DNA of 64,000 nt, from positions 62,001-126,000 of IMG/VR virus record IMGVR_UViG_3300032047_002388; one strand, 5' to 3'. This DNA comes from a virus. The first letter of the stretch is position 1, and the number at the start of each line of letters is the position of its first letter. Below are positions 1 to 64,000 of this stretch, piece by piece. The translations under genes were made by a program, and so were the position numbers. Under the pieces are notes generated by a model. The model did not search any database, was not told the origin of the DNA, and saw only the letters and a program-made list of their open reading frames with translations.

Positions 1-95
1 GTAATTCATATGGAATAGAATCAGTATGGGGATTGGGAGATAAAGTACAATCTTCATCATGGTTATTAGAAAAATATTTAAATATAGCAGAATGA
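1..95 (+). CDS. C-terminal end of an upstream protein (partial)
   Basis: An open frame runs in from the left edge (first full codon at base 3) and ends at TGA 93-95. The visible tail is about 30 residues, ending in SSWLLEKYLNIAE. Its stop overlaps the ATG of the deformylase gene in an ATGA arrangement, as expected for translationally coupled phage genes. Too little is visible to name a function. Confidence 0.6.
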   Translation, partial: NSYGIESVWGLGDKVQSSSWLLEKYLNIAE

Positions 96-712
96 CAAAA
101 ATAGTACAAGATGTAAGTAAGTTAAAAACTCCACTTACAAAATTACCAAAAAACAAACAAGAACAAGATGTGTTATCAGCAGCATTGATGACATCACTAA
201 CAAAACATAAAGGGTTCGGATTATCAGCAAATCAAATCGGAGTTGATAAACGAATTTGTGTTGTAAATGTAAAAGACCCGTTAGTACTTGTAAACCCTCG
301 TATAACGAATAGAAGTGAAGATGGTATAGTTTATATCGAATCATGTCTATCGTTACCTAAAACAATGACTAAACCAAGATATACTGTACGTTCGCAAACA
401 ATTACAGTAGAAACAGATAACTTGGGAACAATTGAGTTTGGACCAGATGAACCAAAGAAGATTGGAACTAAAGACCATAATTATTTTGGAGATGAGGGAT
501 TATTAGAATGTGTTGTTGCTCAACACGAAATCGACCACCTAGATGGTATTTTGATAACAGATGACGTTAGAAAATACGATAGAACTATACGAAGTGAAAA
601 GAAGTATGGTAGAAACGACAGAGTAATGGTTAAGTTATCAGATGGTACAACTGAGTTTATGAAATACAAAAAAGCAGAACCATTACTAGCCAAAGGTGCA
701 GAAATTCTGTAA
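92..712 (+). CDS. def: Peptide deformylase
   Basis: This enzyme removes the N-formyl group from the initiator methionine of nascent proteins, using a bound metal ion in the cytoplasm. With the start at 92 it is 206 residues. All three family motifs are visible: GFGLSANQIG at about 41-50, ESCLSLP at 82-88 with the metal-binding Cys, and QHEIDHLDG at 143-151 with the two metal-binding His and the catalytic Glu. The frame is open from 59, but ATG 92 is preferred: it overlaps the upstream stop as ATGA and gives the normal N-terminus MTKIV. Between motifs 2 and 3 there is a longer insert than in short cyanophage deformylases. Marine phages often carry this gene, presumably to keep up with translation of phage or organelle-like proteins; that role is known from other phages and not shown here. 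Confidence 0.93.
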   Translation: MTKIVQDVSKLKTPLTKLPKNKQEQDVLSAALMTSLTKHKGFGLSANQIGVDKRICVVNVKDPLVLVNPRITNRSEDGIVYIESCLSLPKTMTKPRYTVRSQTITVETDNLGTIEFGPDEPKKIGTKDHNYFGDEGLLECVVAQHEIDHLDGILITDDVRKYDRTIRSEKKYGRNDRVMVKLSDGTTEFMKYKKAEPLLAKGAEIL

Positions 713-772
713 TTGTAGAGAAATCTATATTTAGAGATACGCGTTAGTTATTTGCAAAAATAATTGAAAAAA

Positions 773-808
773 GCCTTGGAGCTTTGTAAAATTATTGTTA
801 TATTAGCT
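773..808 (+). promoter_or_regulatory. Host-type (Bacteroidetes-like) promoter
   Basis: In the 118-base gap before the lysis-type gene there is TTG at 776-778, a 20-base spacer and TATATTAG at 799-806. This is close to the Bacteroidetes primary promoter TTG-N19-21-TAnnTTTG (last four bases TTAG rather than TTTG). The 36 bases from 773 match the sequence before the primase gene (25306-25341) at 29 of 36 positions with no gap. An AAAAGGAG ribosome-binding site follows at 818-825. Confidence 0.6.
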
Positions 809-833
809 AATATAATCAAAAGGAGTAATCCCT

Positions 834-1433
834 ATGAGAAAACAAATAATATTTACGTTAGTAGTTTCACTACTATCGTTTGGAATGATAGATTCCGCAG
901 TAACACAATCTGATAACAATCAACCAACAATTGAACAGTTAGAAGAAGAAAAAAAGATTCAAGAGTTAGAATTAAAAAGACTCGAAGAAGAAAGAATCAA
1001 AAAATATCACGAGGATGAACTTAATAGATTCCTAAATGATATAGGATTCAGAGAAAGTGGTAACAGATATGATATCACAAACAAATGGGGATACATGGGT
1101 AAGTATCAATTTGGAAAATCAACTCTGAAAGGATTAGGATTCAAAGTAAGTAAAAACGAATTCCTAAATAACCCAAAACTACAAGAAGAAGCAATGATGG
1201 CTTTATTACTACACAACAAAGAAAAACTTCAAAAGTATATCGATGTATTTGATGGACAAACTGTTAATGGTATGTACATCTCAGAGAGTGGAATATTGGC
1301 AGCAGCACATCTTGGAGGACAAGGGTCTGTTAAAAGATACTTCAGAAATGGTAAAGTATTCAAAGATGGATTCGGAACAAAAATCACTTCTTACATGGAT
1401 AAGTTTAGTGGTTATGATATAAAATTAAATTAA
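834..1433 (+). CDS. Exported lytic transglycosylase-like protein (candidate endolysin)
   Basis: The 199-residue product has a hydrophobic N-terminal segment (residues 1 to about 22) that looks like a signal peptide or signal-anchor. A charged coiled-coil stretch follows (about 33-62, rich in Glu and Lys), then a lysozyme-like domain. FRESGNRYD near residue 72 contains the ES pair typical of transglycosylase active sites, and GYMGKYQFG near 87 resembles the segment that follows in that superfamily. It probably cleaves peptidoglycan in the periplasm. The exported N-terminus suggests a secreted or SAR-type endolysin; a cell-wall-remodelling virion enzyme is the alternative. It sits behind a host-type promoter with a strong AAAAGGAG site, at the head of a run that includes the late sigma factor. 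Confidence 0.7.
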   Translation: MRKQIIFTLVVSLLSFGMIDSAVTQSDNNQPTIEQLEEEKKIQELELKRLEEERIKKYHEDELNRFLNDIGFRESGNRYDITNKWGYMGKYQFGKSTLKGLGFKVSKNEFLNNPKLQEEAMMALLLHNKEKLQKYIDVFDGQTVNGMYISESGILAAAHLGGQGSVKRYFRNGKVFKDGFGTKITSYMDKFSGYDIKLN

Positions 1434-1437
1434 AGTT

Positions 1438-1722
1438 ATGTTAGAATTATTTACAACCTATAACATTGTTATAGCAGTTTTGAGTATCCTTATAATTGGT
1501 TTAGTAATCGGTATAAGGAATTTAAATATACAAAACGAACAGTATCAAGATTACATCGAAGAGGAATTAGTAAAAACAGAACAACTCAGAATCAAAGTTG
1601 AAAAGGCCTATGATAGAATGCAAGATGCAGATATTAGGGGTTCATTTGAATCTGATGATGAAGTTGGTTCAGCCTTTTCGGAATTAAAAGAAATAATTGA
1701 AGAATTAAATAAAACCATATAA
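1438..1722 (+). CDS. Small membrane-anchored coiled-coil protein
   Basis: The protein has 94 residues. One strongly hydrophobic helix spans about residues 8-26 (NIVIAVLSILIIGLVIGI), and a long charged helical tail follows. The tail contains GSFESDDEVGSAFSELK, a segment I recognise from small proteins next to the late sigma gene in marine T4-like phages; their function is not established. The layout (N-terminal anchor, helical soluble tail, next to a lysis-type gene) would also fit an inner-membrane spanin, but no partner lipoprotein is adjacent. It lies 4 bases after the upstream stop and one base before the sigma gene, so the three are probably cotranscribed. Confidence 0.6.
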   Translation: MLELFTTYNIVIAVLSILIIGLVIGIRNLNIQNEQYQDYIEEELVKTEQLRIKVEKAYDRMQDADIRGSFESDDEVGSAFSELKEIIEELNKTI

Positions 1723-1723
1723 T

Positions 1724-2455
1724 ATGCCAATAAAAAAGAAGAGAAGAAAAAAATCCAAAATGTATTTTGGTACTCCTGCACAAGAAGCAATCATAGAGTA
1801 CAATAAATCTAAAGACCCTAAGGAGAGGAACGAGATTTACAAAACAAGAATTAAGTATCCATTTGAGAAACTTGCAGAGAATGTTTTAAATACATTTAAG
1901 TTTACTTACTTTGATGTACCAAAAAGAGATATACAAACAGAAGTGGTATCTACTATGGTAGAAAAAATTCATATGTTCAAAGAAGGCAAGGGTAAGGCAT
2001 TTTCTTATTTTACTATTATTGCAAAGAATCATTTGATTCTAAAAAACAATGGTAATTATAAAAGGTGGAAACAAAACGCACTGATGTCCGAAATGCCTCC
2101 AACATGGAATCCAGAAAATGATTTCTATCATCAACAAGAAAATTCTGAGATGAAACAATTTAAAAAATTGATGTTAGAATATTGGGATAAAAATTTAACT
2201 AAAGTATTCACTAAGAAAAGAGATATTCAAATTGCAGATGCCGTACTAGAGTTATTTAGAAGAGCAGAACATATTGAAAACTTTAACAAAAAACATCTTT
2301 ACTTATTGATTAGAGAAATGACAGATGTTAAAACACATTACATAACAAAAGTAGTTAACGTAATGAAACAACATCAGAGAAAGATTTTAAATGAATACCT
2401 AGAAGTAGGAGAATTTACAACCGATAGTAGAGATGAGTTTAGTTGGGAAGGGTAA
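1724..2455 (+). CDS. T4 gp55-like late-transcription sigma factor
   Basis: This 243-residue protein resembles the sigma factor that directs host RNA polymerase to phage late promoters. The N-terminus is very basic (KKKRRKKSK) and is followed by MYFG and EAIIEYNKSKDP. The region around FKFTYFDVP and KGKAFSYFTIIAKNHLILK (about residues 60-110) corresponds to the sigma region-2-like core of gp55, where T4 has a similar FNF...HAYIT pattern. RDIQIADAVLELFR and ITKVVNVMKQ follow in the C-terminal half. T4 gp55 is 185 residues; the marine homologues I recall are longer, like this one. Its probable targets are the ATATTTATATA sites spread through the window. T4 also needs gp33 and gp45, which are not recognised here. 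Confidence 0.78.
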   Translation: MPIKKKRRKKSKMYFGTPAQEAIIEYNKSKDPKERNEIYKTRIKYPFEKLAENVLNTFKFTYFDVPKRDIQTEVVSTMVEKIHMFKEGKGKAFSYFTIIAKNHLILKNNGNYKRWKQNALMSEMPPTWNPENDFYHQQENSEMKQFKKLMLEYWDKNLTKVFTKKRDIQIADAVLELFRRAEHIENFNKKHLYLLIREMTDVKTHYITKVVNVMKQHQRKILNEYLEVGEFTTDSRDEFSWEG

Positions 2456-4151
2456 ATATGTAATCGGATTATCATTTGGATATCACGATTCTGCTGCTGC
2501 ATTAATGAAAGATGGACACATCTTATCTGCAGTAGAAGAAGAAAGATTTACTGGTATCAAGCACGATAACTCGTTTCCCTCTAACTCTATTGACTGGATT
2601 TTAGAAAGTAATAATCTAACAATACATGATATAGAAATTGTTTGTTATTATGAGAATCCATCTGAAAAAAAGAATAGAATAAAAGATGTTGCCAAAAGAA
2701 CATTTTTTAAAAATCCAATAGGTAATAGTAAGATATTAATAAATTCACTTTTTTCAAAAGATGATGTTTATAATAGTATCAGAAAATACTTTCATAAAAA
2801 TATAGAAGTAGTATATGGAGACCATCACTTATCTCATAAAGCATATGCTTATTATACTTCTACATTTAAAGATTCTGCAGTACTTACTGTTGACGGTGTT
2901 GGGGAATATGAAACAACTACACTTTCAGTTTTCAATGGTAACCAAAACATTCCAATACAATCGATTGAGTTTCCACATTCTTTAGGATTATTATATTCTA
3001 CAATAACAGCATTCTTAGGATTTAAACCAAACGAGGGTGAATATAAAGTTATGGGATTGGCACCATATGGTACACATTTATTTCATCACAAAAAGTTTCA
3101 AAAATTATTTTACTTAACTGATGATGGTGGGTTTAGATTAAACATGAAATATTTTACATACGAATATTCAGATAAGACAATGTTTAATTCTAAATTATCA
3201 GAGTTATTTGAAATTCCAAATAGATTACCAGAAGAACCAATAAATGATATACACAGAAATATAGCAGCAGCATTGCAAAATACATATGAATTTTTATTCT
3301 TTAGATTATTAGATAAACTACAAGTTGAATCTAAATCTAATAATTTATGTTTAAGTGGTGGTTGTGCATATAATGGAACTGCAAATGGAAAGATTTTAGA
3401 AAGAACAAAATTTAAACAATTATGGATTCCACCAGCTCCTTCTGATGCCGGTTCTGCAATTGGTGCACTTTTAGCGTTTCATTACAATAGAAGTAATAAT
3501 AAACGAGTTTCAAACAAAACACCATTCTTAGGACCAGAACAAACAAATAAAGATTTTATTGAATTATGTAAAAATGATAAAAGAGTTCATTGGGAAGTTA
3601 TACCTGATAATACTTTATTTAAAAAAGTTTCTAAACTAATATCTGAAGGAAATATTATTGGATGGGTTCAAGGTAGGTTAGAGTTTGGTGCAAGAGCGTT
3701 GGGTAATCGTTCTATCTTAGCAGACCCAAGAGACCCACAAATGAAGAAGAGGGTAAACATGGTTGTAAAAAAACGAGAAGGATTTAGACCGTTTGCACCA
3801 ATGGTAACCTTAGAACATAGAACTAAATTTTTTAATCCACCATATCATATACCTTATATGAATCAAATCATACGAGTAAATGATGAACACCAAGATAAAC
3901 TTCCAGCAATAACACATACTGATGGTTCTGCAAGAGTACAAACAGTTACCAATAAATTTAATCCAAGAATACATCGATTGTTACAAGAGTATGGAAAACT
4001 GACTGGATATCCAATACTACTTAATACTTCATTCAATCTAAAAGACCAAACTATGGTTAGAGATGGACAAGAGGCCATTGATACGTTTATGAAATGTGAT
4101 ATGGATTATTTAGTATTAGGGAACGTATTTCTTACAAAAAAAATACAATAA
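2433..4151 (+). CDS. NodU/TobZ-family carbamoyltransferase
   Basis: The 572-residue enzyme should transfer a carbamoyl group from carbamoyl phosphate, through carbamoyl-adenylate, to a hydroxyl of a sugar or modified base. Family signatures occur in order: SFGYHDSAAAL (about 14-24), EEERFTGIKH (35-44), DHHLSHKAYAYYTS (130-143), GEYKVMGLAPYG (about 202), LSGGCAYN (about 308), and FGARALGNRS with KKREGFRPFAP (about 418-455). The start at ATG 2433 overlaps the sigma gene by 23 bases, and no other in-frame start is close. Known substrates in the family include nodulation factors and aminoglycosides, and a related enzyme is reported to carbamoylate 5-hydroxymethylcytosine in DNA. I see no hydroxymethylase here, so whether the acceptor is DNA or a virion glycan is open. 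Confidence 0.88.
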   Translation: MSLVGKGKYVIGLSFGYHDSAAALMKDGHILSAVEEERFTGIKHDNSFPSNSIDWILESNNLTIHDIEIVCYYENPSEKKNRIKDVAKRTFFKNPIGNSKILINSLFSKDDVYNSIRKYFHKNIEVVYGDHHLSHKAYAYYTSTFKDSAVLTVDGVGEYETTTLSVFNGNQNIPIQSIEFPHSLGLLYSTITAFLGFKPNEGEYKVMGLAPYGTHLFHHKKFQKLFYLTDDGGFRLNMKYFTYEYSDKTMFNSKLSELFEIPNRLPEEPINDIHRNIAAALQNTYEFLFFRLLDKLQVESKSNNLCLSGGCAYNGTANGKILERTKFKQLWIPPAPSDAGSAIGALLAFHYNRSNNKRVSNKTPFLGPEQTNKDFIELCKNDKRVHWEVIPDNTLFKKVSKLISEGNIIGWVQGRLEFGARALGNRSILADPRDPQMKKRVNMVVKKREGFRPFAPMVTLEHRTKFFNPPYHIPYMNQIIRVNDEHQDKLPAITHTDGSARVQTVTNKFNPRIHRLLQEYGKLTGYPILLNTSFNLKDQTMVRDGQEAIDTFMKCDMDYLVLGNVFLTKKIQ

Positions 4152-4185
4152 TTTTACATTTACATAACAATTTCTTAACATTGGT

Positions 4186-4196
4186 ATATTTATACT
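4186..4196 (+). promoter_or_regulatory. Putative late promoter (ATATTTATACT)
   Basis: This copy of the recurrent ATATTTATA motif lies 12 bases before the ATG at 4209. An AAAGGAGG ribosome-binding site sits directly between motif and start, so a transcript beginning just after the motif would include it. Confidence 0.5.
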
Positions 4197-4208
4197 AAAG
4201 GAGGAATT

Positions 4209-4580
4209 ATGAAAGAACAATTACCAAAAGTAAAGATTGTTCAAATAATAGCAATCCTAGTATTATCTCTGTGTTCACTATCCCTCTTTGGTCAAACCAA
4301 AGTTATTACACAGATAGACAACAATCTTTACGAGTATAGAGCTTACAACGAAGATGGTTCTATACATCAAAAGGGAACATACATCGGAACAGAAGATGGC
4401 AAACTATTAGTCCACTCTTATTGGAGTGATGATGTAGGTACAAAGGCGTTGTATAAGAGAGGAAAGTTGGTTTGGATTAAACCAAAAGGACAACCTCGTT
4501 ATACTTATGAACAGATAGAGTACGAACAAATGAAGGCTGAAATCAAAAGATTGAAGGCGATTGTGGCTCTAAATGACTAA
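4209..4580 (+). CDS. Exported MORN-like small protein
   Basis: The 123-residue product begins with a classical signal peptide: Lys-rich start, hydrophobic core IIAILVLSLCSLSLFGQ, and probable cleavage after LFG or FGQ. That form is common in Bacteroidetes secreted proteins. The mature part contains YEYRAYNEDGSIHQKGTY and GTKALYKRGKLVWIKP, short beta-turn repeats like the MORN-related repeats of Bacteroidetes exported proteins. A charged helix ends it (about 100-118). It is monocistronic: a late-type promoter and strong ribosome-binding site precede it and a perfect terminator follows. Its function is unknown; a periplasmic or surface role during late infection is possible. Confidence 0.65.
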   Translation: MKEQLPKVKIVQIIAILVLSLCSLSLFGQTKVITQIDNNLYEYRAYNEDGSIHQKGTYIGTEDGKLLVHSYWSDDVGTKALYKRGKLVWIKPKGQPRYTYEQIEYEQMKAEIKRLKAIVALND

Positions 4581-4604
4581 TCGTAATTCAAAGTGATTAG
4601 ATAG

Positions 4605-4635
4605 AAACCCAACCCCGTAAGGTTGGGTTTTCTTA
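4605..4635 (+). terminator. Rho-independent terminator
   Basis: A perfect 10-bp stem pairs 4605-4614 (AAACCCAACC) with 4621-4630, closing a 6-base loop, and the stem runs into a short T-rich tract. It lies 25 bases after the stop of the exported protein gene. Confidence 0.88.
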
Positions 4636-4778
4636 TTGACACCTGATATAGTTCACACAATCGGTGTGAAATTCTAAAACATACTTTTTACTTCATATAT
4701 ACCATAGTTATTACTGACATGTCCGACGTTTTGTAATATGAGAAAGTTATTTTTCTAATTAAAACAAAGGAGAAGCAT
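4636..4778. promoter_or_regulatory. Non-coding leader with inverted repeat
   Basis: This 143-base stretch between a terminator and the next gene holds no ORF worth reporting. It contains an inverted repeat, TTCACAC at 4652-4658 and GTGTGAA at 4664-4670, around AATCG. It must also contain the promoter of the following gene, because a terminator precedes it, yet no ATATTTATA motif is present and I could not place a convincing TTG/TAnnTTTG pair. An AAAGGAG site lies at 4767-4773. The repeat could be an operator or an RNA hairpin in the leader. Confidence 0.4.
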
Positions 4779-5009
4779 ATGGAATTTTTGAAAAAAATCG
4801 GCTCTTGGGCTGAAGAACTTACAAAAATTGGTATTAGTATCATAGCCTTAGGAGTTGTACTTGAAGTACTCTTCAAAGGTGCAGACATCCCATTCTGGCC
4901 AGAGGTATCAGTAGTTGATAACATCATGGGCATTTTAGGAGGTTTGAGTGCTGAAGGTCTATTAGGACTTGTTGGTGCTTTCGTACTTTACCACATAATC
5001 AAAAAGTAA
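4779..5009 (+). CDS. Small two-helix membrane protein, holin candidate
   Basis: The product has 76 residues. An amphipathic N-terminus (MEFLKKIGSWAEELTK) is followed by a first membrane segment (about 17-34, IGISIIALGVVLEVLF), a loop with the polar stretch KGADIPFWPE, and a Gly-rich second membrane segment (about 52-73, LLGLVGAFVLYHII) ending in KK. Length and two-helix topology match class II phage holins, and a lysis-type gene lies 3 kb upstream, but no motif proves that function. The gene is insulated by perfect terminators on both sides and has a strong AAAGGAG ribosome-binding site, suggesting independent and possibly heavy expression. Confidence 0.6.
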   Translation: MEFLKKIGSWAEELTKIGISIIALGVVLEVLFKGADIPFWPEVSVVDNIMGILGGLSAEGLLGLVGAFVLYHIIKK

Positions 5010-5042
5010 TAACTATTGATTAACATAACGCGTTTAAGAACT

Positions 5043-5070
5043 AACCTCACTTGAAAAAGTGAGGTTTTTT
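5043..5070 (+). terminator. Rho-independent terminator
   Basis: A perfect 9-bp stem pairs 5043-5051 (AACCTCACT) with 5058-5066 around the loop TGAAAA, and a T tract follows. It separates the small membrane protein from the baseplate operon, whose promoter motif starts 9 bases further on. Confidence 0.88.
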
Positions 5071-5078
5071 CGTTTATG

Positions 5079-5089
5079 ATATTTATATA
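5079..5089 (+). promoter_or_regulatory. Putative late promoter (ATATTTATATA)
   Basis: An exact copy of the 11-base consensus lies 9 bases after a terminator and 20 bases before ATG 5110. It probably drives the operon of three overlapping genes that ends at 7359. Confidence 0.6.
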
Positions 5090-5109
5090 TGAGATAATGT
5101 ATAAAAATT

Positions 5110-5526
5110 ATGAGTACAAACTTTGAATTATTTCCTGGTAAAGATTTAAGTGGATTGTTTAAAGACATCTACGATAACCAGCAAAATAAAAAATCAAGAA
5201 TATCAGAATTGATTGCCGAAATGAAGAAGGTAATTAGACATTCTGGTGATATGGCAGTAATTGGACCAATCATAAAAGATTTAGTTGATACTTCAGTTCG
5301 AAATGATGAATCATTAATCAAAATGGCAGCAATTGCACAAAGAATGATTGGAGCTCAAAACAAAGCAGAAGGAGATAGCGGATTCTTAACAGATAAAGAA
5401 AAAGAACAATTACTATCACAACTAGAAGATACCATTGCAGAAGTTTCCGATGAACACGATACAAAGGTTGATGAACTAACAAACGAAGTTGAAGAATTAA
5501 AACAGAAGGTAAATAAAAATGTTTAA
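5110..5526 (+). CDS. Conserved baseplate-module protein, function unknown
   Basis: The 138-residue protein has no signal peptide or membrane segment. It appears largely helical: a basic/acidic helix around residues 25-45 (KKSRISELIAEMKKVIRH), a middle region IKDLVDTSVRNDESLIKMAAIAQRM, and a C-terminal coiled coil (about 95-137, LLSQLEDTIAEV...VEELKQKVN). It is first in the spike operon and overlaps the spike gene by 8 bases, pointing to a role in the baseplate hub or its assembly. I do not recognise a T4 counterpart; proteins of this type occur next to the spike gene in marine T4-like phages as far as I recall. Confidence 0.6.
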   Translation: MSTNFELFPGKDLSGLFKDIYDNQQNKKSRISELIAEMKKVIRHSGDMAVIGPIIKDLVDTSVRNDESLIKMAAIAQRMIGAQNKAEGDSGFLTDKEKEQLLSQLEDTIAEVSDEHDTKVDELTNEVEELKQKVNKNV

Positions 5527-6802
5527 ATTTAGTGACAACAACGTACAAACATCTAAACAAAGAACACAATCCAAAAGTAGAAGTGATACTGGTATTGTAA
5601 TAGATGTAATTTTAGATGAAACTAATAAATCATTACCTAAGTTCAAAGAAGTAGGACAGGTAGATGGCATTGACGCATCAGATATACATACTGGTAAGAT
5701 AGGTGGGGTTAGAGTAAGAACATTATCTAATTCAGAAGTTCAAGACGAAGACCTTCCAATAGTATATCCACTTGACGCAACAATTAGAACTCTTCCAGTC
5801 TTGGGAGAAGAAGTTCAGATAATTAGAATGGCAGGTAAAAAGTTTTATCGTCAATTTAATATTGCAGGTACACCAAACGTATCAAACGAAGGTTTAGTTC
5901 TTTATAGAGAAACATTTGGTAGTTCAGATAAAAGTGGTGGTGGAGGTGGTTATGGTGATAATTCATCTACTGGTGTATCACAACCACAAGGAGGTAGTAC
6001 TAGTAATCAAGGAGATTATGGTGATTATTTTGAGGCAGATGCCAAGATACATAGATTAAAATTATTTGAAGGTGATACTATAATAGAATCTCGTTTTGGT
6101 CAATCACTAAGATTTAGTGGATACAACAACGATGATAATAAATTCTCACCAACAACTATTATACGAAACAGAGAATCAGACCCATCAAGAGAATCTCAAG
6201 GAGAGTTTTCATCACAAAAAATCGGTGGAACAACACTAGAAGATGTCAATAGAGATGGTTCTACAATAGTAATGGGTTCACGAGATTATCAACTACCCTT
6301 CATACCAGGTACTGTTGATGATAAAGGTACTTCTGATTTTGAAACAACACCTGATACATTTAAAGATTATCCTTCTGCAGATGATTTAACAGGTGACCAA
6401 ATTTTAATTAGTAGTGGAAGATTAATCTTTTCATCAAAAAATGCTGAAATGATTTTTTATTCTAAAGGTAACTATGGATTTATATCAGATAAAGGAATGT
6501 CAATTGATAATGCACTTGGAATTGATATTACAACTGGTGATAATATAAACATAGTAACCACCGATAATGATTTTAATTTATTCGCAGGTTCAGGTGAAAT
6601 ACACATTGGAGATGATTCTAATGAACAACTTGTAAGAGGAAATGAATTGGTAAAGTTATTAGATGAATTACTTACAGAATTAGCATCTGAAACACATCCA
6701 ACTCCTGCAGGCCCATCTGGTCCACCTGTAAATGCACCAAAATATAATTCTATAAAAAGTAAATTAAAAAATATATTATCACCTGCTAATTTCACAAACT
6801 AA
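5519..6802 (+). CDS. Baseplate hub/spike protein, gp5-like OB-fold
   Basis: This 427-residue protein is the likely cell-puncturing spike. Residues about 24-115 (GIVIDVILDE, IGGVRVRTL, DEDLPIVYPLDA, PVLGEEVQIIRMAGKKFYRQF) fit the OB-fold of T4 gp5 and related gpV/gp45 proteins. A Gly/Ser-rich linker follows (about 140-165). The rest is rich in short beta strands with repeated Asn/Asp/Gly turns (LISSGRLIFSSKNAEMIFYSKG, GMSIDNALGIDITTGDNINIVT), as expected of a triple-stranded beta-helix spike. The C-terminus has LVRGNELVKLLDELL and HPTPAGPSGPP. Unlike T4 gp5, no lysozyme domain is inserted; muralytic activity may come from the exported enzyme at 834. Confidence 0.8.
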   Translation: MFKFSDNNVQTSKQRTQSKSRSDTGIVIDVILDETNKSLPKFKEVGQVDGIDASDIHTGKIGGVRVRTLSNSEVQDEDLPIVYPLDATIRTLPVLGEEVQIIRMAGKKFYRQFNIAGTPNVSNEGLVLYRETFGSSDKSGGGGGYGDNSSTGVSQPQGGSTSNQGDYGDYFEADAKIHRLKLFEGDTIIESRFGQSLRFSGYNNDDNKFSPTTIIRNRESDPSRESQGEFSSQKIGGTTLEDVNRDGSTIVMGSRDYQLPFIPGTVDDKGTSDFETTPDTFKDYPSADDLTGDQILISSGRLIFSSKNAEMIFYSKGNYGFISDKGMSIDNALGIDITTGDNINIVTTDNDFNLFAGSGEIHIGDDSNEQLVRGNELVKLLDELLTELASETHPTPAGPSGPPVNAPKYNSIKSKLKNILSPANFTN

Positions 6803-7359
6803 TGTCACTAAATCTATTTAAAAGTAATTTAATAAGATACATGAGTACTGAACCAGACTCAAGTGATGATTTTGCTGAATACTTAACATCACAATATGAT
6901 GGAGCAGTAAAACGAGGAACTGACCTTTTAAATGCAGTACCACTTCAGACGGGAAATACTGCAACAATGGAATTAATATTAAAAGGTTTCTTTAGAATGA
7001 ATAACTTTAAACAGAGTGGTACATTAAACATTCAAGATTGGGGCCCTGCGTTTAAGGCATATTGGTTAGGTGCACAAGGAGGATTATTTCCACCACCTGC
7101 TATTCCTGCAGATGGAACAATACAAAATATATCATCACAAGTTCACTTAATTATAAATCCAGGTCAATGGTCAACAAATATTCCAACACCACCAACTAAC
7201 TCAGTAAAATCATTCGTAGATGTATTAGCTTTGGCAATAGTTGCACACTTAATGACAGTAGAGGGAATTATTATAACAACATCATTGTATCCAACAGCAC
7301 CTACTCCTTTGCCAGGGCCAGGTGTTAGAACTTGGAAAGGATACCAAATTCCTGGATAA
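6802..7359 (+). CDS. Baseplate-module protein, function unknown
   Basis: The 185-residue protein starts at an ATG that shares one base with the spike stop (TAATG). It has an N-terminal helical part with TEPDSSDDFAEYLTSQYDGAVKRGTDLLN, a middle region rich in Gly and Pro (GAQGGLFPPPAIPADG), a hydrophobic stretch SFVDVLALAIVAHLMTVEGIIITT (about 137-160) and a Pro-rich end. The hydrophobic stretch is interrupted by polar residues and is more likely a buried helix than a membrane anchor. Its position, last in the spike operon, suggests a baseplate or hub component. I do not recognise the family. Confidence 0.55.
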   Translation: MSLNLFKSNLIRYMSTEPDSSDDFAEYLTSQYDGAVKRGTDLLNAVPLQTGNTATMELILKGFFRMNNFKQSGTLNIQDWGPAFKAYWLGAQGGLFPPPAIPADGTIQNISSQVHLIINPGQWSTNIPTPPTNSVKSFVDVLALAIVAHLMTVEGIIITTSLYPTAPTPLPGPGVRTWKGYQIPG

Positions 7360-7380
7360 TATCCAAAAAATAAAGAATCA

Positions 7381-7391
7381 ATATTTATATA
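7381..7391 (+). promoter_or_regulatory. Putative late promoter (ATATTTATATA)
   Basis: An exact consensus copy lies in the 67-base gap before ATG 7427, 35 bases from the start. It probably drives the gp25-gp6 operon to about 13982. Confidence 0.6.
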
Positions 7392-7426
7392 AAGAGAAAA
7401 CTTAGTTTAAACAAACTTAATTAATT

Positions 7427-7954
7427 ATGGAAGCGAAAAAATTAGCTAAATTGGTGAAGGTATTGGTAGAGGCAGAGGTTGCAAAACAACAAGAAAAGTT
7501 TTTGAGTAAAACCTTTCCCAAGATTCTTAAAGAAGAAATAAAAAGAATTCAAGAATCAAAACAACCAATAACAAATCAACAAGATGTTGACCCATTCTCC
7601 CTTGCAACAGCTGCATTGGAAGATGATAGACAACAAACAAATACTAAAACGTATTCCAACAATCCAGCGTTAAATGAGGCGTTACAAAATACTAAACCAT
7701 TTGAACAAATGGATAAAACAGTAGGATTCGGAGGACATAACGTTGCGATGGGAGGAGGTGTACCACCGAACCTGCAACATTCAATGGCAGCACAAATGGG
7801 GTATGGTAATATGAATATGGGTGGTGCATCTAAATCAACAGGTTTAGGAGTTCAGACAGGATTGGCTGGATTGGATAGAGTTTTAAACAGAGATAATAGT
7901 TCTTTGGTAAAAGCATTTGATAAAAAGAAAAATTGGAGACCTGGTCAGGAATAA
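7427..7954 (+). CDS. Virion-associated protein with helical N-terminus, function unknown
   Basis: The 175-residue protein starts with a charged amphipathic helix (MEAKKLAKLVKVLVEAEVAKQQEKFLSKTF and on to about residue 45). A low-complexity Gln/Asn/Thr region follows, then a Gly/Met-rich segment (VGFGGHNVAMGGG, MGYGNMNMGG; about 102-135) and the end LDRVLNRDNSSLVKAFDKKKNW. The motif NPALNEALQNTKPF (about 86-99) looks conserved in marine T4-like phages by my recollection. It lies 3 bases upstream of gp25, so a baseplate or tail assembly role is likely. The N-terminal helix resembles those of small head-module proteins near 62857-63770. Confidence 0.55.
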   Translation: MEAKKLAKLVKVLVEAEVAKQQEKFLSKTFPKILKEEIKRIQESKQPITNQQDVDPFSLATAALEDDRQQTNTKTYSNNPALNEALQNTKPFEQMDKTVGFGGHNVAMGGGVPPNLQHSMAAQMGYGNMNMGGASKSTGLGVQTGLAGLDRVLNRDNSSLVKAFDKKKNWRPGQE

Positions 7955-7957
7955 TAA

Positions 7958-8389
7958 ATGGCTTACGAGATTTCAAAGAAAGTAGTAATTGATACTGAAG
8001 AATTTAACGATTATGCAGTAGGATTATCTTTGCCAATTAAAAATGGTAATGGTGGTTTCTTTGAACAAAATTTCAATACATTTGACCAAGCAAAAAGTAA
8101 TTTAAGAAATCTATTGTTAACTAAAAAGGGAGAAAGATTTTTACAACCAGAGTTTGGTAGTGGATTACAAACTCTTTTATTTGAACCAATAGATGAAACA
8201 TTTGAAACACGAGTTTCTGATACAATTACTGAATCAGTTTCTCAATGGTTACCATATATAACAATTGACGATATATTTATAGATATATCTGATAGTAATA
8301 AAGACAGAAATAAAGTAGGTGTTGAAATTAAATTTAAAGTAGGGGAAACTTTAGATTTACAAACAGTAACATTTACGTTGGGTACATAA
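7958..8389 (+). CDS. Baseplate wedge protein gp25
   Basis: The 143-residue protein matches the GPW/gp25 family (T4 gp25, 132 residues), which sits in the baseplate wedge and triggers sheath polymerisation. Diagnostic segments are NLRNLLLTKKGERFLQPEFGSGLQTLLFEPID (about 50-80), with the family's LLTxxGERxxxPEFG signature, and the C-terminal strands VGVEIKFKVGETLDLQTVTFTL. It is followed one base later by gp6, as expected from the T4-type wedge set. Despite the family name, it is structural and not a lysozyme. Confidence 0.93.
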   Translation: MAYEISKKVVIDTEEFNDYAVGLSLPIKNGNGGFFEQNFNTFDQAKSNLRNLLLTKKGERFLQPEFGSGLQTLLFEPIDETFETRVSDTITESVSQWLPYITIDDIFIDISDSNKDRNKVGVEIKFKVGETLDLQTVTFTLGT

Positions 8390-8390
8390 A

Positions 8391-10418
8391 ATGGCAATAA
8401 ATAATAATGTAAATTCGAACTTTAAGGATAAAGGTAAATCATTAAAATACCTTAACAAGGACTTTGGGTCTTTTAGACAAAATCTTATAGAATTTGCTAA
8501 AACTTATTTTCCAAAAACTCATGCAGATTTTAATGAATCATCACCAGGTATGATGTTCATTGAAATGGCATCGTATATTGGAGATGTTTTAGGATACTAT
8601 ATTGATGATACCTTAAAAGAATCCTTAATGCCGTATGCAGAGGATAAGAGAAACGTTTTATCACTTGCCAAGTACTTAGGATATAAAACAAAAGTAACTT
8701 CCCCAGCGGTTACCGAATTAACTATATATCAACTTGTACCATCAAAATATAAAGCTGGTTCTGCAAATGATTATGAACCAGATACAAAATTTTATCTTAG
8801 AGTTCAACAAGGTATGGTTGCAACATCGGTAGATGGAATACAATTTGTAACTCAAGAGTTATTAGATTTCAACGAATCTGCTAATAGAGAAATTACAGTA
8901 TATTCAAGAAATACTAGTACTAATGACCCAGAGTTCTATTTGGTTAAGAAAAAAGTAAAAGCAATGTCTGCAACTCTAAAAGAAATTGATATTGACTTCG
9001 GCCCTCGTGCAGATTTTGCCAAAATAGATTTAAAAGATACAAATGTAATATCAATATATGATGTTAGAGATGCAAACGCAAACAAATATTATGAAGTACC
9101 TTATCTTGGACAAGAACTTGTTTATATAGATTATCCAAATACAGCAGCAAACGAACCTGATTTATTTCAGTTTAGAGAAGATGTACCATCAATATTAAAA
9201 ACATTAAGAACACCAAGAAGATTTACAACAGTAGTTAATGAAGATTTTACAACTACAATTCAATTTGGTTCTGGTGATTCTAACGTTAGTGATGAGTTGA
9301 TAGTACCAAACTTTGATAATATAGGATTAGGGTTAACTAATTCAAATAATAGATTATCTGAATACTATGACCCTGCAAACTTCTTAAAAACAAAATCATA
9401 TGGACAATCACCAACCAACACAACAGTTACAGTTAAGTACTTTGTAGGTGGTGGAATTCAATCAAATGTTAAGAAAGGTGATGTAAAACAAATAACAGAT
9501 ATTCAGTATGATACTGATATCGCATCATTCACCGATGCAGAAAAACAATTATATAGTACTGTAATTAACTCAGTTGCTTGTGAAAACGAAATTCCAGCAA
9601 CAGGAGGTAGAGGTGCAGAAACTATAAAAGAAATAAAAGAAAACGCATTGGCTTACTTTGGAGCTCAGAACAGAGCCGTAACTGCTCAAGATTATGTAGT
9701 TAGATGTTTGGCAATGCCGGCAAAGTTTGGTTCTGTTGCAAAGGCGTTTGTTATACAAGATAACAAATTAGATGCCAACTCACCAGCTTCAGTTATTGCA
9801 GCACCAGAATCACAAAAAGAATTTGTAGATTTGGTTGATAAAAACAGAACCTTACAACGAAGTGAGATAAAAAGAAATGTTGATTTATTCTTAGCAGGTA
9901 AGAAGAACAGAGCAAATGATAAATCAAATCCATTTAGTATTAACATCTATACTCTTGGATATAACTCAAGTAAAAACTTAACAATCCTAAACTCTGCAGT
10001 TAAAGAGAACTTAAAAAGATATCTAAACAATTATAAGATGATTACAGATGGTATTAATATCATTGATGGGTATGTTATCAATTTTGCGATAGAGTTCGAT
10101 GTAACTGCTCTGACGGGGTACAACAGAAGAGAAGTTCTTACTAATTGTAACCTTGCATTACAAGATTACTTTAATATTGATAATTGGACATTCAACGATA
10201 CAATCAACATAAATGAAGTAGAATTAATTCTTGCAAACATAGAAGGAGTTGTTTCTGTTTCAAAATTAGAATTTAAAAATAAATGTGGAGGAAACTATTC
10301 TGCACGTTCATATAACTTTGAAGAGGCAACAAGGAGCAACATCATATATCCTTCGTTAGACCCATCAGTATTTGAACTGAAGTATCCAAACCAAGATATA
10401 AAAGGGAGAATCATATAA
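8391..10418 (+). CDS. Baseplate wedge protein gp6 (baseplate J-like)
   Basis: This 675-residue protein is close in length to T4 gp6 (660). The N-terminal part KYLNKDFGSFRQNLIEFAKTYFP with DFNESSPGMMFIEMASYIGDVLGYYIDDTLKES (about 19-80) is the typical start of marine T4-like gp6. The middle has TTTIQFGSGDSN and AYFGAQNRAVTAQDYVVRCLAMPAKFGSVAKAFV (about 420-455), the baseplate-J-like core. The C-terminus carries RREVLTNCNLALQDYFNIDNWTFNDTININEVELILANIEGVVSV, also family-typical. gp6 dimers form the ring of the contractile baseplate and contact gp25, encoded directly upstream. Confidence 0.9.
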   Translation: MAINNNVNSNFKDKGKSLKYLNKDFGSFRQNLIEFAKTYFPKTHADFNESSPGMMFIEMASYIGDVLGYYIDDTLKESLMPYAEDKRNVLSLAKYLGYKTKVTSPAVTELTIYQLVPSKYKAGSANDYEPDTKFYLRVQQGMVATSVDGIQFVTQELLDFNESANREITVYSRNTSTNDPEFYLVKKKVKAMSATLKEIDIDFGPRADFAKIDLKDTNVISIYDVRDANANKYYEVPYLGQELVYIDYPNTAANEPDLFQFREDVPSILKTLRTPRRFTTVVNEDFTTTIQFGSGDSNVSDELIVPNFDNIGLGLTNSNNRLSEYYDPANFLKTKSYGQSPTNTTVTVKYFVGGGIQSNVKKGDVKQITDIQYDTDIASFTDAEKQLYSTVINSVACENEIPATGGRGAETIKEIKENALAYFGAQNRAVTAQDYVVRCLAMPAKFGSVAKAFVIQDNKLDANSPASVIAAPESQKEFVDLVDKNRTLQRSEIKRNVDLFLAGKKNRANDKSNPFSINIYTLGYNSSKNLTILNSAVKENLKRYLNNYKMITDGINIIDGYVINFAIEFDVTALTGYNRREVLTNCNLALQDYFNIDNWTFNDTININEVELILANIEGVVSVSKLEFKNKCGGNYSARSYNFEEATRSNIIYPSLDPSVFELKYPNQDIKGRII

Positions 10419-11476
10419 TGTATTATTTCGTTACATCATCGAAGGACGCGAGTTTATATTTACAACAACCAACTCAAAATACAGGTTTGGATGAAGTACT
10501 TGAAGTGTCCAAAGTATATTATGGTTCTTTAAAAGATACAGCACGTTCATTGATTAAATTTGATATTAATGGATTATCATCATCACTTGCAAGTGGTGCA
10601 GTAACAATGAGTTCTGCAGAACTTATTCTTAGAGAATGTGAATCAACCGAGATTCCTCTTGAATATACAATTGAGGCATATCCAGTTTCACAATCTTGGG
10701 AAATGGGTATAGGTACTAGGTTTGATGATATTACAACTGATGGTGTAACATGGAATCAGAGAACAGATGGTAGTGATTGGTTAGTAGGTGATATGAGTCC
10801 AGAATCAAGTGGTTCTTACAATGGTAAGGGAGGTACTTGGTTTACTGGTTCTGCTGCAACTCAATCTTTTGCATATGAATCTAGTGATATTAATATGGAT
10901 GTTCTTTCTGCAGTAGATTCATGGATTAGTGGTTCTCTAACAAACGAAGGGTTTATTCTTAAACATACAAGTGCATTTGAGAATGATAATAATGATTATG
11001 GCCAACTTAAGTTCTTTAGTAAAGAAACTCATACGATTCATCAACCAAAAATAAAAATAGGTTGGGATGATTCAGTATTCGAAACAGGTTCATTATCAGC
11101 ATTAACTCTTACAGAAGATATTAAGTTAAATACAAAACGATTAAAAAAATCATACAAAGTAGGTACAACTCCAAAAATTGAAGTTCATGGTAGGGAATTA
11201 TATCCTGCTAGAACTTTCTCAAATACTTTTGCATACAACGATGTAAATTATTTACCAACTTCATCATATTATCAAATATCTGATTTAAACAGTAACGATA
11301 TTATAATTCCATTTGGTGATTATTCAAAACTATCATGTGATGCAAATGGTAATTATTTTAAAATAAATCTTACAAACTTTGAAATTAACAGAGAATATAA
11401 AGTTGAATTTAAAGTTGAAAGAAGTGGTACTGTTGAATATTTTGATGATGATATAACATTTGAAGTGGTTAAATAA
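10418..11476 (+). CDS. Tail/baseplate structural protein with DNRLRE-like domain
   Basis: The 352-residue protein overlaps the gp6 stop by one base. Residues 1 to about 215 look like a DNRLRE-type beta-sandwich: DASLYLQQP, ARSLIKFDINGL, MSSAELILRECES, YTIEAYPVSQSWEMG, DGVTWNQRT, VDSWISGSLTNEGFILKH. This domain is common in surface and adhesion proteins. The C-terminal 140 residues form a second beta-rich part with REYKVEFKVERSGTVEYFDDD. It probably sits on the outside of the baseplate or links the wedge to the peripheral proteins encoded downstream. No T4 equivalent is recognisable. Confidence 0.65.
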   Translation: MYYFVTSSKDASLYLQQPTQNTGLDEVLEVSKVYYGSLKDTARSLIKFDINGLSSSLASGAVTMSSAELILRECESTEIPLEYTIEAYPVSQSWEMGIGTRFDDITTDGVTWNQRTDGSDWLVGDMSPESSGSYNGKGGTWFTGSAATQSFAYESSDINMDVLSAVDSWISGSLTNEGFILKHTSAFENDNNDYGQLKFFSKETHTIHQPKIKIGWDDSVFETGSLSALTLTEDIKLNTKRLKKSYKVGTTPKIEVHGRELYPARTFSNTFAYNDVNYLPTSSYYQISDLNSNDIIIPFGDYSKLSCDANGNYFKINLTNFEINREYKVEFKVERSGTVEYFDDDITFEVVK

Positions 11477-12621
11477 TGGCATTAGGAGATAAAGAAAGAG
11501 CACAAGAATTAATCGAAAAGAATAGTTCGGAAACTGTCAAGTATTACGAAGAGAATACTAGACAAATCCATCTTGCAGCAAATAAGAAGGATGGAGAATC
11601 TGTTGCCTTTCTCGAAGTACCCAAGTATATACCAGAAGAGATTGAAAAAGCAATTGATATTGGTGTTGATGAACTTGTAAGAAATAGAAAAGATTTACCG
11701 GCAGTTGTTCTAAAATCAGTATATGATGAAGTAGTTGCAGATTTAGCAACTGCAAATGCAAGAATTACAGAACTAGAAACAAACGTTCAAGATTTAACTT
11801 CTCAGTTAATAGCAATGACTGCAGATAGAGATACACAATTAGAACAAAGAATTGCTGCAGAAACAGCATTGGCAGAACTAGAAAACTTATATATCGCATT
11901 ATCAGACCAATTTAGAGAAACTGTATTAGAACTTCAAAAAGCAATTGAACGTTCAACTCAAGAGGCAGTTGAAAGAGTATCACTTGAAGCAAGATTTGAA
12001 GCACTACGAGCTCGATTAGAAGCATCTCTATTAGCGATTGAGGCACAACAAGCTCAAATAGAAGCTGAGATAGAAACTAACTACTTGAACTCATCACTAC
12101 AACAAGAAAAAAATAATTTTGCATATAAGATTCCTGCACTGAATATTACAAATCCTCAAAAAGGTGGATTGTTTATCAATTGGGATTATGGTAACTATAA
12201 AAAGGTTAATGGTGGAGAGTTGGTATTCTATAACTTTACTGAACAACCAATGACAGTTAGTGTAAGTAAAGTACACCCACAAGGACATAGCGGACAACCT
12301 GGTACAATATCTTTACCGAGTTCATTCTCAATCCCTGCGGGTATTGGGTACAATGAAGATTTAGGAAAAACAGCAACACCTGGTGCCACATCAATCAATT
12401 GTGGATTTAAAAGACCTGGTGGATGGAAAGAAGATAATACAACTGGTTGGAGAAGATACCCAACTTTAGATATAACGTTTACAAATAACAAGGGTGATTC
12501 ATTAGAATTATTCTACTCATACTCAAGAGATTACAAGGTTAAGGCTTATGCACAAGATAATCCAGGTCCAAGAGTACATACAGTAGAAGAGGGAGTTGAT
12601 GTATCAGCAACAGGTAATTAA
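11476..12621 (+). CDS. Coiled-coil and beta-domain virion protein
   Basis: The 381-residue product has a helical N-terminus and a long coiled coil from about residue 85 to 205 (repeats such as ARITELETNVQDLTSQL and RLEASLLAIEAQQAQIEAEIE). A beta-rich C-terminal domain of about 160 residues follows, with LNITNPQKGGLFINWDYGNY, YNFTEQPMTVSVSKV and TLDITFTNNKGDSLELFYSY. A trimeric rod-plus-head fibre or baseplate-attached appendage is a reasonable guess. It shares one base with the upstream stop and is followed 2 bases later by the next gene. I do not recognise the family. Confidence 0.55.
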   Translation: MALGDKERAQELIEKNSSETVKYYEENTRQIHLAANKKDGESVAFLEVPKYIPEEIEKAIDIGVDELVRNRKDLPAVVLKSVYDEVVADLATANARITELETNVQDLTSQLIAMTADRDTQLEQRIAAETALAELENLYIALSDQFRETVLELQKAIERSTQEAVERVSLEARFEALRARLEASLLAIEAQQAQIEAEIETNYLNSSLQQEKNNFAYKIPALNITNPQKGGLFINWDYGNYKKVNGGELVFYNFTEQPMTVSVSKVHPQGHSGQPGTISLPSSFSIPAGIGYNEDLGKTATPGATSINCGFKRPGGWKEDNTTGWRRYPTLDITFTNNKGDSLELFYSYSRDYKVKAYAQDNPGPRVHTVEEGVDVSATGN

Positions 12622-12623
12622 TA

Positions 12624-13982
12624 ATGGCAGTAGAAGATTTTAAAAATATAGATAAACGCACGGCGTTTAGAGTGTTAGATAAAGATAGAGCTATTATCGA
12701 AAGAGGTAAGAAGCTTTCTAGGTTTGGCTCTGGTAAAGAAGATTTTTTAGAGTTTACACTTTATGATGCATCTGATAACCAATTACCACAAGGAGATAGT
12801 GGTGAATTAACACGTCATATATCTTTGAATCAATTAAACATAACTGAATACTTTCTAGTAAAAGATTCAGGTGATGATATCGTAGAATATTTTGTAGATG
12901 TAGAAAAATTAATTAGAGAAGCTGGATATAATCAAGGATTATTTAAAACACAATTTCAATTACTAAATAATAGAGTAGGTAGATATAATACTGAAAAACT
13001 ATATATCCATGAAATTGCACCATCACGAACTGAGGTTAGATTAGTACCAGTTACAAATCCAGATGGTACAGTTGATGAGGATTTATTTAAAAGATATGAT
13101 GGATTTACATCAGGTAAAACATTTAGAGATGATGTAGTTTATTATATAGATGAATTTTTAGATAGTATAAAGTTCAATGATGTAATTGAAAAAATGATAA
13201 GTAGATTTGGTAGAGCATATGTAGACCAAATAAAAAAAGAATTTAATGTACAAAACTTTGAACAACTTATACAAAATGTAACTCTAAAGGTTAGAGAGGC
13301 AGTAAGGTATTATGTGGATGGTAAAGATTACAATCCAAAATCAATAAATTATGGGAAACCACTTCCTGCAGACCAAGTTGATGATGTGTTTTTAGATATT
13401 AATGATATCTTAAAAAATATCCTAAGAATAACTTGTGATATTGTTGATATGTTATTACCTAAGAGAAATGTACAAGATGATAACTTTGTAACTACAGCGT
13501 TTGACCCATCGGTTGATGTAAGAGAATTTATAACAGAACTTACAAATGACACCACATATGAACCAGTAGTTACTGAAGAAGATAATACAGTTGATGATTA
13601 TACAGAAGAAGAAACTGAAGAGGAAGAGGATGAGATTGTAGATGCACCATCTAGTTTAAAGGTGACACCTGTACAAATGACTGTTGGTATTGAAGGAGGA
13701 CGGAAACAATTTAATGTTGAATCAACATCACCAGTTACAATAAGAATAGACCTATTAGATGAAGGTGGATATTATGGTAGTGCTTGGGCTAAATCACTAG
13801 TAACAAGTTTACCAGCTGGTAGTACATTATTCCCAATAAAGTTTAATGGACAACCTTCACCTAGAATAGATGATGGGCCACCACCACCACCACCACGAGG
13901 TGGAGGAGGAGGAGGCGGAAGTAGACCTTTACCTGAAGAAGAAAGATTTAGATTACCAAAACAGTTCGAACAATTAAGGTAG
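12624..13982 (+). CDS. Tail structural protein with BACON-like half-domain and Pro/Gly tail
   Basis: The 452-residue protein starts with a beta-rich domain (DFLEFTLYDASDNQLP, HISLNQLNITEYFL) and a helical middle (about 170-300, FRDDVVYYIDEFLDSIKFNDVIEKMISRFG). An acidic linker (EEETEEEEDE, about 327-336) leads to SSLKVTPVQMTVGIEGGRKQFNVESTSPVTI (about 343-373), which reads like the first strands of a BACON domain. The end is low complexity: six Pro, Arg, seven Gly. BACON domains are mostly from Bacteroidetes and bind carbohydrate or mucin. The missing second half of the fold is echoed by the next gene. It probably forms part of the peripheral baseplate or a fibre base. Confidence 0.55.
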   Translation: MAVEDFKNIDKRTAFRVLDKDRAIIERGKKLSRFGSGKEDFLEFTLYDASDNQLPQGDSGELTRHISLNQLNITEYFLVKDSGDDIVEYFVDVEKLIREAGYNQGLFKTQFQLLNNRVGRYNTEKLYIHEIAPSRTEVRLVPVTNPDGTVDEDLFKRYDGFTSGKTFRDDVVYYIDEFLDSIKFNDVIEKMISRFGRAYVDQIKKEFNVQNFEQLIQNVTLKVREAVRYYVDGKDYNPKSINYGKPLPADQVDDVFLDINDILKNILRITCDIVDMLLPKRNVQDDNFVTTAFDPSVDVREFITELTNDTTYEPVVTEEDNTVDDYTEEETEEEEDEIVDAPSSLKVTPVQMTVGIEGGRKQFNVESTSPVTIRIDLLDEGGYYGSAWAKSLVTSLPAGSTLFPIKFNGQPSPRIDDGPPPPPPRGGGGGGGSRPLPEEERFRLPKQFEQLR

Positions 13983-13986
13983 TGAG

Positions 13987-13997
13987 ATATTTATATA
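13987..13997 (+). promoter_or_regulatory. Putative late promoter (ATATTTATATA)
   Basis: An exact consensus copy ends only 4 bases before ATG 14002. A start site just downstream would give a leaderless message for that gene, or the promoter may chiefly serve the 2160-residue gene at 14371. Confidence 0.5.
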
Positions 13998-14001
13998 AGA
14001 G

Positions 14002-14358
14002 ATGATTGCACCAACTAACATAATAAAAAATTTTAGAAGAGTAAAGATAACATTTACGAATCAAGAGGGGGATACCAAATCTATCGTGGTTAAACAAACA
14101 CTTACACCACAACTAGATGATATTAGAATAGATGATACTCCACCTGACCCAATTGATTTAGGTCCAATTGATTTTGATGATATCGTAATAAAACCATTTG
14201 ACTTAGGTGATTTGGATTTTAATTTCGATTTTGATTTCGATTTCGGGCCTATTGATTTAGGATTTAACAATGTACTTGGTGATATAGGATATACAGGCAC
14301 AGGTCTTAAACTACCAGGTTCTGCAAGAGGAAGTAGTAACAGATGGGGTACATATTAG
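14002..14358 (+). CDS. Small tail protein with BACON-like C-half and Asp/Phe repeats
   Basis: The 118-residue protein begins with RRVKITFTNQEGDTKSIVVKQT (about 12-33), which resembles the last two strands of a BACON domain. A low-complexity stretch of Asp, Phe, Pro, Ile and Gly follows (about 42-92), with the repeat FDFDFDFG. The C-terminal 20 residues are Gly/Ser-rich. It lies between two large tail genes and is probably a virion component. Low-complexity composition and the partial domain suggest a remnant or a linker split from a neighbour. No ribosome-binding site better than AAGAG is visible. Confidence 0.5.
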   Translation: MIAPTNIIKNFRRVKITFTNQEGDTKSIVVKQTLTPQLDDIRIDDTPPDPIDLGPIDFDDIVIKPFDLGDLDFNFDFDFDFGPIDLGFNNVLGDIGYTGTGLKLPGSARGSSNRWGTY

Positions 14359-14370
14359 TAGGAAGTAAGG

Positions 14371-20853
<6,483 letters not shown>

Positions 20854-20874
20854 TATTTAAAATTAAAAAATGTT

Positions 20875-20885
20875 ATATTTATATA
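20875..20885 (+). promoter_or_regulatory. Putative late promoter (ATATTTATATA)
   Basis: An exact consensus copy lies 26 bases before ATG 20912, in the 58-base gap after the giant tail gene. AAAAGGAAAA follows as a weak ribosome-binding site. Confidence 0.6.
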
Positions 20886-20911
20886 CTGAAAGGTAAAAGG
20901 AAAAACAAACT

Positions 20912-21535
20912 ATGGCTTACTTAGACAATACTTCGATAACAGTAGATGCAATCCTAACAAAGAAAGGTAGAGAGAAATTAGCTGCCGGACAAGGATTGAA
21001 CATTACACAATTTGCGTTGGCCGATGACGAGATTGATTATGGTTTATACGAACCAGCTCATCCAAAAGGCTCAGCGTTTTATGATTCAGCAATTAAAGCA
21101 ATACCAGTACTTGAAGCTTCACCAGATGAAACTCAAGTAATGAGATATAAATTGGTAACACTACCAAAGAATACAACTCGTATTCCAAAAGTTTCTTTTG
21201 GTGTACCTAACATTTCTGTTAGTCAAGATGAGGGAGAAGTTGCATTAACACCAACTACTTCACCAAGTGGTAACACAACTGCAGGTTATACTGTTGTATT
21301 GGCAAACAAAGAAGCTGGAAGTATTATCGGAAGTGGTACAACAACTTCTGCTGGAACTTCACCAATCTTCTTAGGAGATGAAGTAACAACAACAGCAGCC
21401 GTAGTTACGGGTAGAGTATTTAAGTTTATACCAAACCCTAATTTAACATCAACTATTCAAACTACTATTACTGTTTATGGTAATGAGACCGGAGGGTCAC
21501 AAACAATACCAGTCACAGTAAAATATGTAGCATAA
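20912..21535 (+). CDS. Virion structural protein (tail-module, TKKGRE-type N-terminus)
   Basis: The 207-residue protein starts MAYLDNTSITVDAILTKKGREKLAAGQGLNITQFALADDEIDYGLYE. I recognise this N-terminal block from structural proteins of marine T4-like phages; their exact place in the virion is not known to me. After residue 95 the protein is beta-rich and Thr/Gly/Ser-rich (ISVSQDEGEVALTPTTSPSGNTTAGYTVV, then TTITVYGNETGGSQTIPVTVKYV), like an Ig-like or decoration domain. It opens a two-gene unit ending at the terminator after 22746. It may be a tail-surface or tail-terminator-associated protein. Confidence 0.6.
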   Translation: MAYLDNTSITVDAILTKKGREKLAAGQGLNITQFALADDEIDYGLYEPAHPKGSAFYDSAIKAIPVLEASPDETQVMRYKLVTLPKNTTRIPKVSFGVPNISVSQDEGEVALTPTTSPSGNTTAGYTVVLANKEAGSIIGSGTTTSAGTSPIFLGDEVTTTAAVVTGRVFKFIPNPNLTSTIQTTITVYGNETGGSQTIPVTVKYVA

Positions 21536-21552
21536 AAGGAAAAATATAAGAT

Positions 21553-22746
21553 ATGGCCACAGTAACAGGACAAGACGGAAGAAATCTAACATCAGCAATT
21601 CAAAATTATTTGAATCAGACTGGTGGTGCAGTTGCATCTGAACAGTTAGTTAACATTTTAAATCAATACCTACAAGGTGGTGATAAAATCTCAACCGCAG
21701 GTGGGAACATCAACAATGGTATCTTCAAGAAATTTGGAGAGTTCGATACAGTATCGGGTAAGATAGAAGTAGTAACAACTGGTCTTTGGACTGGCGATAC
21801 TGGTTCGTTAACATCTTTCTTTACTGCATCTAATCAAACAACTGCTGCAAGTGGTGATTATTACTACAACGTATATAATTCAGCTGCCACTTCATCTAAT
21901 CAGTTTGCTGTAGCATATGGACACGTTAGTGGTAGTGGTTCTATTTCCTTGGCCAATAGTGATGACGCAACCTTTCCTTCAAAAGCTACTTACAACCAAT
22001 ATAGAAGTGTACTACTTGACCAAACAGATACTTTATTTACAGTATTAGGTTCTGATGGTACAGATTCAGTAGATATTCCAGATATCTATGTAATCAATGT
22101 TGCAAGAGCAAGATATAAAGAATCTATGGATGCTGGTAACTGGTCATTGAAACTTAGTGGTTCACATGCACCATTCGTTACAACACTTATAGATAATAGT
22201 GGAAAGAAATTTTCGGATAAAGTTGGAAAAGCCGGTAGAGTATTTGATGTAGTAAGTGGTTCTCTTAACTTAGGAACTGATGTAGCTGCAACAGTACATT
22301 CTACAACTGCTTCAAATGGACAAGGATTTGGTAAATTTTATCCAGACCAAGGGTTAATTATTCTTAACCCAACTGCAGTATCTGCTTCAATTGGTGTTGA
22401 ACCAAACTTGGCAGTAAATGCTGAATATGAAAATCATGGACAATTATATAACGCAATCGTTAGTGGAGGAGATTTCGAAGCAAGAAGAACAGAAAACGTT
22501 TCTACCTCACATTACTTCGTAAGAGCAACTAACAGAGAGTTTAACTACTCTAATAACCCAACATTCATAAGTGGTTCAGATAGTTCAATTAAATACGAGG
22601 CATTCAAGAAAGACCCTAAAGTATTTATTACTTCAGTAGGTTTATATAACGATGCATCTGAATTACTTGCAATTGCAAAAACATCAAAGCCGATTGCTAA
22701 ATCATTCGACAAAGAAGTTCTAATCAAAGTAAAACTTGATTTCTAA
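21553..22746 (+). CDS. Virion structural protein, paralogous C-terminus with next gene
   Basis: The 397-residue protein is beta-rich and Ser/Thr/Gly-rich. It has a helical N-terminus (SAIQNYLNQ, SEQLVNILNQYLQGG) and a middle with VDIPDIYVINVARARYKESMDAGNWSLKLSG. The C-terminal segment VFITSVGLYNDASELLAIAKTSKPI is nearly repeated at the C-terminus of the following gene (VTSIGLYNDDSELLAIAKVARPV), so the two share a module. Similar proteins are virion components in marine T4-like phages. It is the last gene before a strong terminator. Confidence 0.65.
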   Translation: MATVTGQDGRNLTSAIQNYLNQTGGAVASEQLVNILNQYLQGGDKISTAGGNINNGIFKKFGEFDTVSGKIEVVTTGLWTGDTGSLTSFFTASNQTTAASGDYYYNVYNSAATSSNQFAVAYGHVSGSGSISLANSDDATFPSKATYNQYRSVLLDQTDTLFTVLGSDGTDSVDIPDIYVINVARARYKESMDAGNWSLKLSGSHAPFVTTLIDNSGKKFSDKVGKAGRVFDVVSGSLNLGTDVAATVHSTTASNGQGFGKFYPDQGLIILNPTAVSASIGVEPNLAVNAEYENHGQLYNAIVSGGDFEARRTENVSTSHYFVRATNREFNYSNNPTFISGSDSSIKYEAFKKDPKVFITSVGLYNDASELLAIAKTSKPIAKSFDKEVLIKVKLDF

Positions 22747-22766
22747 AAGTAACTTCTCAAACTACT

Positions 22767-22792
22767 AACCCCACCACGAGTGGGGTTTTTTA
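22767..22792 (+). terminator. Rho-independent terminator
   Basis: A perfect 8-bp stem pairs 22767-22774 (AACCCCAC) with 22780-22787 around CACGA, and TTTTTAT follows. The next late-type promoter motif starts 8 bases beyond it. Confidence 0.88.
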
Positions 22793-22799
22793 TTTCTAC

Positions 22800-22810
22800 A
22801 TATTTATATA
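22800..22810 (+). promoter_or_regulatory. Putative late promoter (ATATTTATATA)
   Basis: An exact consensus copy lies directly after a terminator and 13 bases before ATG 22824, with GAGGGA between motif and start. Confidence 0.62.
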
Positions 22811-22823
22811 GAGGGATAACTAT

Positions 22824-23981
22824 ATGTTTAAAAAAATACCACAAGACCAAGTAGTTCGTAGAACATTTCAAGTTAACAAGGAAGTAAAGTTAACTCAAGA
22901 TGATGTTGATGTATATCAAGTACATGATGTTGCTGGTGCATATGATGTAGATACAGACCCGGTCGTTGGAGCGAGTGGAAGTTTTGTTGGATTCTCTAAA
23001 CGAGCAATTTACAATTCAACAAAAGCTAGATATTATAATCTATCTGCTTCATTATTTGAACACGCAGGAGGATTTACAAGTAAACAAGTATATGTAACTG
23101 AGGCACCAACAACAATGAGTGTTCTTTCCTTTTCACAATGTGTAAGGGGTGAGGCAATATTACCTGGTTCATTTGAGTTAGTAGATAGTGGTAGTGGATT
23201 AACTATCGTTGATAACGAAGATAGTAGTACAATAACAAATACTTCACCAGAATACAATTACACATCGTTTGATTTTTCAACTGGTATTATGATATTAGAT
23301 GATGATGACAATACAGAAATATTAATTGAATCTATTGATTTTAACACTGGCGAGGTTGAGGTATCTTATGATGGTGTAAGTGAATCACCAAATCCAACAT
23401 TGGTAACGTTAAATCAAGGTTCTAATAAAATCTCATTTTCTACACCATTAACAATATTAGACCAAGTAGATGGTGCAACAGAAACCTATGGACAGTTATT
23501 CCAACAAAGTGGTGATTTAATTCTTGATACTGGTACTAATCCAGATATGTTACAAGAATTCGAATTAAAATTTAAATCAACAACAACAATATCAGAACTA
23601 GAAGTATTAGTTAGTATAGATGCTGGAGAGTTTACAACATCAACAAACCCAACAGCAGTAGATTATTTTAACATAACAACTCAATCTTTTGAACATACAC
23701 AAACAGATGAAAGAGGTAATCCTTATGTTGAAAATATAAAAAACTTTACTCCTAGAAAAAAATCCTATATTTATAGTAGCTATGGAAATGCAACAGGTAG
23801 TTTTGATGACTACAATGCAAGTAGTTCATATGACCCAACCGGTTCGTATTTAACAACTTATGTTACATCCATAGGGTTATATAATGATGATTCGGAGTTA
23901 TTGGCAATTGCAAAAGTTGCAAGACCTGTAAAAATACTTCCTGATTATCCAATTAATTTTTTAATAAAACTGGACACATAA
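22824..23981 (+). CDS. Virion structural protein, paralogue of the upstream tail protein
   Basis: The 385-residue protein begins MFKKIPQDQVVRRTFQVNKEVKLTQDDVDVYQV and is otherwise beta-rich, with many Asp/Ser/Thr residues. Its C-terminus, TYVTSIGLYNDDSELLAIAKVARPV and then INFLIKL, matches the end of the protein encoded at 21553. The N-terminal parts of the two do not obviously align, suggesting a shared attachment or assembly module on different heads. It starts a new late unit containing three small genes downstream. A tail-associated or appendage role is inferred. Confidence 0.65.
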   Translation: MFKKIPQDQVVRRTFQVNKEVKLTQDDVDVYQVHDVAGAYDVDTDPVVGASGSFVGFSKRAIYNSTKARYYNLSASLFEHAGGFTSKQVYVTEAPTTMSVLSFSQCVRGEAILPGSFELVDSGSGLTIVDNEDSSTITNTSPEYNYTSFDFSTGIMILDDDDNTEILIESIDFNTGEVEVSYDGVSESPNPTLVTLNQGSNKISFSTPLTILDQVDGATETYGQLFQQSGDLILDTGTNPDMLQEFELKFKSTTTISELEVLVSIDAGEFTTSTNPTAVDYFNITTQSFEHTQTDERGNPYVENIKNFTPRKKSYIYSSYGNATGSFDDYNASSSYDPTGSYLTTYVTSIGLYNDDSELLAIAKVARPVKILPDYPINFLIKLDT

Positions 23982-23983
23982 TT

Positions 23984-24157
23984 ATGGCTTATCAAATTTT
24001 AGACAAAGACCAAAACGTATTAGAAACTGTTGAAAATATCGAGGAGTGGATTACTTCACAAGGTGAAGGACAAATCTATGCTTATGATGATGGAATTTTT
24101 GACGCAGAGTACATCTCAGGTAACGCAGACGCAAAAGTATTTAAACTCGTAGAATAA
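23984..24157 (+). CDS. Small acidic protein, function unknown
   Basis: A 57-residue ORF starts 2 bases after the upstream stop and ends 2 bases before the next ATG, so it fills the gap exactly. The product is acidic, with MAYQILDKDQNVLETVENIEEWITSQ at the start and DAEYISGNADAKVFKLVE at the end. Perfect spacing and phage-like codon use support it as real. It is probably a minor virion or assembly protein given its operon. No family is recognised. Confidence 0.7.
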   Translation: MAYQILDKDQNVLETVENIEEWITSQGEGQIYAYDDGIFDAEYISGNADAKVFKLVE

Positions 24158-24159
24158 TC

Positions 24160-24342
24160 ATGGCATCAATAGAAGATTTATATAAAGGCTCAGATTACTC
24201 AAAATATCCACTAGGTAAAGATAAGGATAAAACTCCTATCGAACTTGATGGTGGTAAAGAATTGAGAAAAGAGTCAAACCTAGAAAGAGCTAGAGGCGGT
24301 AAAGTAAACCTCAGCAAATACTCCGATTCAGTAAAAAGATAA
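24160..24342 (+). CDS. Small charged protein, function unknown
   Basis: The 60-residue product is polar throughout (SIEDLYKGSDYSKYPLGKDKDKTPIELDGGKELRKESNLERARGGKVNLSKY) and has no hydrophobic core, suggesting it is disordered alone or wraps around a partner. It sits 2 bases after the preceding small gene and 3 bases before the TTG-initiated sulfotransferase gene, in the same late unit. A minor structural role is the most likely reading. I do not recognise it. Confidence 0.6.
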   Translation: MASIEDLYKGSDYSKYPLGKDKDKTPIELDGGKELRKESNLERARGGKVNLSKYSDSVKR

Positions 24343-24345
24343 TAC

Positions 24346-24909
24346 TTGGCACTTTTATCATCGGATAAATGGTTATACGTTCATGTACCCAAAACAGGAG
24401 GTACATCGTTGTCTCACATTTTACAAAAGTATAAATGTGATTTTCTTTCAACACATGGACGTTTAAACTCTCAAAGGAACTTGGGGAACAAATTTGTATT
24501 TGGATTCGTTAGAAACCCATTTACACGATTTGCATCATTGTTTTATTCACATATTCGTGAACATGGAAAGATTCCTATTGAGCAATTTATAGAAAACCAT
24601 CAAGAATGGGATTACTTTTTTGATACTCAAACTGATTGGTTGGAATATAATGGAAAGTTAGATAGAATAGATTATGTTGGAAAGTATGAAAATCTTGATT
24701 CAAGTTTAAAATATATTTTTGACAAGATTGATATAGAACCAACAACTCTACCATATCTAAATCAGAATACTATAAAAGATACATTTCCAAATATGGATAT
24801 GTATGATTATTACAAAAAAAGATGTTACACAAATCCTAAAGTTGTACAATTCGTAAGAAATAAATACAGAAAGGATTTCCAAAATTTTGACTATGGCATG
24901 GCACTATAA
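24346..24909 (+). CDS. Sulfotransferase family protein (TTG start)
   Basis: The 187-residue enzyme is predicted to transfer sulfate from PAPS to a hydroxyl group, usually of a carbohydrate. WLYVHVPKTGGTSLSHIL (about 9-26) is the 5'-phosphosulfate-binding loop, with PKTGGTS. FGFVRNPFTRFASLFYS (about 49-65) is the 3'-phosphate motif, with RNP and the following Arg and Ser. The rest has WLEYNGKLDRIDYVGKYENLDSSLKYIF, also typical. The only start near the upstream stop is TTG at 24346; the first internal ATG is far inside. It belongs to a late unit of tail genes, so a virion glycan or host surface sugar is the likely acceptor. Confidence 0.82.
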   Translation: MALLSSDKWLYVHVPKTGGTSLSHILQKYKCDFLSTHGRLNSQRNLGNKFVFGFVRNPFTRFASLFYSHIREHGKIPIEQFIENHQEWDYFFDTQTDWLEYNGKLDRIDYVGKYENLDSSLKYIFDKIDIEPTTLPYLNQNTIKDTFPNMDMYDYYKKRCYTNPKVVQFVRNKYRKDFQNFDYGMAL

Positions 24910-25288
24910 TGGTAAACCAGTAAATGAACTTTCAGATATGCCAGATGGTACTATCGGATTCATATACAAAATTACAAACAAAGAAACTGGCCAATTCTAT
25001 ATTGGTAAAAAATCTTTATATTCACATAGAACACTACCACCATTAAAAGGATATAAAAGAAAAAGAAAAGTTATAAAAGAATCTAAATGGGTTGATTACA
25101 ACTCTTCTAATAAAGAAGTACAAGGGTGGTTAGAGACACACAAACAAATTCTAAAATACTGTACTACTAAAAAATCACTAACATATTACGAACTAAAAGA
25201 ACAATTTAGACATGATTGTTTAGAAAGAGAAGAATCATTAAATGATAATCTACTAGGTAAGTTTTTTAGAAAGGATTTAGAATTTTAG
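24893..25288 (+). CDS. GIY-YIG domain protein
   Basis: The 131-residue protein contains GFIYKITNKETGQFYIGKKSL (about 24-44), a GIY-YIG nuclease signature with IY and YIG in the right order and spacing. KKSLYSHRTLP follows, where the family has its catalytic Arg region. The C-terminal half is helical and charged (YYELKEQFRHDCLEREESLNDNLLGKFF). ATG 24893 is preferred over TTG 24887; both overlap the sulfotransferase gene. Candidates are a nicking nuclease like those in host-DNA breakdown or a homing-type endonuclease. No intron or interrupted gene is nearby, so homing is unproven. Confidence 0.72.
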   Translation: MAWHYNGKPVNELSDMPDGTIGFIYKITNKETGQFYIGKKSLYSHRTLPPLKGYKRKRKVIKESKWVDYNSSNKEVQGWLETHKQILKYCTTKKSLTYYELKEQFRHDCLEREESLNDNLLGKFFRKDLEF

Positions 25289-25305
25289 CAAAAAAAATTA
25301 AAAAT

Positions 25306-25341
25306 GCCATTGAGCTTTCAAATATTTTTATTATATTAGCT
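25306..25341 (+). promoter_or_regulatory. Host-type (Bacteroidetes-like) promoter
   Basis: TTG at 25310-25312, a 19-base spacer and TATATTAG at 25332-25339 precede the primase gene. The block is 29/36 identical, ungapped, to the one at 773-808, including GAGCTTT just after the TTG. It starts the only replication-type gene group in the window, consistent with early or middle expression. Confidence 0.6.
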
Positions 25342-25359
25342 CTGTAAATTGTACAAATA

Positions 25360-26304
25360 ATGCTATCACAACGAGATAAGTCGGTTATAATTAACATATT
25401 GGATGATATATTAGGAGTAGGTACTTCTATGAAGGGTGATGAACAAGCACATCATTGTCCATTCTGTCATCATCATAAAAAGAAATTACAAATAAACTTA
25501 AATACACAACAATGGCATTGTTGGGTTTGTGATGCAAAAGGTAAAAAGATTCAAACTCTCTTAAAACGATTGCATGTTGATTCTAAGAGAATTAGAAAAG
25601 TTTACGAAATATATGGTGATGATTATATTATTTCATCAACATCTACCAAAGAAGAAAAGGTAGAACTAAGGTTACCCTCAGAGTTTAAATCTCTACTAGA
25701 AAAACCAAAAGGATTATTCAATCCTACATACAAAAAGGCTATTCAGTATGCAAAGGAGAGAGGTATTACTAAGGAAGATATTATTCGTTATAATATTGGT
25801 TATTGTGATAGTGGTATTTACACCAATCGTATTATTATTCCGAGTTATGATGGAGATAGTAGACTCAATTACTTCATCGCAAGGTCTGTATTCTCTGAGG
25901 AAAAGTTTAAATACAAAAATCCGCCAGTATCGAAGAATGTTACCATATTCGAAAATCAAATCAACTGGCAAGAACCTATTACACTTTGTGAAGGAGTTTT
26001 TGATGCAATAGCAATCAAAAGAAATGCTATTCCTTTATTAGGTAAATTTATACCAAAAACCCTAATGGATAGTATATATAAAAAGGGGATAAAAGAAATA
26101 AAAATTCTATTAGATAAAGATGCACAAAACCAAGCACTTTATTATGTAAATTATTTTATGAACAATGGAATTACAGTTACAAATGTACTACCTACCGAAA
26201 AAGATGCAGGAGAAATGGGATTCTCTGACGTTAATAAAATACTAAAAGATACTAAAAAAACCATGTTTGAAGATGTGGTGTTACAGAAACTAAAAGGTTT
26301 ATGA
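25360..26304 (+). CDS. DNA primase (zinc-finger/TOPRIM, gp61-like)
   Basis: The 314-residue primase should make RNA primers at the phage fork with a gp41-type helicase, which is not in this window. Residues about 31-57 form the zinc finger, HHCPFC and then WHCWVC. The TOPRIM core has LCEGVFDAIAI (about 209-219) with the catalytic Glu and ILLDKDA (about 248-254) with the metal-binding Asp pair. ITKEDIIRYNIGYC in between is typical of DnaG-type primases. It follows a host-type promoter and couples to the next gene by an ATGA overlap. Confidence 0.88.
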   Translation: MLSQRDKSVIINILDDILGVGTSMKGDEQAHHCPFCHHHKKKLQINLNTQQWHCWVCDAKGKKIQTLLKRLHVDSKRIRKVYEIYGDDYIISSTSTKEEKVELRLPSEFKSLLEKPKGLFNPTYKKAIQYAKERGITKEDIIRYNIGYCDSGIYTNRIIIPSYDGDSRLNYFIARSVFSEEKFKYKNPPVSKNVTIFENQINWQEPITLCEGVFDAIAIKRNAIPLLGKFIPKTLMDSIYKKGIKEIKILLDKDAQNQALYYVNYFMNNGITVTNVLPTEKDAGEMGFSDVNKILKDTKKTMFEDVVLQKLKGL

Positions 26305-27554
26305 TATACATTATAGATAAACCATACAATCAAGGGTTGTATGTACAATGGGTAGATATGTTAAAAGCAACTAATTTACCCTACGAATCAATTGTGATTG
26401 ATAATTTAGAAATAGATATGAACTTTGATGAATATCTTTCAAAACAAAAACAAATTGATTATATCAACTCTAAGTGTAAACCAGAGGATACACTAATAAT
26501 AGATTCATCATTTACAAGAAAAGCTAATGGTGAACACTTACCATATCCTCAGTTGTATGAGTTTTCAAAAAAGTTAAATTCTGAAAATATTATTGTAATG
26601 CATCCCGATACTGGTTACAGTGCTAATGATGCATATAGTAAAAACAAATTAAAAATAATATCTCCAACATACTCTTTAAAAAATTGGAGTGATGATACAA
26701 TAAAAGATTCTTACAATTTTTATTTGTTCAATGGTGGTTATCAAGATATACGATGGTTATCTAAAATGGTTTTCCATAGATATGAACAAATGTTAAGAGC
26801 AAAGAAGTTTTTATCACATAATGGAGTATATAAAATACAGAGGACTCTAATTCAAAAAACATTAGAAGATAATGATTTAATGAAAGATTCTTTCTTCTCA
26901 TATAATGCATACAATATCTTCGATGAAAATTGTAATCATAACAAAGATTGGGAAATTGATTATAAAAACTTTACACAAATACTTTTTAATAGAGATGTGA
27001 ATCCATCACTTAGATTAGATGAGTTCATCGAACAAGATATAAAACCATATTATACTAACGAAGAACATGAAGCTCTCTTAAAACAACTGCCAGTGGTTTT
27101 AGATTATATTCCTAATTTATCCAATGTAGACCAATATGCATTTACACTACCATACACTTCTAATTCGTATGTAGAAATAATTGGATGTACTAGTTTGAGT
27201 GGTGATGGAGATGAGATATATACATCTGAAAAAATATTTAAACCATTTATGGCTTTCTTAATACCAATCTTTATAGGTCAAAAAGGATTGATTGAAGTAT
27301 TACAAAAACTTGGATTCAAATTAGATTTCGATGGGTTGATAGATTTAAGTTATGATAAAATAGATTGTCATCTTACACGAACAAAGATGGCATTAGAAAA
27401 CGTAAAAGAAATAGGAAAACTTTCCATAAAACAATTACACAGCAGATATTGGAGATGTAGAGAAGATTTACAACACAATCAAGAATTAATGAAATCTTTA
27501 TCTCATAGACAAGTAAGTGCTTTCAGAGAAATAATAAACAAACAAGTTATATGA
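26301..27554 (+). CDS. Putative glycosyltransferase, phage C-terminal TEK...P family
   Basis: The 417-residue protein shares its C-terminal region (about 305-400; YTSEKIFKPFMAFLIPIFIG, LGFKLDFDG, LSYDK) with the proteins encoded at 45967 and 51971. The SEK...KP...P pattern recalls the conserved motif of GT-B fucosyltransferases (GT10, VTEK...P). I therefore suggest a nucleotide-sugar-using transferase, with modest confidence. The N-terminus, IYIIDKPYNQGLYVQWVDML, does not look like a signal peptide. It lies between primase and the Mre11/Rad50-type gene with ATGA overlaps on both sides, an odd place for a sugar enzyme, and might act on modified DNA bases. Confidence 0.5.
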   Translation: MIYIIDKPYNQGLYVQWVDMLKATNLPYESIVIDNLEIDMNFDEYLSKQKQIDYINSKCKPEDTLIIDSSFTRKANGEHLPYPQLYEFSKKLNSENIIVMHPDTGYSANDAYSKNKLKIISPTYSLKNWSDDTIKDSYNFYLFNGGYQDIRWLSKMVFHRYEQMLRAKKFLSHNGVYKIQRTLIQKTLEDNDLMKDSFFSYNAYNIFDENCNHNKDWEIDYKNFTQILFNRDVNPSLRLDEFIEQDIKPYYTNEEHEALLKQLPVVLDYIPNLSNVDQYAFTLPYTSNSYVEIIGCTSLSGDGDEIYTSEKIFKPFMAFLIPIFIGQKGLIEVLQKLGFKLDFDGLIDLSYDKIDCHLTRTKMALENVKEIGKLSIKQLHSRYWRCREDLQHNQELMKSLSHRQVSAFREIINKQVI

Positions 27555-30500
27555 TAATTAATAAAGTTTATCATTTGGCAGATTTACATATCAGAAATCT
27601 CCAAAGACACAAAGAATATAAAATCATATTCAAGAATTTTTTAAAACAAGTTAAAGAAGATAATATAGAGGATTCTCTCATCTATATTGCGGGTGATATT
27701 GCTCATGCCAAAACAGAGATGTCACCTGAACTTGTACATGAAATAAGTTGGTTCTTATCAGAATGTGCAAAGTTAAGAGAGGTAGTATTAATCACAGGTA
27801 ACCATGATTGTAACCTAAATAATTCCCATAGACTCGATGTACTCACACCTATTATCGAAAACCTTCGAAATAATCGAATTCATTATCTTCGTGATACTGG
27901 TGTCTATAATATCCATAATCTTACTTTCTGCGTTTATTCTATATTGGATAACAAGGAAAATTGGCCTAAAGGAGATACCATTGATGGAGAAAATAAAATC
28001 GTTTTATTTCATGGACCAGTAAACAAAGCCCAAACTGATATCGGCTATACCGTATCATCAAACTCATTTCATGTAGATATGTTTGATGGATTCGATATGG
28101 CCATGTTGGGTGATATTCATAAGAGACAAACGTTTGGTGAAGGATATGAGCACGTTGCATATGCTGGTTCTATGGTTCAACAAAATCATGGTGAGTTACT
28201 AGAGAATCATGGATACTTACTTTGGGATATTCCAACACGAACATTTACAGAACATCACATTCATAATGATTATGGGTTCTTAACTGTTGATGTAGTTGAT
28301 GGTAAGATACCACAATGGGTTTATGATGAGATTGGTACAAAACTTCCAAAACACCCAAGATTACGTTTACGTTTCACTAAAACAGAAGCTAGTGATATGA
28401 AACGTTGTATTACTGAATTAAAGAAATTATTCAAGGTACAAGAGGTTACAGTAACAAGAACTGATACAATAGGACAATTAAAAACAAACACTAAGATAAA
28501 TAAAAATATTGTTGGTAATGTTAGAGAAGAGACCTTTCAGAATCAGTTAATCAGAGATTACCTACAAAGACAATATTTACTAGAACCAGAAGAACTAGAT
28601 AAGATACAAGAAATAAATACAGAACTAAATTCTCAGTTCTCAAATCACGAATTTGCTGAAAACATTTTATGGACACCAAAGGATTTTCAGTTTTCTAATA
28701 TGTTCTCATATGGTGAAAATAACCTAGTTAGATTCGATAGAGGACAAGGAATCATCGGAATCTTTGCACCAAACGCAAGTGGTAAATCATCGTTATTTGA
28801 TGCACTCTGTTTCTGTATTTACGATAAAACATCTCGTACTGCCTCATCAAAAAACATCCTAAACAATCGTAAGGATAAGTTCTATTGTAAGTTTAATTTT
28901 GAAATAGATGGTGTAAACTTCTATATTGAGAGAACTGCTAAATGGACACGAAGAGGTACTAATTTAAAAGTTGATGTAAACTTTTGGAAAGAAGATGCGG
29001 GTATAATCGAATCTCTTAATGGTGAACAACGTAGAGAAACTAATAAGAATATTGAGAAGTATTTAGGTAAATTCGAGGACTTTGTACTAACAACACTTTC
29101 ACTACAAGGTAACAACGCATTGTTCATTGATAAATCACAATCGGAAAGAAAAGAAACTCTTTCTCAATTTATTGGTGTAGATATCTTCGATAAACTATAT
29201 CAACTAGCAAGTGATGAAAACAGAGATAATGCAACACTTATCAGAAAATTTAAGAGTGATGATTTCACTCAAAAACTTGCCGACATCGATACTCGATTAA
29301 AAGAAAACAAAAACGATTATAAACTTTTAGAGTTAAATCAAAAGGCATTAAACGAGGAGGATGAACTACTGAATAAACGACTTTTATCACTAAATGAGAA
29401 GATTGTTAAACTAAATTCTGATAGTGGTGTATCGATTGAAGAATTAGAAAAAAGATTAAATAATTTAAAAAATAAAAAAGAATCTGTTGAAAAACAGAAA
29501 ACATCTCTACAAGAACGATTAGACCATAGAGAAAAATTACACATAGATTTAGATGAAATTCTTGATAAATTTGATGAAGAAGATTTAGAAGAAGGAATCA
29601 CAAAATTAAAAAGATTACAAACAGATTTAACGCATGTTGATACAGAAATAGAAAAAGTTAACATTAAACTAGAATCTTTGTATGAAAGAAAACAACACCT
29701 AGATTCACATAAATACAATGAAGAATGTGATATTTGTATGGAAAATTCTAAATCTATTTTAGAAACAAAATCAGAGGTAGAAACAAAAATAAAAGATGGT
29801 GAAGGTTATTTACAAGATTTTGAAAAACAAAAGTTAGATTTGAATATCGAAATCGATTCTTTAAAAAGTTACGAAAAAGAGTGGGAAAACTTAAAAGAGG
29901 CAAAAGAAAAAGAAGATAAGATTGATAGAGAAATAAGTACACTTATTAACAAGTTATCAACAACAGAAACCGAAGAATACAAGCTTCAATCACAAATCTC
30001 CCAGCAAGAGTATCTTGTACAAGAGTACTACAAACACGAAAAACAGATACAAAAGAACAAAGAAATACGAAATGATATATCTGGTGTTAGAGAAAAAATT
30101 ACAATTGTAAAAGATGAACTTAAAGGATACAATACAGATATTCTAAAATTAAATGGTAAAATATCTGCACTTCAAAATCAAAAAGAAACAATCGAAGATA
30201 GGATAAATGAGGTTAAAAACCTTGAATCTCAAAGTAAGTTGTATGATTACTATTTAAATGCATTAAGTAGAGATGGTGTATCATATGAGTTGATTGAAAA
30301 GGCTTTACCTATGTTAGAAGGTGAAGTAAACAATATCTTAGGACAGATTGTAGATTTCGGAATGCAACTAGAAATCGATGGTAAGAACATTAATGCATAT
30401 CTTGTGTATGGTGACCAAAGATGGAGTTTGGAAATGTGTAGTGGTATGGAAAGGTTTATTAGTGGTTTGGCAATCAGAGTTGCTCTAATCAACGTATGTA

Positions 30501-30709
30501 ACCTTCCAAGACCAAATTTCCTTGTTATAGATGAAGGATTTGGTACACTAGATAGTGAGAACCTACAATCCCTATTTATGTTATTTACATACCTCAAAAC
30601 TCAATTTGATTTCGTAATGGTAATCTCACACATTGACTCGATGAGAGACGTAGTTGATGATTTAGTAGAGATTAAGAAAGAAAAAGGGTTCTCAAACGTT
30701 AAGTATTAA
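27551..30709 (+). CDS. Fused Mre11/Rad50-type (gp47-gp46, SbcD-SbcC) nuclease-ATPase
   Basis: This 1052-residue protein joins what T4 makes as two proteins, the gp47 nuclease and the gp46 ATPase, which resect DNA ends in recombination-dependent replication and host DNA breakdown. The N-terminal phosphoesterase part has DLH (11-13), AGDIAH (about 48), GNHD (about 83) and GDIHKRQ (about 187). The ATPase part has the Walker A sequence FAPNASGKSS (about 405), a long coiled coil with the zinc hook CDIC at about 726-729, and a Walker B sequence LVIDEGFGTLDS (about 992-1003). No frameshift or internal stop separates the halves. T4 gp47 (339) plus gp46 (560) total about 900 residues. Confidence 0.9.
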   Translation: MIINKVYHLADLHIRNLQRHKEYKIIFKNFLKQVKEDNIEDSLIYIAGDIAHAKTEMSPELVHEISWFLSECAKLREVVLITGNHDCNLNNSHRLDVLTPIIENLRNNRIHYLRDTGVYNIHNLTFCVYSILDNKENWPKGDTIDGENKIVLFHGPVNKAQTDIGYTVSSNSFHVDMFDGFDMAMLGDIHKRQTFGEGYEHVAYAGSMVQQNHGELLENHGYLLWDIPTRTFTEHHIHNDYGFLTVDVVDGKIPQWVYDEIGTKLPKHPRLRLRFTKTEASDMKRCITELKKLFKVQEVTVTRTDTIGQLKTNTKINKNIVGNVREETFQNQLIRDYLQRQYLLEPEELDKIQEINTELNSQFSNHEFAENILWTPKDFQFSNMFSYGENNLVRFDRGQGIIGIFAPNASGKSSLFDALCFCIYDKTSRTASSKNILNNRKDKFYCKFNFEIDGVNFYIERTAKWTRRGTNLKVDVNFWKEDAGIIESLNGEQRRETNKNIEKYLGKFEDFVLTTLSLQGNNALFIDKSQSERKETLSQFIGVDIFDKLYQLASDENRDNATLIRKFKSDDFTQKLADIDTRLKENKNDYKLLELNQKALNEEDELLNKRLLSLNEKIVKLNSDSGVSIEELEKRLNNLKNKKESVEKQKTSLQERLDHREKLHIDLDEILDKFDEEDLEEGITKLKRLQTDLTHVDTEIEKVNIKLESLYERKQHLDSHKYNEECDICMENSKSILETKSEVETKIKDGEGYLQDFEKQKLDLNIEIDSLKSYEKEWENLKEAKEKEDKIDREISTLINKLSTTETEEYKLQSQISQQEYLVQEYYKHEKQIQKNKEIRNDISGVREKITIVKDELKGYNTDILKLNGKISALQNQKETIEDRINEVKNLESQSKLYDYYLNALSRDGVSYELIEKALPMLEGEVNNILGQIVDFGMQLEIDGKNINAYLVYGDQRWSLEMCSGMERFISGLAIRVALINVCNLPRPNFLVIDEGFGTLDSENLQSLFMLFTYLKTQFDFVMVISHIDSMRDVVDDLVEIKKEKGFSNVKY

Positions 30710-30863
30710 CTCGTAACACATTAGTGTTAGGTAGAGGTTTTTTAACCTTATCTTTGATTAGTTTTTCAACCAACCCACTTTTTGAGTATCCATGTTCCGC
30801 ACAATAATCATTCAACAATTTTAGTGTTTCTTTGGTAATTTGTATTGTAGAATATTTTCCCAT
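30699..30863 (-). CDS. Ribbon-helix-helix small DNA-binding protein
   Basis: The 54-residue product, starting MGKYSTIQITKETLKLLN, fits a CopG/Arc-like fold: a strand (STIQIT), a helix (KETLKLLNDYCAEHG), then SKSGLVEKLIKDKV as the second helix. These proteins dimerise and bind operator DNA through the strand. The frame continues upstream to 30905, but ATG 30863 is preferred: it gives the normal N-terminus and has GGA 8 bases before it. It is the only minus-strand gene, converges on the nuclease gene with an 11-base overlap at the stops, and diverges from the tail-fibre gene 55 bases away, so it may regulate that fibre unit or itself. Confidence 0.7.
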   Translation of the reverse strand: MGKYSTIQITKETLKLLNDYCAEHGYSKSGLVEKLIKDKVKKPLPNTNVLRVNT

Positions 30864-30903
30864 AGGTTTCCATAGAATATATATACAATTTCTCAAAACC
30901 ACC

Positions 30904-30914
30904 ATATTTATTGC
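30904..30914 (+). promoter_or_regulatory. Degenerate late promoter-like motif before tail fibre
   Basis: ATATTTATTGC matches the consensus at the first eight bases and TATTTATT differs from TATTTATA at one. It ends 3 bases before ATG 30918, so the fibre message would be nearly leaderless. The opposite strand reads AATAAATA, near the T4 late consensus, toward the ribbon-helix-helix gene. Confidence 0.35.
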
Positions 30915-30917
30915 TGT

Positions 30918-33900
30918 ATGGCTATAATCAAAAAATTTTCATCACTAGAGAATTTGAGTAGATATGGTGTATTTTTGAATGATACCAATCCAAACTCAGA
31001 TTACTTTAGAATTACAGAATTAGGAGAAAATCTTACTGGTGGTAAGAATGGTTTCCTTATAGAAGGTTCTGAATGTCTTAAAGAAACTACTGATATAAAA
31101 ATTGAAATATTGGATGTAAATGGTAATCCAGTATATTTCGAACCAGGTCAAGGTATTCCTCAATATTACGAAGGATTATCTAAAGTAGTAGGAATTTATG
31201 TTTACGAAGATACCCCAATCGGACTTGGTAAAATTACTATTCTCGGTGAATTAAAATCATATTTTGATAAAAACGATGCAGGAAATAAACTTGATATACC
31301 TGAGGAATGGAGGGGTGTATATAATGTTAAGTGGGAACGAACAATAAACATAAATAAAAATCTTGCAAACGAAACTAGAGTTCGTTTTTACAAAAGACCA
31401 AAGATTTCCATAGAAGAAATTTCCAAACCTATTTTTACAAAAACAATTCCAATTGCAATCCATTCTGGTAGTATTGAAGGACAAGCATTTACTCCACCAG
31501 AAGGTCAAGATTATAATTCTTATGCAGGTGGAGTATTATATAAATTGATTCATGATGGAGGGCCTTTGTTTAGTTCCTCTATGGATGAAACTCAATTATT
31601 TATTGAAGATTTAAATTTTAATCCAACTGTAAAAGAAGTATTAAGTGAAACAGAATTATTAGTTGATTCTGCATATACAAGTTCAGATGGAACAGTTAGT
31701 GGGTTTGGTCCAAAAGCATACAATACTTCATTTGAAAATAACGATGGAGTAGTTACAGTTGAATCGGCATTGACTGGTTCATTTGCAAAAATAAAACTTA
31801 CAAACTTAAAAACTTTTGTTGGAGATGTTGCAAGAGTAAAAGTATTTAGAAAATCAAGAAACGAAGCTGGTGATTTTACATTAGTACAAGAACAAAAATT
31901 AGAATCAACTGAGTTGTTAAAAGATATAACAACCCAAACAGATACAGAATTATCATATGGAATATTCAATGATTACAACTTAAGTAATTATTGGATTACA
32001 TCATCCAACTCACCAGTTACAGTTAATAACACACAACTTCTTAATTCTATAAAAGTAGATTATGTAGGAAGTGGTACACAATTAATTTATACATCAGAAT
32101 CAATTGAAGTTGGTAGTGATATAGAATATAACTTATCATTCAAAACTAAATTGAGTGGTTCTGCAAGTGATTCTAAACAAATAAACGCATATCTAAGTTC
32201 ATCTGAATTTACACAATCAATCGTAACAGTTAGTGGTTCTAATGATACACTTCAAAAATTTGATGTTAATAAAAATATTATATCAACAAATTCAGGTAGT
32301 GCAAGATTAGTATTTGAGGTAAATGGAGATGATTGGTACATATCAAATGTATCATTTAGAAATGCAGAAGAAACTGCGTTTTCACCTGATGAGTTTACAT
32401 TAGTACAACAAGTACCTAGAAAACTTGATTCTGAGTTTTTTGATTTTAAATTTGAGTTCTATGATATAAACAATAACTTTATACCAGTAGAAATCGGTAC
32501 ATCAAAAGAATTTAGTGGAGGTAATTTAACAACAACATCAAATGTTAGATTGTTAGAATTTGAAACTGATAGAACTGCATTTAGATTTTCAAGTGGTTCA
32601 TTAGGTAATCCACCATTTCAACAATCAAGATTTAGAGTAACATCAAATGGATTGACAGGTTCAATTACGTTTGCATCTGCTGCGTTTGATAAAAATGGTG
32701 TTTATATAGACCCATCATCTTATGGTGGAGATTATCCAGGTGGATTAACAAGTAACAACGTTTTAACGTTAGCATCTTTTAGTGGTTCTGATGATGGAGT
32801 TATCGTAGGTTCGATTACTTATACTGCATCAATTGAAGATAAAGAAGAAATAGAAACAATAACAAGATTTGAAGATGGTGAACCTGCATCGGCACTTATT
32901 GTAACATCAAATCAAAATCAGTTCTTTTACAAAGCAACTGATTTATCAGTAGAACCAAGTGGACAACAGATACAGATTCAAGCACAAAGAAAAAATCTTG
33001 CATCTGATACAACAACAATTACAGTAAATAGTGGAAGTGGTAAGCCTGGTCTTACACAAGGTTCAACTGTAAATGGTATAACTTCATTTACTTTAAATGC
33101 AAGTGATTATTCATTTGGGACAGGAAATACTACATATGAGTTCAGCGGTTCAGATGAATTCGGTTCACAATTTGTAGATAGAATATCAATAGCACCAGTC
33201 AAAAAATTCGATGGTGTTTCATTACAACTTACAAATAACAATCAAACTTTTAACGCAACTTCACAAAGTGCTGTATCTTCGTTAGAACAGAGTAGTGGTT
33301 CAGTAACATTTAGAATAGGTACAGAACTTATTCAATTCCAAAATGGATTATCATCAAATAATAGATTTGATATTGCAGGAATTACTGGTTCTGGTTGTGT
33401 ACCAACTAGTACAACTCCAAGTAAAAATGAATACTCACTTTCTTCATTTAATTCAGATAGTGGTTCGTTAACAATTAACATTGATTATAAAGATGGTAGT
33501 GGAGATATATCAGAATTTCAACAAATTGTAAATTACACAAAAGCGGTTGCAGGTGTTACAGGACAAGATGGACAAGATGGACAAGATGGTGAAGATGGAC
33601 AAGATGGAACTAACGGCCCACCTGGACCTGGTGTAACATATAGAGGATTGTGGAGTGTACTAACAGAATATGTTTCATCATCATTAAGAAGGGATGTTGT
33701 AGAGGGTACTGATGGAAGTTATTACTTGGCAAAATCATCACACACTGCAAGTAATCTAAATCAAAGACCAGTTGATGGTGGTTCATATACAACATATTGG
33801 GAATCATTTGGTGCAGAATTTAGTTCAGTAGCAACTGATATTTTATTTTCTCAAGATGTTTATGCAAACAGAACTGTAAACATAGGTTCGAGTGGTTCTG

Positions 33901-36900
33901 GTCACCCAGTCATAGCATTGAACGCAGATAGTTCAAATGCAGGAACGGGTCAAGACCCATATATTGCAATTGGAGGAATTACTCAATATGCTGCTAACAA
34001 TGGAATTTTTATTGGATATGATGGTGGGGATAAAAAATTAAGTTTAAAAGGTGGTGCATCTGATGGATTCCTTACATGGGATGGTAGTAGTCTAAACATA
34101 CAAGGTTCAATTAATATAACAGGTGGTGCAACTGCAGATTCTTTATCTGCATTAAATTCAGAAACAAGTTCACTACAAAGTGGTGTAAATAATTCTATAT
34201 TGAGTGGTTCAGCAGCTGCATCGGCAGCTCAAACAAACGCTCAAAGTTTCGCTAGTACTGCAGCAGCTAACTCTGTAACAAGTGGTTCAAACGCAGCATC
34301 AACCGCTCAATCAAACGCTCAAAACTTTGCTAGTACCGCAGCAGGAAACGCAGCAACTTCGGCATCAAATGCTCAATCAACCGCGAATACGGCTCAATCA
34401 ACTGCCAATTCTGCATTAACCGCAGCAGCAAGTAGTGGTTCGGTAGACCCAACAACACAAAGAGTAACTAAAAACGCATCACCGAGTGGAGCTGGATTAT
34501 ATTTCGGTGCAAATAATTTAGGATATTATAATTCATCCGATTGGAAAGCTTATTTAAGTTCGAGTGGTGAATTCTTTTTAGGTAGTCCTTCAGATTCAAA
34601 CTATTTAGAATGGAATGGAAGTTCTTTAAATATTGCTGGTTCAATTACGATTACTGCTGGACCAACTGCAGCTCAACTAAGTTCTCTGAATAGTGCAACT
34701 AGTTCTTTATCTAGTGATATCAGTACAGCTCAAACAAACGCTCAAAACTTTGCAAGTACCGCAGCAGCTAATTCTGTAACAAGTGGTTCAAATGCAGCAT
34801 CAACTGCCCAAACAAACGCCCAAAACTTTGCAAGTACCGCAGCAGCTAATTCTGTAACAAGTGGTTCAAATGCAGCATCAACCGCTCAATCAAACGCTCA
34901 AAACTTTGCTAGTACGGCAGCAGGAAATGCTGCAACTTCGGCATCAAATGCTCAATCAACCGCAAATACTGCAAATAGTTTAGCAACTAACGCCAGTTCA
35001 TCCGCGGGAACTGCACTTCAAAACGCAGCAACTGCTTTATCAACCGCTAACACTAACGCTGGTTTAATACCGAATACTTCTACCGGTCTTATTGATTTCT
35101 CACCAACTCCAAGTGGAGCTGGATTATATTTCGGTGCAAATAATATAGGATATTATGCATCAGGTAATTGGGATGCATTCCTATCATCTAGTGGAGCATT
35201 TTATTTAGGTGGAGAAGATGGGGCATTACAATGGAATGGTAGTAATTTAACAATCTCAGGAGATGGTACATTCACTGGAACTCTATCTGGTGGTACTGTG
35301 GTTGGAGGTACAATGTTCGTGCCTAGTGCAACTAATCCAAAATTCCAAGTAGATGCAGATGGGATTGTTACAGCTGATGAAGCAAAAATAGAAGGTGAAA
35401 TAACTGCATCTGCTGGTTTAATAGGTAGTTGGAAAATTGATGATGTAAATGTGGGTGGTTCGTTAAAAGATTCCGAAGGTAGAATGGTTTTAAACCCAAC
35501 AGATAAAAAAATACAATTGTATAATTCTTCTTTGGAATTAAAAGCACAGATTAATTCCGATGATAGTTTAACATCACCAGGTTTAGGAAATATTTACATT
35601 GCTAGTTATTACAATAACCAACCAGGTAGTACATTGAATAATCCAAGTGGTCCAACATCCTCAACTACTTCAACTTCACTTCAAAGTGGAACACCTACCT
35701 ATACTACTAATGATGGTGAATTTACTGTTAGTGGTTCTAATGGTGGTGATTATCAGTTATCAGGTCTTGATACAATACCAACATGGGGATATGGAAGTAG
35801 TGTGGCGATTGTAAGTGAAACTATATCATCAGGTACTGGTAATCCATCTGGTAATCTTACACCAAACATGGGCCCTAGCACAATTTATCAATCTGGTGTT
35901 ACTTATAAACAATCATATGATTACATTTATTTAGTTATAGAAAAAACTTCTGATAATTCAGAAGTTGCAGAAATATTTCTTGGATATGCATATGCTAGAA
36001 GTGGATATTCAATTAGTAATTATTATCAAGCAACTGGTACTGGTATATATGATTGGCAATACAACAGTGGTTATTCAGTTTCCGGTCATAGAGGTCTATA
36101 TACAGTAAACACACCAATCACAACTACTGTAACTCTTGAAAATAATACCACTTATAGAGTAAGATATAAAAGATTTATAAAAAATAGTTCAGGTAGAAAA
36201 TCATATTTAAATGGTAGTAGTTATACACCAACAAATACTTATTATACTCATAATACTGGTGGGACTAATGCTATTTATTCAGGTCTTGATGAAACTTTTC
36301 AATTGAACCAACCATCAAACTTTGTTGAAATATCAGGTGGAGGAATTCAAGCAGTAACAAACTCAGACCAGTTTGTAAAAATGTTTAGAGTATCACCTGG
36401 TACTTATTCATCTACTTTATTTCAAGTAAGAGGTGGTCAAACCATGTTAAGTAGTGATAGTGATACAGAAACTAATTTATATTCTCATACTGGTAGGAAT
36501 CTTTTAGTTGGTAGAAACACATTAGGATATAGTTGGTATGGTGGTGATTTTTATAACCCACTAGCTAATAATCACAATAGTAATATAATGAAGGGTATTG
36601 TTATGCAATCAGATACCAGTGAATCTCCTGGCTCATCTAGTTCACCCAAAAACCTTGCATACAATATTGCACAAGGATATATGCATATATGGTTACAGCA
36701 TAGTAGTAGTACGAATAGGTATTATGAATTACCAAATCAATTAGATGGTGGTACTTATAATCCTGCATCAACAATTTATATACCAGTAGGATATCAATTG
36801 TGGTTGTTTAACGAATCAGATGGTGATAGTGTATTTGTAAGAGGGTTATTACATGGTGCTAGTAGTAGTAATAATTACCACACACTACAAGGTGGTGGTG

Positions 36901-36998
36901 CTTTACTATGTGTATATATGGGAAGTTCTAGTGCACAAGACCCTACCGAAAGCCACAAATGGATAGTTTACTCAGAATACGATAATACTTGGAGTTAA
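30918..36998 (+). CDS. Large tail fibre protein with collagen-like and coiled-coil repeats
   Basis: The 2026-residue protein is the likely long receptor-binding fibre. The N-terminal 880 residues are beta-rich, with many Ser/Gly/Thr. A collagen-like stretch (residues about 882-902, repeats of GQD/GED ending GPPGPG) leads to a shaft with Ala/Asn/Ser/Thr heptad-like repeats of 26 residues (about 1100-1172 and 1271-1360). Two copies of a SPSGAGLYFGANN...GYY module occur at about 1188 and 1398. The C-terminal 200 residues form a Gly/Ser/Tyr-rich head with no recognised chaperone domain. It is followed by two small genes, one resembling tail-fibre assembly proteins. Composition and repeats are typical of trimeric fibres. 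Confidence 0.8.
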   Translation: MAIIKKFSSLENLSRYGVFLNDTNPNSDYFRITELGENLTGGKNGFLIEGSECLKETTDIKIEILDVNGNPVYFEPGQGIPQYYEGLSKVVGIYVYEDTPIGLGKITILGELKSYFDKNDAGNKLDIPEEWRGVYNVKWERTININKNLANETRVRFYKRPKISIEEISKPIFTKTIPIAIHSGSIEGQAFTPPEGQDYNSYAGGVLYKLIHDGGPLFSSSMDETQLFIEDLNFNPTVKEVLSETELLVDSAYTSSDGTVSGFGPKAYNTSFENNDGVVTVESALTGSFAKIKLTNLKTFVGDVARVKVFRKSRNEAGDFTLVQEQKLESTELLKDITTQTDTELSYGIFNDYNLSNYWITSSNSPVTVNNTQLLNSIKVDYVGSGTQLIYTSESIEVGSDIEYNLSFKTKLSGSASDSKQINAYLSSSEFTQSIVTVSGSNDTLQKFDVNKNIISTNSGSARLVFEVNGDDWYISNVSFRNAEETAFSPDEFTLVQQVPRKLDSEFFDFKFEFYDINNNFIPVEIGTSKEFSGGNLTTTSNVRLLEFETDRTAFRFSSGSLGNPPFQQSRFRVTSNGLTGSITFASAAFDKNGVYIDPSSYGGDYPGGLTSNNVLTLASFSGSDDGVIVGSITYTASIEDKEEIETITRFEDGEPASALIVTSNQNQFFYKATDLSVEPSGQQIQIQAQRKNLASDTTTITVNSGSGKPGLTQGSTVNGITSFTLNASDYSFGTGNTTYEFSGSDEFGSQFVDRISIAPVKKFDGVSLQLTNNNQTFNATSQSAVSSLEQSSGSVTFRIGTELIQFQNGLSSNNRFDIAGITGSGCVPTSTTPSKNEYSLSSFNSDSGSLTINIDYKDGSGDISEFQQIVNYTKAVAGVTGQDGQDGQDGEDGQDGTNGPPGPGVTYRGLWSVLTEYVSSSLRRDVVEGTDGSYYLAKSSHTASNLNQRPVDGGSYTTYWESFGAEFSSVATDILFSQDVYANRTVNIGSSGSGHPVIALNADSSNAGTGQDPYIAIGGITQYAANNGIFIGYDGGDKKLSLKGGASDGFLTWDGSSLNIQGSINITGGATADSLSALNSETSSLQSGVNNSILSGSAAASAAQTNAQSFASTAAANSVTSGSNAASTAQSNAQNFASTAAGNAATSASNAQSTANTAQSTANSALTAAASSGSVDPTTQRVTKNASPSGAGLYFGANNLGYYNSSDWKAYLSSSGEFFLGSPSDSNYLEWNGSSLNIAGSITITAGPTAAQLSSLNSATSSLSSDISTAQTNAQNFASTAAANSVTSGSNAASTAQTNAQNFASTAAANSVTSGSNAASTAQSNAQNFASTAAGNAATSASNAQSTANTANSLATNASSSAGTALQNAATALSTANTNAGLIPNTSTGLIDFSPTPSGAGLYFGANNIGYYASGNWDAFLSSSGAFYLGGEDGALQWNGSNLTISGDGTFTGTLSGGTVVGGTMFVPSATNPKFQVDADGIVTADEAKIEGEITASAGLIGSWKIDDVNVGGSLKDSEGRMVLNPTDKKIQLYNSSLELKAQINSDDSLTSPGLGNIYIASYYNNQPGSTLNNPSGPTSSTTSTSLQSGTPTYTTNDGEFTVSGSNGGDYQLSGLDTIPTWGYGSSVAIVSETISSGTGNPSGNLTPNMGPSTIYQSGVTYKQSYDYIYLVIEKTSDNSEVAEIFLGYAYARSGYSISNYYQATGTGIYDWQYNSGYSVSGHRGLYTVNTPITTTVTLENNTTYRVRYKRFIKNSSGRKSYLNGSSYTPTNTYYTHNTGGTNAIYSGLDETFQLNQPSNFVEISGGGIQAVTNSDQFVKMFRVSPGTYSSTLFQVRGGQTMLSSDSDTETNLYSHTGRNLLVGRNTLGYSWYGGDFYNPLANNHNSNIMKGIVMQSDTSESPGSSSSPKNLAYNIAQGYMHIWLQHSSSTNRYYELPNQLDGGTYNPASTIYIPVGYQLWLFNESDGDSVFVRGLLHGASSSNNYHTLQGGGALLCVYMGSSSAQDPTESHKWIVYSEYDNTWS
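33561..33609 (+). repeat. Collagen-like GGACAAGAT repeat
   Basis: The 9-base unit GGACAAGAT is repeated three times, then a variant GGTGAAGAT and another GGACAAGAT, encoding Gly-Gln-Asp and Gly-Glu-Asp triplets inside the fibre gene. Such triplets form short collagen-like triple helices and can change in number by slippage. Confidence 0.85.
34728..34961 (+). repeat. 78-base tandem repeat in tail fibre shaft
   Basis: Units start at 34728, 34806 and 34884. Each encodes a 26-residue block beginning AQTNAQNFASTAA; the first two are nearly identical at DNA level and the third diverges in its second half. A related block lies at about 34206-34380, so a larger shaft segment including the following GAGLYFGANN module appears duplicated. 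Confidence 0.85.
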
Positions 36999-36999
36999 T

Positions 37000-37467
37000 A
37001 TGAATATAGAATTTAATAAAGGATATGTATATGAAAGTGGTTCAACAGTAGAGTGGCCACTTCATTCACAAATAGTTGAACAAAGATTAAACCTAACCTC
37101 TTCAATTAATGAAGTCGGTGATGAATATTTAGTATCACATAGTTATTTTCCATTAGTTGAACTTTTACCTACTTCACATTCTGAAGAACAAATACCAGAC
37201 CCTTCAACAGATGTAGAAAAAAGTGGTTCAACTTATTATATAAACTATACACTTAGAGATAAAACTTCTGATGAACTTACTATACATTATAATCATGGTT
37301 GGCAAGATGTTAGAACCAAAAGAACACGACTGTTAGACCAGAGTGATTATATGGGAAATAGTGATTACCCAATTACAGAAGAATGGAGAACATATAGACA
37401 GGCATTAAGAGATATTACAAATCAATCATCTCCATTTACTATTACATGGCCAACTAAACCAGAATAA
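37000..37467 (+). CDS. Tail-fibre assembly/chaperone-like protein
   Basis: The 155-residue protein follows the fibre stop by one base. Its C-terminal 60 residues, with RTKRTRLLDQSDYM, EEWRTYRQALRDITNQ and FTITWPTKP, match the pattern of phage tail-fibre assembly proteins (R..LL..SD......W..YRQALRDI......WP..P). The N-terminal half is beta-rich (EFNKGYVYESGSTVEWP, TYYINYTLRDKTSDELTIHY). In several phages such proteins help fibre folding or attach at the tip. Alternatively it is a structural tip protein. The position directly after a large fibre favours the assembly role. Confidence 0.65.
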   Translation: MNIEFNKGYVYESGSTVEWPLHSQIVEQRLNLTSSINEVGDEYLVSHSYFPLVELLPTSHSEEQIPDPSTDVEKSGSTYYINYTLRDKTSDELTIHYNHGWQDVRTKRTRLLDQSDYMGNSDYPITEEWRTYRQALRDITNQSSPFTITWPTKPE

Positions 37468-37468
37468 A

Positions 37469-37696
37469 ATGACAGAATTAAAAGTAGAAGTTACAAATAA
37501 TAATAACCAAACAGTAACTCACTTCATTACTAATGAATCAGAAATGTGGCAACCACAAATTCAAGATGAAATAGATTCATATATGATGCAGTATGTAAAC
37601 AAATTTAATGAGACTAATGAAAAACATAATATTTATTTAAAATCATTAAAAATTTATTATGGGGATGACCTTATAAGAAATATCACTAAAAATTAA
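37469..37696 (+). CDS. Small protein after fibre assembly gene, function unknown
   Basis: The 75-residue product is polar and acidic, with a beta-rich start (TELKVEVTNNNNQTVTHFIT) and a helical middle (WQPQIQDEIDSYMMQYVNKFNET). It begins one base after the fibre-assembly gene and ends 4 bases before the first island gene. No motif is recognised. By position it may be a fibre accessory or tip protein. Confidence 0.55.
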   Translation: MTELKVEVTNNNNQTVTHFITNESEMWQPQIQDEIDSYMMQYVNKFNETNEKHNIYLKSLKIYYGDDLIRNITKN

Positions 37697-37700
37697 TACA

Positions 37701-38690
37701 TTGAAATTATTAGTAACAACTGGTTTTGGAAATATTATACAAGGTGGTGCAGATATTTGGGTAAATCATTTTATCAATTTAATACTACCACAACTTTCCG
37801 ATGATTATTTTATATTTGTAGATGGGAGGAGACCCGAAGGATTTGAAACGTCACTAACAAACTACCACTTTCATTACGATGATTGGATTAAATCAGAAAA
37901 GTTATTAGAAGATTGTGAAGAAATTCACTTCTTACATGCAAACTATCACAAAAGAGAACACTTTTGGAAACATAAAGATAAGTGGGGTAATATATTTGTA
38001 CATGCATATTTACCTGATATGTTAAAATATGGAGACTCAGTAAAACAATTCAATACTAATGTAAATGAAGATGATTTCTATGAACTACTTCATTATTGTA
38101 AAAAAAGAATTTGGATAGGAAATAACGATTCTCAATTATTTAAAGATTATCCAACAAATACACACACAGTAACTAACTTTTATGAATTCAAACAAGATAA
38201 ACTAATAAATGTTAATAGTAAGAAAGTTGCATTTACATCACGAATTGAATCAAGAAAAAACGTACATTATTTAGATGGTATTGAGGGATTGGTATTATCA
38301 AATCAATATGATTGGAAAAATATAACAGAAACAACAGATTATGATTTTTCAAAAATAAAATTTTATCAATGGGATATAAACATTCATGAAAACTTTATGA
38401 ATTTAGATTGGGGAATTGCACATTGTTGTCATACTAACGAACCTTTTGGATATAATATATTTCAAGCAGTAGATTGGGGTAAATTACCAATCATACATAC
38501 TGATTGGGGTGATGTAGATTATCGATATAAAGCAAATGATAAACAAAGTTTTGGATATGCATATGGAAATATTCTAAGAGATACTCCAATGCAAAGAACA
38601 AAAGAATTTATGAAATTGAAAAAATATCTTAAAAAGTTCGATAATAAAGAAACTTGGACAAAAAAAATTATCGTTTTCTTTAATTCGTAA
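37701..38690 (+). CDS. GT-B type glycosyltransferase (TTG start)
   Basis: The 329-residue protein looks like a GT-B glycosyltransferase. The N-terminal LLVTTGFGNIIQGGADIWVNHFINLILP resembles the GG.....L loop of GT4 enzymes. IHFLHANYH and VHAYLP are typical middle strands, KVAFTSRIESRKNVHYLDGI matches the linker to the C-terminal fold, and HTNEPFGYNIFQAVDWGKLPIIHTDWG (about 246-272) matches the nucleotide-sugar-binding region with EP.G...EA. The frame opens with TTG 4 bases after the previous stop and no ATG is near. It precedes the late-type promoter at 38694, so it is likely transcribed with the tail fibre, suggesting the fibre as target. Confidence 0.72.
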   Translation: MKLLVTTGFGNIIQGGADIWVNHFINLILPQLSDDYFIFVDGRRPEGFETSLTNYHFHYDDWIKSEKLLEDCEEIHFLHANYHKREHFWKHKDKWGNIFVHAYLPDMLKYGDSVKQFNTNVNEDDFYELLHYCKKRIWIGNNDSQLFKDYPTNTHTVTNFYEFKQDKLINVNSKKVAFTSRIESRKNVHYLDGIEGLVLSNQYDWKNITETTDYDFSKIKFYQWDINIHENFMNLDWGIAHCCHTNEPFGYNIFQAVDWGKLPIIHTDWGDVDYRYKANDKQSFGYAYGNILRDTPMQRTKEFMKLKKYLKKFDNKETWTKKIIVFFNS

Positions 38691-38693
38691 TAT

Positions 38694-38704
38694 ATATTTA
38701 TATA
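38694..38704 (+). promoter_or_regulatory. Putative late promoter of the sugar island (ATATTTATATA)
   Basis: An exact consensus copy lies 13 bases before ATG 38718, in a 27-base gap. No further intergenic copy was seen until 53531, so it may drive the whole 15-kb run of sugar genes. Confidence 0.62.
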
Positions 38705-38717
38705 CGAACATTGTTAC

Positions 38718-39500
38718 ATGGGTCTTATAAATTATAATTTGGTAAAAGATTTTTTTACCAACAATCAATCAAACAAACTTGATAAGGACGGTAAATCATA
38801 TACCGAACTTACACCTGTTAAATATAGGTGGACACATGGTGCAACAGATAAATATCTTGGAGATGGTTTACTAGTGTATTCGATAATCCAATTTATGAAG
38901 TATAAAACATGCGTGTGTTTGGGAAGTGGTGGTGGATTTATTCCAAGAATTATTTCTCAGGCAAGACTTGATTTACACGATGTAGATATATTTGATGGTT
39001 CTAAGGCTATGGAATATGGTGATTGTGGTACAACTATTTTAGTTGATGCCAACAATGGAGTAAATGGAAAACCAGATTGGATTGATAATGATTCATTCTT
39101 TAGAAAAAGTTTTCCATGTAGAATCATATTAGAAACTACTGAAACTGCATATTACAATTATTTTGTTAAAGAAGATATAAAGATAGATTATTTACATATC
39201 GATGCAGGACATTCATTTGAAGATGTTGAACGAGATTTCAATTTATACTCTAAAAGGTTAAACGAAGGGGGTATGATTGCAATACATGATACAGATAAAT
39301 CATATGAAGTAAATCATATTATACCAAATGATATAGATGAAAAATATCATCAAACATATTCTTTTGGCCCTAACATGCTTATAAAAGAATTACAAAAAAA
39401 TAAAGAATGGGAAGTTTTCAATTTCTTCAATCACAAACCAAAGGCGAACCATCCATCATCGACGGGTCTAACTTTTTTACAGAAGAGGAAGATAAGATAA
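38718..39500 (+). CDS. SAM-dependent methyltransferase (class I)
   Basis: The 260-residue enzyme has the class I fold motifs: VCLGSGGGFIPRII (about 67-80) as the SAM-binding Gly loop, YLHIDAGHSFEDVERDFNLY (about 158-177) with the acidic strand end and helix typical of the Methyltransf_24/CmcI-like group, and GGMIAIHDTD (about 185-194). This group methylates sugars or small molecules. As first gene behind the island promoter, it may O-methylate a glycan or sugar nucleotide. A similar genomic pairing with glycosyltransferases is common in surface-polysaccharide clusters. Confidence 0.8.
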   Translation: MGLINYNLVKDFFTNNQSNKLDKDGKSYTELTPVKYRWTHGATDKYLGDGLLVYSIIQFMKYKTCVCLGSGGGFIPRIISQARLDLHDVDIFDGSKAMEYGDCGTTILVDANNGVNGKPDWIDNDSFFRKSFPCRIILETTETAYYNYFVKEDIKIDYLHIDAGHSFEDVERDFNLYSKRLNEGGMIAIHDTDKSYEVNHIIPNDIDEKYHQTYSFGPNMLIKELQKNKEWEVFNFFNHKPKANHPSSTGLTFLQKRKIR

Positions 39501-39502
39501 AT

Positions 39503-40342
39503 TTGGTTACTGTTGTTGGTCATAACATTACGATGTTACCTCATATGCTAAATCACTACAAAGATATAGTAGATGATGTATATGTAGTTGTTTACAGACA
39601 GCATGAAGATGATGGTATATTAGAAGAGATTGAGAAACTAGGAATAACTCCATATAAAATTGTTACTGAACCAAAATTTAATTGGCAGAAAGTAACTGAT
39701 TTATATAATGAAGTTAAAATGACCAAACCAGAAAGTTGGTGGGTAGTATCAGATGATGATGAGATTCATGTATATCCCAAACCTCTCAGAGAAATGATTG
39801 AAGAGTGTGAAGAAAATGGATGGGAGTTTATAACTGGTGGTTTTTTAGATAGAATTGGAGAAGATGGAACTTTTCCAAAAATAGATAATACAACTAATAT
39901 ATGGGAAAGTTTTCCATATAGTGGTTTTTTTAGGTATCCACTTAGTGGGGCCTGTCCCAATAAATGTTGTGTAATGAAGGGGAAAATTCATGTAACAAAT
40001 GGCCAACATTATGCAATCGTAGATGGGAATCATGTGTGGGGTGAAGAGGGTGCAAAACATCCTCTTCGTTACCCACCTGGTAGAGGTGAAGGATTTATAC
40101 AAGTTCATCACTTCAAATGGGATTCAACTGTTTTAGAACGATTAAAAGAAGTTTCAGAAACAGAAGAAGATTACACTTTTTGGAAAGAATACAAAAAGAT
40201 GTATGAGGCAATCAGAGATACTGATTGGAAAATAAATATTGATGAACCAAAGTTTGGTTTGGTAAAACAAGTACCATTCGAAAATGAACATTGGGATTAT
40301 CAATATTGGAATAGATTAACAAAAGGAATAATTAAAGTTTAA
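39503..40342 (+). CDS. Glycosyltransferase family 2-like protein (probable TTG start)
   Basis: The protein is 279 residues if started at TTG 39503, directly after the upstream stop; the frame is open from an ATG at 39407 inside the methyltransferase gene, which would add 32 unlikely residues. NLVTVVGHNITMLPHMLNHYKDIVDDVYVVVYRQHED is a typical GT2-type start. WWVVSDDDEIHVYPKPL (about 80-96) contains the acidic DxD-like metal site. CPNKCCVMKG and HHFKWDSTVLERL follow in the C-terminal part. It should add a sugar in the cytoplasm to a glycan or protein acceptor. Confidence 0.7.
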   Translation: MVTVVGHNITMLPHMLNHYKDIVDDVYVVVYRQHEDDGILEEIEKLGITPYKIVTEPKFNWQKVTDLYNEVKMTKPESWWVVSDDDEIHVYPKPLREMIEECEENGWEFITGGFLDRIGEDGTFPKIDNTTNIWESFPYSGFFRYPLSGACPNKCCVMKGKIHVTNGQHYAIVDGNHVWGEEGAKHPLRYPPGRGEGFIQVHHFKWDSTVLERLKEVSETEEDYTFWKEYKKMYEAIRDTDWKINIDEPKFGLVKQVPFENEHWDYQYWNRLTKGIIKV

Positions 40343-40346
40343 AATT

Positions 40347-40526
40347 ATGGCAAAGAACGAAACAGAAAAAGTACTTGAAGAAAGAAAAATTAAGGCGTTA
40401 GAAAAAATTGCTAACTCTTTAGATGCACTTACTCTATGGTTTGAAGAAATCGATAAAGATGAGTGGGGGCCAAGAATCGAGTGGTATCTTTCAATGTGGA
40501 AAGAGAAGTTTATAGATGAGGAGTAA
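40347..40526 (+). CDS. Small charged protein, function unknown
   Basis: A 59-residue ORF starts 4 bases after the upstream stop and overlaps the next start by 11 bases. The product is helical and Trp-rich: EKVLEERKIKALEKIANSLD, LWFEEIDKDEWGPRIEWYLSMWKEKF. Strict packing between two real genes supports it. It could be a small partner of the adjacent glycosyltransferases, but no family is recognised. Confidence 0.7.
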   Translation: MAKNETEKVLEERKIKALEKIANSLDALTLWFEEIDKDEWGPRIEWYLSMWKEKFIDEE

Positions 40527-41949
40527 ACTAGGTGTAATAGTACCATATAGAAATAGGTCAACACATCTTGATAAGTTTTTAAAACAAACACCAAAAAAGT
40601 TAAAAGAACAAGAAATCGATTTTGAAATTATCGTTGTTGAACAAGCAGATGATAAACCATTTAATCGAGGAAAGTTACTTAACATTGGTGTAAAAGAAGC
40701 AAAAGAAAGAGGTTGTACCTATGTTGCTCTACATGATGTGGATATGATACCATTACGCGTTGATTACTCATCAGTTGATAGACCAACTCACCTTGCAACA
40801 CATTTTACATCATATCATGGAGAAAAAAGAATTATATTCGATGAATATTTCGGAGGTGTAACTCTTTTTCCTATCCTAGATTACTACAAAGTAAATGGAT
40901 ACTCAAATAATTATTGGGGATGGGGATATGAAGATGATGATTTGATGTATCGTTGTAGAGAAAACTATATGGATTTTAACACCAAACAAATACCAATCAA
41001 AACAACTAATTCAGCTGGATTAGTTTTTAATGGAGTTGACTCTCATGTAAAAATTCCAAAACCATATCAATTCGATAACTATACAATATTATTAACATTT
41101 GAACCTGATGCAATAGAATGTGATGATGAACGAGCAATAGATGAATATTCTATTTTATCAGTAGCTGGTTACGATATGGGGTTTTCATATAACTCATTTA
41201 AAAGATACAAATTTGAAACATTTACAACAAAGAAAGAATGTATAAGTTTAAAATCTGTAATCACAGAACCTAAGAGAACTACTCTAATGGTTGTGGTAGA
41301 CCAGTATAATAAATTTTTAAAATTTTATCAAGATGGTGAGTTAATTGATGAAGCCGAATACGATGGAAGATTACTTCAGTATAATAAACAAAAATTTATA
41401 CATCTTGGACAAACTCCTCAAGCAAATCACAATAATAGGAGACCATTTAAGGGTAGAATTGATTATCTTGCTATTTGGAATCATTCTTTAGAAGAAGGAC
41501 AAGTAGATTCAATTTATAAAAACCTACCTCTTGGTGTACTTGAAAACTTTGATGGATATACAACTTCACATTGTTTAGAAGCTGTTTATGATGCAAAGGC
41601 ATCTACATATCACAAACTTATTGATTTAAGTGATAATAATAGACATGGAAAAATTCATCATTGTGATAGAAAACCTATTTATCATGAAGAAGATTTTACT
41701 GAAATTGCAGTGCCATGGAGAAGAGAAGGTACATTTTTATTATTACCTCATGCAGATAATGGATTTTATGAAAACAAATGGATTTATACCGAAACTAGAA
41801 AAAATCAAGTTAGATTTTACAATAAAGTTTTAAAAGGAAAAACAAATTGGAGAAGAGATGGTATGGATATGTTAAAATATAAATTAATGAGTAACACCGA
41901 TATAGGAGGAGAAGATTATAGTGGAGTTATGTTATCTTGTGTATTATGA
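40516..41949 (+). CDS. GT7 galactosyltransferase-like enzyme with inserted LamG domain
   Basis: In this 477-residue protein the N-terminal 160 residues follow the beta-1,4-galactosyltransferase (GT7) pattern: GVIVPYRNR (about 6-14), FNRGKLLNIG (about 49-58), LHDVDMIP (about 71-78), EYFGG, and YWGWGYEDDDLMYRC (about 133-147). A LamG/ConA-like module follows (about 166-385; VFNGVDSHVKIP, GRIDYLAIWNHSLEEGQVDSIY, DLSDNNRHGKI). Then come LLPHADNG (about 410), with the metal-binding His position, NQVRFYN and DGMDMLKY, which match the C-terminal end of the GT7 fold. The lectin-like domain thus interrupts the catalytic one. It has a tandem paralogue at 42353. Confidence 0.82.
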   Translation: MRSKLGVIVPYRNRSTHLDKFLKQTPKKLKEQEIDFEIIVVEQADDKPFNRGKLLNIGVKEAKERGCTYVALHDVDMIPLRVDYSSVDRPTHLATHFTSYHGEKRIIFDEYFGGVTLFPILDYYKVNGYSNNYWGWGYEDDDLMYRCRENYMDFNTKQIPIKTTNSAGLVFNGVDSHVKIPKPYQFDNYTILLTFEPDAIECDDERAIDEYSILSVAGYDMGFSYNSFKRYKFETFTTKKECISLKSVITEPKRTTLMVVVDQYNKFLKFYQDGELIDEAEYDGRLLQYNKQKFIHLGQTPQANHNNRRPFKGRIDYLAIWNHSLEEGQVDSIYKNLPLGVLENFDGYTTSHCLEAVYDAKASTYHKLIDLSDNNRHGKIHHCDRKPIYHEEDFTEIAVPWRREGTFLLLPHADNGFYENKWIYTETRKNQVRFYNKVLKGKTNWRRDGMDMLKYKLMSNTDIGGEDYSGVMLSCVL

Positions 41950-42356
41950 TGAGTATGTATAAAACAGGTGTAATTGCAGGTAACTTCGATGTTATACATC
42001 CAGGTTATATAAAAATGTTTAAAGAATGTAAATCATATTGTCAACAATTTATAATTCTTCTACATACAGACCCATCAATTGAAAGGCCGGAAAAATTAAA
42101 ACCAATTCTTACTAAAGAAGAAAGAACAGAAGTTCTAACTTCAATAAAGTATATAGATGGAATTGCATATTATACTTATGAAAAGGAGTTGGTAGAACTA
42201 TTAAAAAGATTATCACCAGATATCAGATTTTTAGGAGATGATTATCGAGGTAGAACCTACACTGGTTTTGAATTAGATATTCCAGTCCACTATCTAAACA
42301 GAGACCATGGGTGGAGTACAACCAAGTTTAAAAAACTAATTGCAGATACGATATGA
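41946..42356 (+). CDS. TagD/RfaE-type cytidylyltransferase
   Basis: The 136-residue protein belongs to the small nucleotidyltransferases that make CDP-glycerol or activate heptose. GVIAGNFDVIHPGYIKMF (about 8-25) aligns with the GTFDLxHxGH motif, but the second His is Tyr. KEERTEVLTSIKYIDG (about 60-75) and FLGDDYRGRTYTG match the rest, and WSTTKFKKL corresponds to the ISTT nucleotide-binding motif. I recall the HPGY variant from other marine phages, so it is probably functional. ATG 41946 overlaps the upstream stop as ATGA. It may supply an activated polyol or sugar to the island enzymes. Confidence 0.78.
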   Translation: MMSMYKTGVIAGNFDVIHPGYIKMFKECKSYCQQFIILLHTDPSIERPEKLKPILTKEERTEVLTSIKYIDGIAYYTYEKELVELLKRLSPDIRFLGDDYRGRTYTGFELDIPVHYLNRDHGWSTTKFKKLIADTI

Positions 42357-43819
42357 AACTAGGTGTATGTGTACCATATAGAAACAGAGAAGCTCACTTA
42401 AAAGAGTTTATACCAACGATTGGAGAGTATTTAGAATCACAAGGTATTGAGTATGGAATTTACTTAGGACATCAATGTGATGAACATTTATTCAATAGAG
42501 GTGCTATGAAAAATGTTGCAGCAAAACACGCATTTGAAGATGGTTGTGATTATATTGTTTGGCATGATATCGATATGATACCAGAAGAAGGATGTGATTA
42601 TTCTTTTCCAAAAGAACATCCTATACATATTGCAACAAGTATATCTCAAATGGATTACAAATTAAAATATCAAGAATACTTTGGTGGAGCAGTTTTATTT
42701 TCAAAAGAACAAGTAGAGGCAACAAATGGATACTCAAATGATTATTGGGATTGGGGTATGGAAGATGATGATTTATTTTGGAGATGTGTTCTTGAAGGAT
42801 ATGCAAACGATTCTTATATGAAATATACTTCTGCAGAACAAAATTATTTTCACTTTAATGGAAAAAATTCTTTCATAGATATTGAAACAACTCCTACTTT
42901 ACGAAACTTAACATCCAAATCACATACAGTTTCAGTATTAGTTAGAGCAAATCAACAAGAAGAAAAAGTTCCTATTTGGTTAGTTGGTGATGAAGATAGA
43001 AGATTTTGTGAATATCCAATACTTCGTAGACCTGGTTACGATTGGGGATTAAGTTATAACAACTCAAGAGCATACACAGGTATATTGTGGAATCATAAAG
43101 TTGAAAATTATTATCAATGGATGAAACGATATGAAAACCAATGGAGTTGGGTAACACTATCAGTAGATACAGTTAATAATAAAATACATTTTTACTTAAA
43201 TGGTAAAGAATCAGATGCAAGACATGGCCATGGTACTCATTCACCACAATCATTTGAAGGTAAATTAAAAAGATATGGTTCTGCACCTTATTTTATTGGA
43301 ACAACAACTTCTGCTAAAGAAAACGATGTAAATAAATTCTTCAAAGGTGATATTGCTAAAGTAATGATGTGGGATAGAAAATTAGAAGAAAGTGAAATTC
43401 AAAATATATATAAAAGACCAATAAGAGATGGTTTAAAACTATTCTATGATTTTAATTCTGGTACTGCAAAAGATTTGAGTGGTAATGATAATCATGGAAG
43501 AATTGTTAATTGTCAAAAAAACAGAGGTGTAATAAAAATACCTTACACAATTATACCTCATAGAACACCTGGTAGATTAAAATGTTTACCTCATAAAGAT
43601 GAAGGATTGACAAAAGATGAAAATGGAAATCAAATATGGGCAAAGGGTGAAACAACTGCAAGAAACGAAAGAAGATATGTTTTACAAATGCAACAAGGTA
43701 CATGGGATTATAAATCAGATGGTATTAAACAACTAGAATATGAATTACTAGAAGTTAAACATATTAATGCAAAGTACAACGCAAAACTTATAAATGTTAA
43801 ATTAGATGGCAGAAAATAA
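42353..43819 (+). CDS. Second GT7-like enzyme with inserted LamG domain
   Basis: The 488-residue protein is a clear paralogue of the one at 40516: GVCVPYRNREAHL, FNRGAMKNVA (about 48-57), WHDIDMIPEEG (about 73-83), EYFGGAVLF, NDYWDWGMEDDDLFWRC (about 130-146). The LamG-like insert starts at about 166, the same place as in its partner (FHFNGKNSFIDIE), and ends with AKVMMWDRKLEESEIQNIYK and SGNDNHGRI (about 380). The GT7 end then resumes with CLPHKDEG, NERRYVLQM and SDGIKQLEYELL. WGWG is WDWG here. The equal insertion point means the insertion preceded the duplication. It should form a glycosidic bond using a UDP-sugar and Mn2+. Confidence 0.82.
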   Translation: MKLGVCVPYRNREAHLKEFIPTIGEYLESQGIEYGIYLGHQCDEHLFNRGAMKNVAAKHAFEDGCDYIVWHDIDMIPEEGCDYSFPKEHPIHIATSISQMDYKLKYQEYFGGAVLFSKEQVEATNGYSNDYWDWGMEDDDLFWRCVLEGYANDSYMKYTSAEQNYFHFNGKNSFIDIETTPTLRNLTSKSHTVSVLVRANQQEEKVPIWLVGDEDRRFCEYPILRRPGYDWGLSYNNSRAYTGILWNHKVENYYQWMKRYENQWSWVTLSVDTVNNKIHFYLNGKESDARHGHGTHSPQSFEGKLKRYGSAPYFIGTTTSAKENDVNKFFKGDIAKVMMWDRKLEESEIQNIYKRPIRDGLKLFYDFNSGTAKDLSGNDNHGRIVNCQKNRGVIKIPYTIIPHRTPGRLKCLPHKDEGLTKDENGNQIWAKGETTARNERRYVLQMQQGTWDYKSDGIKQLEYELLEVKHINAKYNAKLINVKLDGRK

Positions 43820-45260
43820 CGAAACAAAATTAGAACAAGAAAAAGAGGTTAAAGGAACAATCGGTGGAGATAATCCTTTTTATCTTGGTGTACGAGATAA
43901 ATTAAATTCAACTGGTTGTGGAATGTGTTTAGCAAAATGGACACAAGTTACACTTCATTTACAGTTAGGACATACTCATTCTTGTCACCACCCGAAAACA
44001 CACCCTATTTCTACAAAAGAAATAAAAAGAAATCCATCTGCACTTCATAATACAAGGTATAAAAAACTTCGTAGAAAAGAAATGTTAGAAGGTGAAAGAC
44101 CTGAAGAATGTGATTACTGTTGGGGAGTAGAGGATAACTCTGATAGATTTTCAGATAGAACTTTTAAATCTGGTGAATCATGGAGTTGGCCATTTGCTGA
44201 TGAAATTCAAGCTTTAGATTGGAGAGCAGATTACAATCCAAAATATGTTGAGGTTGCATTCTCAAATGCTTGTAACTTTAAATGTTCGTATTGTGGCCCT
44301 GCGTTTTCAACACAACACATGCAAGAAATTGAAAAGTTTGGACCATATCCAACAACAGATAATTTTAATTCATTAGAGTGGGCAAGACAAGAAAACAAAA
44401 TGCCAATTCCACAATCACAAGAAAATCCTTATGTAGAAGCTTTTTGGAAATGGTGGCCAGAATTATATAGAGATTTACATACCTTTAGAATTACTGGTGG
44501 TGAACCTTTAATGAGTAAAGATACATGGGAGGTATTAGATTATATTATTAACGAACCAAACCCAAATAGAAACCTTAAACTAGCAATTAACTCAAATTTA
44601 GGTATACCTGATAAATTAGTTGATAGATTCATAGAAAAAATTCAGAGAATATGTGATGAGGATAGAGTTGATGAGTTTATTATCTTTACTTCAGTTGATG
44701 GGTGGGGAGAACAAGCAGAATATGCAAGAAATGGATTGGTATTTAATAAGTTTTGGGATAATGTAAATAAACTTCTTACTAAATGTCCAAGAATTAATCT
44801 TACATTTATGGTTACTTATAATGCATTATCAGTACCAACCTATGATAAGTTAATAGATGGGGTTTATGATTTAAAAAGAGAATATGGAACTTCAGATAGA
44901 TATTGGAAATCAGCTGCATTCTTAGATACATCATATTTAAGATATCCTACACATCAAACAGTTCAAGTTTTACCAAAAGGATGGGAAAAGGCAGTTTATC
45001 AACAAGCAAAACAGGCAGATTTCTTGGGAGTACCTGTATTTGATTATAGTTACATTGGATATTCTGATATTGAAATTCAAAAGATTAAAAGAACATATGA
45101 TTGGATGAAGGCACCAGTCGATGAAAAGAGATTAAAAACTCAGAGAAGAAACTTTGGACATTATTTTAGAGCACACGATGAAAGAAGAGGAACAGATTTT
45201 TGTAAAACGTTTCCAGAGTTTGCAGATTTTTACCACGAATGTTTAGAAATTAAGTTATGA
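43806..45260 (+). CDS. Twitch-type radical SAM protein
   Basis: The 484-residue protein has the radical SAM cluster motif CNFKCSYC (about 156-163) within VEVAFSNACNFKCSYCGPAF. HTFRITGGEPLMSKDTWEVLDYI (about 224-246) is the family's GGEP motif. A second set of cysteines lies before the core: GCGMC (about 38), SCHHP (about 58) and CDYCWG (about 101). This matches the N-terminal twitch-like iron-sulfur region of radical SAM proteins seen in marine phages. The family's reaction is not established to my knowledge. Its place inside a sugar island suggests radical chemistry on a sugar nucleotide or a protein side chain to be glycosylated. Confidence 0.85.
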   Translation: MAENNETKLEQEKEVKGTIGGDNPFYLGVRDKLNSTGCGMCLAKWTQVTLHLQLGHTHSCHHPKTHPISTKEIKRNPSALHNTRYKKLRRKEMLEGERPEECDYCWGVEDNSDRFSDRTFKSGESWSWPFADEIQALDWRADYNPKYVEVAFSNACNFKCSYCGPAFSTQHMQEIEKFGPYPTTDNFNSLEWARQENKMPIPQSQENPYVEAFWKWWPELYRDLHTFRITGGEPLMSKDTWEVLDYIINEPNPNRNLKLAINSNLGIPDKLVDRFIEKIQRICDEDRVDEFIIFTSVDGWGEQAEYARNGLVFNKFWDNVNKLLTKCPRINLTFMVTYNALSVPTYDKLIDGVYDLKREYGTSDRYWKSAAFLDTSYLRYPTHQTVQVLPKGWEKAVYQQAKQADFLGVPVFDYSYIGYSDIEIQKIKRTYDWMKAPVDEKRLKTQRRNFGHYFRAHDERRGTDFCKTFPEFADFYHECLEIKL

Positions 45261-45982
45261 TAGAATTTAAAGGAGATAGTTGTTATTTCGTTGTACCAGA
45301 AAGTAAATACGGTCTTTCGGAAATAATACCAAAATATGTTACTGAAAACAACTTTACTTTTTGTATAGGTTGTAAACCAGATTGGAAAAATATGAAAGAA
45401 GGAGAGAATTCTGCAGAAGGAGGACTCCTAATGAAAAATGGTCAACATATGGGATTATCTTGTTTTGTAAGTGGAGGAAAAAGATACTTTAGAGCAACTC
45501 TATGGGTGCAAGATAGAAAAGGATTCGTGAGTTGTGTAGAAAAACAATTACCAGTAACACATGAAGATGAAGATAAAGAATACTTCATATCGTTCAGACA
45601 TGATTTAAGAAAAAAGAAAATTGTTATTGGTAACTATAATCACTATGAAGAATTAGAATATCCTGCTGCATCACCAATCGATTATTCAAACTCTTGGTTG
45701 TGGGTTGGAGCAGCAAATGCATTTAATAGTTGTGCACCTGAACATAGACAATACTTTAGAGGTAGTATTAGTTACGTTAGTGTACATGCTGAATACTTAA
45801 GTAACTTAGATATCAAAAAGATGTATGGAAATATTACATCCATATCAGAACTTAAAAAATTACAAAACGATAAAACAGTATTATTTTCAGATTTAAAAAT
45901 AAAAACACCATATAAAGTGTTTGATAATAGTGATAATGGAAATCACTTAATTGTATATGATGAAGCATGGCTAGAGAGTTAA
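45257..45982 (+). CDS. Stand-alone LamG/ConA-like protein
   Basis: The 241-residue protein consists of essentially one lectin-like jelly roll: FKGDSCYFVVPESKYGLSEIIPKYVTENNFTFCIGC at the start; YFISFRHDLRKKKIVIGNYNHYEELEYP in the middle; and SWLWVGAANAF, YFRGSISYVSVHAEYLSNLDIKKMYGN, DNSDNGNHLIVYDEA at the end. Those last elements match the LamG insert of the two GT7 proteins (GxI...W...L...I..IY, DLSxNxxHG). No signal peptide is visible, so it acts in the cytoplasm or on virions. It may bind the glycan acceptor or be an evolutionary donor of the insert. Confidence 0.68.
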   Translation: MIEFKGDSCYFVVPESKYGLSEIIPKYVTENNFTFCIGCKPDWKNMKEGENSAEGGLLMKNGQHMGLSCFVSGGKRYFRATLWVQDRKGFVSCVEKQLPVTHEDEDKEYFISFRHDLRKKKIVIGNYNHYEELEYPAASPIDYSNSWLWVGAANAFNSCAPEHRQYFRGSISYVSVHAEYLSNLDIKKMYGNITSISELKKLQNDKTVLFSDLKIKTPYKVFDNSDNGNHLIVYDEAWLES

Positions 45983-47340
45983 ATGATATAAAGTTTTTGT
46001 TCGATTATAAAACTCCTGCTGGATTTTTATCATTCGGTTACAAGAAAAATCAATTACCAGAAGTATTTGAGTTACTACAACGAGAATCTTTGGAACTACA
46101 ACCCTGCTCAACCATACGAAGAAATCGTGATACTCAAGAAACTGTATGGGTAAATGGACAATATGTTCCACAACTTATGGACCCTCCATATAATGTTGAA
46201 GGAATTCTAACTGGTGATATACTTGATTGGGGACAATGGGAATCAAATAGTTTTTTCTTAATTCCAATTGAATCGGTTTGGCATGAAAACCCATTTCTCA
46301 AATTTATAGAGGATACTACCTTTGAAATATCAGATATGTTTTCTAACAATCTAATGGAGTTGATAAAAAGACACGATAATGTTAGATTATTTTTTGTAGA
46401 TTCAAGAGAAGGTGATTATTTAATAAGTCAAAATGTTTATTCTAAACTAACCAAGTGGTTAGATGATAATAACATTCATGGTAATGGAAAAATTATTATT
46501 TCAACTTTAAATGAATTAGAAAAATACAATATACCAAAAGATGGTAGGTTCGTGTTTTTCAATAATGAACATTATATTACTCTTGCAGGTTCTCATGTAA
46601 CTTCATGTTTAAAAAATGATGGTGCAATACAAAGTGATAGAAAAAGAGATAACTACAATTACGATATTAGACATAATTGGGAAGATAGAGATGTAAAAAA
46701 ACATTTCAATATGATGAATAGAAATACCACTAGATTGCATAGACCATATTTTGTTGGTAGAATGATTCAAGAAGGTATTATAGATAAAGGATTAGTATCA
46801 TTGTTTCAATCAGATGATTTTGATAATCAAATATTCGAATCTGATGTTTATAAATCTGTACAACAAAATTACCCATTTTACATTGATGAAGATGATGCCG
46901 AAAGAGTTTCTGCATTTCACAACTATCTATCTGTTAATACACCATATATAGAATCATTGTTTACTATTGTTGGTGAAACAAATGCAGATGATACTTCAAT
47001 ATTCATAACAGAAAAGACACTAAAACCAATTATGAATTTACATCCATTTTTTGTAGTAGGAAATCCAAACACATTAAAAAAATTACAAGAATTAGGATTT
47101 AAAACGTTCAGTTCTATTTGGGATGAATCATATGATTCTGAATTAAATTTAGAAAACAGAATTGAAATGATTATATCAGAAGTAAAAAAACTTACTGATT
47201 TAACATTGGAACAGCTTGATGAAAAAATTCAGAAAATAAAAAATATATGTATATATAATAGGGAACTGTTAGTAAAACTAAACTACAAAAATTTAAAGTA
47301 CCAAAATTTAAAAGAATGTTTAAAAACAAAAGTTATATAA
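45967..47340 (+). CDS. Putative glycosyltransferase, phage C-terminal TEK...P family
   Basis: The 457-residue protein shares a C-terminal block with those at 26301 and 51971: SIFITEKTLKPIMNLHPFFVVG (about 343-364), LKKLQELGFKTFSSIWDESYD (about 369-389), then a helical end with IYNRELLVKL. The TEK...P...HPF pattern resembles the donor-binding motif of GT10 fucosyltransferases. The N-terminal 300 residues show no familiar motif. It overlaps the LamG gene by 16 bases and the epimerase gene by 25. A transferase using a deoxysugar made by the adjacent SDR and RmlC enzymes is the natural guess. Confidence 0.55.
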   Translation: MARELNDIKFLFDYKTPAGFLSFGYKKNQLPEVFELLQRESLELQPCSTIRRNRDTQETVWVNGQYVPQLMDPPYNVEGILTGDILDWGQWESNSFFLIPIESVWHENPFLKFIEDTTFEISDMFSNNLMELIKRHDNVRLFFVDSREGDYLISQNVYSKLTKWLDDNNIHGNGKIIISTLNELEKYNIPKDGRFVFFNNEHYITLAGSHVTSCLKNDGAIQSDRKRDNYNYDIRHNWEDRDVKKHFNMMNRNTTRLHRPYFVGRMIQEGIIDKGLVSLFQSDDFDNQIFESDVYKSVQQNYPFYIDEDDAERVSAFHNYLSVNTPYIESLFTIVGETNADDTSIFITEKTLKPIMNLHPFFVVGNPNTLKKLQELGFKTFSSIWDESYDSELNLENRIEMIISEVKKLTDLTLEQLDEKIQKIKNICIYNRELLVKLNYKNLKYQNLKECLKTKVI

Positions 47341-48323
47341 AAGTATTAATTACAGGTGGAGCTGGTTATTTAGGGTCTGTACTTACCGAATATCTTTACC
47401 AATATGGTAAACAATATCATTTTGGTGGAATTGAAAAACTTACAATATATGATAATCTGATGTACAATCAAACATCAGTTATAAATCAAGTACATAGAAA
47501 GAATTTTGAATTTGTTCATGGAGATGTTAGAAATCATGAACAATTACTTCCTTATATAGAGGATGCCGATGTAATTATTCCACTTGCAGCAATCGTTGGA
47601 TTTCCTGCATGTGAAAGAGATAAAGACCTTGCAACAGCAATAAACTTTACTCATGTAAAATTTATATGTGATAATTTAAAAGAAGGTCAAAGAATAATTT
47701 ATCCAAATACAAATAGTGGATATGGAATAGGAGAGAATGGTGAGTGTACTGAGGAGAGTCCACTTAATCCCATTTCACACTATGGGGTAACCAAAGTAAA
47801 TGCCGAGAAAGAGGTATTAAAAGCCGGTGGTATATCATTGAGATTAGCCACCGTCTTTGGTTCATCACCAAGAATGAGAATGGATTTGTTAGTAAACGAG
47901 TTTGTTTACAAAGCATTAACTGATAAATACATAACAATATTTGAAAAGAATTTTGTTAGAAATTATATTCACATTAGAGATGTTGCACATGCATTTTACT
48001 TTAGTTTAACTAACTATGATAAAATGGGTGGAAATGCTTTTAATGTAGGATTATCAGATGCAAATTTATCAAAACAACAATTGGTAGAGAAGATAAAAGA
48101 ATATGTACCAGATTTCGCAATCACATATTCAGATTATTATGAGGACCCAGATAAACGAGATTATATCGTATCAAATAAAAAAATTGAAAATCTAGGTTGG
48201 CAACCAAGATACTCATTAGATGATGGTATTGAAGAATTAATTAAAACTTATACCATTCTAATTTCAGATTTAAGTTCAAAATATAGAAATGGATTCCCTT
48301 TAGGTTATGGCAATAGGACGTAG
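47316..48323 (+). CDS. NAD-dependent sugar epimerase/dehydratase (extended SDR)
   Basis: The 335-residue enzyme has the Rossmann motif VLITGGAGYLG (about 10-20), the acidic strand end TIYDNL, DVR and PLAAIVGFPAC, and a canonical catalytic YGVTK (about 156-160) followed by NAEKE. YIHIRDVAHAF and NVGLSDANLSKQQLVEKI are typical of the C-terminal part of GalE/RfbB-like enzymes. The substrate is an NDP-hexose; the exact reaction cannot be read from sequence. It overlaps both neighbours, so the island genes here are tightly coupled. Confidence 0.87.
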   Translation: MFKNKSYIKVLITGGAGYLGSVLTEYLYQYGKQYHFGGIEKLTIYDNLMYNQTSVINQVHRKNFEFVHGDVRNHEQLLPYIEDADVIIPLAAIVGFPACERDKDLATAINFTHVKFICDNLKEGQRIIYPNTNSGYGIGENGECTEESPLNPISHYGVTKVNAEKEVLKAGGISLRLATVFGSSPRMRMDLLVNEFVYKALTDKYITIFEKNFVRNYIHIRDVAHAFYFSLTNYDKMGGNAFNVGLSDANLSKQQLVEKIKEYVPDFAITYSDYYEDPDKRDYIVSNKKIENLGWQPRYSLDDGIEELIKTYTILISDLSSKYRNGFPLGYGNRT

Positions 48324-48912
48324 TGTATATTATAAAGAAAGAAGTTGGAATGATTTCCACATATACTCATCAAAAGTTTTAACTGGTGGGGTTAAGATTG
48401 TACAACCATCTGTTTATCATGAACAAAGAGGTGAAATATCTACAACATATCATTCTGATTACTATGATAGATTGATACCAGTTGAAGAAAGACAAGATGG
48501 AGTAAACTTTAAACACGATAGATATTCAAAATCAGAAGAGGGAGTACTTAGAGGGTTACACTATGATGATAAAACATGGAAACTTGTATCATGTTTGACT
48601 GGTAAAATTTATTTAGTAGTTTTAGATGTAAGAGGTGGTAATACAACTAGAAATCCACAATATGGAAGTTGGGAAACCTATATACTTTCACCCTCAACAC
48701 AATCACAAGTACTTATACCACCTGGATTTGCTAATGGACATTATGTAATGGAAAAAAATTCTATATTCTATTACAAATTAGCTTACAAAGGTGAGTTTAA
48801 CGATGTAGATAAACAACAAACAATAAAATGGAATAGTAAGAAGTTCAATATAGAATGGCCTTGTACTAATCCGATAATTTCTAAAAGAGATGCAAATGGA
48901 AAAGATTCTTAA
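48307..48912 (+). CDS. RmlC-type dTDP-4-dehydrosugar 3,5-epimerase
   Basis: The 201-residue cupin enzyme carries the family core: GVKIVQPSVYHEQRGEIS, then FKHDRYSKSEEGVLRGLHYD (about 70-89) with the catalytic His, KIYLVVLDVRGG, and QVLIPPGFANGHYV (about 137-150). Length and motif order match RmlC (about 185-190). It epimerises C3 and/or C5 of a 4-keto-6-deoxy sugar nucleotide, as in rhamnose synthesis. No RmlA or a clear RmlB/RmlD set is present, so the substrate probably comes from the host or from one of the adjacent SDR enzymes. Confidence 0.88.
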   Translation: MAIGRSVYYKERSWNDFHIYSSKVLTGGVKIVQPSVYHEQRGEISTTYHSDYYDRLIPVEERQDGVNFKHDRYSKSEEGVLRGLHYDDKTWKLVSCLTGKIYLVVLDVRGGNTTRNPQYGSWETYILSPSTQSQVLIPPGFANGHYVMEKNSIFYYKLAYKGEFNDVDKQQTIKWNSKKFNIEWPCTNPIISKRDANGKDS

Positions 48913-49537
48913 TTTAGATTATCATGAAGATAGATGGACTGCTAGTAACTTATCAGTTCAAGAACTAATTGATTTCGAAGATGACATAATAACACATTGG
49001 TCAAATGGAGAAATCAGAGGACCAGTTCACTTATCAAATGGTAATGAAGAACAATTAATAAAAATATTTAATAAAATAGCAGTTGAGGATTGGGTATTTT
49101 CAACTTGGAGGTCTCATTATCATGCACTATTACATGGTGTAGAACCTGAAGTATTAAAAAAAGATATATTAGATGGAAAATCTATAACTATTGTAAACAA
49201 AGAATGTAAATTTTATTCATCAGCAATTGTAACTGGTACTTTACCAATAGCACTCGGAGTTGCTAGAGGATTAAAACAACAAGGAAGTAAAGATAAAGTT
49301 TGGGTTTTCTTAGGGGATATGGCATTTGAAAGTGGTATCTTCTATGAAGTTCACAAATATGCTAGAAACTATGATTTACCACTTCACTTTGTGGTGGAAG
49401 ATAATGGTGTAAGTACAAATACCCCAACATTAGATACATGGGGTGGTATTCAAAGAGAAATACCAGAAGATGTAATCTATTATAAGTATGAATCAAAATA
49501 TCCCCACTATGGGACAGGAAAATGGGTAGTATTTTAG
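48890..49537 (+). CDS. Thiamine-pyrophosphate enzyme, PP-domain subunit (E1-alpha-like)
   Basis: The 215-residue protein matches the TPP-binding core of pyruvate-dehydrogenase-type E1 alpha subunits. It has VFSTWRSHYHALLHGV (about 64-79), SAIVTGTLPIALGVARGLK (about 107-125), VWVFLGDMAFESGIFYEVHKYA (about 137-158, where GDM replaces the usual GDG of the diphosphate motif), and FVVEDNGVSTNTPT (about 167-180) with the Asn of that motif. E1 alpha proteins are normally 320-400 residues, so only the core remains. The partner pyrimidine-domain protein is encoded at 51433, after two SDR genes. The pair probably performs TPP-dependent carbon-carbon chemistry on a keto-sugar or a 2-oxoacid. Confidence 0.82.
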   Translation: MQMEKILNLDYHEDRWTASNLSVQELIDFEDDIITHWSNGEIRGPVHLSNGNEEQLIKIFNKIAVEDWVFSTWRSHYHALLHGVEPEVLKKDILDGKSITIVNKECKFYSSAIVTGTLPIALGVARGLKQQGSKDKVWVFLGDMAFESGIFYEVHKYARNYDLPLHFVVEDNGVSTNTPTLDTWGGIQREIPEDVIYYKYESKYPHYGTGKWVVF

Positions 49538-50457
49538 TAACAGGTTGTAGCGGATTAGTTGGAACTCACTTAGTTCACAAACTATTAGAAAAAGGACACA
49601 AGGTAGTTGGTGTAGATATTAAACATTCAACTGCATTACCAGAAATATCTGAAAATTTTACATTTGATGATATGGATTTAAGAGATGCAGATGATGTAAA
49701 CATATTGTTCAACGAATTTAAGTTTGATGGAGTTATAAATGCGTTTGGTATCAAAGGTTCTCCAATCAGAGCAAAGGAATCACCCTTAGATTTTTTAGAA
49801 CCATCGATTAAAGTAAACACAAACGTAATTGAAAACTCACATAAACATAATTGTTGGTTAGTATTTATGAGTTCGGTTGGAGTTTATGAACCAGCAGAAG
49901 TATTTGTAGAAGATACTGTTTGGAAAACACTTCCATCACCAAATGATTGGTTTCCATCTTGGAGTAAAAGAATACCAGAGTTATATTTAGAAGCACACAA
50001 AGTACAACATGGATATGATAGATGGACAATTGTAAGACCTGCAAATATTTTTGGAGAATACGATAACTTTGGTGAAGGTGCAACTGTAATCGGAGCAACT
50101 TGTAGAAAAGTGTACGATTCTGATGGAGAAATTGAGGCATGGGGAGATGGAACACCAACAAGAGATTTTATATACGCTGGAGATGTTGCTGATGGGTGTA
50201 TAAAGTGTTTAGAGAAAGAATTACACATTACTACTAACTTAGGTAGTGGTGAAGAGATATCAATCAAAAGAATGATTGAAACAGTTGCTAAAGTTAGTGA
50301 CAAAAAAATAAAAATTAATTGGGATACTTCAAAACCCAATGGTGATATGAGAAGAAAGATGAGTACTAAGGTACAAGAAGAATTTGGTCTATTACCAAAA
50401 CTAGGATTTGAAGAAGGAATAAAAAATACATACAAATATTATGAAAAAAACAGATAA
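49522..50457 (+). CDS. NAD-dependent sugar epimerase/dehydratase (extended SDR), atypical active site
   Basis: The 311-residue enzyme has ILVTGCSGLVGTHL (about 4-17), GVDI, DLRD and VFMSSVGVYEP, all standard for extended SDRs, and WTIVRPANIFGEYDNF and WGDGTPTRDFIYAGDVADG further on. At the catalytic position the sequence is FPSWSKRIPE (about 144-153). The Lys is present, but the Tyr of YxxxK is replaced by Pro, with Phe just before. It could be impaired, use another base, or need a different alignment. GDP-fucose-synthase-like or CDP-sugar epimerases are the closest types by pattern. Confidence 0.82.
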   Translation: MGSILVTGCSGLVGTHLVHKLLEKGHKVVGVDIKHSTALPEISENFTFDDMDLRDADDVNILFNEFKFDGVINAFGIKGSPIRAKESPLDFLEPSIKVNTNVIENSHKHNCWLVFMSSVGVYEPAEVFVEDTVWKTLPSPNDWFPSWSKRIPELYLEAHKVQHGYDRWTIVRPANIFGEYDNFGEGATVIGATCRKVYDSDGEIEAWGDGTPTRDFIYAGDVADGCIKCLEKELHITTNLGSGEEISIKRMIETVAKVSDKKIKINWDTSKPNGDMRRKMSTKVQEEFGLLPKLGFEEGIKNTYKYYEKNR

Positions 50458-51433
50458 GATATTAGTTACTGGTGCAAGTGGGTTCATCGGCTCAAGATTA
50501 ATCAAGATGTTATATGAAAGTGGTTATACTAACCTAAGGTCAACTAGTTGGTCGAGGGAGTTACGCAAAGATTTTGATGGTTACGAGAATGTTGAGCACA
50601 CTAATGGAGATTTAAGAGATGCATCTTTTTGTGAGTTAATCTCAAAAGATGTGGATGTCGTTTTCCATTGTGCCGCGAACACGTCCAATGCTTTGGATAC
50701 TAAAGTGAACCCGCTTCTCCATGTAACTCCTAATGTAGAGATGAATACAAATCTTATGGAACAAAGTTGGAGAAACAAAGTTCGTAAGTTTATGTTTATA
50801 TCATCAAATACTACTTATCCAGATGTGGGTGATGAATATTGTACAGAAGATATGGAAGTACAAACACCTAACATATACCCAGTCTACAAGGCAGTAGGTT
50901 GGATGAAGAGATATGGGGAAACACTATGTGAGTTTTTCTCAAATCAAATACATGACCCTATGCAATGTGTAATTATCAGACCATCTAACTCATTTGGACC
51001 GAATGATAAATACGATTTTGAGAAATGTCATGTAACACCTGCAAATATTAGAAAAGTTGCAGATAACTTAAATCCAATCCCACTATGGGGAGATGGAACT
51101 GAGGTTCGAGATATCATTCATGTTGATGATATGGTAAATGGTTTCATGACAGTAGCAGAAAATGTAGATGAATACGATATTTACAACGTATGCTATGGAA
51201 AAGGATATACTGTGATGGAAGTGTTAGAACTTATCAAAGAAATAGAGGGGAACGACAATCCTATTGAGTTTGTAAACAACAAAGCCCCTATGATTCCAAA
51301 GAGATTATTATCAAATGAGAAACTACTCAAACTTGGATGGAAACCTAAGTACGATTTAGAAAGTGGATTGAGAGATGCACTTAAATGGTATAAAGAAAAC
51401 AAACACCAATTTGACCCTAATTCAAAACCATAA
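50441..51433 (+). CDS. NAD-dependent sugar epimerase/dehydratase (extended SDR)
   Basis: The 330-residue enzyme begins KILVTGASGFIGSRLIKML (about 6-24) and has NGDLRD, VVFHCAANTSN, FMFISSNTTYPD, IIRPSNSFGPNDKYDFEKC and WGDGTEVRDIIHVDDMVNGF. The active-site helix reads IYPVYKAVGWMKRYGETL (about 145-162). YPVYK satisfies YxxxK, but by alignment with WSKRIPE of the previous enzyme the Lys would be that of WMKR and the Tyr position would be Val. The gene has somewhat less AT-biased codons at its start than its neighbours. The substrate is probably an NDP-hexose; the function cannot be narrowed further. Confidence 0.83.
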   Translation: MKKTDKILVTGASGFIGSRLIKMLYESGYTNLRSTSWSRELRKDFDGYENVEHTNGDLRDASFCELISKDVDVVFHCAANTSNALDTKVNPLLHVTPNVEMNTNLMEQSWRNKVRKFMFISSNTTYPDVGDEYCTEDMEVQTPNIYPVYKAVGWMKRYGETLCEFFSNQIHDPMQCVIIRPSNSFGPNDKYDFEKCHVTPANIRKVADNLNPIPLWGDGTEVRDIIHVDDMVNGFMTVAENVDEYDIYNVCYGKGYTVMEVLELIKEIEGNDNPIEFVNNKAPMIPKRLLSNEKLLKLGWKPKYDLESGLRDALKWYKENKHQFDPNSKP

Positions 51434-51978
51434 TGGCAAATCCAGAATTTACACCTTATTTAGATGCTTTAACAGAAGCTATGAAACTTACAATGGAAGA
51501 TGATAAAACAATATTCATCGGACAACAAATAGTTTACTATGGTAACCCAATGAGTAAAACAATTGAAGGTTTACCAAAAGAAAGAATGATAGAAACACCA
51601 GTAATGGAAGAAACCCAAATGGGAATGACTATGGGATTGGCTATGACAGGTCATCAAGTTGTTACATTTTATCCAAGATGGGATTTCTTAATTCTAGCAT
51701 GTAATCAATTAATAAATCATTTAGATAAATTAGAGGCAATGTCTGATGGTGAATGGAGACCAAACGTAATTGTACGAGTTGGTAAAGGTTCTGATAAACC
51801 ATTAGACCCTGGTCATCAACACAAGGCTGATTATACCGATGCATTTGAACAGATGGTTACAAATTGTACTATTCATAAATTAGATAAAGTAGAAAAGATT
51901 GTACCTGCATACGAACAAGCATTATCAGAAGGGGGAGTACATATTATAGTTGAATATCCAGAACTATATTATGTTTAA
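51433..51978 (+). CDS. Thiamine-pyrophosphate enzyme, Pyr-domain subunit (E1-beta-like)
   Basis: The 181-residue protein matches the pyrimidine-binding domain of E1 beta/transketolase-type subunits: PYLDALTEAMKLTMEDDKTIFIGQQ, ETPVMEETQMGMTMGLAMTG (about 54-73) with the conserved Glu that activates TPP, VTFYPRWDFLILACNQLINHLDKL, and NVIVRVGKG. E1 beta is usually about 325 residues because it also has the transketolase C domain; that domain is absent. With the subunit at 48890 it forms a minimal two-domain split enzyme, in size like sulfopyruvate decarboxylase ComD/ComE. It shares one base with the upstream stop (TAATG). Confidence 0.8.
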   Translation: MANPEFTPYLDALTEAMKLTMEDDKTIFIGQQIVYYGNPMSKTIEGLPKERMIETPVMEETQMGMTMGLAMTGHQVVTFYPRWDFLILACNQLINHLDKLEAMSDGEWRPNVIVRVGKGSDKPLDPGHQHKADYTDAFEQMVTNCTIHKLDKVEKIVPAYEQALSEGGVHIIVEYPELYYV

Positions 51979-53410
51979 ACTTGAAAGTGATAAACTAAAT
52001 AGGGTTTTTGATTATTTTGGACCAAGTGGGATAATCCCTAATGGTTTAAATTACAATTTCTTAGATTCCTATATCTTAAACGATTTCCAACAAGGAAAAA
52101 GTATAGAACACTTCATAAAAAAATACGAACAAGTTGCAACTTACGATTGTAACCACAATATTCCAGCTGACGTTTGTAATGATATTAGTGTTAAAGATTT
52201 TTCTTTACTTAATAGTAACGAACATACAACATTTTATCCCATAACTCCATTTGGTAGTGTATTATGTGGATTAGGTGAAGATTTTACCTTTCATGAGAAT
52301 GCAACCTTCTTTGATTTCATATCTAAAACAGCAAAACAACAAATTATAGATAAAAACCTACACATCTTATTTGATTATAGTAGTGAGGGTGATATTAGAG
52401 AAGTGGTATTTGAAAGAATTCATGAGGGATTAAAAAAACACGATATTCCAGCAGATAGATTAGTATTTGTTTGTTCTGCTGTAAACACACACGATATTTA
52501 TTCTAATTGGTTACAAGAAAATCCACAAGAAGTAAAAATTAAAACTGCGGTTTATCCATGGGCTGTATATGCAAAATCTAGGGAACTAAAACAAATCCTT
52601 GAATCTGGTAATTTTGAATTTAAAGGTGGAACTTCAACATATGCAAGTACTGATAGTATAGATTTTGATTCTAAGCGAACTCATAAGTTTTTATGTTTGA
52701 ATAGAAGATTAAAACCTCATAGAATTATATTACTGGCATTACTTGAAAATCATGGATTGGTAAAAGATAACTTAGTATCCTATGATATCAATATGTTATA
52801 TTGTAATGATGCACAAATACCATTTCAAGTAGATTTACAACAACAACAATACACTTCAGATAAAGAACAGATTAAAGATATATTGAAAGGATATCATACT
52901 TTAAGGAAAAGAAAGAAACAAGTAGTTGATAATGATGATATACATTCTGTATGGGGGTTTGGTTATGAAAATGCAAGTGATTATCAGAACACTTATTTTA
53001 GTATTGTAAGTGAAACACTATTTTACGAGTTTGCAACATATATTAGTGAAAAAACATTTAAACCATTTGCACATTGTCATCCATTTGTTATGGTATCGAA
53101 ACAAGGTACTTTAAAATACTTAAAAGAAATAGGATTTAAAACATTTGGTGATTTTTGGGATGAAAGTTATGATGATGAAGAAGATAATGAAATCAGAATG
53201 AAAAAAATTGCTAAATTAGTTAAAGAGTTAGCAGAAAAAACCGATGAAGAATGGTTGGAGTTATATAAAAAAATGAAACCTGTATTATTATATAACAGAG
53301 AGAAGTTACTTGAGTTTGGAAACAATACAGATGGGTTAGCAAAAAATTATTTAACAAAACTTAAAAAACTAGTACATGGGGATTATCAAGAAAATTATTC
53401 TTTACTTTAA
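51971..53410 (+). CDS. Putative glycosyltransferase, phage C-terminal TEK...P family
   Basis: The 479-residue protein has the C-terminal block shared with those at 26301 and 45967: ETLFYEFATYISEKTFKPFAHCHPFVMV (about 340-367), LKYLKEIGFKTFGDFWDESYDDEED (about 373-397) and LLYNREKLLEF. Earlier it has RTHKFLCLNRRLKPHRIILLALLENHGL (about 236-263), typical of a GT-B domain linker. ATG 51971 is preferred over TTG 51950: it overlaps the TPP subunit by only 8 bases. The EKTFKP...HPF motif suggests GT10-like sugar transfer. It is the last large gene of the island and may attach the sugar made by the adjacent pathway. Confidence 0.58.
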   Translation: MFKLESDKLNRVFDYFGPSGIIPNGLNYNFLDSYILNDFQQGKSIEHFIKKYEQVATYDCNHNIPADVCNDISVKDFSLLNSNEHTTFYPITPFGSVLCGLGEDFTFHENATFFDFISKTAKQQIIDKNLHILFDYSSEGDIREVVFERIHEGLKKHDIPADRLVFVCSAVNTHDIYSNWLQENPQEVKIKTAVYPWAVYAKSRELKQILESGNFEFKGGTSTYASTDSIDFDSKRTHKFLCLNRRLKPHRIILLALLENHGLVKDNLVSYDINMLYCNDAQIPFQVDLQQQQYTSDKEQIKDILKGYHTLRKRKKQVVDNDDIHSVWGFGYENASDYQNTYFSIVSETLFYEFATYISEKTFKPFAHCHPFVMVSKQGTLKYLKEIGFKTFGDFWDESYDDEEDNEIRMKKIAKLVKELAEKTDEEWLELYKKMKPVLLYNREKLLEFGNNTDGLAKNYLTKLKKLVHGDYQENYSLL

Positions 53411-53504
53411 AAAAAGAAAAGAAGAGAAGGAACGAAAAGAATTGTATAAAAAGAAATTAGCGGAACTTAGAAAACGAGACCCGTTCATTTATAAAAACAA
53501 ATAG
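53376..53504 (+). CDS. Tiny basic protein ending KRDPFIYK
   Basis: A 42-residue ORF starts inside the end of the previous gene, with an in-frame stop just upstream of its ATG, and ends 57 bases before the next ATG. The product is very basic and helical (KKIILYFKKRKEEKERKELY) and ends KKKLAELRKRDPFIYKNK. That ending resembles tiny proteins of other marine T4-like phages as I recall. It may bind nucleic acid or serve in assembly; the function is unknown. Confidence 0.6.
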   Translation: MGIIKKIILYFKKRKEEKERKELYKKKLAELRKRDPFIYKNK

Positions 53505-53530
53505 ATTTTAGTACCTTATTATAAAACTTT

Positions 53531-53541
53531 ATATTTATATA
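53531..53541 (+). promoter_or_regulatory. Putative late promoter (ATATTTATATA)
   Basis: An exact consensus copy lies 19 bases before ATG 53561, with ACAAGG as a weak ribosome-binding site in between. Confidence 0.6.
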
Positions 53542-53560
53542 CTGACAAGGTATATCCAGT

Positions 53561-56500
53561 ATGAACGAACTTTCGCAATATTTAGTAGAACAAGTACTGT
53601 TAGAGGATGAGAATCCTATTAAAAAAACAGTAGTAGTATTTGTGGGTAGGTTTCAACCTATGCATAAAGGACATTATGGTACTTATCAACATCTTGTCAA
53701 AAAGTTCGGTAAGAATAATGTGTACATAGGTACATCTGATAAAGTACAATTACCTAAATCACCTTTTAACTTCAAAGAGAAGGTGAAAATTGCAACTTCA
53801 ATGTTTGGAATCCCCAAATCCAAAATATTCAAAGTTAAAAATCCATACAAACCAACAGAAATCCTTAAAAAGTTTGATGAAAAAACAACTGCATTCATAA
53901 CAGTAGTTGGAATGAAGGATAAGGATAGATTAAAACCAGATAGTGGTAAATACTTTCAATCATACAAAGGAGAACCATCTGTGGGATATCGAGATGGTGG
54001 GTACGTTTATGCTGCACCCCAAAGTGGTGGTGGTATAAGTGGAACTGAAACTCGTAATGGGTTATCAGTTGGTTCGGACGAACAAAAACAAAATTTCTTT
54101 AAGAAAAGAGCATATGGTAAGTTCAACGCCACAATATTCAAAATGATTACCGATAAACTTAACGAAGATTTAGAAGTTAAGAAGGAATGGATATATGATT
54201 CATTAACTGAAATATCATCAACAACTATTGGTGGAGGTGATGTGGATGATGGACCAAATATCGTTTATCCATCTGCAGATTTATTCAAAAAGATGTCAAT
54301 CGAAAGAGCTGCACAAATCGGATTTGATGTTGTAGGTGATATTCTTGGTGGAGAGGAATCAATTGATAAAACAGATTACAGAGTATATGGAGATGGACCA
54401 GTAGGAGCAGTATCATTCTTTCCAGCTGGTATCATTGGTACTATGACCCCAAACAACCAAGTAGATATCTACTCAAGAGGTGCATATTCACAATGGTTTA
54501 AACATGCAACAAGAGCAGCATCACTTGTAGGATATGAATTAGTTAGAGGATTGGGTATAAATAAAGATGATGCTCAAAAATCTGGTGATGATGCAAAAGG
54601 AGCTAAGGAGTTAGAGAAAGAATTCGAACAAAACCTACAAGAAAACATAGTACTACCTGTTAAAGTTGGTGATACCATTATGACTGGTAGATTTAAGAAC
54701 AAAAAGACAGTTGTAAAAACTATTGGTAAGGATGAACATGGAATGCCAACTATCAATGGTAGAAAAGTAGTAACTTTTCGACTGATGAAAGAAGGATTTA
54801 TTGCAGAAATCGCAGGAACAGAAATAGATTGCCCTAAGTGTAATCATTCATGGGAGTTAGAATCGGATGATGATGAAAAATACCTTTGTCATAATTGTGG
54901 ATATGATTCACAACAACAAGAATACGATTTTGATGCATTTGATTCGTGGCAAGAAAAAAATGGAATGTTGGATGAGAGAGGTAAACTAAGACCATCTCAA
55001 AAACTTGCTAGAAAAAGAGCAATGGCTGGAAAGGCCAGACAGATTGCAAGAAAAAGAAAAAGAACAATGATGAGAAGAAAATCATTTGATAAACTAAAAA
55101 AGATTGCATACAAACAAGCATATAGACAAGTTTATGATGAATTCCATCAAGATTTATTTCCAGGTATCAAGAAATCAGATTTATCTATCAAACAATCGAA
55201 AGTAATTCATAAAAATGTAGTAAGAAAAAAAGGTAGAGTAATGAAACGTGCAAAATTCAAATTCTTACCTGCATTAAGGGCCAAAGAAGCCGAAAAGTTT
55301 GGACAAAAGGAAGATTCAAATCCAAAGGCACATCCACAAGGTAGTAAGAAAATATCAGGTCGTACAACTGTAATGGATATGTTGGATGTAATTTCTCATA
55401 AAGAATTTGGACCTGATTTTGAAAAACTATCAGTTTCTCAAAAGAAAAAAGTAATTAAGATTGCAAAAAAACATAAATTTGTAACTGAGAATAAAAAGAT
55501 GATATCAGAAGGTGGTGCGTATGGACACATGTCTCACCCATTTGATACTGATATCAATTTAACCTTTGGACAACTTAAAGATATCGTAAATCGTGCACTC
55601 GAAGGTTCACTTGAATTCACTAGAGAGAAAACTGATGGTCAAGCATTGGCAATTTCATGGAGAGATGGAAGATTAGTTGCAGCAAGAAACAAAGGACACC
55701 TAAAAAACAAAGGTGAGAACGCTTTAGATATCAAAGGTGTATCAGATAAGTTTCAAGGTAGGGGTGGATTGAGTGATGCATACAATTATGCGATGAAAGA
55801 CCTTTCAACTGCAATCAAATCTCTTTCAGATAAACAAAGAGATAAGATTTTTAAACAAGGTGCATGTTTTATGAACCTTGAAGTAATATATCCAACATCA
55901 GTTAACGTAATTCCTTATGGACAAGCGTTACTTGTGTTCCATGGCACTATGGAATTCAATGAAGAAGGTGTTGCGATTGGAGAGAATGGTGAAGCAGCAA
56001 GAATATTAGCTGGTATGATTAAACAAGTCAACAAAGATGTACAAGATAATTACACAATTCAAGGACCACCTATCGTAAAATTACCAAAATCACAAGATTT
56101 ATCAAAAAAACGTAGTAAATACTCATCACAGATATCTAAATTACAAAAAGAGTTTGGATTAAAGGATACAGATGGTGTTGCAAACTACCATCAAGCGTGG
56201 TGGGAACAATGGGTTGATAAGAATTCTCCATCAACACTCGATAACAAAACCAAAATGGGGTTAGTTAAGAGATGGGCGTTCTTTGATAAGAAGTTTAGAT
56301 TAGATAAAAAGAACATTACTGATGAAAAAACATTAGAATGGGCTAAAAAGATAGATAAAGATGACCAAAAGAAGATTGGTAAGAAGAACTTAATGAAGTT
56401 CGAACAGATATTCTTAGGTTTAGGTGCTGAAGTATTAGAATTTACTTCATCTGCCCTTACTGTTAATCCTGATAAGGCAGTTCGTGATATGAAAAAACGA

Positions 56501-56707
56501 ATTGATAAAACAATCAAAGATGTTAAGAAATCAGCTGACCCTAAAAAGATAGAAAAACTAAAATTAGAGTTAGGTAGATTGAATTCTATTGGTGGGACTA
56601 AAAAAATAGTTCCAAATGAAGGTATAGTATTTCTATATAATGGTAAAACATTCAAACTTACAGGCACATTTGCATCAGTAAACCAAATACTTGGTATTTT
56701 CTTCTAA
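53561..56707 (+). CDS. Fusion of NMNAT-like nucleotidyltransferase, zinc ribbon and ligase-like domain
   Basis: The 1048-residue protein starts with an acidic amphipathic helix (MNELSQYLVEQVLLEDEN). VVVFVGRFQPMHKGHYGTY (about 24-42) with HKGH and ISGTETR (about 160-166) are the two signatures of NMN/nicotinate adenylyltransferases. A domain of unknown type follows (about 220-330). A zinc ribbon, CPKC...CHNC, lies at about 424-446, and a very basic stretch (ARKRKRTMMRRK) at about 490-560. The C-terminal part has EKTDGQALAISWRDGRLVAARNKG (about 689-712), where Lys 690 fits the KxDG nucleotidyl-lysine motif of RNA/DNA ligases, and FMNLEVIYP (about 770). It is monocistronic and late, so packaging in virions or late RNA/NAD chemistry are both possible. 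Confidence 0.72.
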   Translation: MNELSQYLVEQVLLEDENPIKKTVVVFVGRFQPMHKGHYGTYQHLVKKFGKNNVYIGTSDKVQLPKSPFNFKEKVKIATSMFGIPKSKIFKVKNPYKPTEILKKFDEKTTAFITVVGMKDKDRLKPDSGKYFQSYKGEPSVGYRDGGYVYAAPQSGGGISGTETRNGLSVGSDEQKQNFFKKRAYGKFNATIFKMITDKLNEDLEVKKEWIYDSLTEISSTTIGGGDVDDGPNIVYPSADLFKKMSIERAAQIGFDVVGDILGGEESIDKTDYRVYGDGPVGAVSFFPAGIIGTMTPNNQVDIYSRGAYSQWFKHATRAASLVGYELVRGLGINKDDAQKSGDDAKGAKELEKEFEQNLQENIVLPVKVGDTIMTGRFKNKKTVVKTIGKDEHGMPTINGRKVVTFRLMKEGFIAEIAGTEIDCPKCNHSWELESDDDEKYLCHNCGYDSQQQEYDFDAFDSWQEKNGMLDERGKLRPSQKLARKRAMAGKARQIARKRKRTMMRRKSFDKLKKIAYKQAYRQVYDEFHQDLFPGIKKSDLSIKQSKVIHKNVVRKKGRVMKRAKFKFLPALRAKEAEKFGQKEDSNPKAHPQGSKKISGRTTVMDMLDVISHKEFGPDFEKLSVSQKKKVIKIAKKHKFVTENKKMISEGGAYGHMSHPFDTDINLTFGQLKDIVNRALEGSLEFTREKTDGQALAISWRDGRLVAARNKGHLKNKGENALDIKGVSDKFQGRGGLSDAYNYAMKDLSTAIKSLSDKQRDKIFKQGACFMNLEVIYPTSVNVIPYGQALLVFHGTMEFNEEGVAIGENGEAARILAGMIKQVNKDVQDNYTIQGPPIVKLPKSQDLSKKRSKYSSQISKLQKEFGLKDTDGVANYHQAWWEQWVDKNSPSTLDNKTKMGLVKRWAFFDKKFRLDKKNITDEKTLEWAKKIDKDDQKKIGKKNLMKFEQIFLGLGAEVLEFTSSALTVNPDKAVRDMKKRIDKTIKDVKKSADPKKIEKLKLELGRLNSIGGTKKIVPNEGIVFLYNGKTFKLTGTFASVNQILGIFF

Positions 56708-56730
56708 ATTTTCGGTTTCTCTATTTTTAT

Positions 56731-56741
56731 ATATTTATATA
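56731..56741 (+). promoter_or_regulatory. Putative late promoter (ATATTTATATA)
   Basis: An exact consensus copy lies 25 bases before ATG 56767. It probably drives the unit ending with the large terminase. Confidence 0.6.
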
Positions 56742-56766
56742 CAATAACATAACCTAATGTATAATA

Positions 56767-57429
56767 ATGGGTAAAGAATTTAAGAAAAAGTTTATGCACC
56801 CAACTCGTAGAAAGTTGGTGGATATGGTTCAGACAGGTAAGTATGATAAAAAAACTACTGTTGGATATACAAAAGCAAAAGAAACCCACAATGTAGGGGA
56901 TAAGTGGGAAGATGAAACTCACAAATACGAAAAAAAGGAAGGATATACCATAAAAACTGGTAAGAATAGTGAAACCTTCCAAGCAATAAGAAAATATTTA
57001 TCAAAACTTAATACTTGTAACAATAAAGAGTGTCCAAATGTTGGAAACTACACTTCTAATCATCTAAAATCTATAAAACAGTTTGGTTACTGTATAGATT
57101 GTATGTCAAAACTAGAATTGGATTTAAAAGAACATGGATTACTTGAATCATTTGCTGCATATCATATTTATACAAACAGAATTAAAGAGGGAAGGATGGT
57201 TATCGATAAAATTGAGGCCGATATCTCTGAATTAAAACAACAATATGATGAAATCGATGATAAAGGGAAAGTAGTTAACTCATATGTGTTACCTAGACCC
57301 GTTGAAGAGATGAAACAAGAGATGAGAGATTTTGTTGCAAAAAGTAAAAAAGAAATTGAAGAAATTGTAGAGGCCAGGGAAGAGCATTTTACAAAATTAA
57401 AGGAGAAAAACTATGAGCATTATATTTAG
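56767..57429 (+). CDS. Conserved protein upstream of terminase, zinc-binding motif
   Basis: The 220-residue protein starts MGKEFKKKFMHPTRRKLVDMVQTGKYDKKTTVGYTKAKETHNVGDKW, a sequence I recognise from marine T4-like phages, where it is unnamed. CNNKECP (about 90) and CIDC (about 114) form a probable zinc-binding pair of Cys motifs. The C-terminal 90 residues are a charged coiled coil (IEADISELKQQYDEIDD, EMRDFVAKSKKEIEEIVEAREEHF). Being two genes upstream of gp17, it could stand in for the small terminase gp16, which is also coiled-coil, or act as a packaging or transcription factor. Neither role is shown. Confidence 0.6.
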   Translation: MGKEFKKKFMHPTRRKLVDMVQTGKYDKKTTVGYTKAKETHNVGDKWEDETHKYEKKEGYTIKTGKNSETFQAIRKYLSKLNTCNNKECPNVGNYTSNHLKSIKQFGYCIDCMSKLELDLKEHGLLESFAAYHIYTNRIKEGRMVIDKIEADISELKQQYDEIDDKGKVVNSYVLPRPVEEMKQEMRDFVAKSKKEIEEIVEAREEHFTKLKEKNYEHYI

Positions 57430-58102
57430 TTTATTAATTAAAAGATGGAGAGAGATATTAATCCTTCTTTTAGTTGGTATTATACTATTTTTGCGAGGGT
57501 GTGGTTCGGATTACGGTGATAAAGAAATTGTAGAAATAGATGGAGAGAAGTTTGAGTTGTTAGAACAAAAAACTGATACTGTATTTGTTGAAAAAGAAGT
57601 CAAAGTAACGAAGTACGTTCCAAAGTACATCACAAAAGAAGTAATCAAAGAAGTGGAAATACCAGTTGATATTGATTCACTTGCTGTTATCAAAGATTAT
57701 TATGCAAAGTATGTGGTTAAAGATACATTAAATCTTACATATGACTTTCCAGAGGTAGTTACCGATTCATTAGGTAATAAACCAAGTGGAGATTTAGGAT
57801 TTGGTATTTTAACTGATGTGATTTCACAAAACGCAATAGAATCAAGAGAGATTGATTGGTTCTTCAAGATTCCAACAGTATATAACACAACAATTGTAAA
57901 AGAGTTACCAAAAAATGAATTTTATATTGGATTAGGTACAGGTATAGACCAAACCAATGGTTTAAATAATCTTAGTGGTAATATTTTATTGAAAAACAAG
58001 AAACAAAACATCTATGGTTTAAATCTTGGGTTATCAAATCAACTTGGTGAATATAAACCATTCATCGGTGGTTCTATATATTGGAAACTAGGAAAAAAAT
58101 AA
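57413..58102 (+). CDS. Membrane-anchored protein with barrel-like C-terminus, spanin candidate
   Basis: The 229-residue protein has one N-terminal membrane segment (about 14-30, ILILLLVGIILFLRGCG), whose LRGC end faintly resembles a lipobox. Then come an acidic stretch, repeated KEVKVTKYVPKYITKEVIKEVEIPVD (extended, about 60-86) and a domain ending in short alternating strands (FYIGLGTGIDQ, LSGNILLKNKKQNIYGLNLGLSN, KPFIGGSIYWKLGKK) with a terminal aromatic pattern like an outer-membrane barrel edge. The architecture, inner anchor plus periplasmic extension plus outer-membrane-like end, would suit a spanin that joins both membranes at lysis. It sits between packaging genes and overlaps its upstream neighbour by 17 bases. 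The function is unproven. Confidence 0.5.
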   Translation: MSIIFSLLIKRWREILILLLVGIILFLRGCGSDYGDKEIVEIDGEKFELLEQKTDTVFVEKEVKVTKYVPKYITKEVIKEVEIPVDIDSLAVIKDYYAKYVVKDTLNLTYDFPEVVTDSLGNKPSGDLGFGILTDVISQNAIESREIDWFFKIPTVYNTTIVKELPKNEFYIGLGTGIDQTNGLNNLSGNILLKNKKQNIYGLNLGLSNQLGEYKPFIGGSIYWKLGKK

Positions 58103-59698
58103 ATGAGTCAAAAAAAATCGCTAAAGGATATTATAAAACTTGAGTATCAGAAATGTGCTCAAGACCCCATACACTTCATGAAGAAGTATTGTATGATACA
58201 ACATCCTGTCCGCGGTAAAATTCCTTTTCATTTATTTCCATTTCAAGAAAAAACACTTGATGGGTTTGCAGAAAACAGATATAATATTATTCTGAAATCA
58301 AGACAGACTGGTATATCAACTTTAACTGCAGGATTTGCATTATGGAAGATGTTATTTAATCAAGATTTCAATGTATTAGTAATTGCAACCAAACAAGAAG
58401 TTGCTAAGAACCTTGTAACGAAGGTTCGTGTAATGAATGATTTCTTACCTAACTGGTTGAAACAAACAACAGTAGAAGATAACAAATTATCTCTGAGATA
58501 TTCAAATGGTTCTCAGATAAAGGCAACTTCATCAAGTGGAGATGCCGGTCGTTCTGAAGCATTATCACTTTTGGTGTTTGATGAGGCAGCGTTTATTGAT
58601 AACATTGAAGATATTTGGATATCTGCACAATCAACACTATCGACTGGTGGTAACGCGATTATTCTTTCTACTCCAAATGGTGTTGGAAACTTTTTTCACA
58701 AAACATGGGTAGAGGCAGAAGAAGAAGTTAATGGATTTAACCCAATCAGATTACATTGGAGTGTACATCCAGAAAGAAACCAAGAGTGGAGGGATAAACA
58801 AGAAATATTACTAGGACCAAAAGGAGCAGCACAAGAATGTGATTGTGATTTCGTTTCTTCTGGTGATACTGTGATTGACCCTCAACTTTTAATGTTCTAC
58901 AAAGAATCGTTTTGTCAAGAACCAGTTGAAAAGGGTGGATTTGACGGAAACTTATGGAAATGGGAATATCCAAACTACAATAAAGGTTATATGGTAGTTG
59001 CCGATGTTGCTCGTGGTGATTCATCCGATTATTCTGCATGTCATGTTATTGATATTGAAGAGGCATCTCAAGTAGCAGAATATAAAGGTAAATTAGATAC
59101 AAAAGATTTTGGAAATTTCTTAGTTGGACTTGCTACCGATTATAATAATGCATTACTAGTGATTGAGAATGCAAATATTGGATGGGCAGTTATACAACAA
59201 GTAATTGATAGAGGATATCAAAACTTATTCTACATGAGTAAGGATTTAAAATATGTAGATGTAGAAAATCAAATGACAAATAGATATCGTGCCGAGGAAA
59301 GAGGTATGGTTGCAGGATTTAGTACTACATCTAAAACAAGACCACTTATTATATCAAAGTTAGACGATTATTTCAGAGATAAATCTGTAACAGTTCGTTC
59401 TAGTAGATTAGTTGATGAATTATTCACTTTCATATGGAATGGGAATAGAGCAGAAGCAATGAGAGGATATAATGATGATTTGGTTATGAGCTTTTCAATC
59501 GGATTATGGGTTAGAGATACCGCTTTGAGATTAAGACAAGAAGGTATTGATTTAACAAAAAAGGCCTTGGGTGGAATTGGAACAGCAACTCATGGTGCTG
59601 TTTATGGGGGTAGTTCTTTACCAGATGGTATGGAATCAAACCCGTGGAAACAGAAAATTGGTGATTCAGAAGAAGATTTGACATGGTTAATTGGTTAA
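58103..59698 (+). CDS. Terminase large subunit gp17
   Basis: This 531-residue ATPase-nuclease packages DNA into the prohead. FHLFPFQEKTLDGFAENRYNIILKSRQTGISTL (about 42-73) contains the adenine-binding Gln region and the Walker A-type loop SRQTGIST (T4: SRQLGKTT; Lys is replaced here). LLVFDEAAFID (about 156-166) is Walker B. The nuclease domain begins with MVVADVARGDSSDYSACHVIDI (about 297-318), with the first metal-binding Asp, and has VIENANIGWAVIQQVIDRGY and GYNDDLVMSFSIGLW (about 458-472) with the later acidic residues. T4 gp17 is 610 residues; marine homologues are shorter, as here. It follows the upstream gene with no gap. Confidence 0.94.
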   Translation: MSQKKSLKDIIKLEYQKCAQDPIHFMKKYCMIQHPVRGKIPFHLFPFQEKTLDGFAENRYNIILKSRQTGISTLTAGFALWKMLFNQDFNVLVIATKQEVAKNLVTKVRVMNDFLPNWLKQTTVEDNKLSLRYSNGSQIKATSSSGDAGRSEALSLLVFDEAAFIDNIEDIWISAQSTLSTGGNAIILSTPNGVGNFFHKTWVEAEEEVNGFNPIRLHWSVHPERNQEWRDKQEILLGPKGAAQECDCDFVSSGDTVIDPQLLMFYKESFCQEPVEKGGFDGNLWKWEYPNYNKGYMVVADVARGDSSDYSACHVIDIEEASQVAEYKGKLDTKDFGNFLVGLATDYNNALLVIENANIGWAVIQQVIDRGYQNLFYMSKDLKYVDVENQMTNRYRAEERGMVAGFSTTSKTRPLIISKLDDYFRDKSVTVRSSRLVDELFTFIWNGNRAEAMRGYNDDLVMSFSIGLWVRDTALRLRQEGIDLTKKALGGIGTATHGAVYGGSSLPDGMESNPWKQKIGDSEEDLTWLIG

Positions 59699-59712
59699 TA
59701 TATAAAAAGATT

Positions 59713-59723
59713 ATATTTATAAA
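59713..59723 (+). promoter_or_regulatory. Putative late promoter (ATATTTATAAA)
   Basis: A copy differing from the consensus only at base 10 lies 17 bases before ATG 59741. TAAGGAG is the following ribosome-binding site. Confidence 0.55.
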
Positions 59724-59740
59724 GTAAGGAGTATAATATT

Positions 59741-60148
59741 ATGGAAGATATAACAAAAGCACTTTATTCAAATTTCGTAAATACAATCAGAGAAACCGCT
59801 GATGAAATCGAAGAGTATGATTGTGAGAATGAACAAGATGTAAAAGAGATTGTTGAGTTCTTAAAAGCATACAAACCAGAGGTCAACGAGGCTGAATATC
59901 AAGGTAGAAAAGTAAAATTGGGTAAACCAATGCAAGGTGATGTTAAGAAGTTTAAAGTTTACGTTAAAAACCCACAAGGTAACGTAGTAAAAGTAAACTT
60001 CGGTCATGGAGGTAGTTCTGCAAAAGGAAAAACTATGAAAATTAGAAAATCTAATCCTAATGCAAGAAAAAACTTTAGAGCAAGACACAATTGTGATAAT
60101 CCAGGACCAAGACACAAAGCTAGATACTGGTCTTGTAGAAAGTGGTAA
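59741..60148 (+). CDS. Head-module protein with conserved C-terminal KARYWSC domain
   Basis: The 135-residue protein has an acidic helical N-terminus (DITKALYSNFVNTIRETADEIEEYDCENEQDVKEIVEFLKAY) and a basic C-terminal domain from about 56 on: GRKVKLGKPMQGDVKKFKVYVKNPQGNVVKVNFG, RKSNPNARKNFRARHNCDNPGPRHKARYWSCRKW. I recognise this C-terminal domain from many marine T4-like phages, sometimes fused to other proteins. Its two Cys and several His suggest metal binding. It lies between terminase and portal, so a head or packaging role is likely, but none is established. Confidence 0.65.
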   Translation: MEDITKALYSNFVNTIRETADEIEEYDCENEQDVKEIVEFLKAYKPEVNEAEYQGRKVKLGKPMQGDVKKFKVYVKNPQGNVVKVNFGHGGSSAKGKTMKIRKSNPNARKNFRARHNCDNPGPRHKARYWSCRKW

Positions 60149-60185
60149 AAATAAAATAAAGGTTATAATTTAAAATAGGAATAAA

Positions 60186-61937
60186 ATGGCAGATACTTCA
60201 TTTTTTGGTAGGTTAACTCGACTGTTTTCAACACAGGCGATTGTTCGTGTCGATAAAGATGGTAAAAGAAAGGTAGTTGATACTGATGATAGACAACGAA
60301 CAAACCTTTCTTCACTAAGAGACAGATATACCAAACTACAAAAGACACAATACGAAATGGCTGGCGGGGCTCAATCAATGGCCTACCAACAAGTTCGTAG
60401 AGAAATATTCAGAGATTATGATGCAATGGATAACGACCCAATAATGGCATCAGCTCTTGATATATTTGCAGATGAATCAACATTAAAGAATGAATTTGGA
60501 AATATATTAACTATTCGTTCCTCAAATGAGAACGTACAAGAAATACTTAACAACTTATTCTATGATATAATGAACGTAGAGTTCAATTTATGGCCATGGG
60601 TAAGAAATATGTGTAAGTATGGAGATTTTTTCTTAGGTTTAGAAATGGCTGAGGGTAAAGGTATCGTTAACGTAACACCTTACTCAGTATATAACACCGA
60701 AAGATTAGAAAGAACCGACCCTGAGAATCCTAATTACGTTAAATTCCATATAGAAGATGATATCAATGGAAAAGTTGATTATGAGAATTGGGAAATTGCA
60801 CACTTTAGATTATTAGCAGATACCAATTGGTTACCATATGGTAAATCAATGGTTGAAAATGCTAGAAGATTATGGAAACAATTATCTCTTATGGAAGATG
60901 CAATGTTGATTCACAGAATCATGAGAGCACCTGAGAAGAGAGTTTTCAAAATTGATATTGGTAACATTCCACCAAACGAAGTTGATAACTATATGCAAAG
61001 AATTATCAACAAGATGAAGAAAGTTCCTTTCTTAGATAGAAACACAGGTGAGTACAACTTAAAGTACAACATGCAAAACCTTACAGAAGATTTCTATCTA
61101 CCAGTAAGGGGTGGAGATAGTGGAACTGCTATTGATAACTTAAGTGGTTTAGAGTATTCATCTATTGATGATATCGATTATCTTAAAAATAAATTGTTTG
61201 CAGCTCTTAAGATTCCAAAAGCATATTTGGGATATGATGAAAATGTTAATGGTAAAGCAACACTTGCTGCTGAAGATGTAAGATTTGCAAGAACAATTGA
61301 AAGAATACAAAGAATTGTTGTATCTGAATTAAGTAAGATTGCTATTGTTCATTTATATTCACAAGGTATCGAAGATTCAGAGATGACTAACTTCGAGTTG
61401 GCGTTAGTAAACCCATCTACAATTTACGAACAAGAAAAAGTAAATTTGTGGAGTGAGAAAATTAGATTGGCAACAGATATCAAAGATTTAAATATGTTAT
61501 CTAAGGATTGGGTATATGAAAATATATTCAAAATGTCTGACCAAGAGTTTGCTACACAAAAAACTAAAATTATAAATGATTTAAAAGATAGATTTAGACA
61601 TCGTTCTATTGAAGATGAGGGTAATGACCCTGCTATGGAGGATGAACCAGAAGATGTAGAAGAATCATTAGAAAAAATAAAACAAGAAATTAAAGATAAA
61701 GGTGGTAGACCTAGAGAAGGGGGAACTTACAAAAAGGATAAACATCCATATGGAAGAGACCCATTAGGTGATGACGACCGTACTAAAACCAACAAAAGAC
61801 AAACCAGAGAGAGTAAGGTAAGAGTTTCTAATCAGAAAGCAAAGGAAATTGTAAATGGAGTTTCTTCAAAAAGAAAGTATTTAACTGAAAATGATATGTT
61901 AAATGAAGAAAATCTATTGGCTGATAGAGAAATTTAA
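60186..61937 (+). CDS. Portal protein gp20
   Basis: The 583-residue protein forms the dodecameric portal through which DNA enters and leaves the head. Family-typical segments are YDAMDNDPIMASALDIFADEST (about 79-100), FNLWPWVRNMCKYGDFFLGLEM, PEKRVFKIDIGNIPPNEVDNYMQRIINKMKKVPF (about 249-282), NLTEDFYLPVRGGDSGTAIDNLSG and YLKNKLFAALKIPKAYLGYDEN, all paralleling T4 gp20 (524 residues). The last 100 residues are charged and low complexity (EDEPEDVEESLEKIKQEIKDKGGRPREGG) and look disordered. It follows the 135-residue head protein by 37 bases without a promoter motif of its own. Confidence 0.94.
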   Translation: MADTSFFGRLTRLFSTQAIVRVDKDGKRKVVDTDDRQRTNLSSLRDRYTKLQKTQYEMAGGAQSMAYQQVRREIFRDYDAMDNDPIMASALDIFADESTLKNEFGNILTIRSSNENVQEILNNLFYDIMNVEFNLWPWVRNMCKYGDFFLGLEMAEGKGIVNVTPYSVYNTERLERTDPENPNYVKFHIEDDINGKVDYENWEIAHFRLLADTNWLPYGKSMVENARRLWKQLSLMEDAMLIHRIMRAPEKRVFKIDIGNIPPNEVDNYMQRIINKMKKVPFLDRNTGEYNLKYNMQNLTEDFYLPVRGGDSGTAIDNLSGLEYSSIDDIDYLKNKLFAALKIPKAYLGYDENVNGKATLAAEDVRFARTIERIQRIVVSELSKIAIVHLYSQGIEDSEMTNFELALVNPSTIYEQEKVNLWSEKIRLATDIKDLNMLSKDWVYENIFKMSDQEFATQKTKIINDLKDRFRHRSIEDEGNDPAMEDEPEDVEESLEKIKQEIKDKGGRPREGGTYKKDKHPYGRDPLGDDDRTKTNKRQTRESKVRVSNQKAKEIVNGVSSKRKYLTENDMLNEENLLADREI

Positions 61938-61955
61938 GGTTAAATTAATATTTTT

Positions 61956-61966
61956 ATATTTATATA
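61956..61966 (+). promoter_or_regulatory. Putative late promoter (ATATTTATATA)
   Basis: An exact consensus copy lies 37 bases before ATG 62004. It probably drives the small head genes and gp21. Confidence 0.6.
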
Positions 61967-62003
61967 AGAGTTTTAGTATGTATATCAAATTGTAGGACAA
62001 AAA

Positions 62004-62870
62004 ATGAAAAAAATAAAACATTCAAAATTTAAGAACACTGGTATTTTGTTTGAACTACTAGTTAGACAAATCACATTAGAGATTCTAAACGGAGGTGATG
62101 AGAAAGCTAAAAACATAATTAAAGAGTTCTTTAAGCAAGGTACAGAAATTTCTAAAGAGAAAAAGTTGTACGATTTACTACTAAAAGAAAAGTACAATTC
62201 AGAATCAAGAGCAGAAAAGTTCATTGATGTAGTACTAGAAGCACACTCTAAAATAGATACTCAAAAAATTCTAAAAGAAAAATATAATCTTATTAAAAAG
62301 ATACAAGAATCATTTAATATAGATGAATTCTTAAACTCACCTCTTACAAACTACAAAACTTATGCATCAATATACAAAATTTTTGAAGCTAAACAAGTAG
62401 AGCAATTTGATATTAAAGATAATTTGAACGCAAGATTCACTTTAGTAGAACATATTATAAATGATTCTATCAAAAACAAACAAAAACTAGTTGAAGATAG
62501 AACAATTGAAATGTACAAAAAACAAGAGAAAGATATGAGAATGCTTTCTTATAGAATACTAATCGAATCTTTCAATAAAAAATACACAAAACTAGATTCT
62601 TCACAGAAATCATTGTTAAAAGAATATATTAACAATATTAACAATACTAGTAAGTTTAAAGAATATTTCAACTTAAGACTAAAAGAATTAGTTACTTCAT
62701 TACACGAAGAATATACCAAAACTTCTGATAAAGTTACTAAAATTAAGTTAAAAGAAACTTTAAACCTTCTAAAAAGACAAAAAGTTAGAAAGAAAGTATC
62801 CGATTCACAAGTTTCAGCAATTATGATTGGATATGAATTAGTAAAGGAAATGAAGAATGTTAGAAAGTAA
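62004..62870 (+). CDS. Helical head-module protein, function unknown
   Basis: The 288-residue protein begins MKKIKHSKFKNTGILFELLVRQITLEILNG and is helical and Lys/Glu-rich throughout (KEFFKQGTEISKEKKLYDLLLKEKY, ARFTLVEHIINDSIKNKQKLVEDRTIEMYKKQEKDMRMLSYRILIESF). I recall this protein, unnamed, from head modules of marine T4-like phages. Between portal and prohead protease T4 has the small core proteins gp67 and gp68, and a scaffold or core role would fit the high charge and helix content. No sequence match to them is evident. It overlaps the next gene by 14 bases. Confidence 0.6.
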   Translation: MKKIKHSKFKNTGILFELLVRQITLEILNGGDEKAKNIIKEFFKQGTEISKEKKLYDLLLKEKYNSESRAEKFIDVVLEAHSKIDTQKILKEKYNLIKKIQESFNIDEFLNSPLTNYKTYASIYKIFEAKQVEQFDIKDNLNARFTLVEHIINDSIKNKQKLVEDRTIEMYKKQEKDMRMLSYRILIESFNKKYTKLDSSQKSLLKEYINNINNTSKFKEYFNLRLKELVTSLHEEYTKTSDKVTKIKLKETLNLLKRQKVRKKVSDSQVSAIMIGYELVKEMKNVRK

Positions 62871-63306
62871 GTATAAAGATTTTATTGCTGAACTTATAAA
62901 AGAAGTAGAAGAAGAGTTAGAAGAACAAACTACTACTGCTAATGTTGATGGGTATCAAACTCCTTATGCTTTTTCTGGTAAGGGAAAGAAAGATAGGAGA
63001 AAAAAGATTGCCCAACAAATGGGATATAAGATTGTAGGTGAAGCAAAAATTAAAACACCAGTTAATCGTTGGTTGGCATTGAAGAATGATGAAACTCGTT
63101 CTCCAAATCAAAAATTAGCTGTGGGTTTAAAAGAACTTAAATACCAATTGGCTGAAGTTGAAAAGTTCTTCAACTGGTATAATAAGATTAAAACGATGAA
63201 TGAACTTGATAAAAATAATTATTGGAAGAGGACTCATCGTCATATTTATAATGTGAAGGAAAGATTAATTAATATAGCCAATAGTATAAAGGAGTTAGAC
63301 CAATGA
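62857..63306 (+). CDS. Small head-module protein with acidic N-terminal helix
   Basis: The 149-residue protein starts MLESKYKDFIAELIKEVEEELEEQ, reminiscent of T4 capsid-targeting peptides (…EFIAEA…). A basic part follows (YAFSGKGKKDRRKKIAQQMGYKIVGEAK, about 37-64), then a helical C-terminus (ELKYQLAEVEKFFNWYNKIKTMNELDKNNYW, NVKERLINIANSIKEL). Cotranscription and overlap with neighbours on both sides link it to prohead assembly. It could be a core protein cleaved by gp21 or an internal head protein. The family is not recognised. Confidence 0.58.
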   Translation: MLESKYKDFIAELIKEVEEELEEQTTTANVDGYQTPYAFSGKGKKDRRKKIAQQMGYKIVGEAKIKTPVNRWLALKNDETRSPNQKLAVGLKELKYQLAEVEKFFNWYNKIKTMNELDKNNYWKRTHRHIYNVKERLINIANSIKELDQ

Positions 63307-63575
63307 AAATAACAAAAAGTAGATTAAAAGAAATTATCGCAGATGTACTTAGAGAAGAATCTGAATATCAGACTTTCTTTAAGAAGGCACTAGAAAAAAG
63401 CGGTAAATCAATTCCATCCATGTCTGATGAAGAAAAGAAAGCGTTCTTCAACAAGATTCAGAAAGCATGGAAAGGTAAAGGAAAAAAGAATGAAGAATTA
63501 GCTTCATCTCAAATTGGTAAAGGTGATAACGCCAAACCATCTAAAGATGCATCTGATTCATCTAAGATAAAGTAA
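63303..63575 (+). CDS. Small head-module protein, function unknown
   Basis: The 90-residue protein starts MKITKSRLKEIIADVLREESEYQTFFKKALEK, followed by MSDEEKKAFFNKIQKAWKGKGKK and a Ser/Asp/Lys-rich end that looks disordered. The N-terminal MKITKSxLKxII..E helix recurs in small proteins of marine phages as I recall. It overlaps the preceding stop by 4 bases (ATGA). A prohead core or internal protein is likely. Confidence 0.6.
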   Translation: MKITKSRLKEIIADVLREESEYQTFFKKALEKSGKSIPSMSDEEKKAFFNKIQKAWKGKGKKNEELASSQIGKGDNAKPSKDASDSSKIK

Positions 63576-63581
63576 AATAAT

Positions 63582-63770
63582 ATGACAAAGGAGAGATTGT
63601 TAGATATTATTAATGAGGAGGTTGATAACGTAAAATTTGGTATCAACCATTTTCTTATTAAAGAGGAAATCACTAACGAAGATGAAAAACAGATTCGTGA
63701 ATTGATTAGACAAGAAGTATCTGCAATATTTTTTGATTTGTTTAAGAAAAGAAAAACTTGGGGAGCATAA
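63582..63770 (+). CDS. Small acidic helical protein before prohead protease
   Basis: The 62-residue protein MTKERLLDIINEEVDNVKFGINHFLIKEEI continues with TNEDEKQIRELIRQEVSAIFFDLFKKRKTWGA. It is helical, acidic at the start and basic at the end. It lies 6 bases after the preceding gene and shares one base with the gp21 start (TAATG). It probably takes part in head assembly; no named counterpart is recognised. Confidence 0.6.
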   Translation: MTKERLLDIINEEVDNVKFGINHFLIKEEITNEDEKQIRELIRQEVSAIFFDLFKKRKTWGA

Positions 63771-64000
63771 TGGGACAATTACTAATAGAAACTAGATTAT
63801 TTGAGGGAAGAGTTAACGAAGATTCCGAAGGAAGAACTATCGTTAAGGGTGTTCTACAACGTGCAGAGGCTCCAAATCAAAACGAAAGAGTATATCCAAA
63901 GTCAATTCTAATGAGAGAAGCAAAAAAATATGAAACTCTTATTAAAGAAAGAAGAGCGTTGGGTGAATTAGACCATCCAGATTCTTCTGTAATAAACTTG
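63770..64000 (+). CDS. Prohead core protease gp21 (partial, N-terminus only)
   Basis: The first 77 residues are visible before the window ends. MGQLLIETRLFEGRV, VKGVLQRAEAPNQNERVYPKSILMREAKKY and RRALGELDHPDSSVINL match the N-terminal part of T4 gp21 (QLLIET, then GIFMQAEVVNRNKRLYPKRIL, then ALGELNHP). The GELDHP block carries one His of the catalytic set of this serine protease family. The enzyme matures the prohead by cutting scaffold and capsid proteins. The ATG shares its A with the upstream TAA. The catalytic Ser and the major capsid gene should lie just beyond the right edge. Confidence 0.92.
   Translation, partial: MGQLLIETRLFEGRVNEDSEGRTIVKGVLQRAEAPNQNERVYPKSILMREAKKYETLIKERRALGELDHPDSSVINL

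Follow-up and report, generated by a model that had tools for sequence, protein, structure and literature searches.

Results

Locus and gene context

The window analysed here is a 64,000-nucleotide stretch of DNA from a T4-like marine phage (positions 62,001 to 126,000 of IMG/VR record IMGVR_UViG_3300032047_002388). It contains a gene for a 1048-aa protein with an NMNAT-type domain at one end and a KxDG module (the C-module) at the other. The features are listed below; a slash marks the putative cleavage point in short sites.

53532..53539 (+): putative late promoter element TATTTATA, 29 nt 5' of the ATG
53561..56707 (+): NMNAT-KxDG ORF, 1048 aa, ATG start
53561..53590 (+): capsid-targeting-like N-terminus MNELSQYLVE/ (aa 1-10), in the T4 IPIII register
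53624..54166 (+): NMNAT-type (HIGH superfamily) nucleotidyltransferase (aa 22-202), from Pfam/NCBIfam/PHROG matches, model, fold search and invariant motifs
54167..54643 (+): DDGP module (aa 203-361), flanked by E202 and E361, both kept in 15/15
54644..54793 (+): small SH3/KOW-like module (aa 362-411), after LQE/; [LIVMF]xE site before it in 24/24 contexts
54809..54976 (+): zinc ribbon module (aa 417-472) with CPKC...CHNC, flanked by IAE/ and LDE/; preceded by a site in 18/18 contexts
54977..55330 (+): basic K/R-rich module (aa 473-590), following LDE/; preceded by a site in 16/16 contexts
55331..55489 (+): AHPQG module (aa ~591-643), ending at VTE/; E643 site in 14/14; upstream boundary uncertain
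55502..55510 (+): ISE/, a cleavage-type site immediately ahead of the C-module (E650), from the pattern in 131 unique contexts
55511..56704 (+): KxDG covalent nucleotidyltransferase (ligase-like) module (aa 651-1048), from invariant motifs, model and fold matches
58103..59698 (+): terminase large subunit (context), Terminase_6N 1.7e-12
60186..61937 (+): T4-type portal protein (context), Portal_T4 5.7e-72
63773..64000 (+): start of a gp21-type prohead protease, Peptidase_S77 PF03420 E=1.8e-27

All elements that the original prediction listed for this ORF (HKGH, ISGTETR, a zinc ribbon, a basic segment and EKTDGQ) are present where it placed them, and that observation is confirmed; its interpretation of the protein as a whole is partly supported. 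The ORF does lie near head genes, as claimed, with the terminase, the T4-type portal and the gp21-type prohead protease all at 58103-64000 on the plus strand. The same genome encodes a gp21-type protease (PF03420 E=1.8e-27), the gene for which extends past the window end (G000:125773-126273 in the source contig).

The gene was also said to have its own late-type promoter. This is plausible for TATTTATA, which is 29 nt before the ATG and lies within 60 nt upstream of an ORF in 11 of its 15 plus-strand copies in the window (0.7 expected), but T4's TATAAATA is absent on the coding strand upstream of the ORF. As a late promoter for this phage TATAAATA was rejected, since its copies are not above chance and are nearly all on the wrong strand, whereas TATTTATA is concentrated before ORFs.

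The NMNAT-type module

The motifs HKGH (aa 35-38) and ISGTETR (aa 159-165) had been taken as marks of a nucleotidyltransferase, and this holds. Pfam CTP_transf_like, a superfamily model, scores 22.5 bits against the module and is the only model past its cut-off (21); phrog_3041 matches with E=1.3e-11. The AlphaFold model of the N-terminal region matches NMNAT, NaMNAT and PPAT structures with E~6e-5 and a probability of 1.00. The nucleotidyltransferase fold is supported at this end. The motifs GRxQP..H and SGTxxR are invariant in NMNAT-type modules, SGTxxR across 54 sequences. The first His of HxGH is replaced in many relatives (GPHH/GKHH); HKGH is intact in the window protein.

The assignment to a particular enzyme is less firm. 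NadM models reach E=1.4e-7, but the best score is 30.8 bits against a curated cut-off of 449, which places the 1048-aa protein far under the cut-off of that family. The module could restore NAD. No NAMPT or NAPRT homologue was found in the source contig and nine relatives; a complete NAD salvage pathway encoded by the phage is therefore not favoured, though all ten contigs are partial.

The KxDG module

The C-terminal EKTDGQ (aa 689-694) had been read as the nucleotidyl-lysine motif of a ligase. Polynucleotide ligase motifs I (K690), III (NLEV 772), IV (EGIVF 1020) and V (FKLTG 1031) occur in the right order. Among 41 diverse C-modules, the others being 44-53% identical to that of the window protein, there is no variation in E-K-x-D-G-Q, in the Glu of motif III, in E-G-x-x-F or in K-x-T-G. 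The model of the C-module (pLDDT 82.6) has strands at the ligase motifs, with motifs III and IV set apart by a long helical insertion, and is unstructured over its first 13 residues. Its top 16 PDB fold matches are all RNA ligases, none individually significant (E 0.048-1.1, TM ~0.2), and a viral RNA ligase gives a weak fold match with E 3.6e-3. The ligase reading stands on motif conservation and on the rank of RNA ligases in the fold search, while the fold scores themselves are weak.

The order of the KxDG, the motif-III Glu, EGxV and the motif-V Lys is that of T4 RNA ligase 1, fungal Trl1 and archaeal Rnl, which are also the best PDB fold matches, with low scores. The C-module differs from those ligases in its large helical insertion, its distinctive GGxxGHxxHPFD N-terminus and the lack of a Pfam RNA_ligase match. 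Pfam, NCBIfam and PHROG profile searches returned no family match for the C-terminal ~400 residues, RNA_ligase PF09414 matched neither the protein nor anything else in the ten contigs, and a PDB sequence search with the C-module and DUF6267 profiles gave nothing meaningful. A cellular origin of the module was considered and rejected: a search of 84,980 genomes gave only six matches, all on contigs whose bins belong to unrelated phyla, and these are read as misbinned phage.

Modules between the two enzymes

A zinc ribbon and an Arg/Lys-rich segment were correctly placed between the end domains. The ribbon has four cysteines (C424/C427/C443/C446) and weak HypA/TFIIB matches, and K+R content is 33% in aa 473-600 against 18% for the whole protein. 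The DDGP module is the fastest evolving part of the protein, with dN/dS mostly 0.2-0.45, compared to ~0.05-0.15 in the NMNAT and C-modules (against eight relatives). The AHPQG module is present or moved in relatives, and an upstream site is seen in only 2 of 5 contexts. The model of aa 1-472 has low confidence beyond aa ~205; therefore there is no reliable model of the DDGP, SH3/KOW-like or zinc modules.

Leader and cleavage-type sites

The original prediction missed what links these parts, namely a capsid-targeting N-terminus and modules parted by (L/I/V)xE sites. Mutagenesis of T4 IPIII showed that residues 4 and 7 matter for targeting and residues 8 and 10 for processing (PMC9026906). The window protein begins M1-N-E-L4-S-Q-Y7-L8-V-E10, and positions 4, 7, 8 and 10 match that pattern; a second possible leader site, LLE/, is at E15. 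A [LIM]xE with its Glu at positions 8-18 occurs in 58 of 71 unique N-termini of the family and in 71 of 301 other genes from the same loci. The nominal p-value of this enrichment is not trustworthy because the family sequences are related, but the difference is plainly a large one. In a huge phage the KxDG module occurs by itself after a leader of its own, MKFLKSYEEFLNENLILE/GGSYGH, in which the leader ends LILE/GG.

The T4 prohead protease gp21 cuts after L/I-x-E (PMC9026906). At the junction before the C-module, P1 is Glu in 106 of 131 unique contexts and P3 is Leu or Ile in 130 of 131, with a variable P2 and no conservation beyond P4, which matches the gp21 cutting pattern. The exception is one clade that reads LLM/GG (23/131). 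The same kind of site precedes the other modules. Counting unique occurrences with the Glu of [LIVMF]xE 1-6 residues upstream of the module start, it is found at 97/117 C-modules, 11/11 kinase, 12/12 HD, 8/8 tRNA nucleotidyltransferase (tRNA-NT), 18/18 zinc ribbon, 24/24 SH3/KOW-like and 16/16 basic modules. Across these seven types it precedes 83-100% of occurrences, compared to 9% for positions drawn at random from these proteins.

Alignment breakpoints allow a test that presupposes no modules, and it gives a similar picture: 52.7% of them lie within 5 residues of [LIVM]xE versus 13.1% at random (4.0x). The control motifs [LIVM]xK/D/Q/N show no enrichment (0.6-0.9x); the reversed motif E.[LIVM] is also raised (2.1x). 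The Glu-containing sites at E10, E202, E361, E411, E416 and E650 are each conserved in 13-15 of 15 close relatives, and the one at E643 in 14 of 14. The middle residue of the conserved sites usually changes among these relatives. The motif is short, and conserved copies also occur inside the folded C-module (E808, E960). The major capsid proteins of seven relatives carry LLDE/A, a gp21-type site, ahead of the mature N-terminus.

Family and module shuffling

Relatives of the C-module occur in hundreds of IMG/VR contigs, with at least 580 confirmed. The NMNAT module is also present in 96 of 99 complete C-module proteins, and complete NMNAT-KxDG proteins range from 639 to 2104 aa. These two modules are constant; insertions of others fall between the two or, in several groups, ahead of the NMNAT. 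Among 39 diverse members, Pfam identifies a P-loop kinase (AAA_33/Zeta_toxin) in 11, a tRNA nucleotidyltransferase head in 7, HD in 5, and Nudix, RNase T exonuclease and a zinc protease (Zn_protease) once each. PHROGs agree, assigning a polynucleotide kinase to 2 members and a tRNA nucleotidyltransferase to 7. A PDB search with the relatives' kinase module found no match. The window protein is of a short type without kinase, tRNA-NT or HD. The Microcystis phage Mel-JY01 is the closest isolate bearing the fusion. Taken together, the kinase, KxDG, tRNA nucleotidyltransferase and HD modules look like an RNA or tRNA repair set.

Cyanophage cytidyltransferase and DUF6267

A cytidyltransferase of T4-like cyanophages (phrog_395, T4-GC190) has been detected by mass spectrometry in purified virions of S-SZBM1 (S-SZBM1_140, two peptides; PMC9146016) and S-CREM2 (gp154, three peptides; PMC10665884). 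The authors of the latter study already proposed its entry into the cell and named its NMNAT homology (PMC10665884). Like the window protein, it belongs to the HIGH superfamily, has a leader ending (L/I)xE and is paired in many phages with a KxDG protein. The two virion enzymes start MRFRQFIIE/A and MKNFSSFLTE/A, and [LIM]xE occurs within the first 14 residues in 31 of 35 unique N-termini of their relatives. Two further S-CREM2 virion enzymes begin with the same kind of leader. The cytidyltransferase differs in being a standalone protein of ~290-380 aa with a GR(F/Y)NPPxxGH motif, and its KxDG partner is encoded separately or, in metaG-MbCM1, joined to it in the reverse order, with a leader where the two meet.

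That partner is DUF6267 (PF19782, T4-GC71), which matches 464 phage records. A DUF6267 protein adjoins the S-SZBM1 cytidyltransferase, the two genes are also neighbours in Syn1 and P-SSM4, and the cytidyltransferase is directly downstream at 47 of 80 DUF6267 loci in IMG/VR. The standalone partner gp141 was undetected in S-SZBM1 virions by the same mass spectrometry (PMC9146016), and most DUF6267 proteins are without an obvious leader. As in the C-module, DUF6267 has Hx2H(P/L)xD near its N-terminus and KxDG, EG(F/Y)V and KxV in the same order, with KxDG and EGxV...K invariant in the family alignment. The 1048-aa protein has no DUF6267 Pfam match, and hhalign gives a probability of 0.6-4.6% (with 8, then about 88 DUF6267 sequences), so the link is not established; Foldseek of the C-module against the metaG-MbCM1 model gives a probability of 0.87. 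Since the C-module is not tied to DUF6267 by profile, the pairing that they have in common may reflect either shared descent or convergence.

Discussion

The gene probably encodes a head-packaged cargo precursor, a polyprotein of enzymes cut apart by the phage's own gp21-type prohead protease (a probability of about 70%). Domains, conserved motifs, module shuffling, junction sites, the protease and the gp21-type capsid site of relatives can all be read from the sequences. The presence of a homologous cytidyltransferase in virions is supported by published data on related phages. Cleavage of the 1048-aa protein and its injection into the host are what we infer from these. The first ~10-15 residues would be a T4-type capsid-targeting sequence. 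Within the prohead the gp21-type protease would cut after (L/I/V)-x-E, removing the leader and freeing the NMNAT-type nucleotidyltransferase, the DDGP, SH3/KOW-like, zinc ribbon, basic and AHPQG modules and the KxDG ligase-like enzyme. The released modules may then enter the host with the DNA and act ahead of early-gene expression. The NMNAT and KxDG modules form the constant pair, with other cassettes, often of an RNA-repair kind such as P-loop kinase, tRNA nucleotidyltransferase and HD, gained or lost between lineages. Delivery in the virion is thus the best supported of the roles originally proposed, in view of the leader, the gp21-type sites and the cyanophage virion mass spectrometry.

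A single bifunctional enzyme, which the original prediction assumed, is unlikely. The protein would then act uncleaved in the infected cell, with NMNAT and KxDG in one path such as NAD-linked RNA capping or ligation, and the (L/I/V)xE repeats would be linker composition. The co-occurrence of the two modules in 96 of 99 proteins and their adjacency or fusion in cyanophages do suggest a joint reaction, and both are under strong purifying selection. However, the gene is in a late position among head genes with a late-type promoter element, the sites mark the starts of seven unrelated module types, one huge phage has the C-module by itself after a separate leader, and the homologous cyanophage enzyme is found in virions. 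The domains are probably cut apart at the (L/I/V)xE junctions instead. It is less likely still that this is a head scaffold or core protein in which enzyme-like domains are structural relics. T4 core proteins are also cut at LxE, into pieces, by gp21 (PMC9026906), the gene is in a head cluster, and the replaced first His of HxGH could mean lost activity in many relatives, though not in the window protein. Such relics would not be expected to keep invariant active-site motifs in the C-module, the lowest dN/dS in the two enzyme modules and inserted modules from diverse intact enzyme families.

What the packaged enzymes do is a separate matter. The precursor may serve to restore nucleotide or RNA substrates that host defence has damaged. 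A more specific proposal is that marine T4-like phages build a swappable string of cassettes, bounded by prohead-protease sites and freed by head maturation, which would repair NAD and cleaved tRNA on entry; this is tentative and falls somewhat short of even chances. The kit in that proposal comprises the NMNAT, KxDG ligase, P-loop kinase, tRNA nucleotidyltransferase and HD modules, acting before any phage gene expression. There is also a real, if less than even, possibility that the proteins are packaged for another chemistry, in which the substrate of the nucleotidyltransferase is not NMN (CTP/CDP-alcohol, for example) and the KxDG module, instead of sealing RNA, caps nucleic acid or AMPylates a protein. 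Only the functional side of the precursor reading is in competition with this, so the two likelihoods overlap. The low NadM score (30.8 vs 449 bits), the lack of NAMPT/NAPRT and of a PF09414 RNA ligase in the ten contigs, and a KxDG module with a long helical insertion and no family match are in its favour; however, the closest structures include NMNAT/NaMNAT besides PPAT, RNA ligases head the fold list, and the modules co-packaged in relatives are RNA-end enzymes.

The simplest account, a capsid-targeted polyprotein cut by the prohead protease during head maturation, extends two known ideas, the T4 internal proteins and the polyvalent proteins. T4 IPI-III and Alt share with the window protein a ~10-residue N-terminal leader ending (L/I)xE, a gp21-family protease, a late gene in the head region and proposed ejection with the DNA (PMC9026906). 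They have one protein per leader, whereas the window protein has one leader, a string of modules and a site at each junction; family searches found no link of the 1048-aa protein to Alt or the IPs. Polyvalent proteins carry several unrelated enzyme domains in one injected chain, with proteolytic separation presumed (Iyer et al. 2017, PMC5512222). Both families combine disparate domains in a single chain and shuffle their architectures, but polyvalent proteins are built round an embedded peptidase (zincin-like) or ArdC-N hub (PMC5512222) and the window family round an NMNAT and KxDG core. Family searches found neither hub in the window protein, and a Zn_protease module is present in 1 of 39 relatives. 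Unlike polyvalent proteins, the window family apparently has short sites repeated along the chain at which the head protease cuts in trans.

Most of what is known about internal head proteins comes from a small number of model phages, in which each is packaged singly. If the precursor reading is true, a modular precursor cut at each junction by the head protease would account for the loading of many different enzymes by marine phages from a single targeting signal. The sequence rule of a leader plus (L/I/V)xE junctions would point to injected proteins among uncultured phages, and it would become possible to test what the very common pair of DUF6267 and cytidyltransferase does.

Likely promoter element and large proteins of the window

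The window has 15 plus-strand copies of TATTTATA, and 11 of these lie no more than 60 nt 5' of ORFs, against 0.7 expected. The element is likely a late promoter element and differs from that of T4, TATAAATA. Examples of the copies and two very large proteins are as follows.

4187, 5080, 7382, 20876, 53532, 56732, 59714 and 61957 (+): TATTTATA
14371-20853: very large protein, 2160 aa
30918-36998: very large protein, 2026 aa

The two large proteins gave no PHROG matches.

Related modules and leaders in other loci

A P-loop kinase module with the N-terminus NDPGI(F/L)K occurs in L195, L170, L224, L132, L231 and six further loci, and is preceded in every case by an xE|G-type site (the bar marks the putative prohead protease cut). 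Its family matches are Zeta_toxin/AAA_33, with polynucleotide kinase in two cases. One ORF begins MIKLMDLLIE|GINDPGIF, a leader followed by a kinase-type start, which suggests a leader-borne standalone form of the module. Two virion enzymes of cyanophage S-CREM2 (L239) have N-terminal leaders, MKDFDSFLEE and (V/M)KRFDAFLTE, of the type that the virion cytidyltransferases carry.

838-2082: SAM hydrolase
7580-9847: APH-like kinase

Erwinia phage Hallingskeid (L109), a jumbo phage, has an NAD/RNA-repair neighbourhood.

5992-12180: NMNAT-Nudix, nicotinamide phosphoribosyltransferase, RNA ligase, Sir2 and Nudix

The C-terminal KxDG ligase-like module also matches six MAG contigs (L327-L332) assigned to six unrelated taxa; these are most likely misbinned phage contigs.

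Another module-string protein lies inside the head cluster of a contig from the same phage group (G009).

L098, 3954-5831: module-string protein, 625 aa

Its junctions are repeated and of the SVNE|G type. This protein suggests that a phage may carry more than one cargo string.
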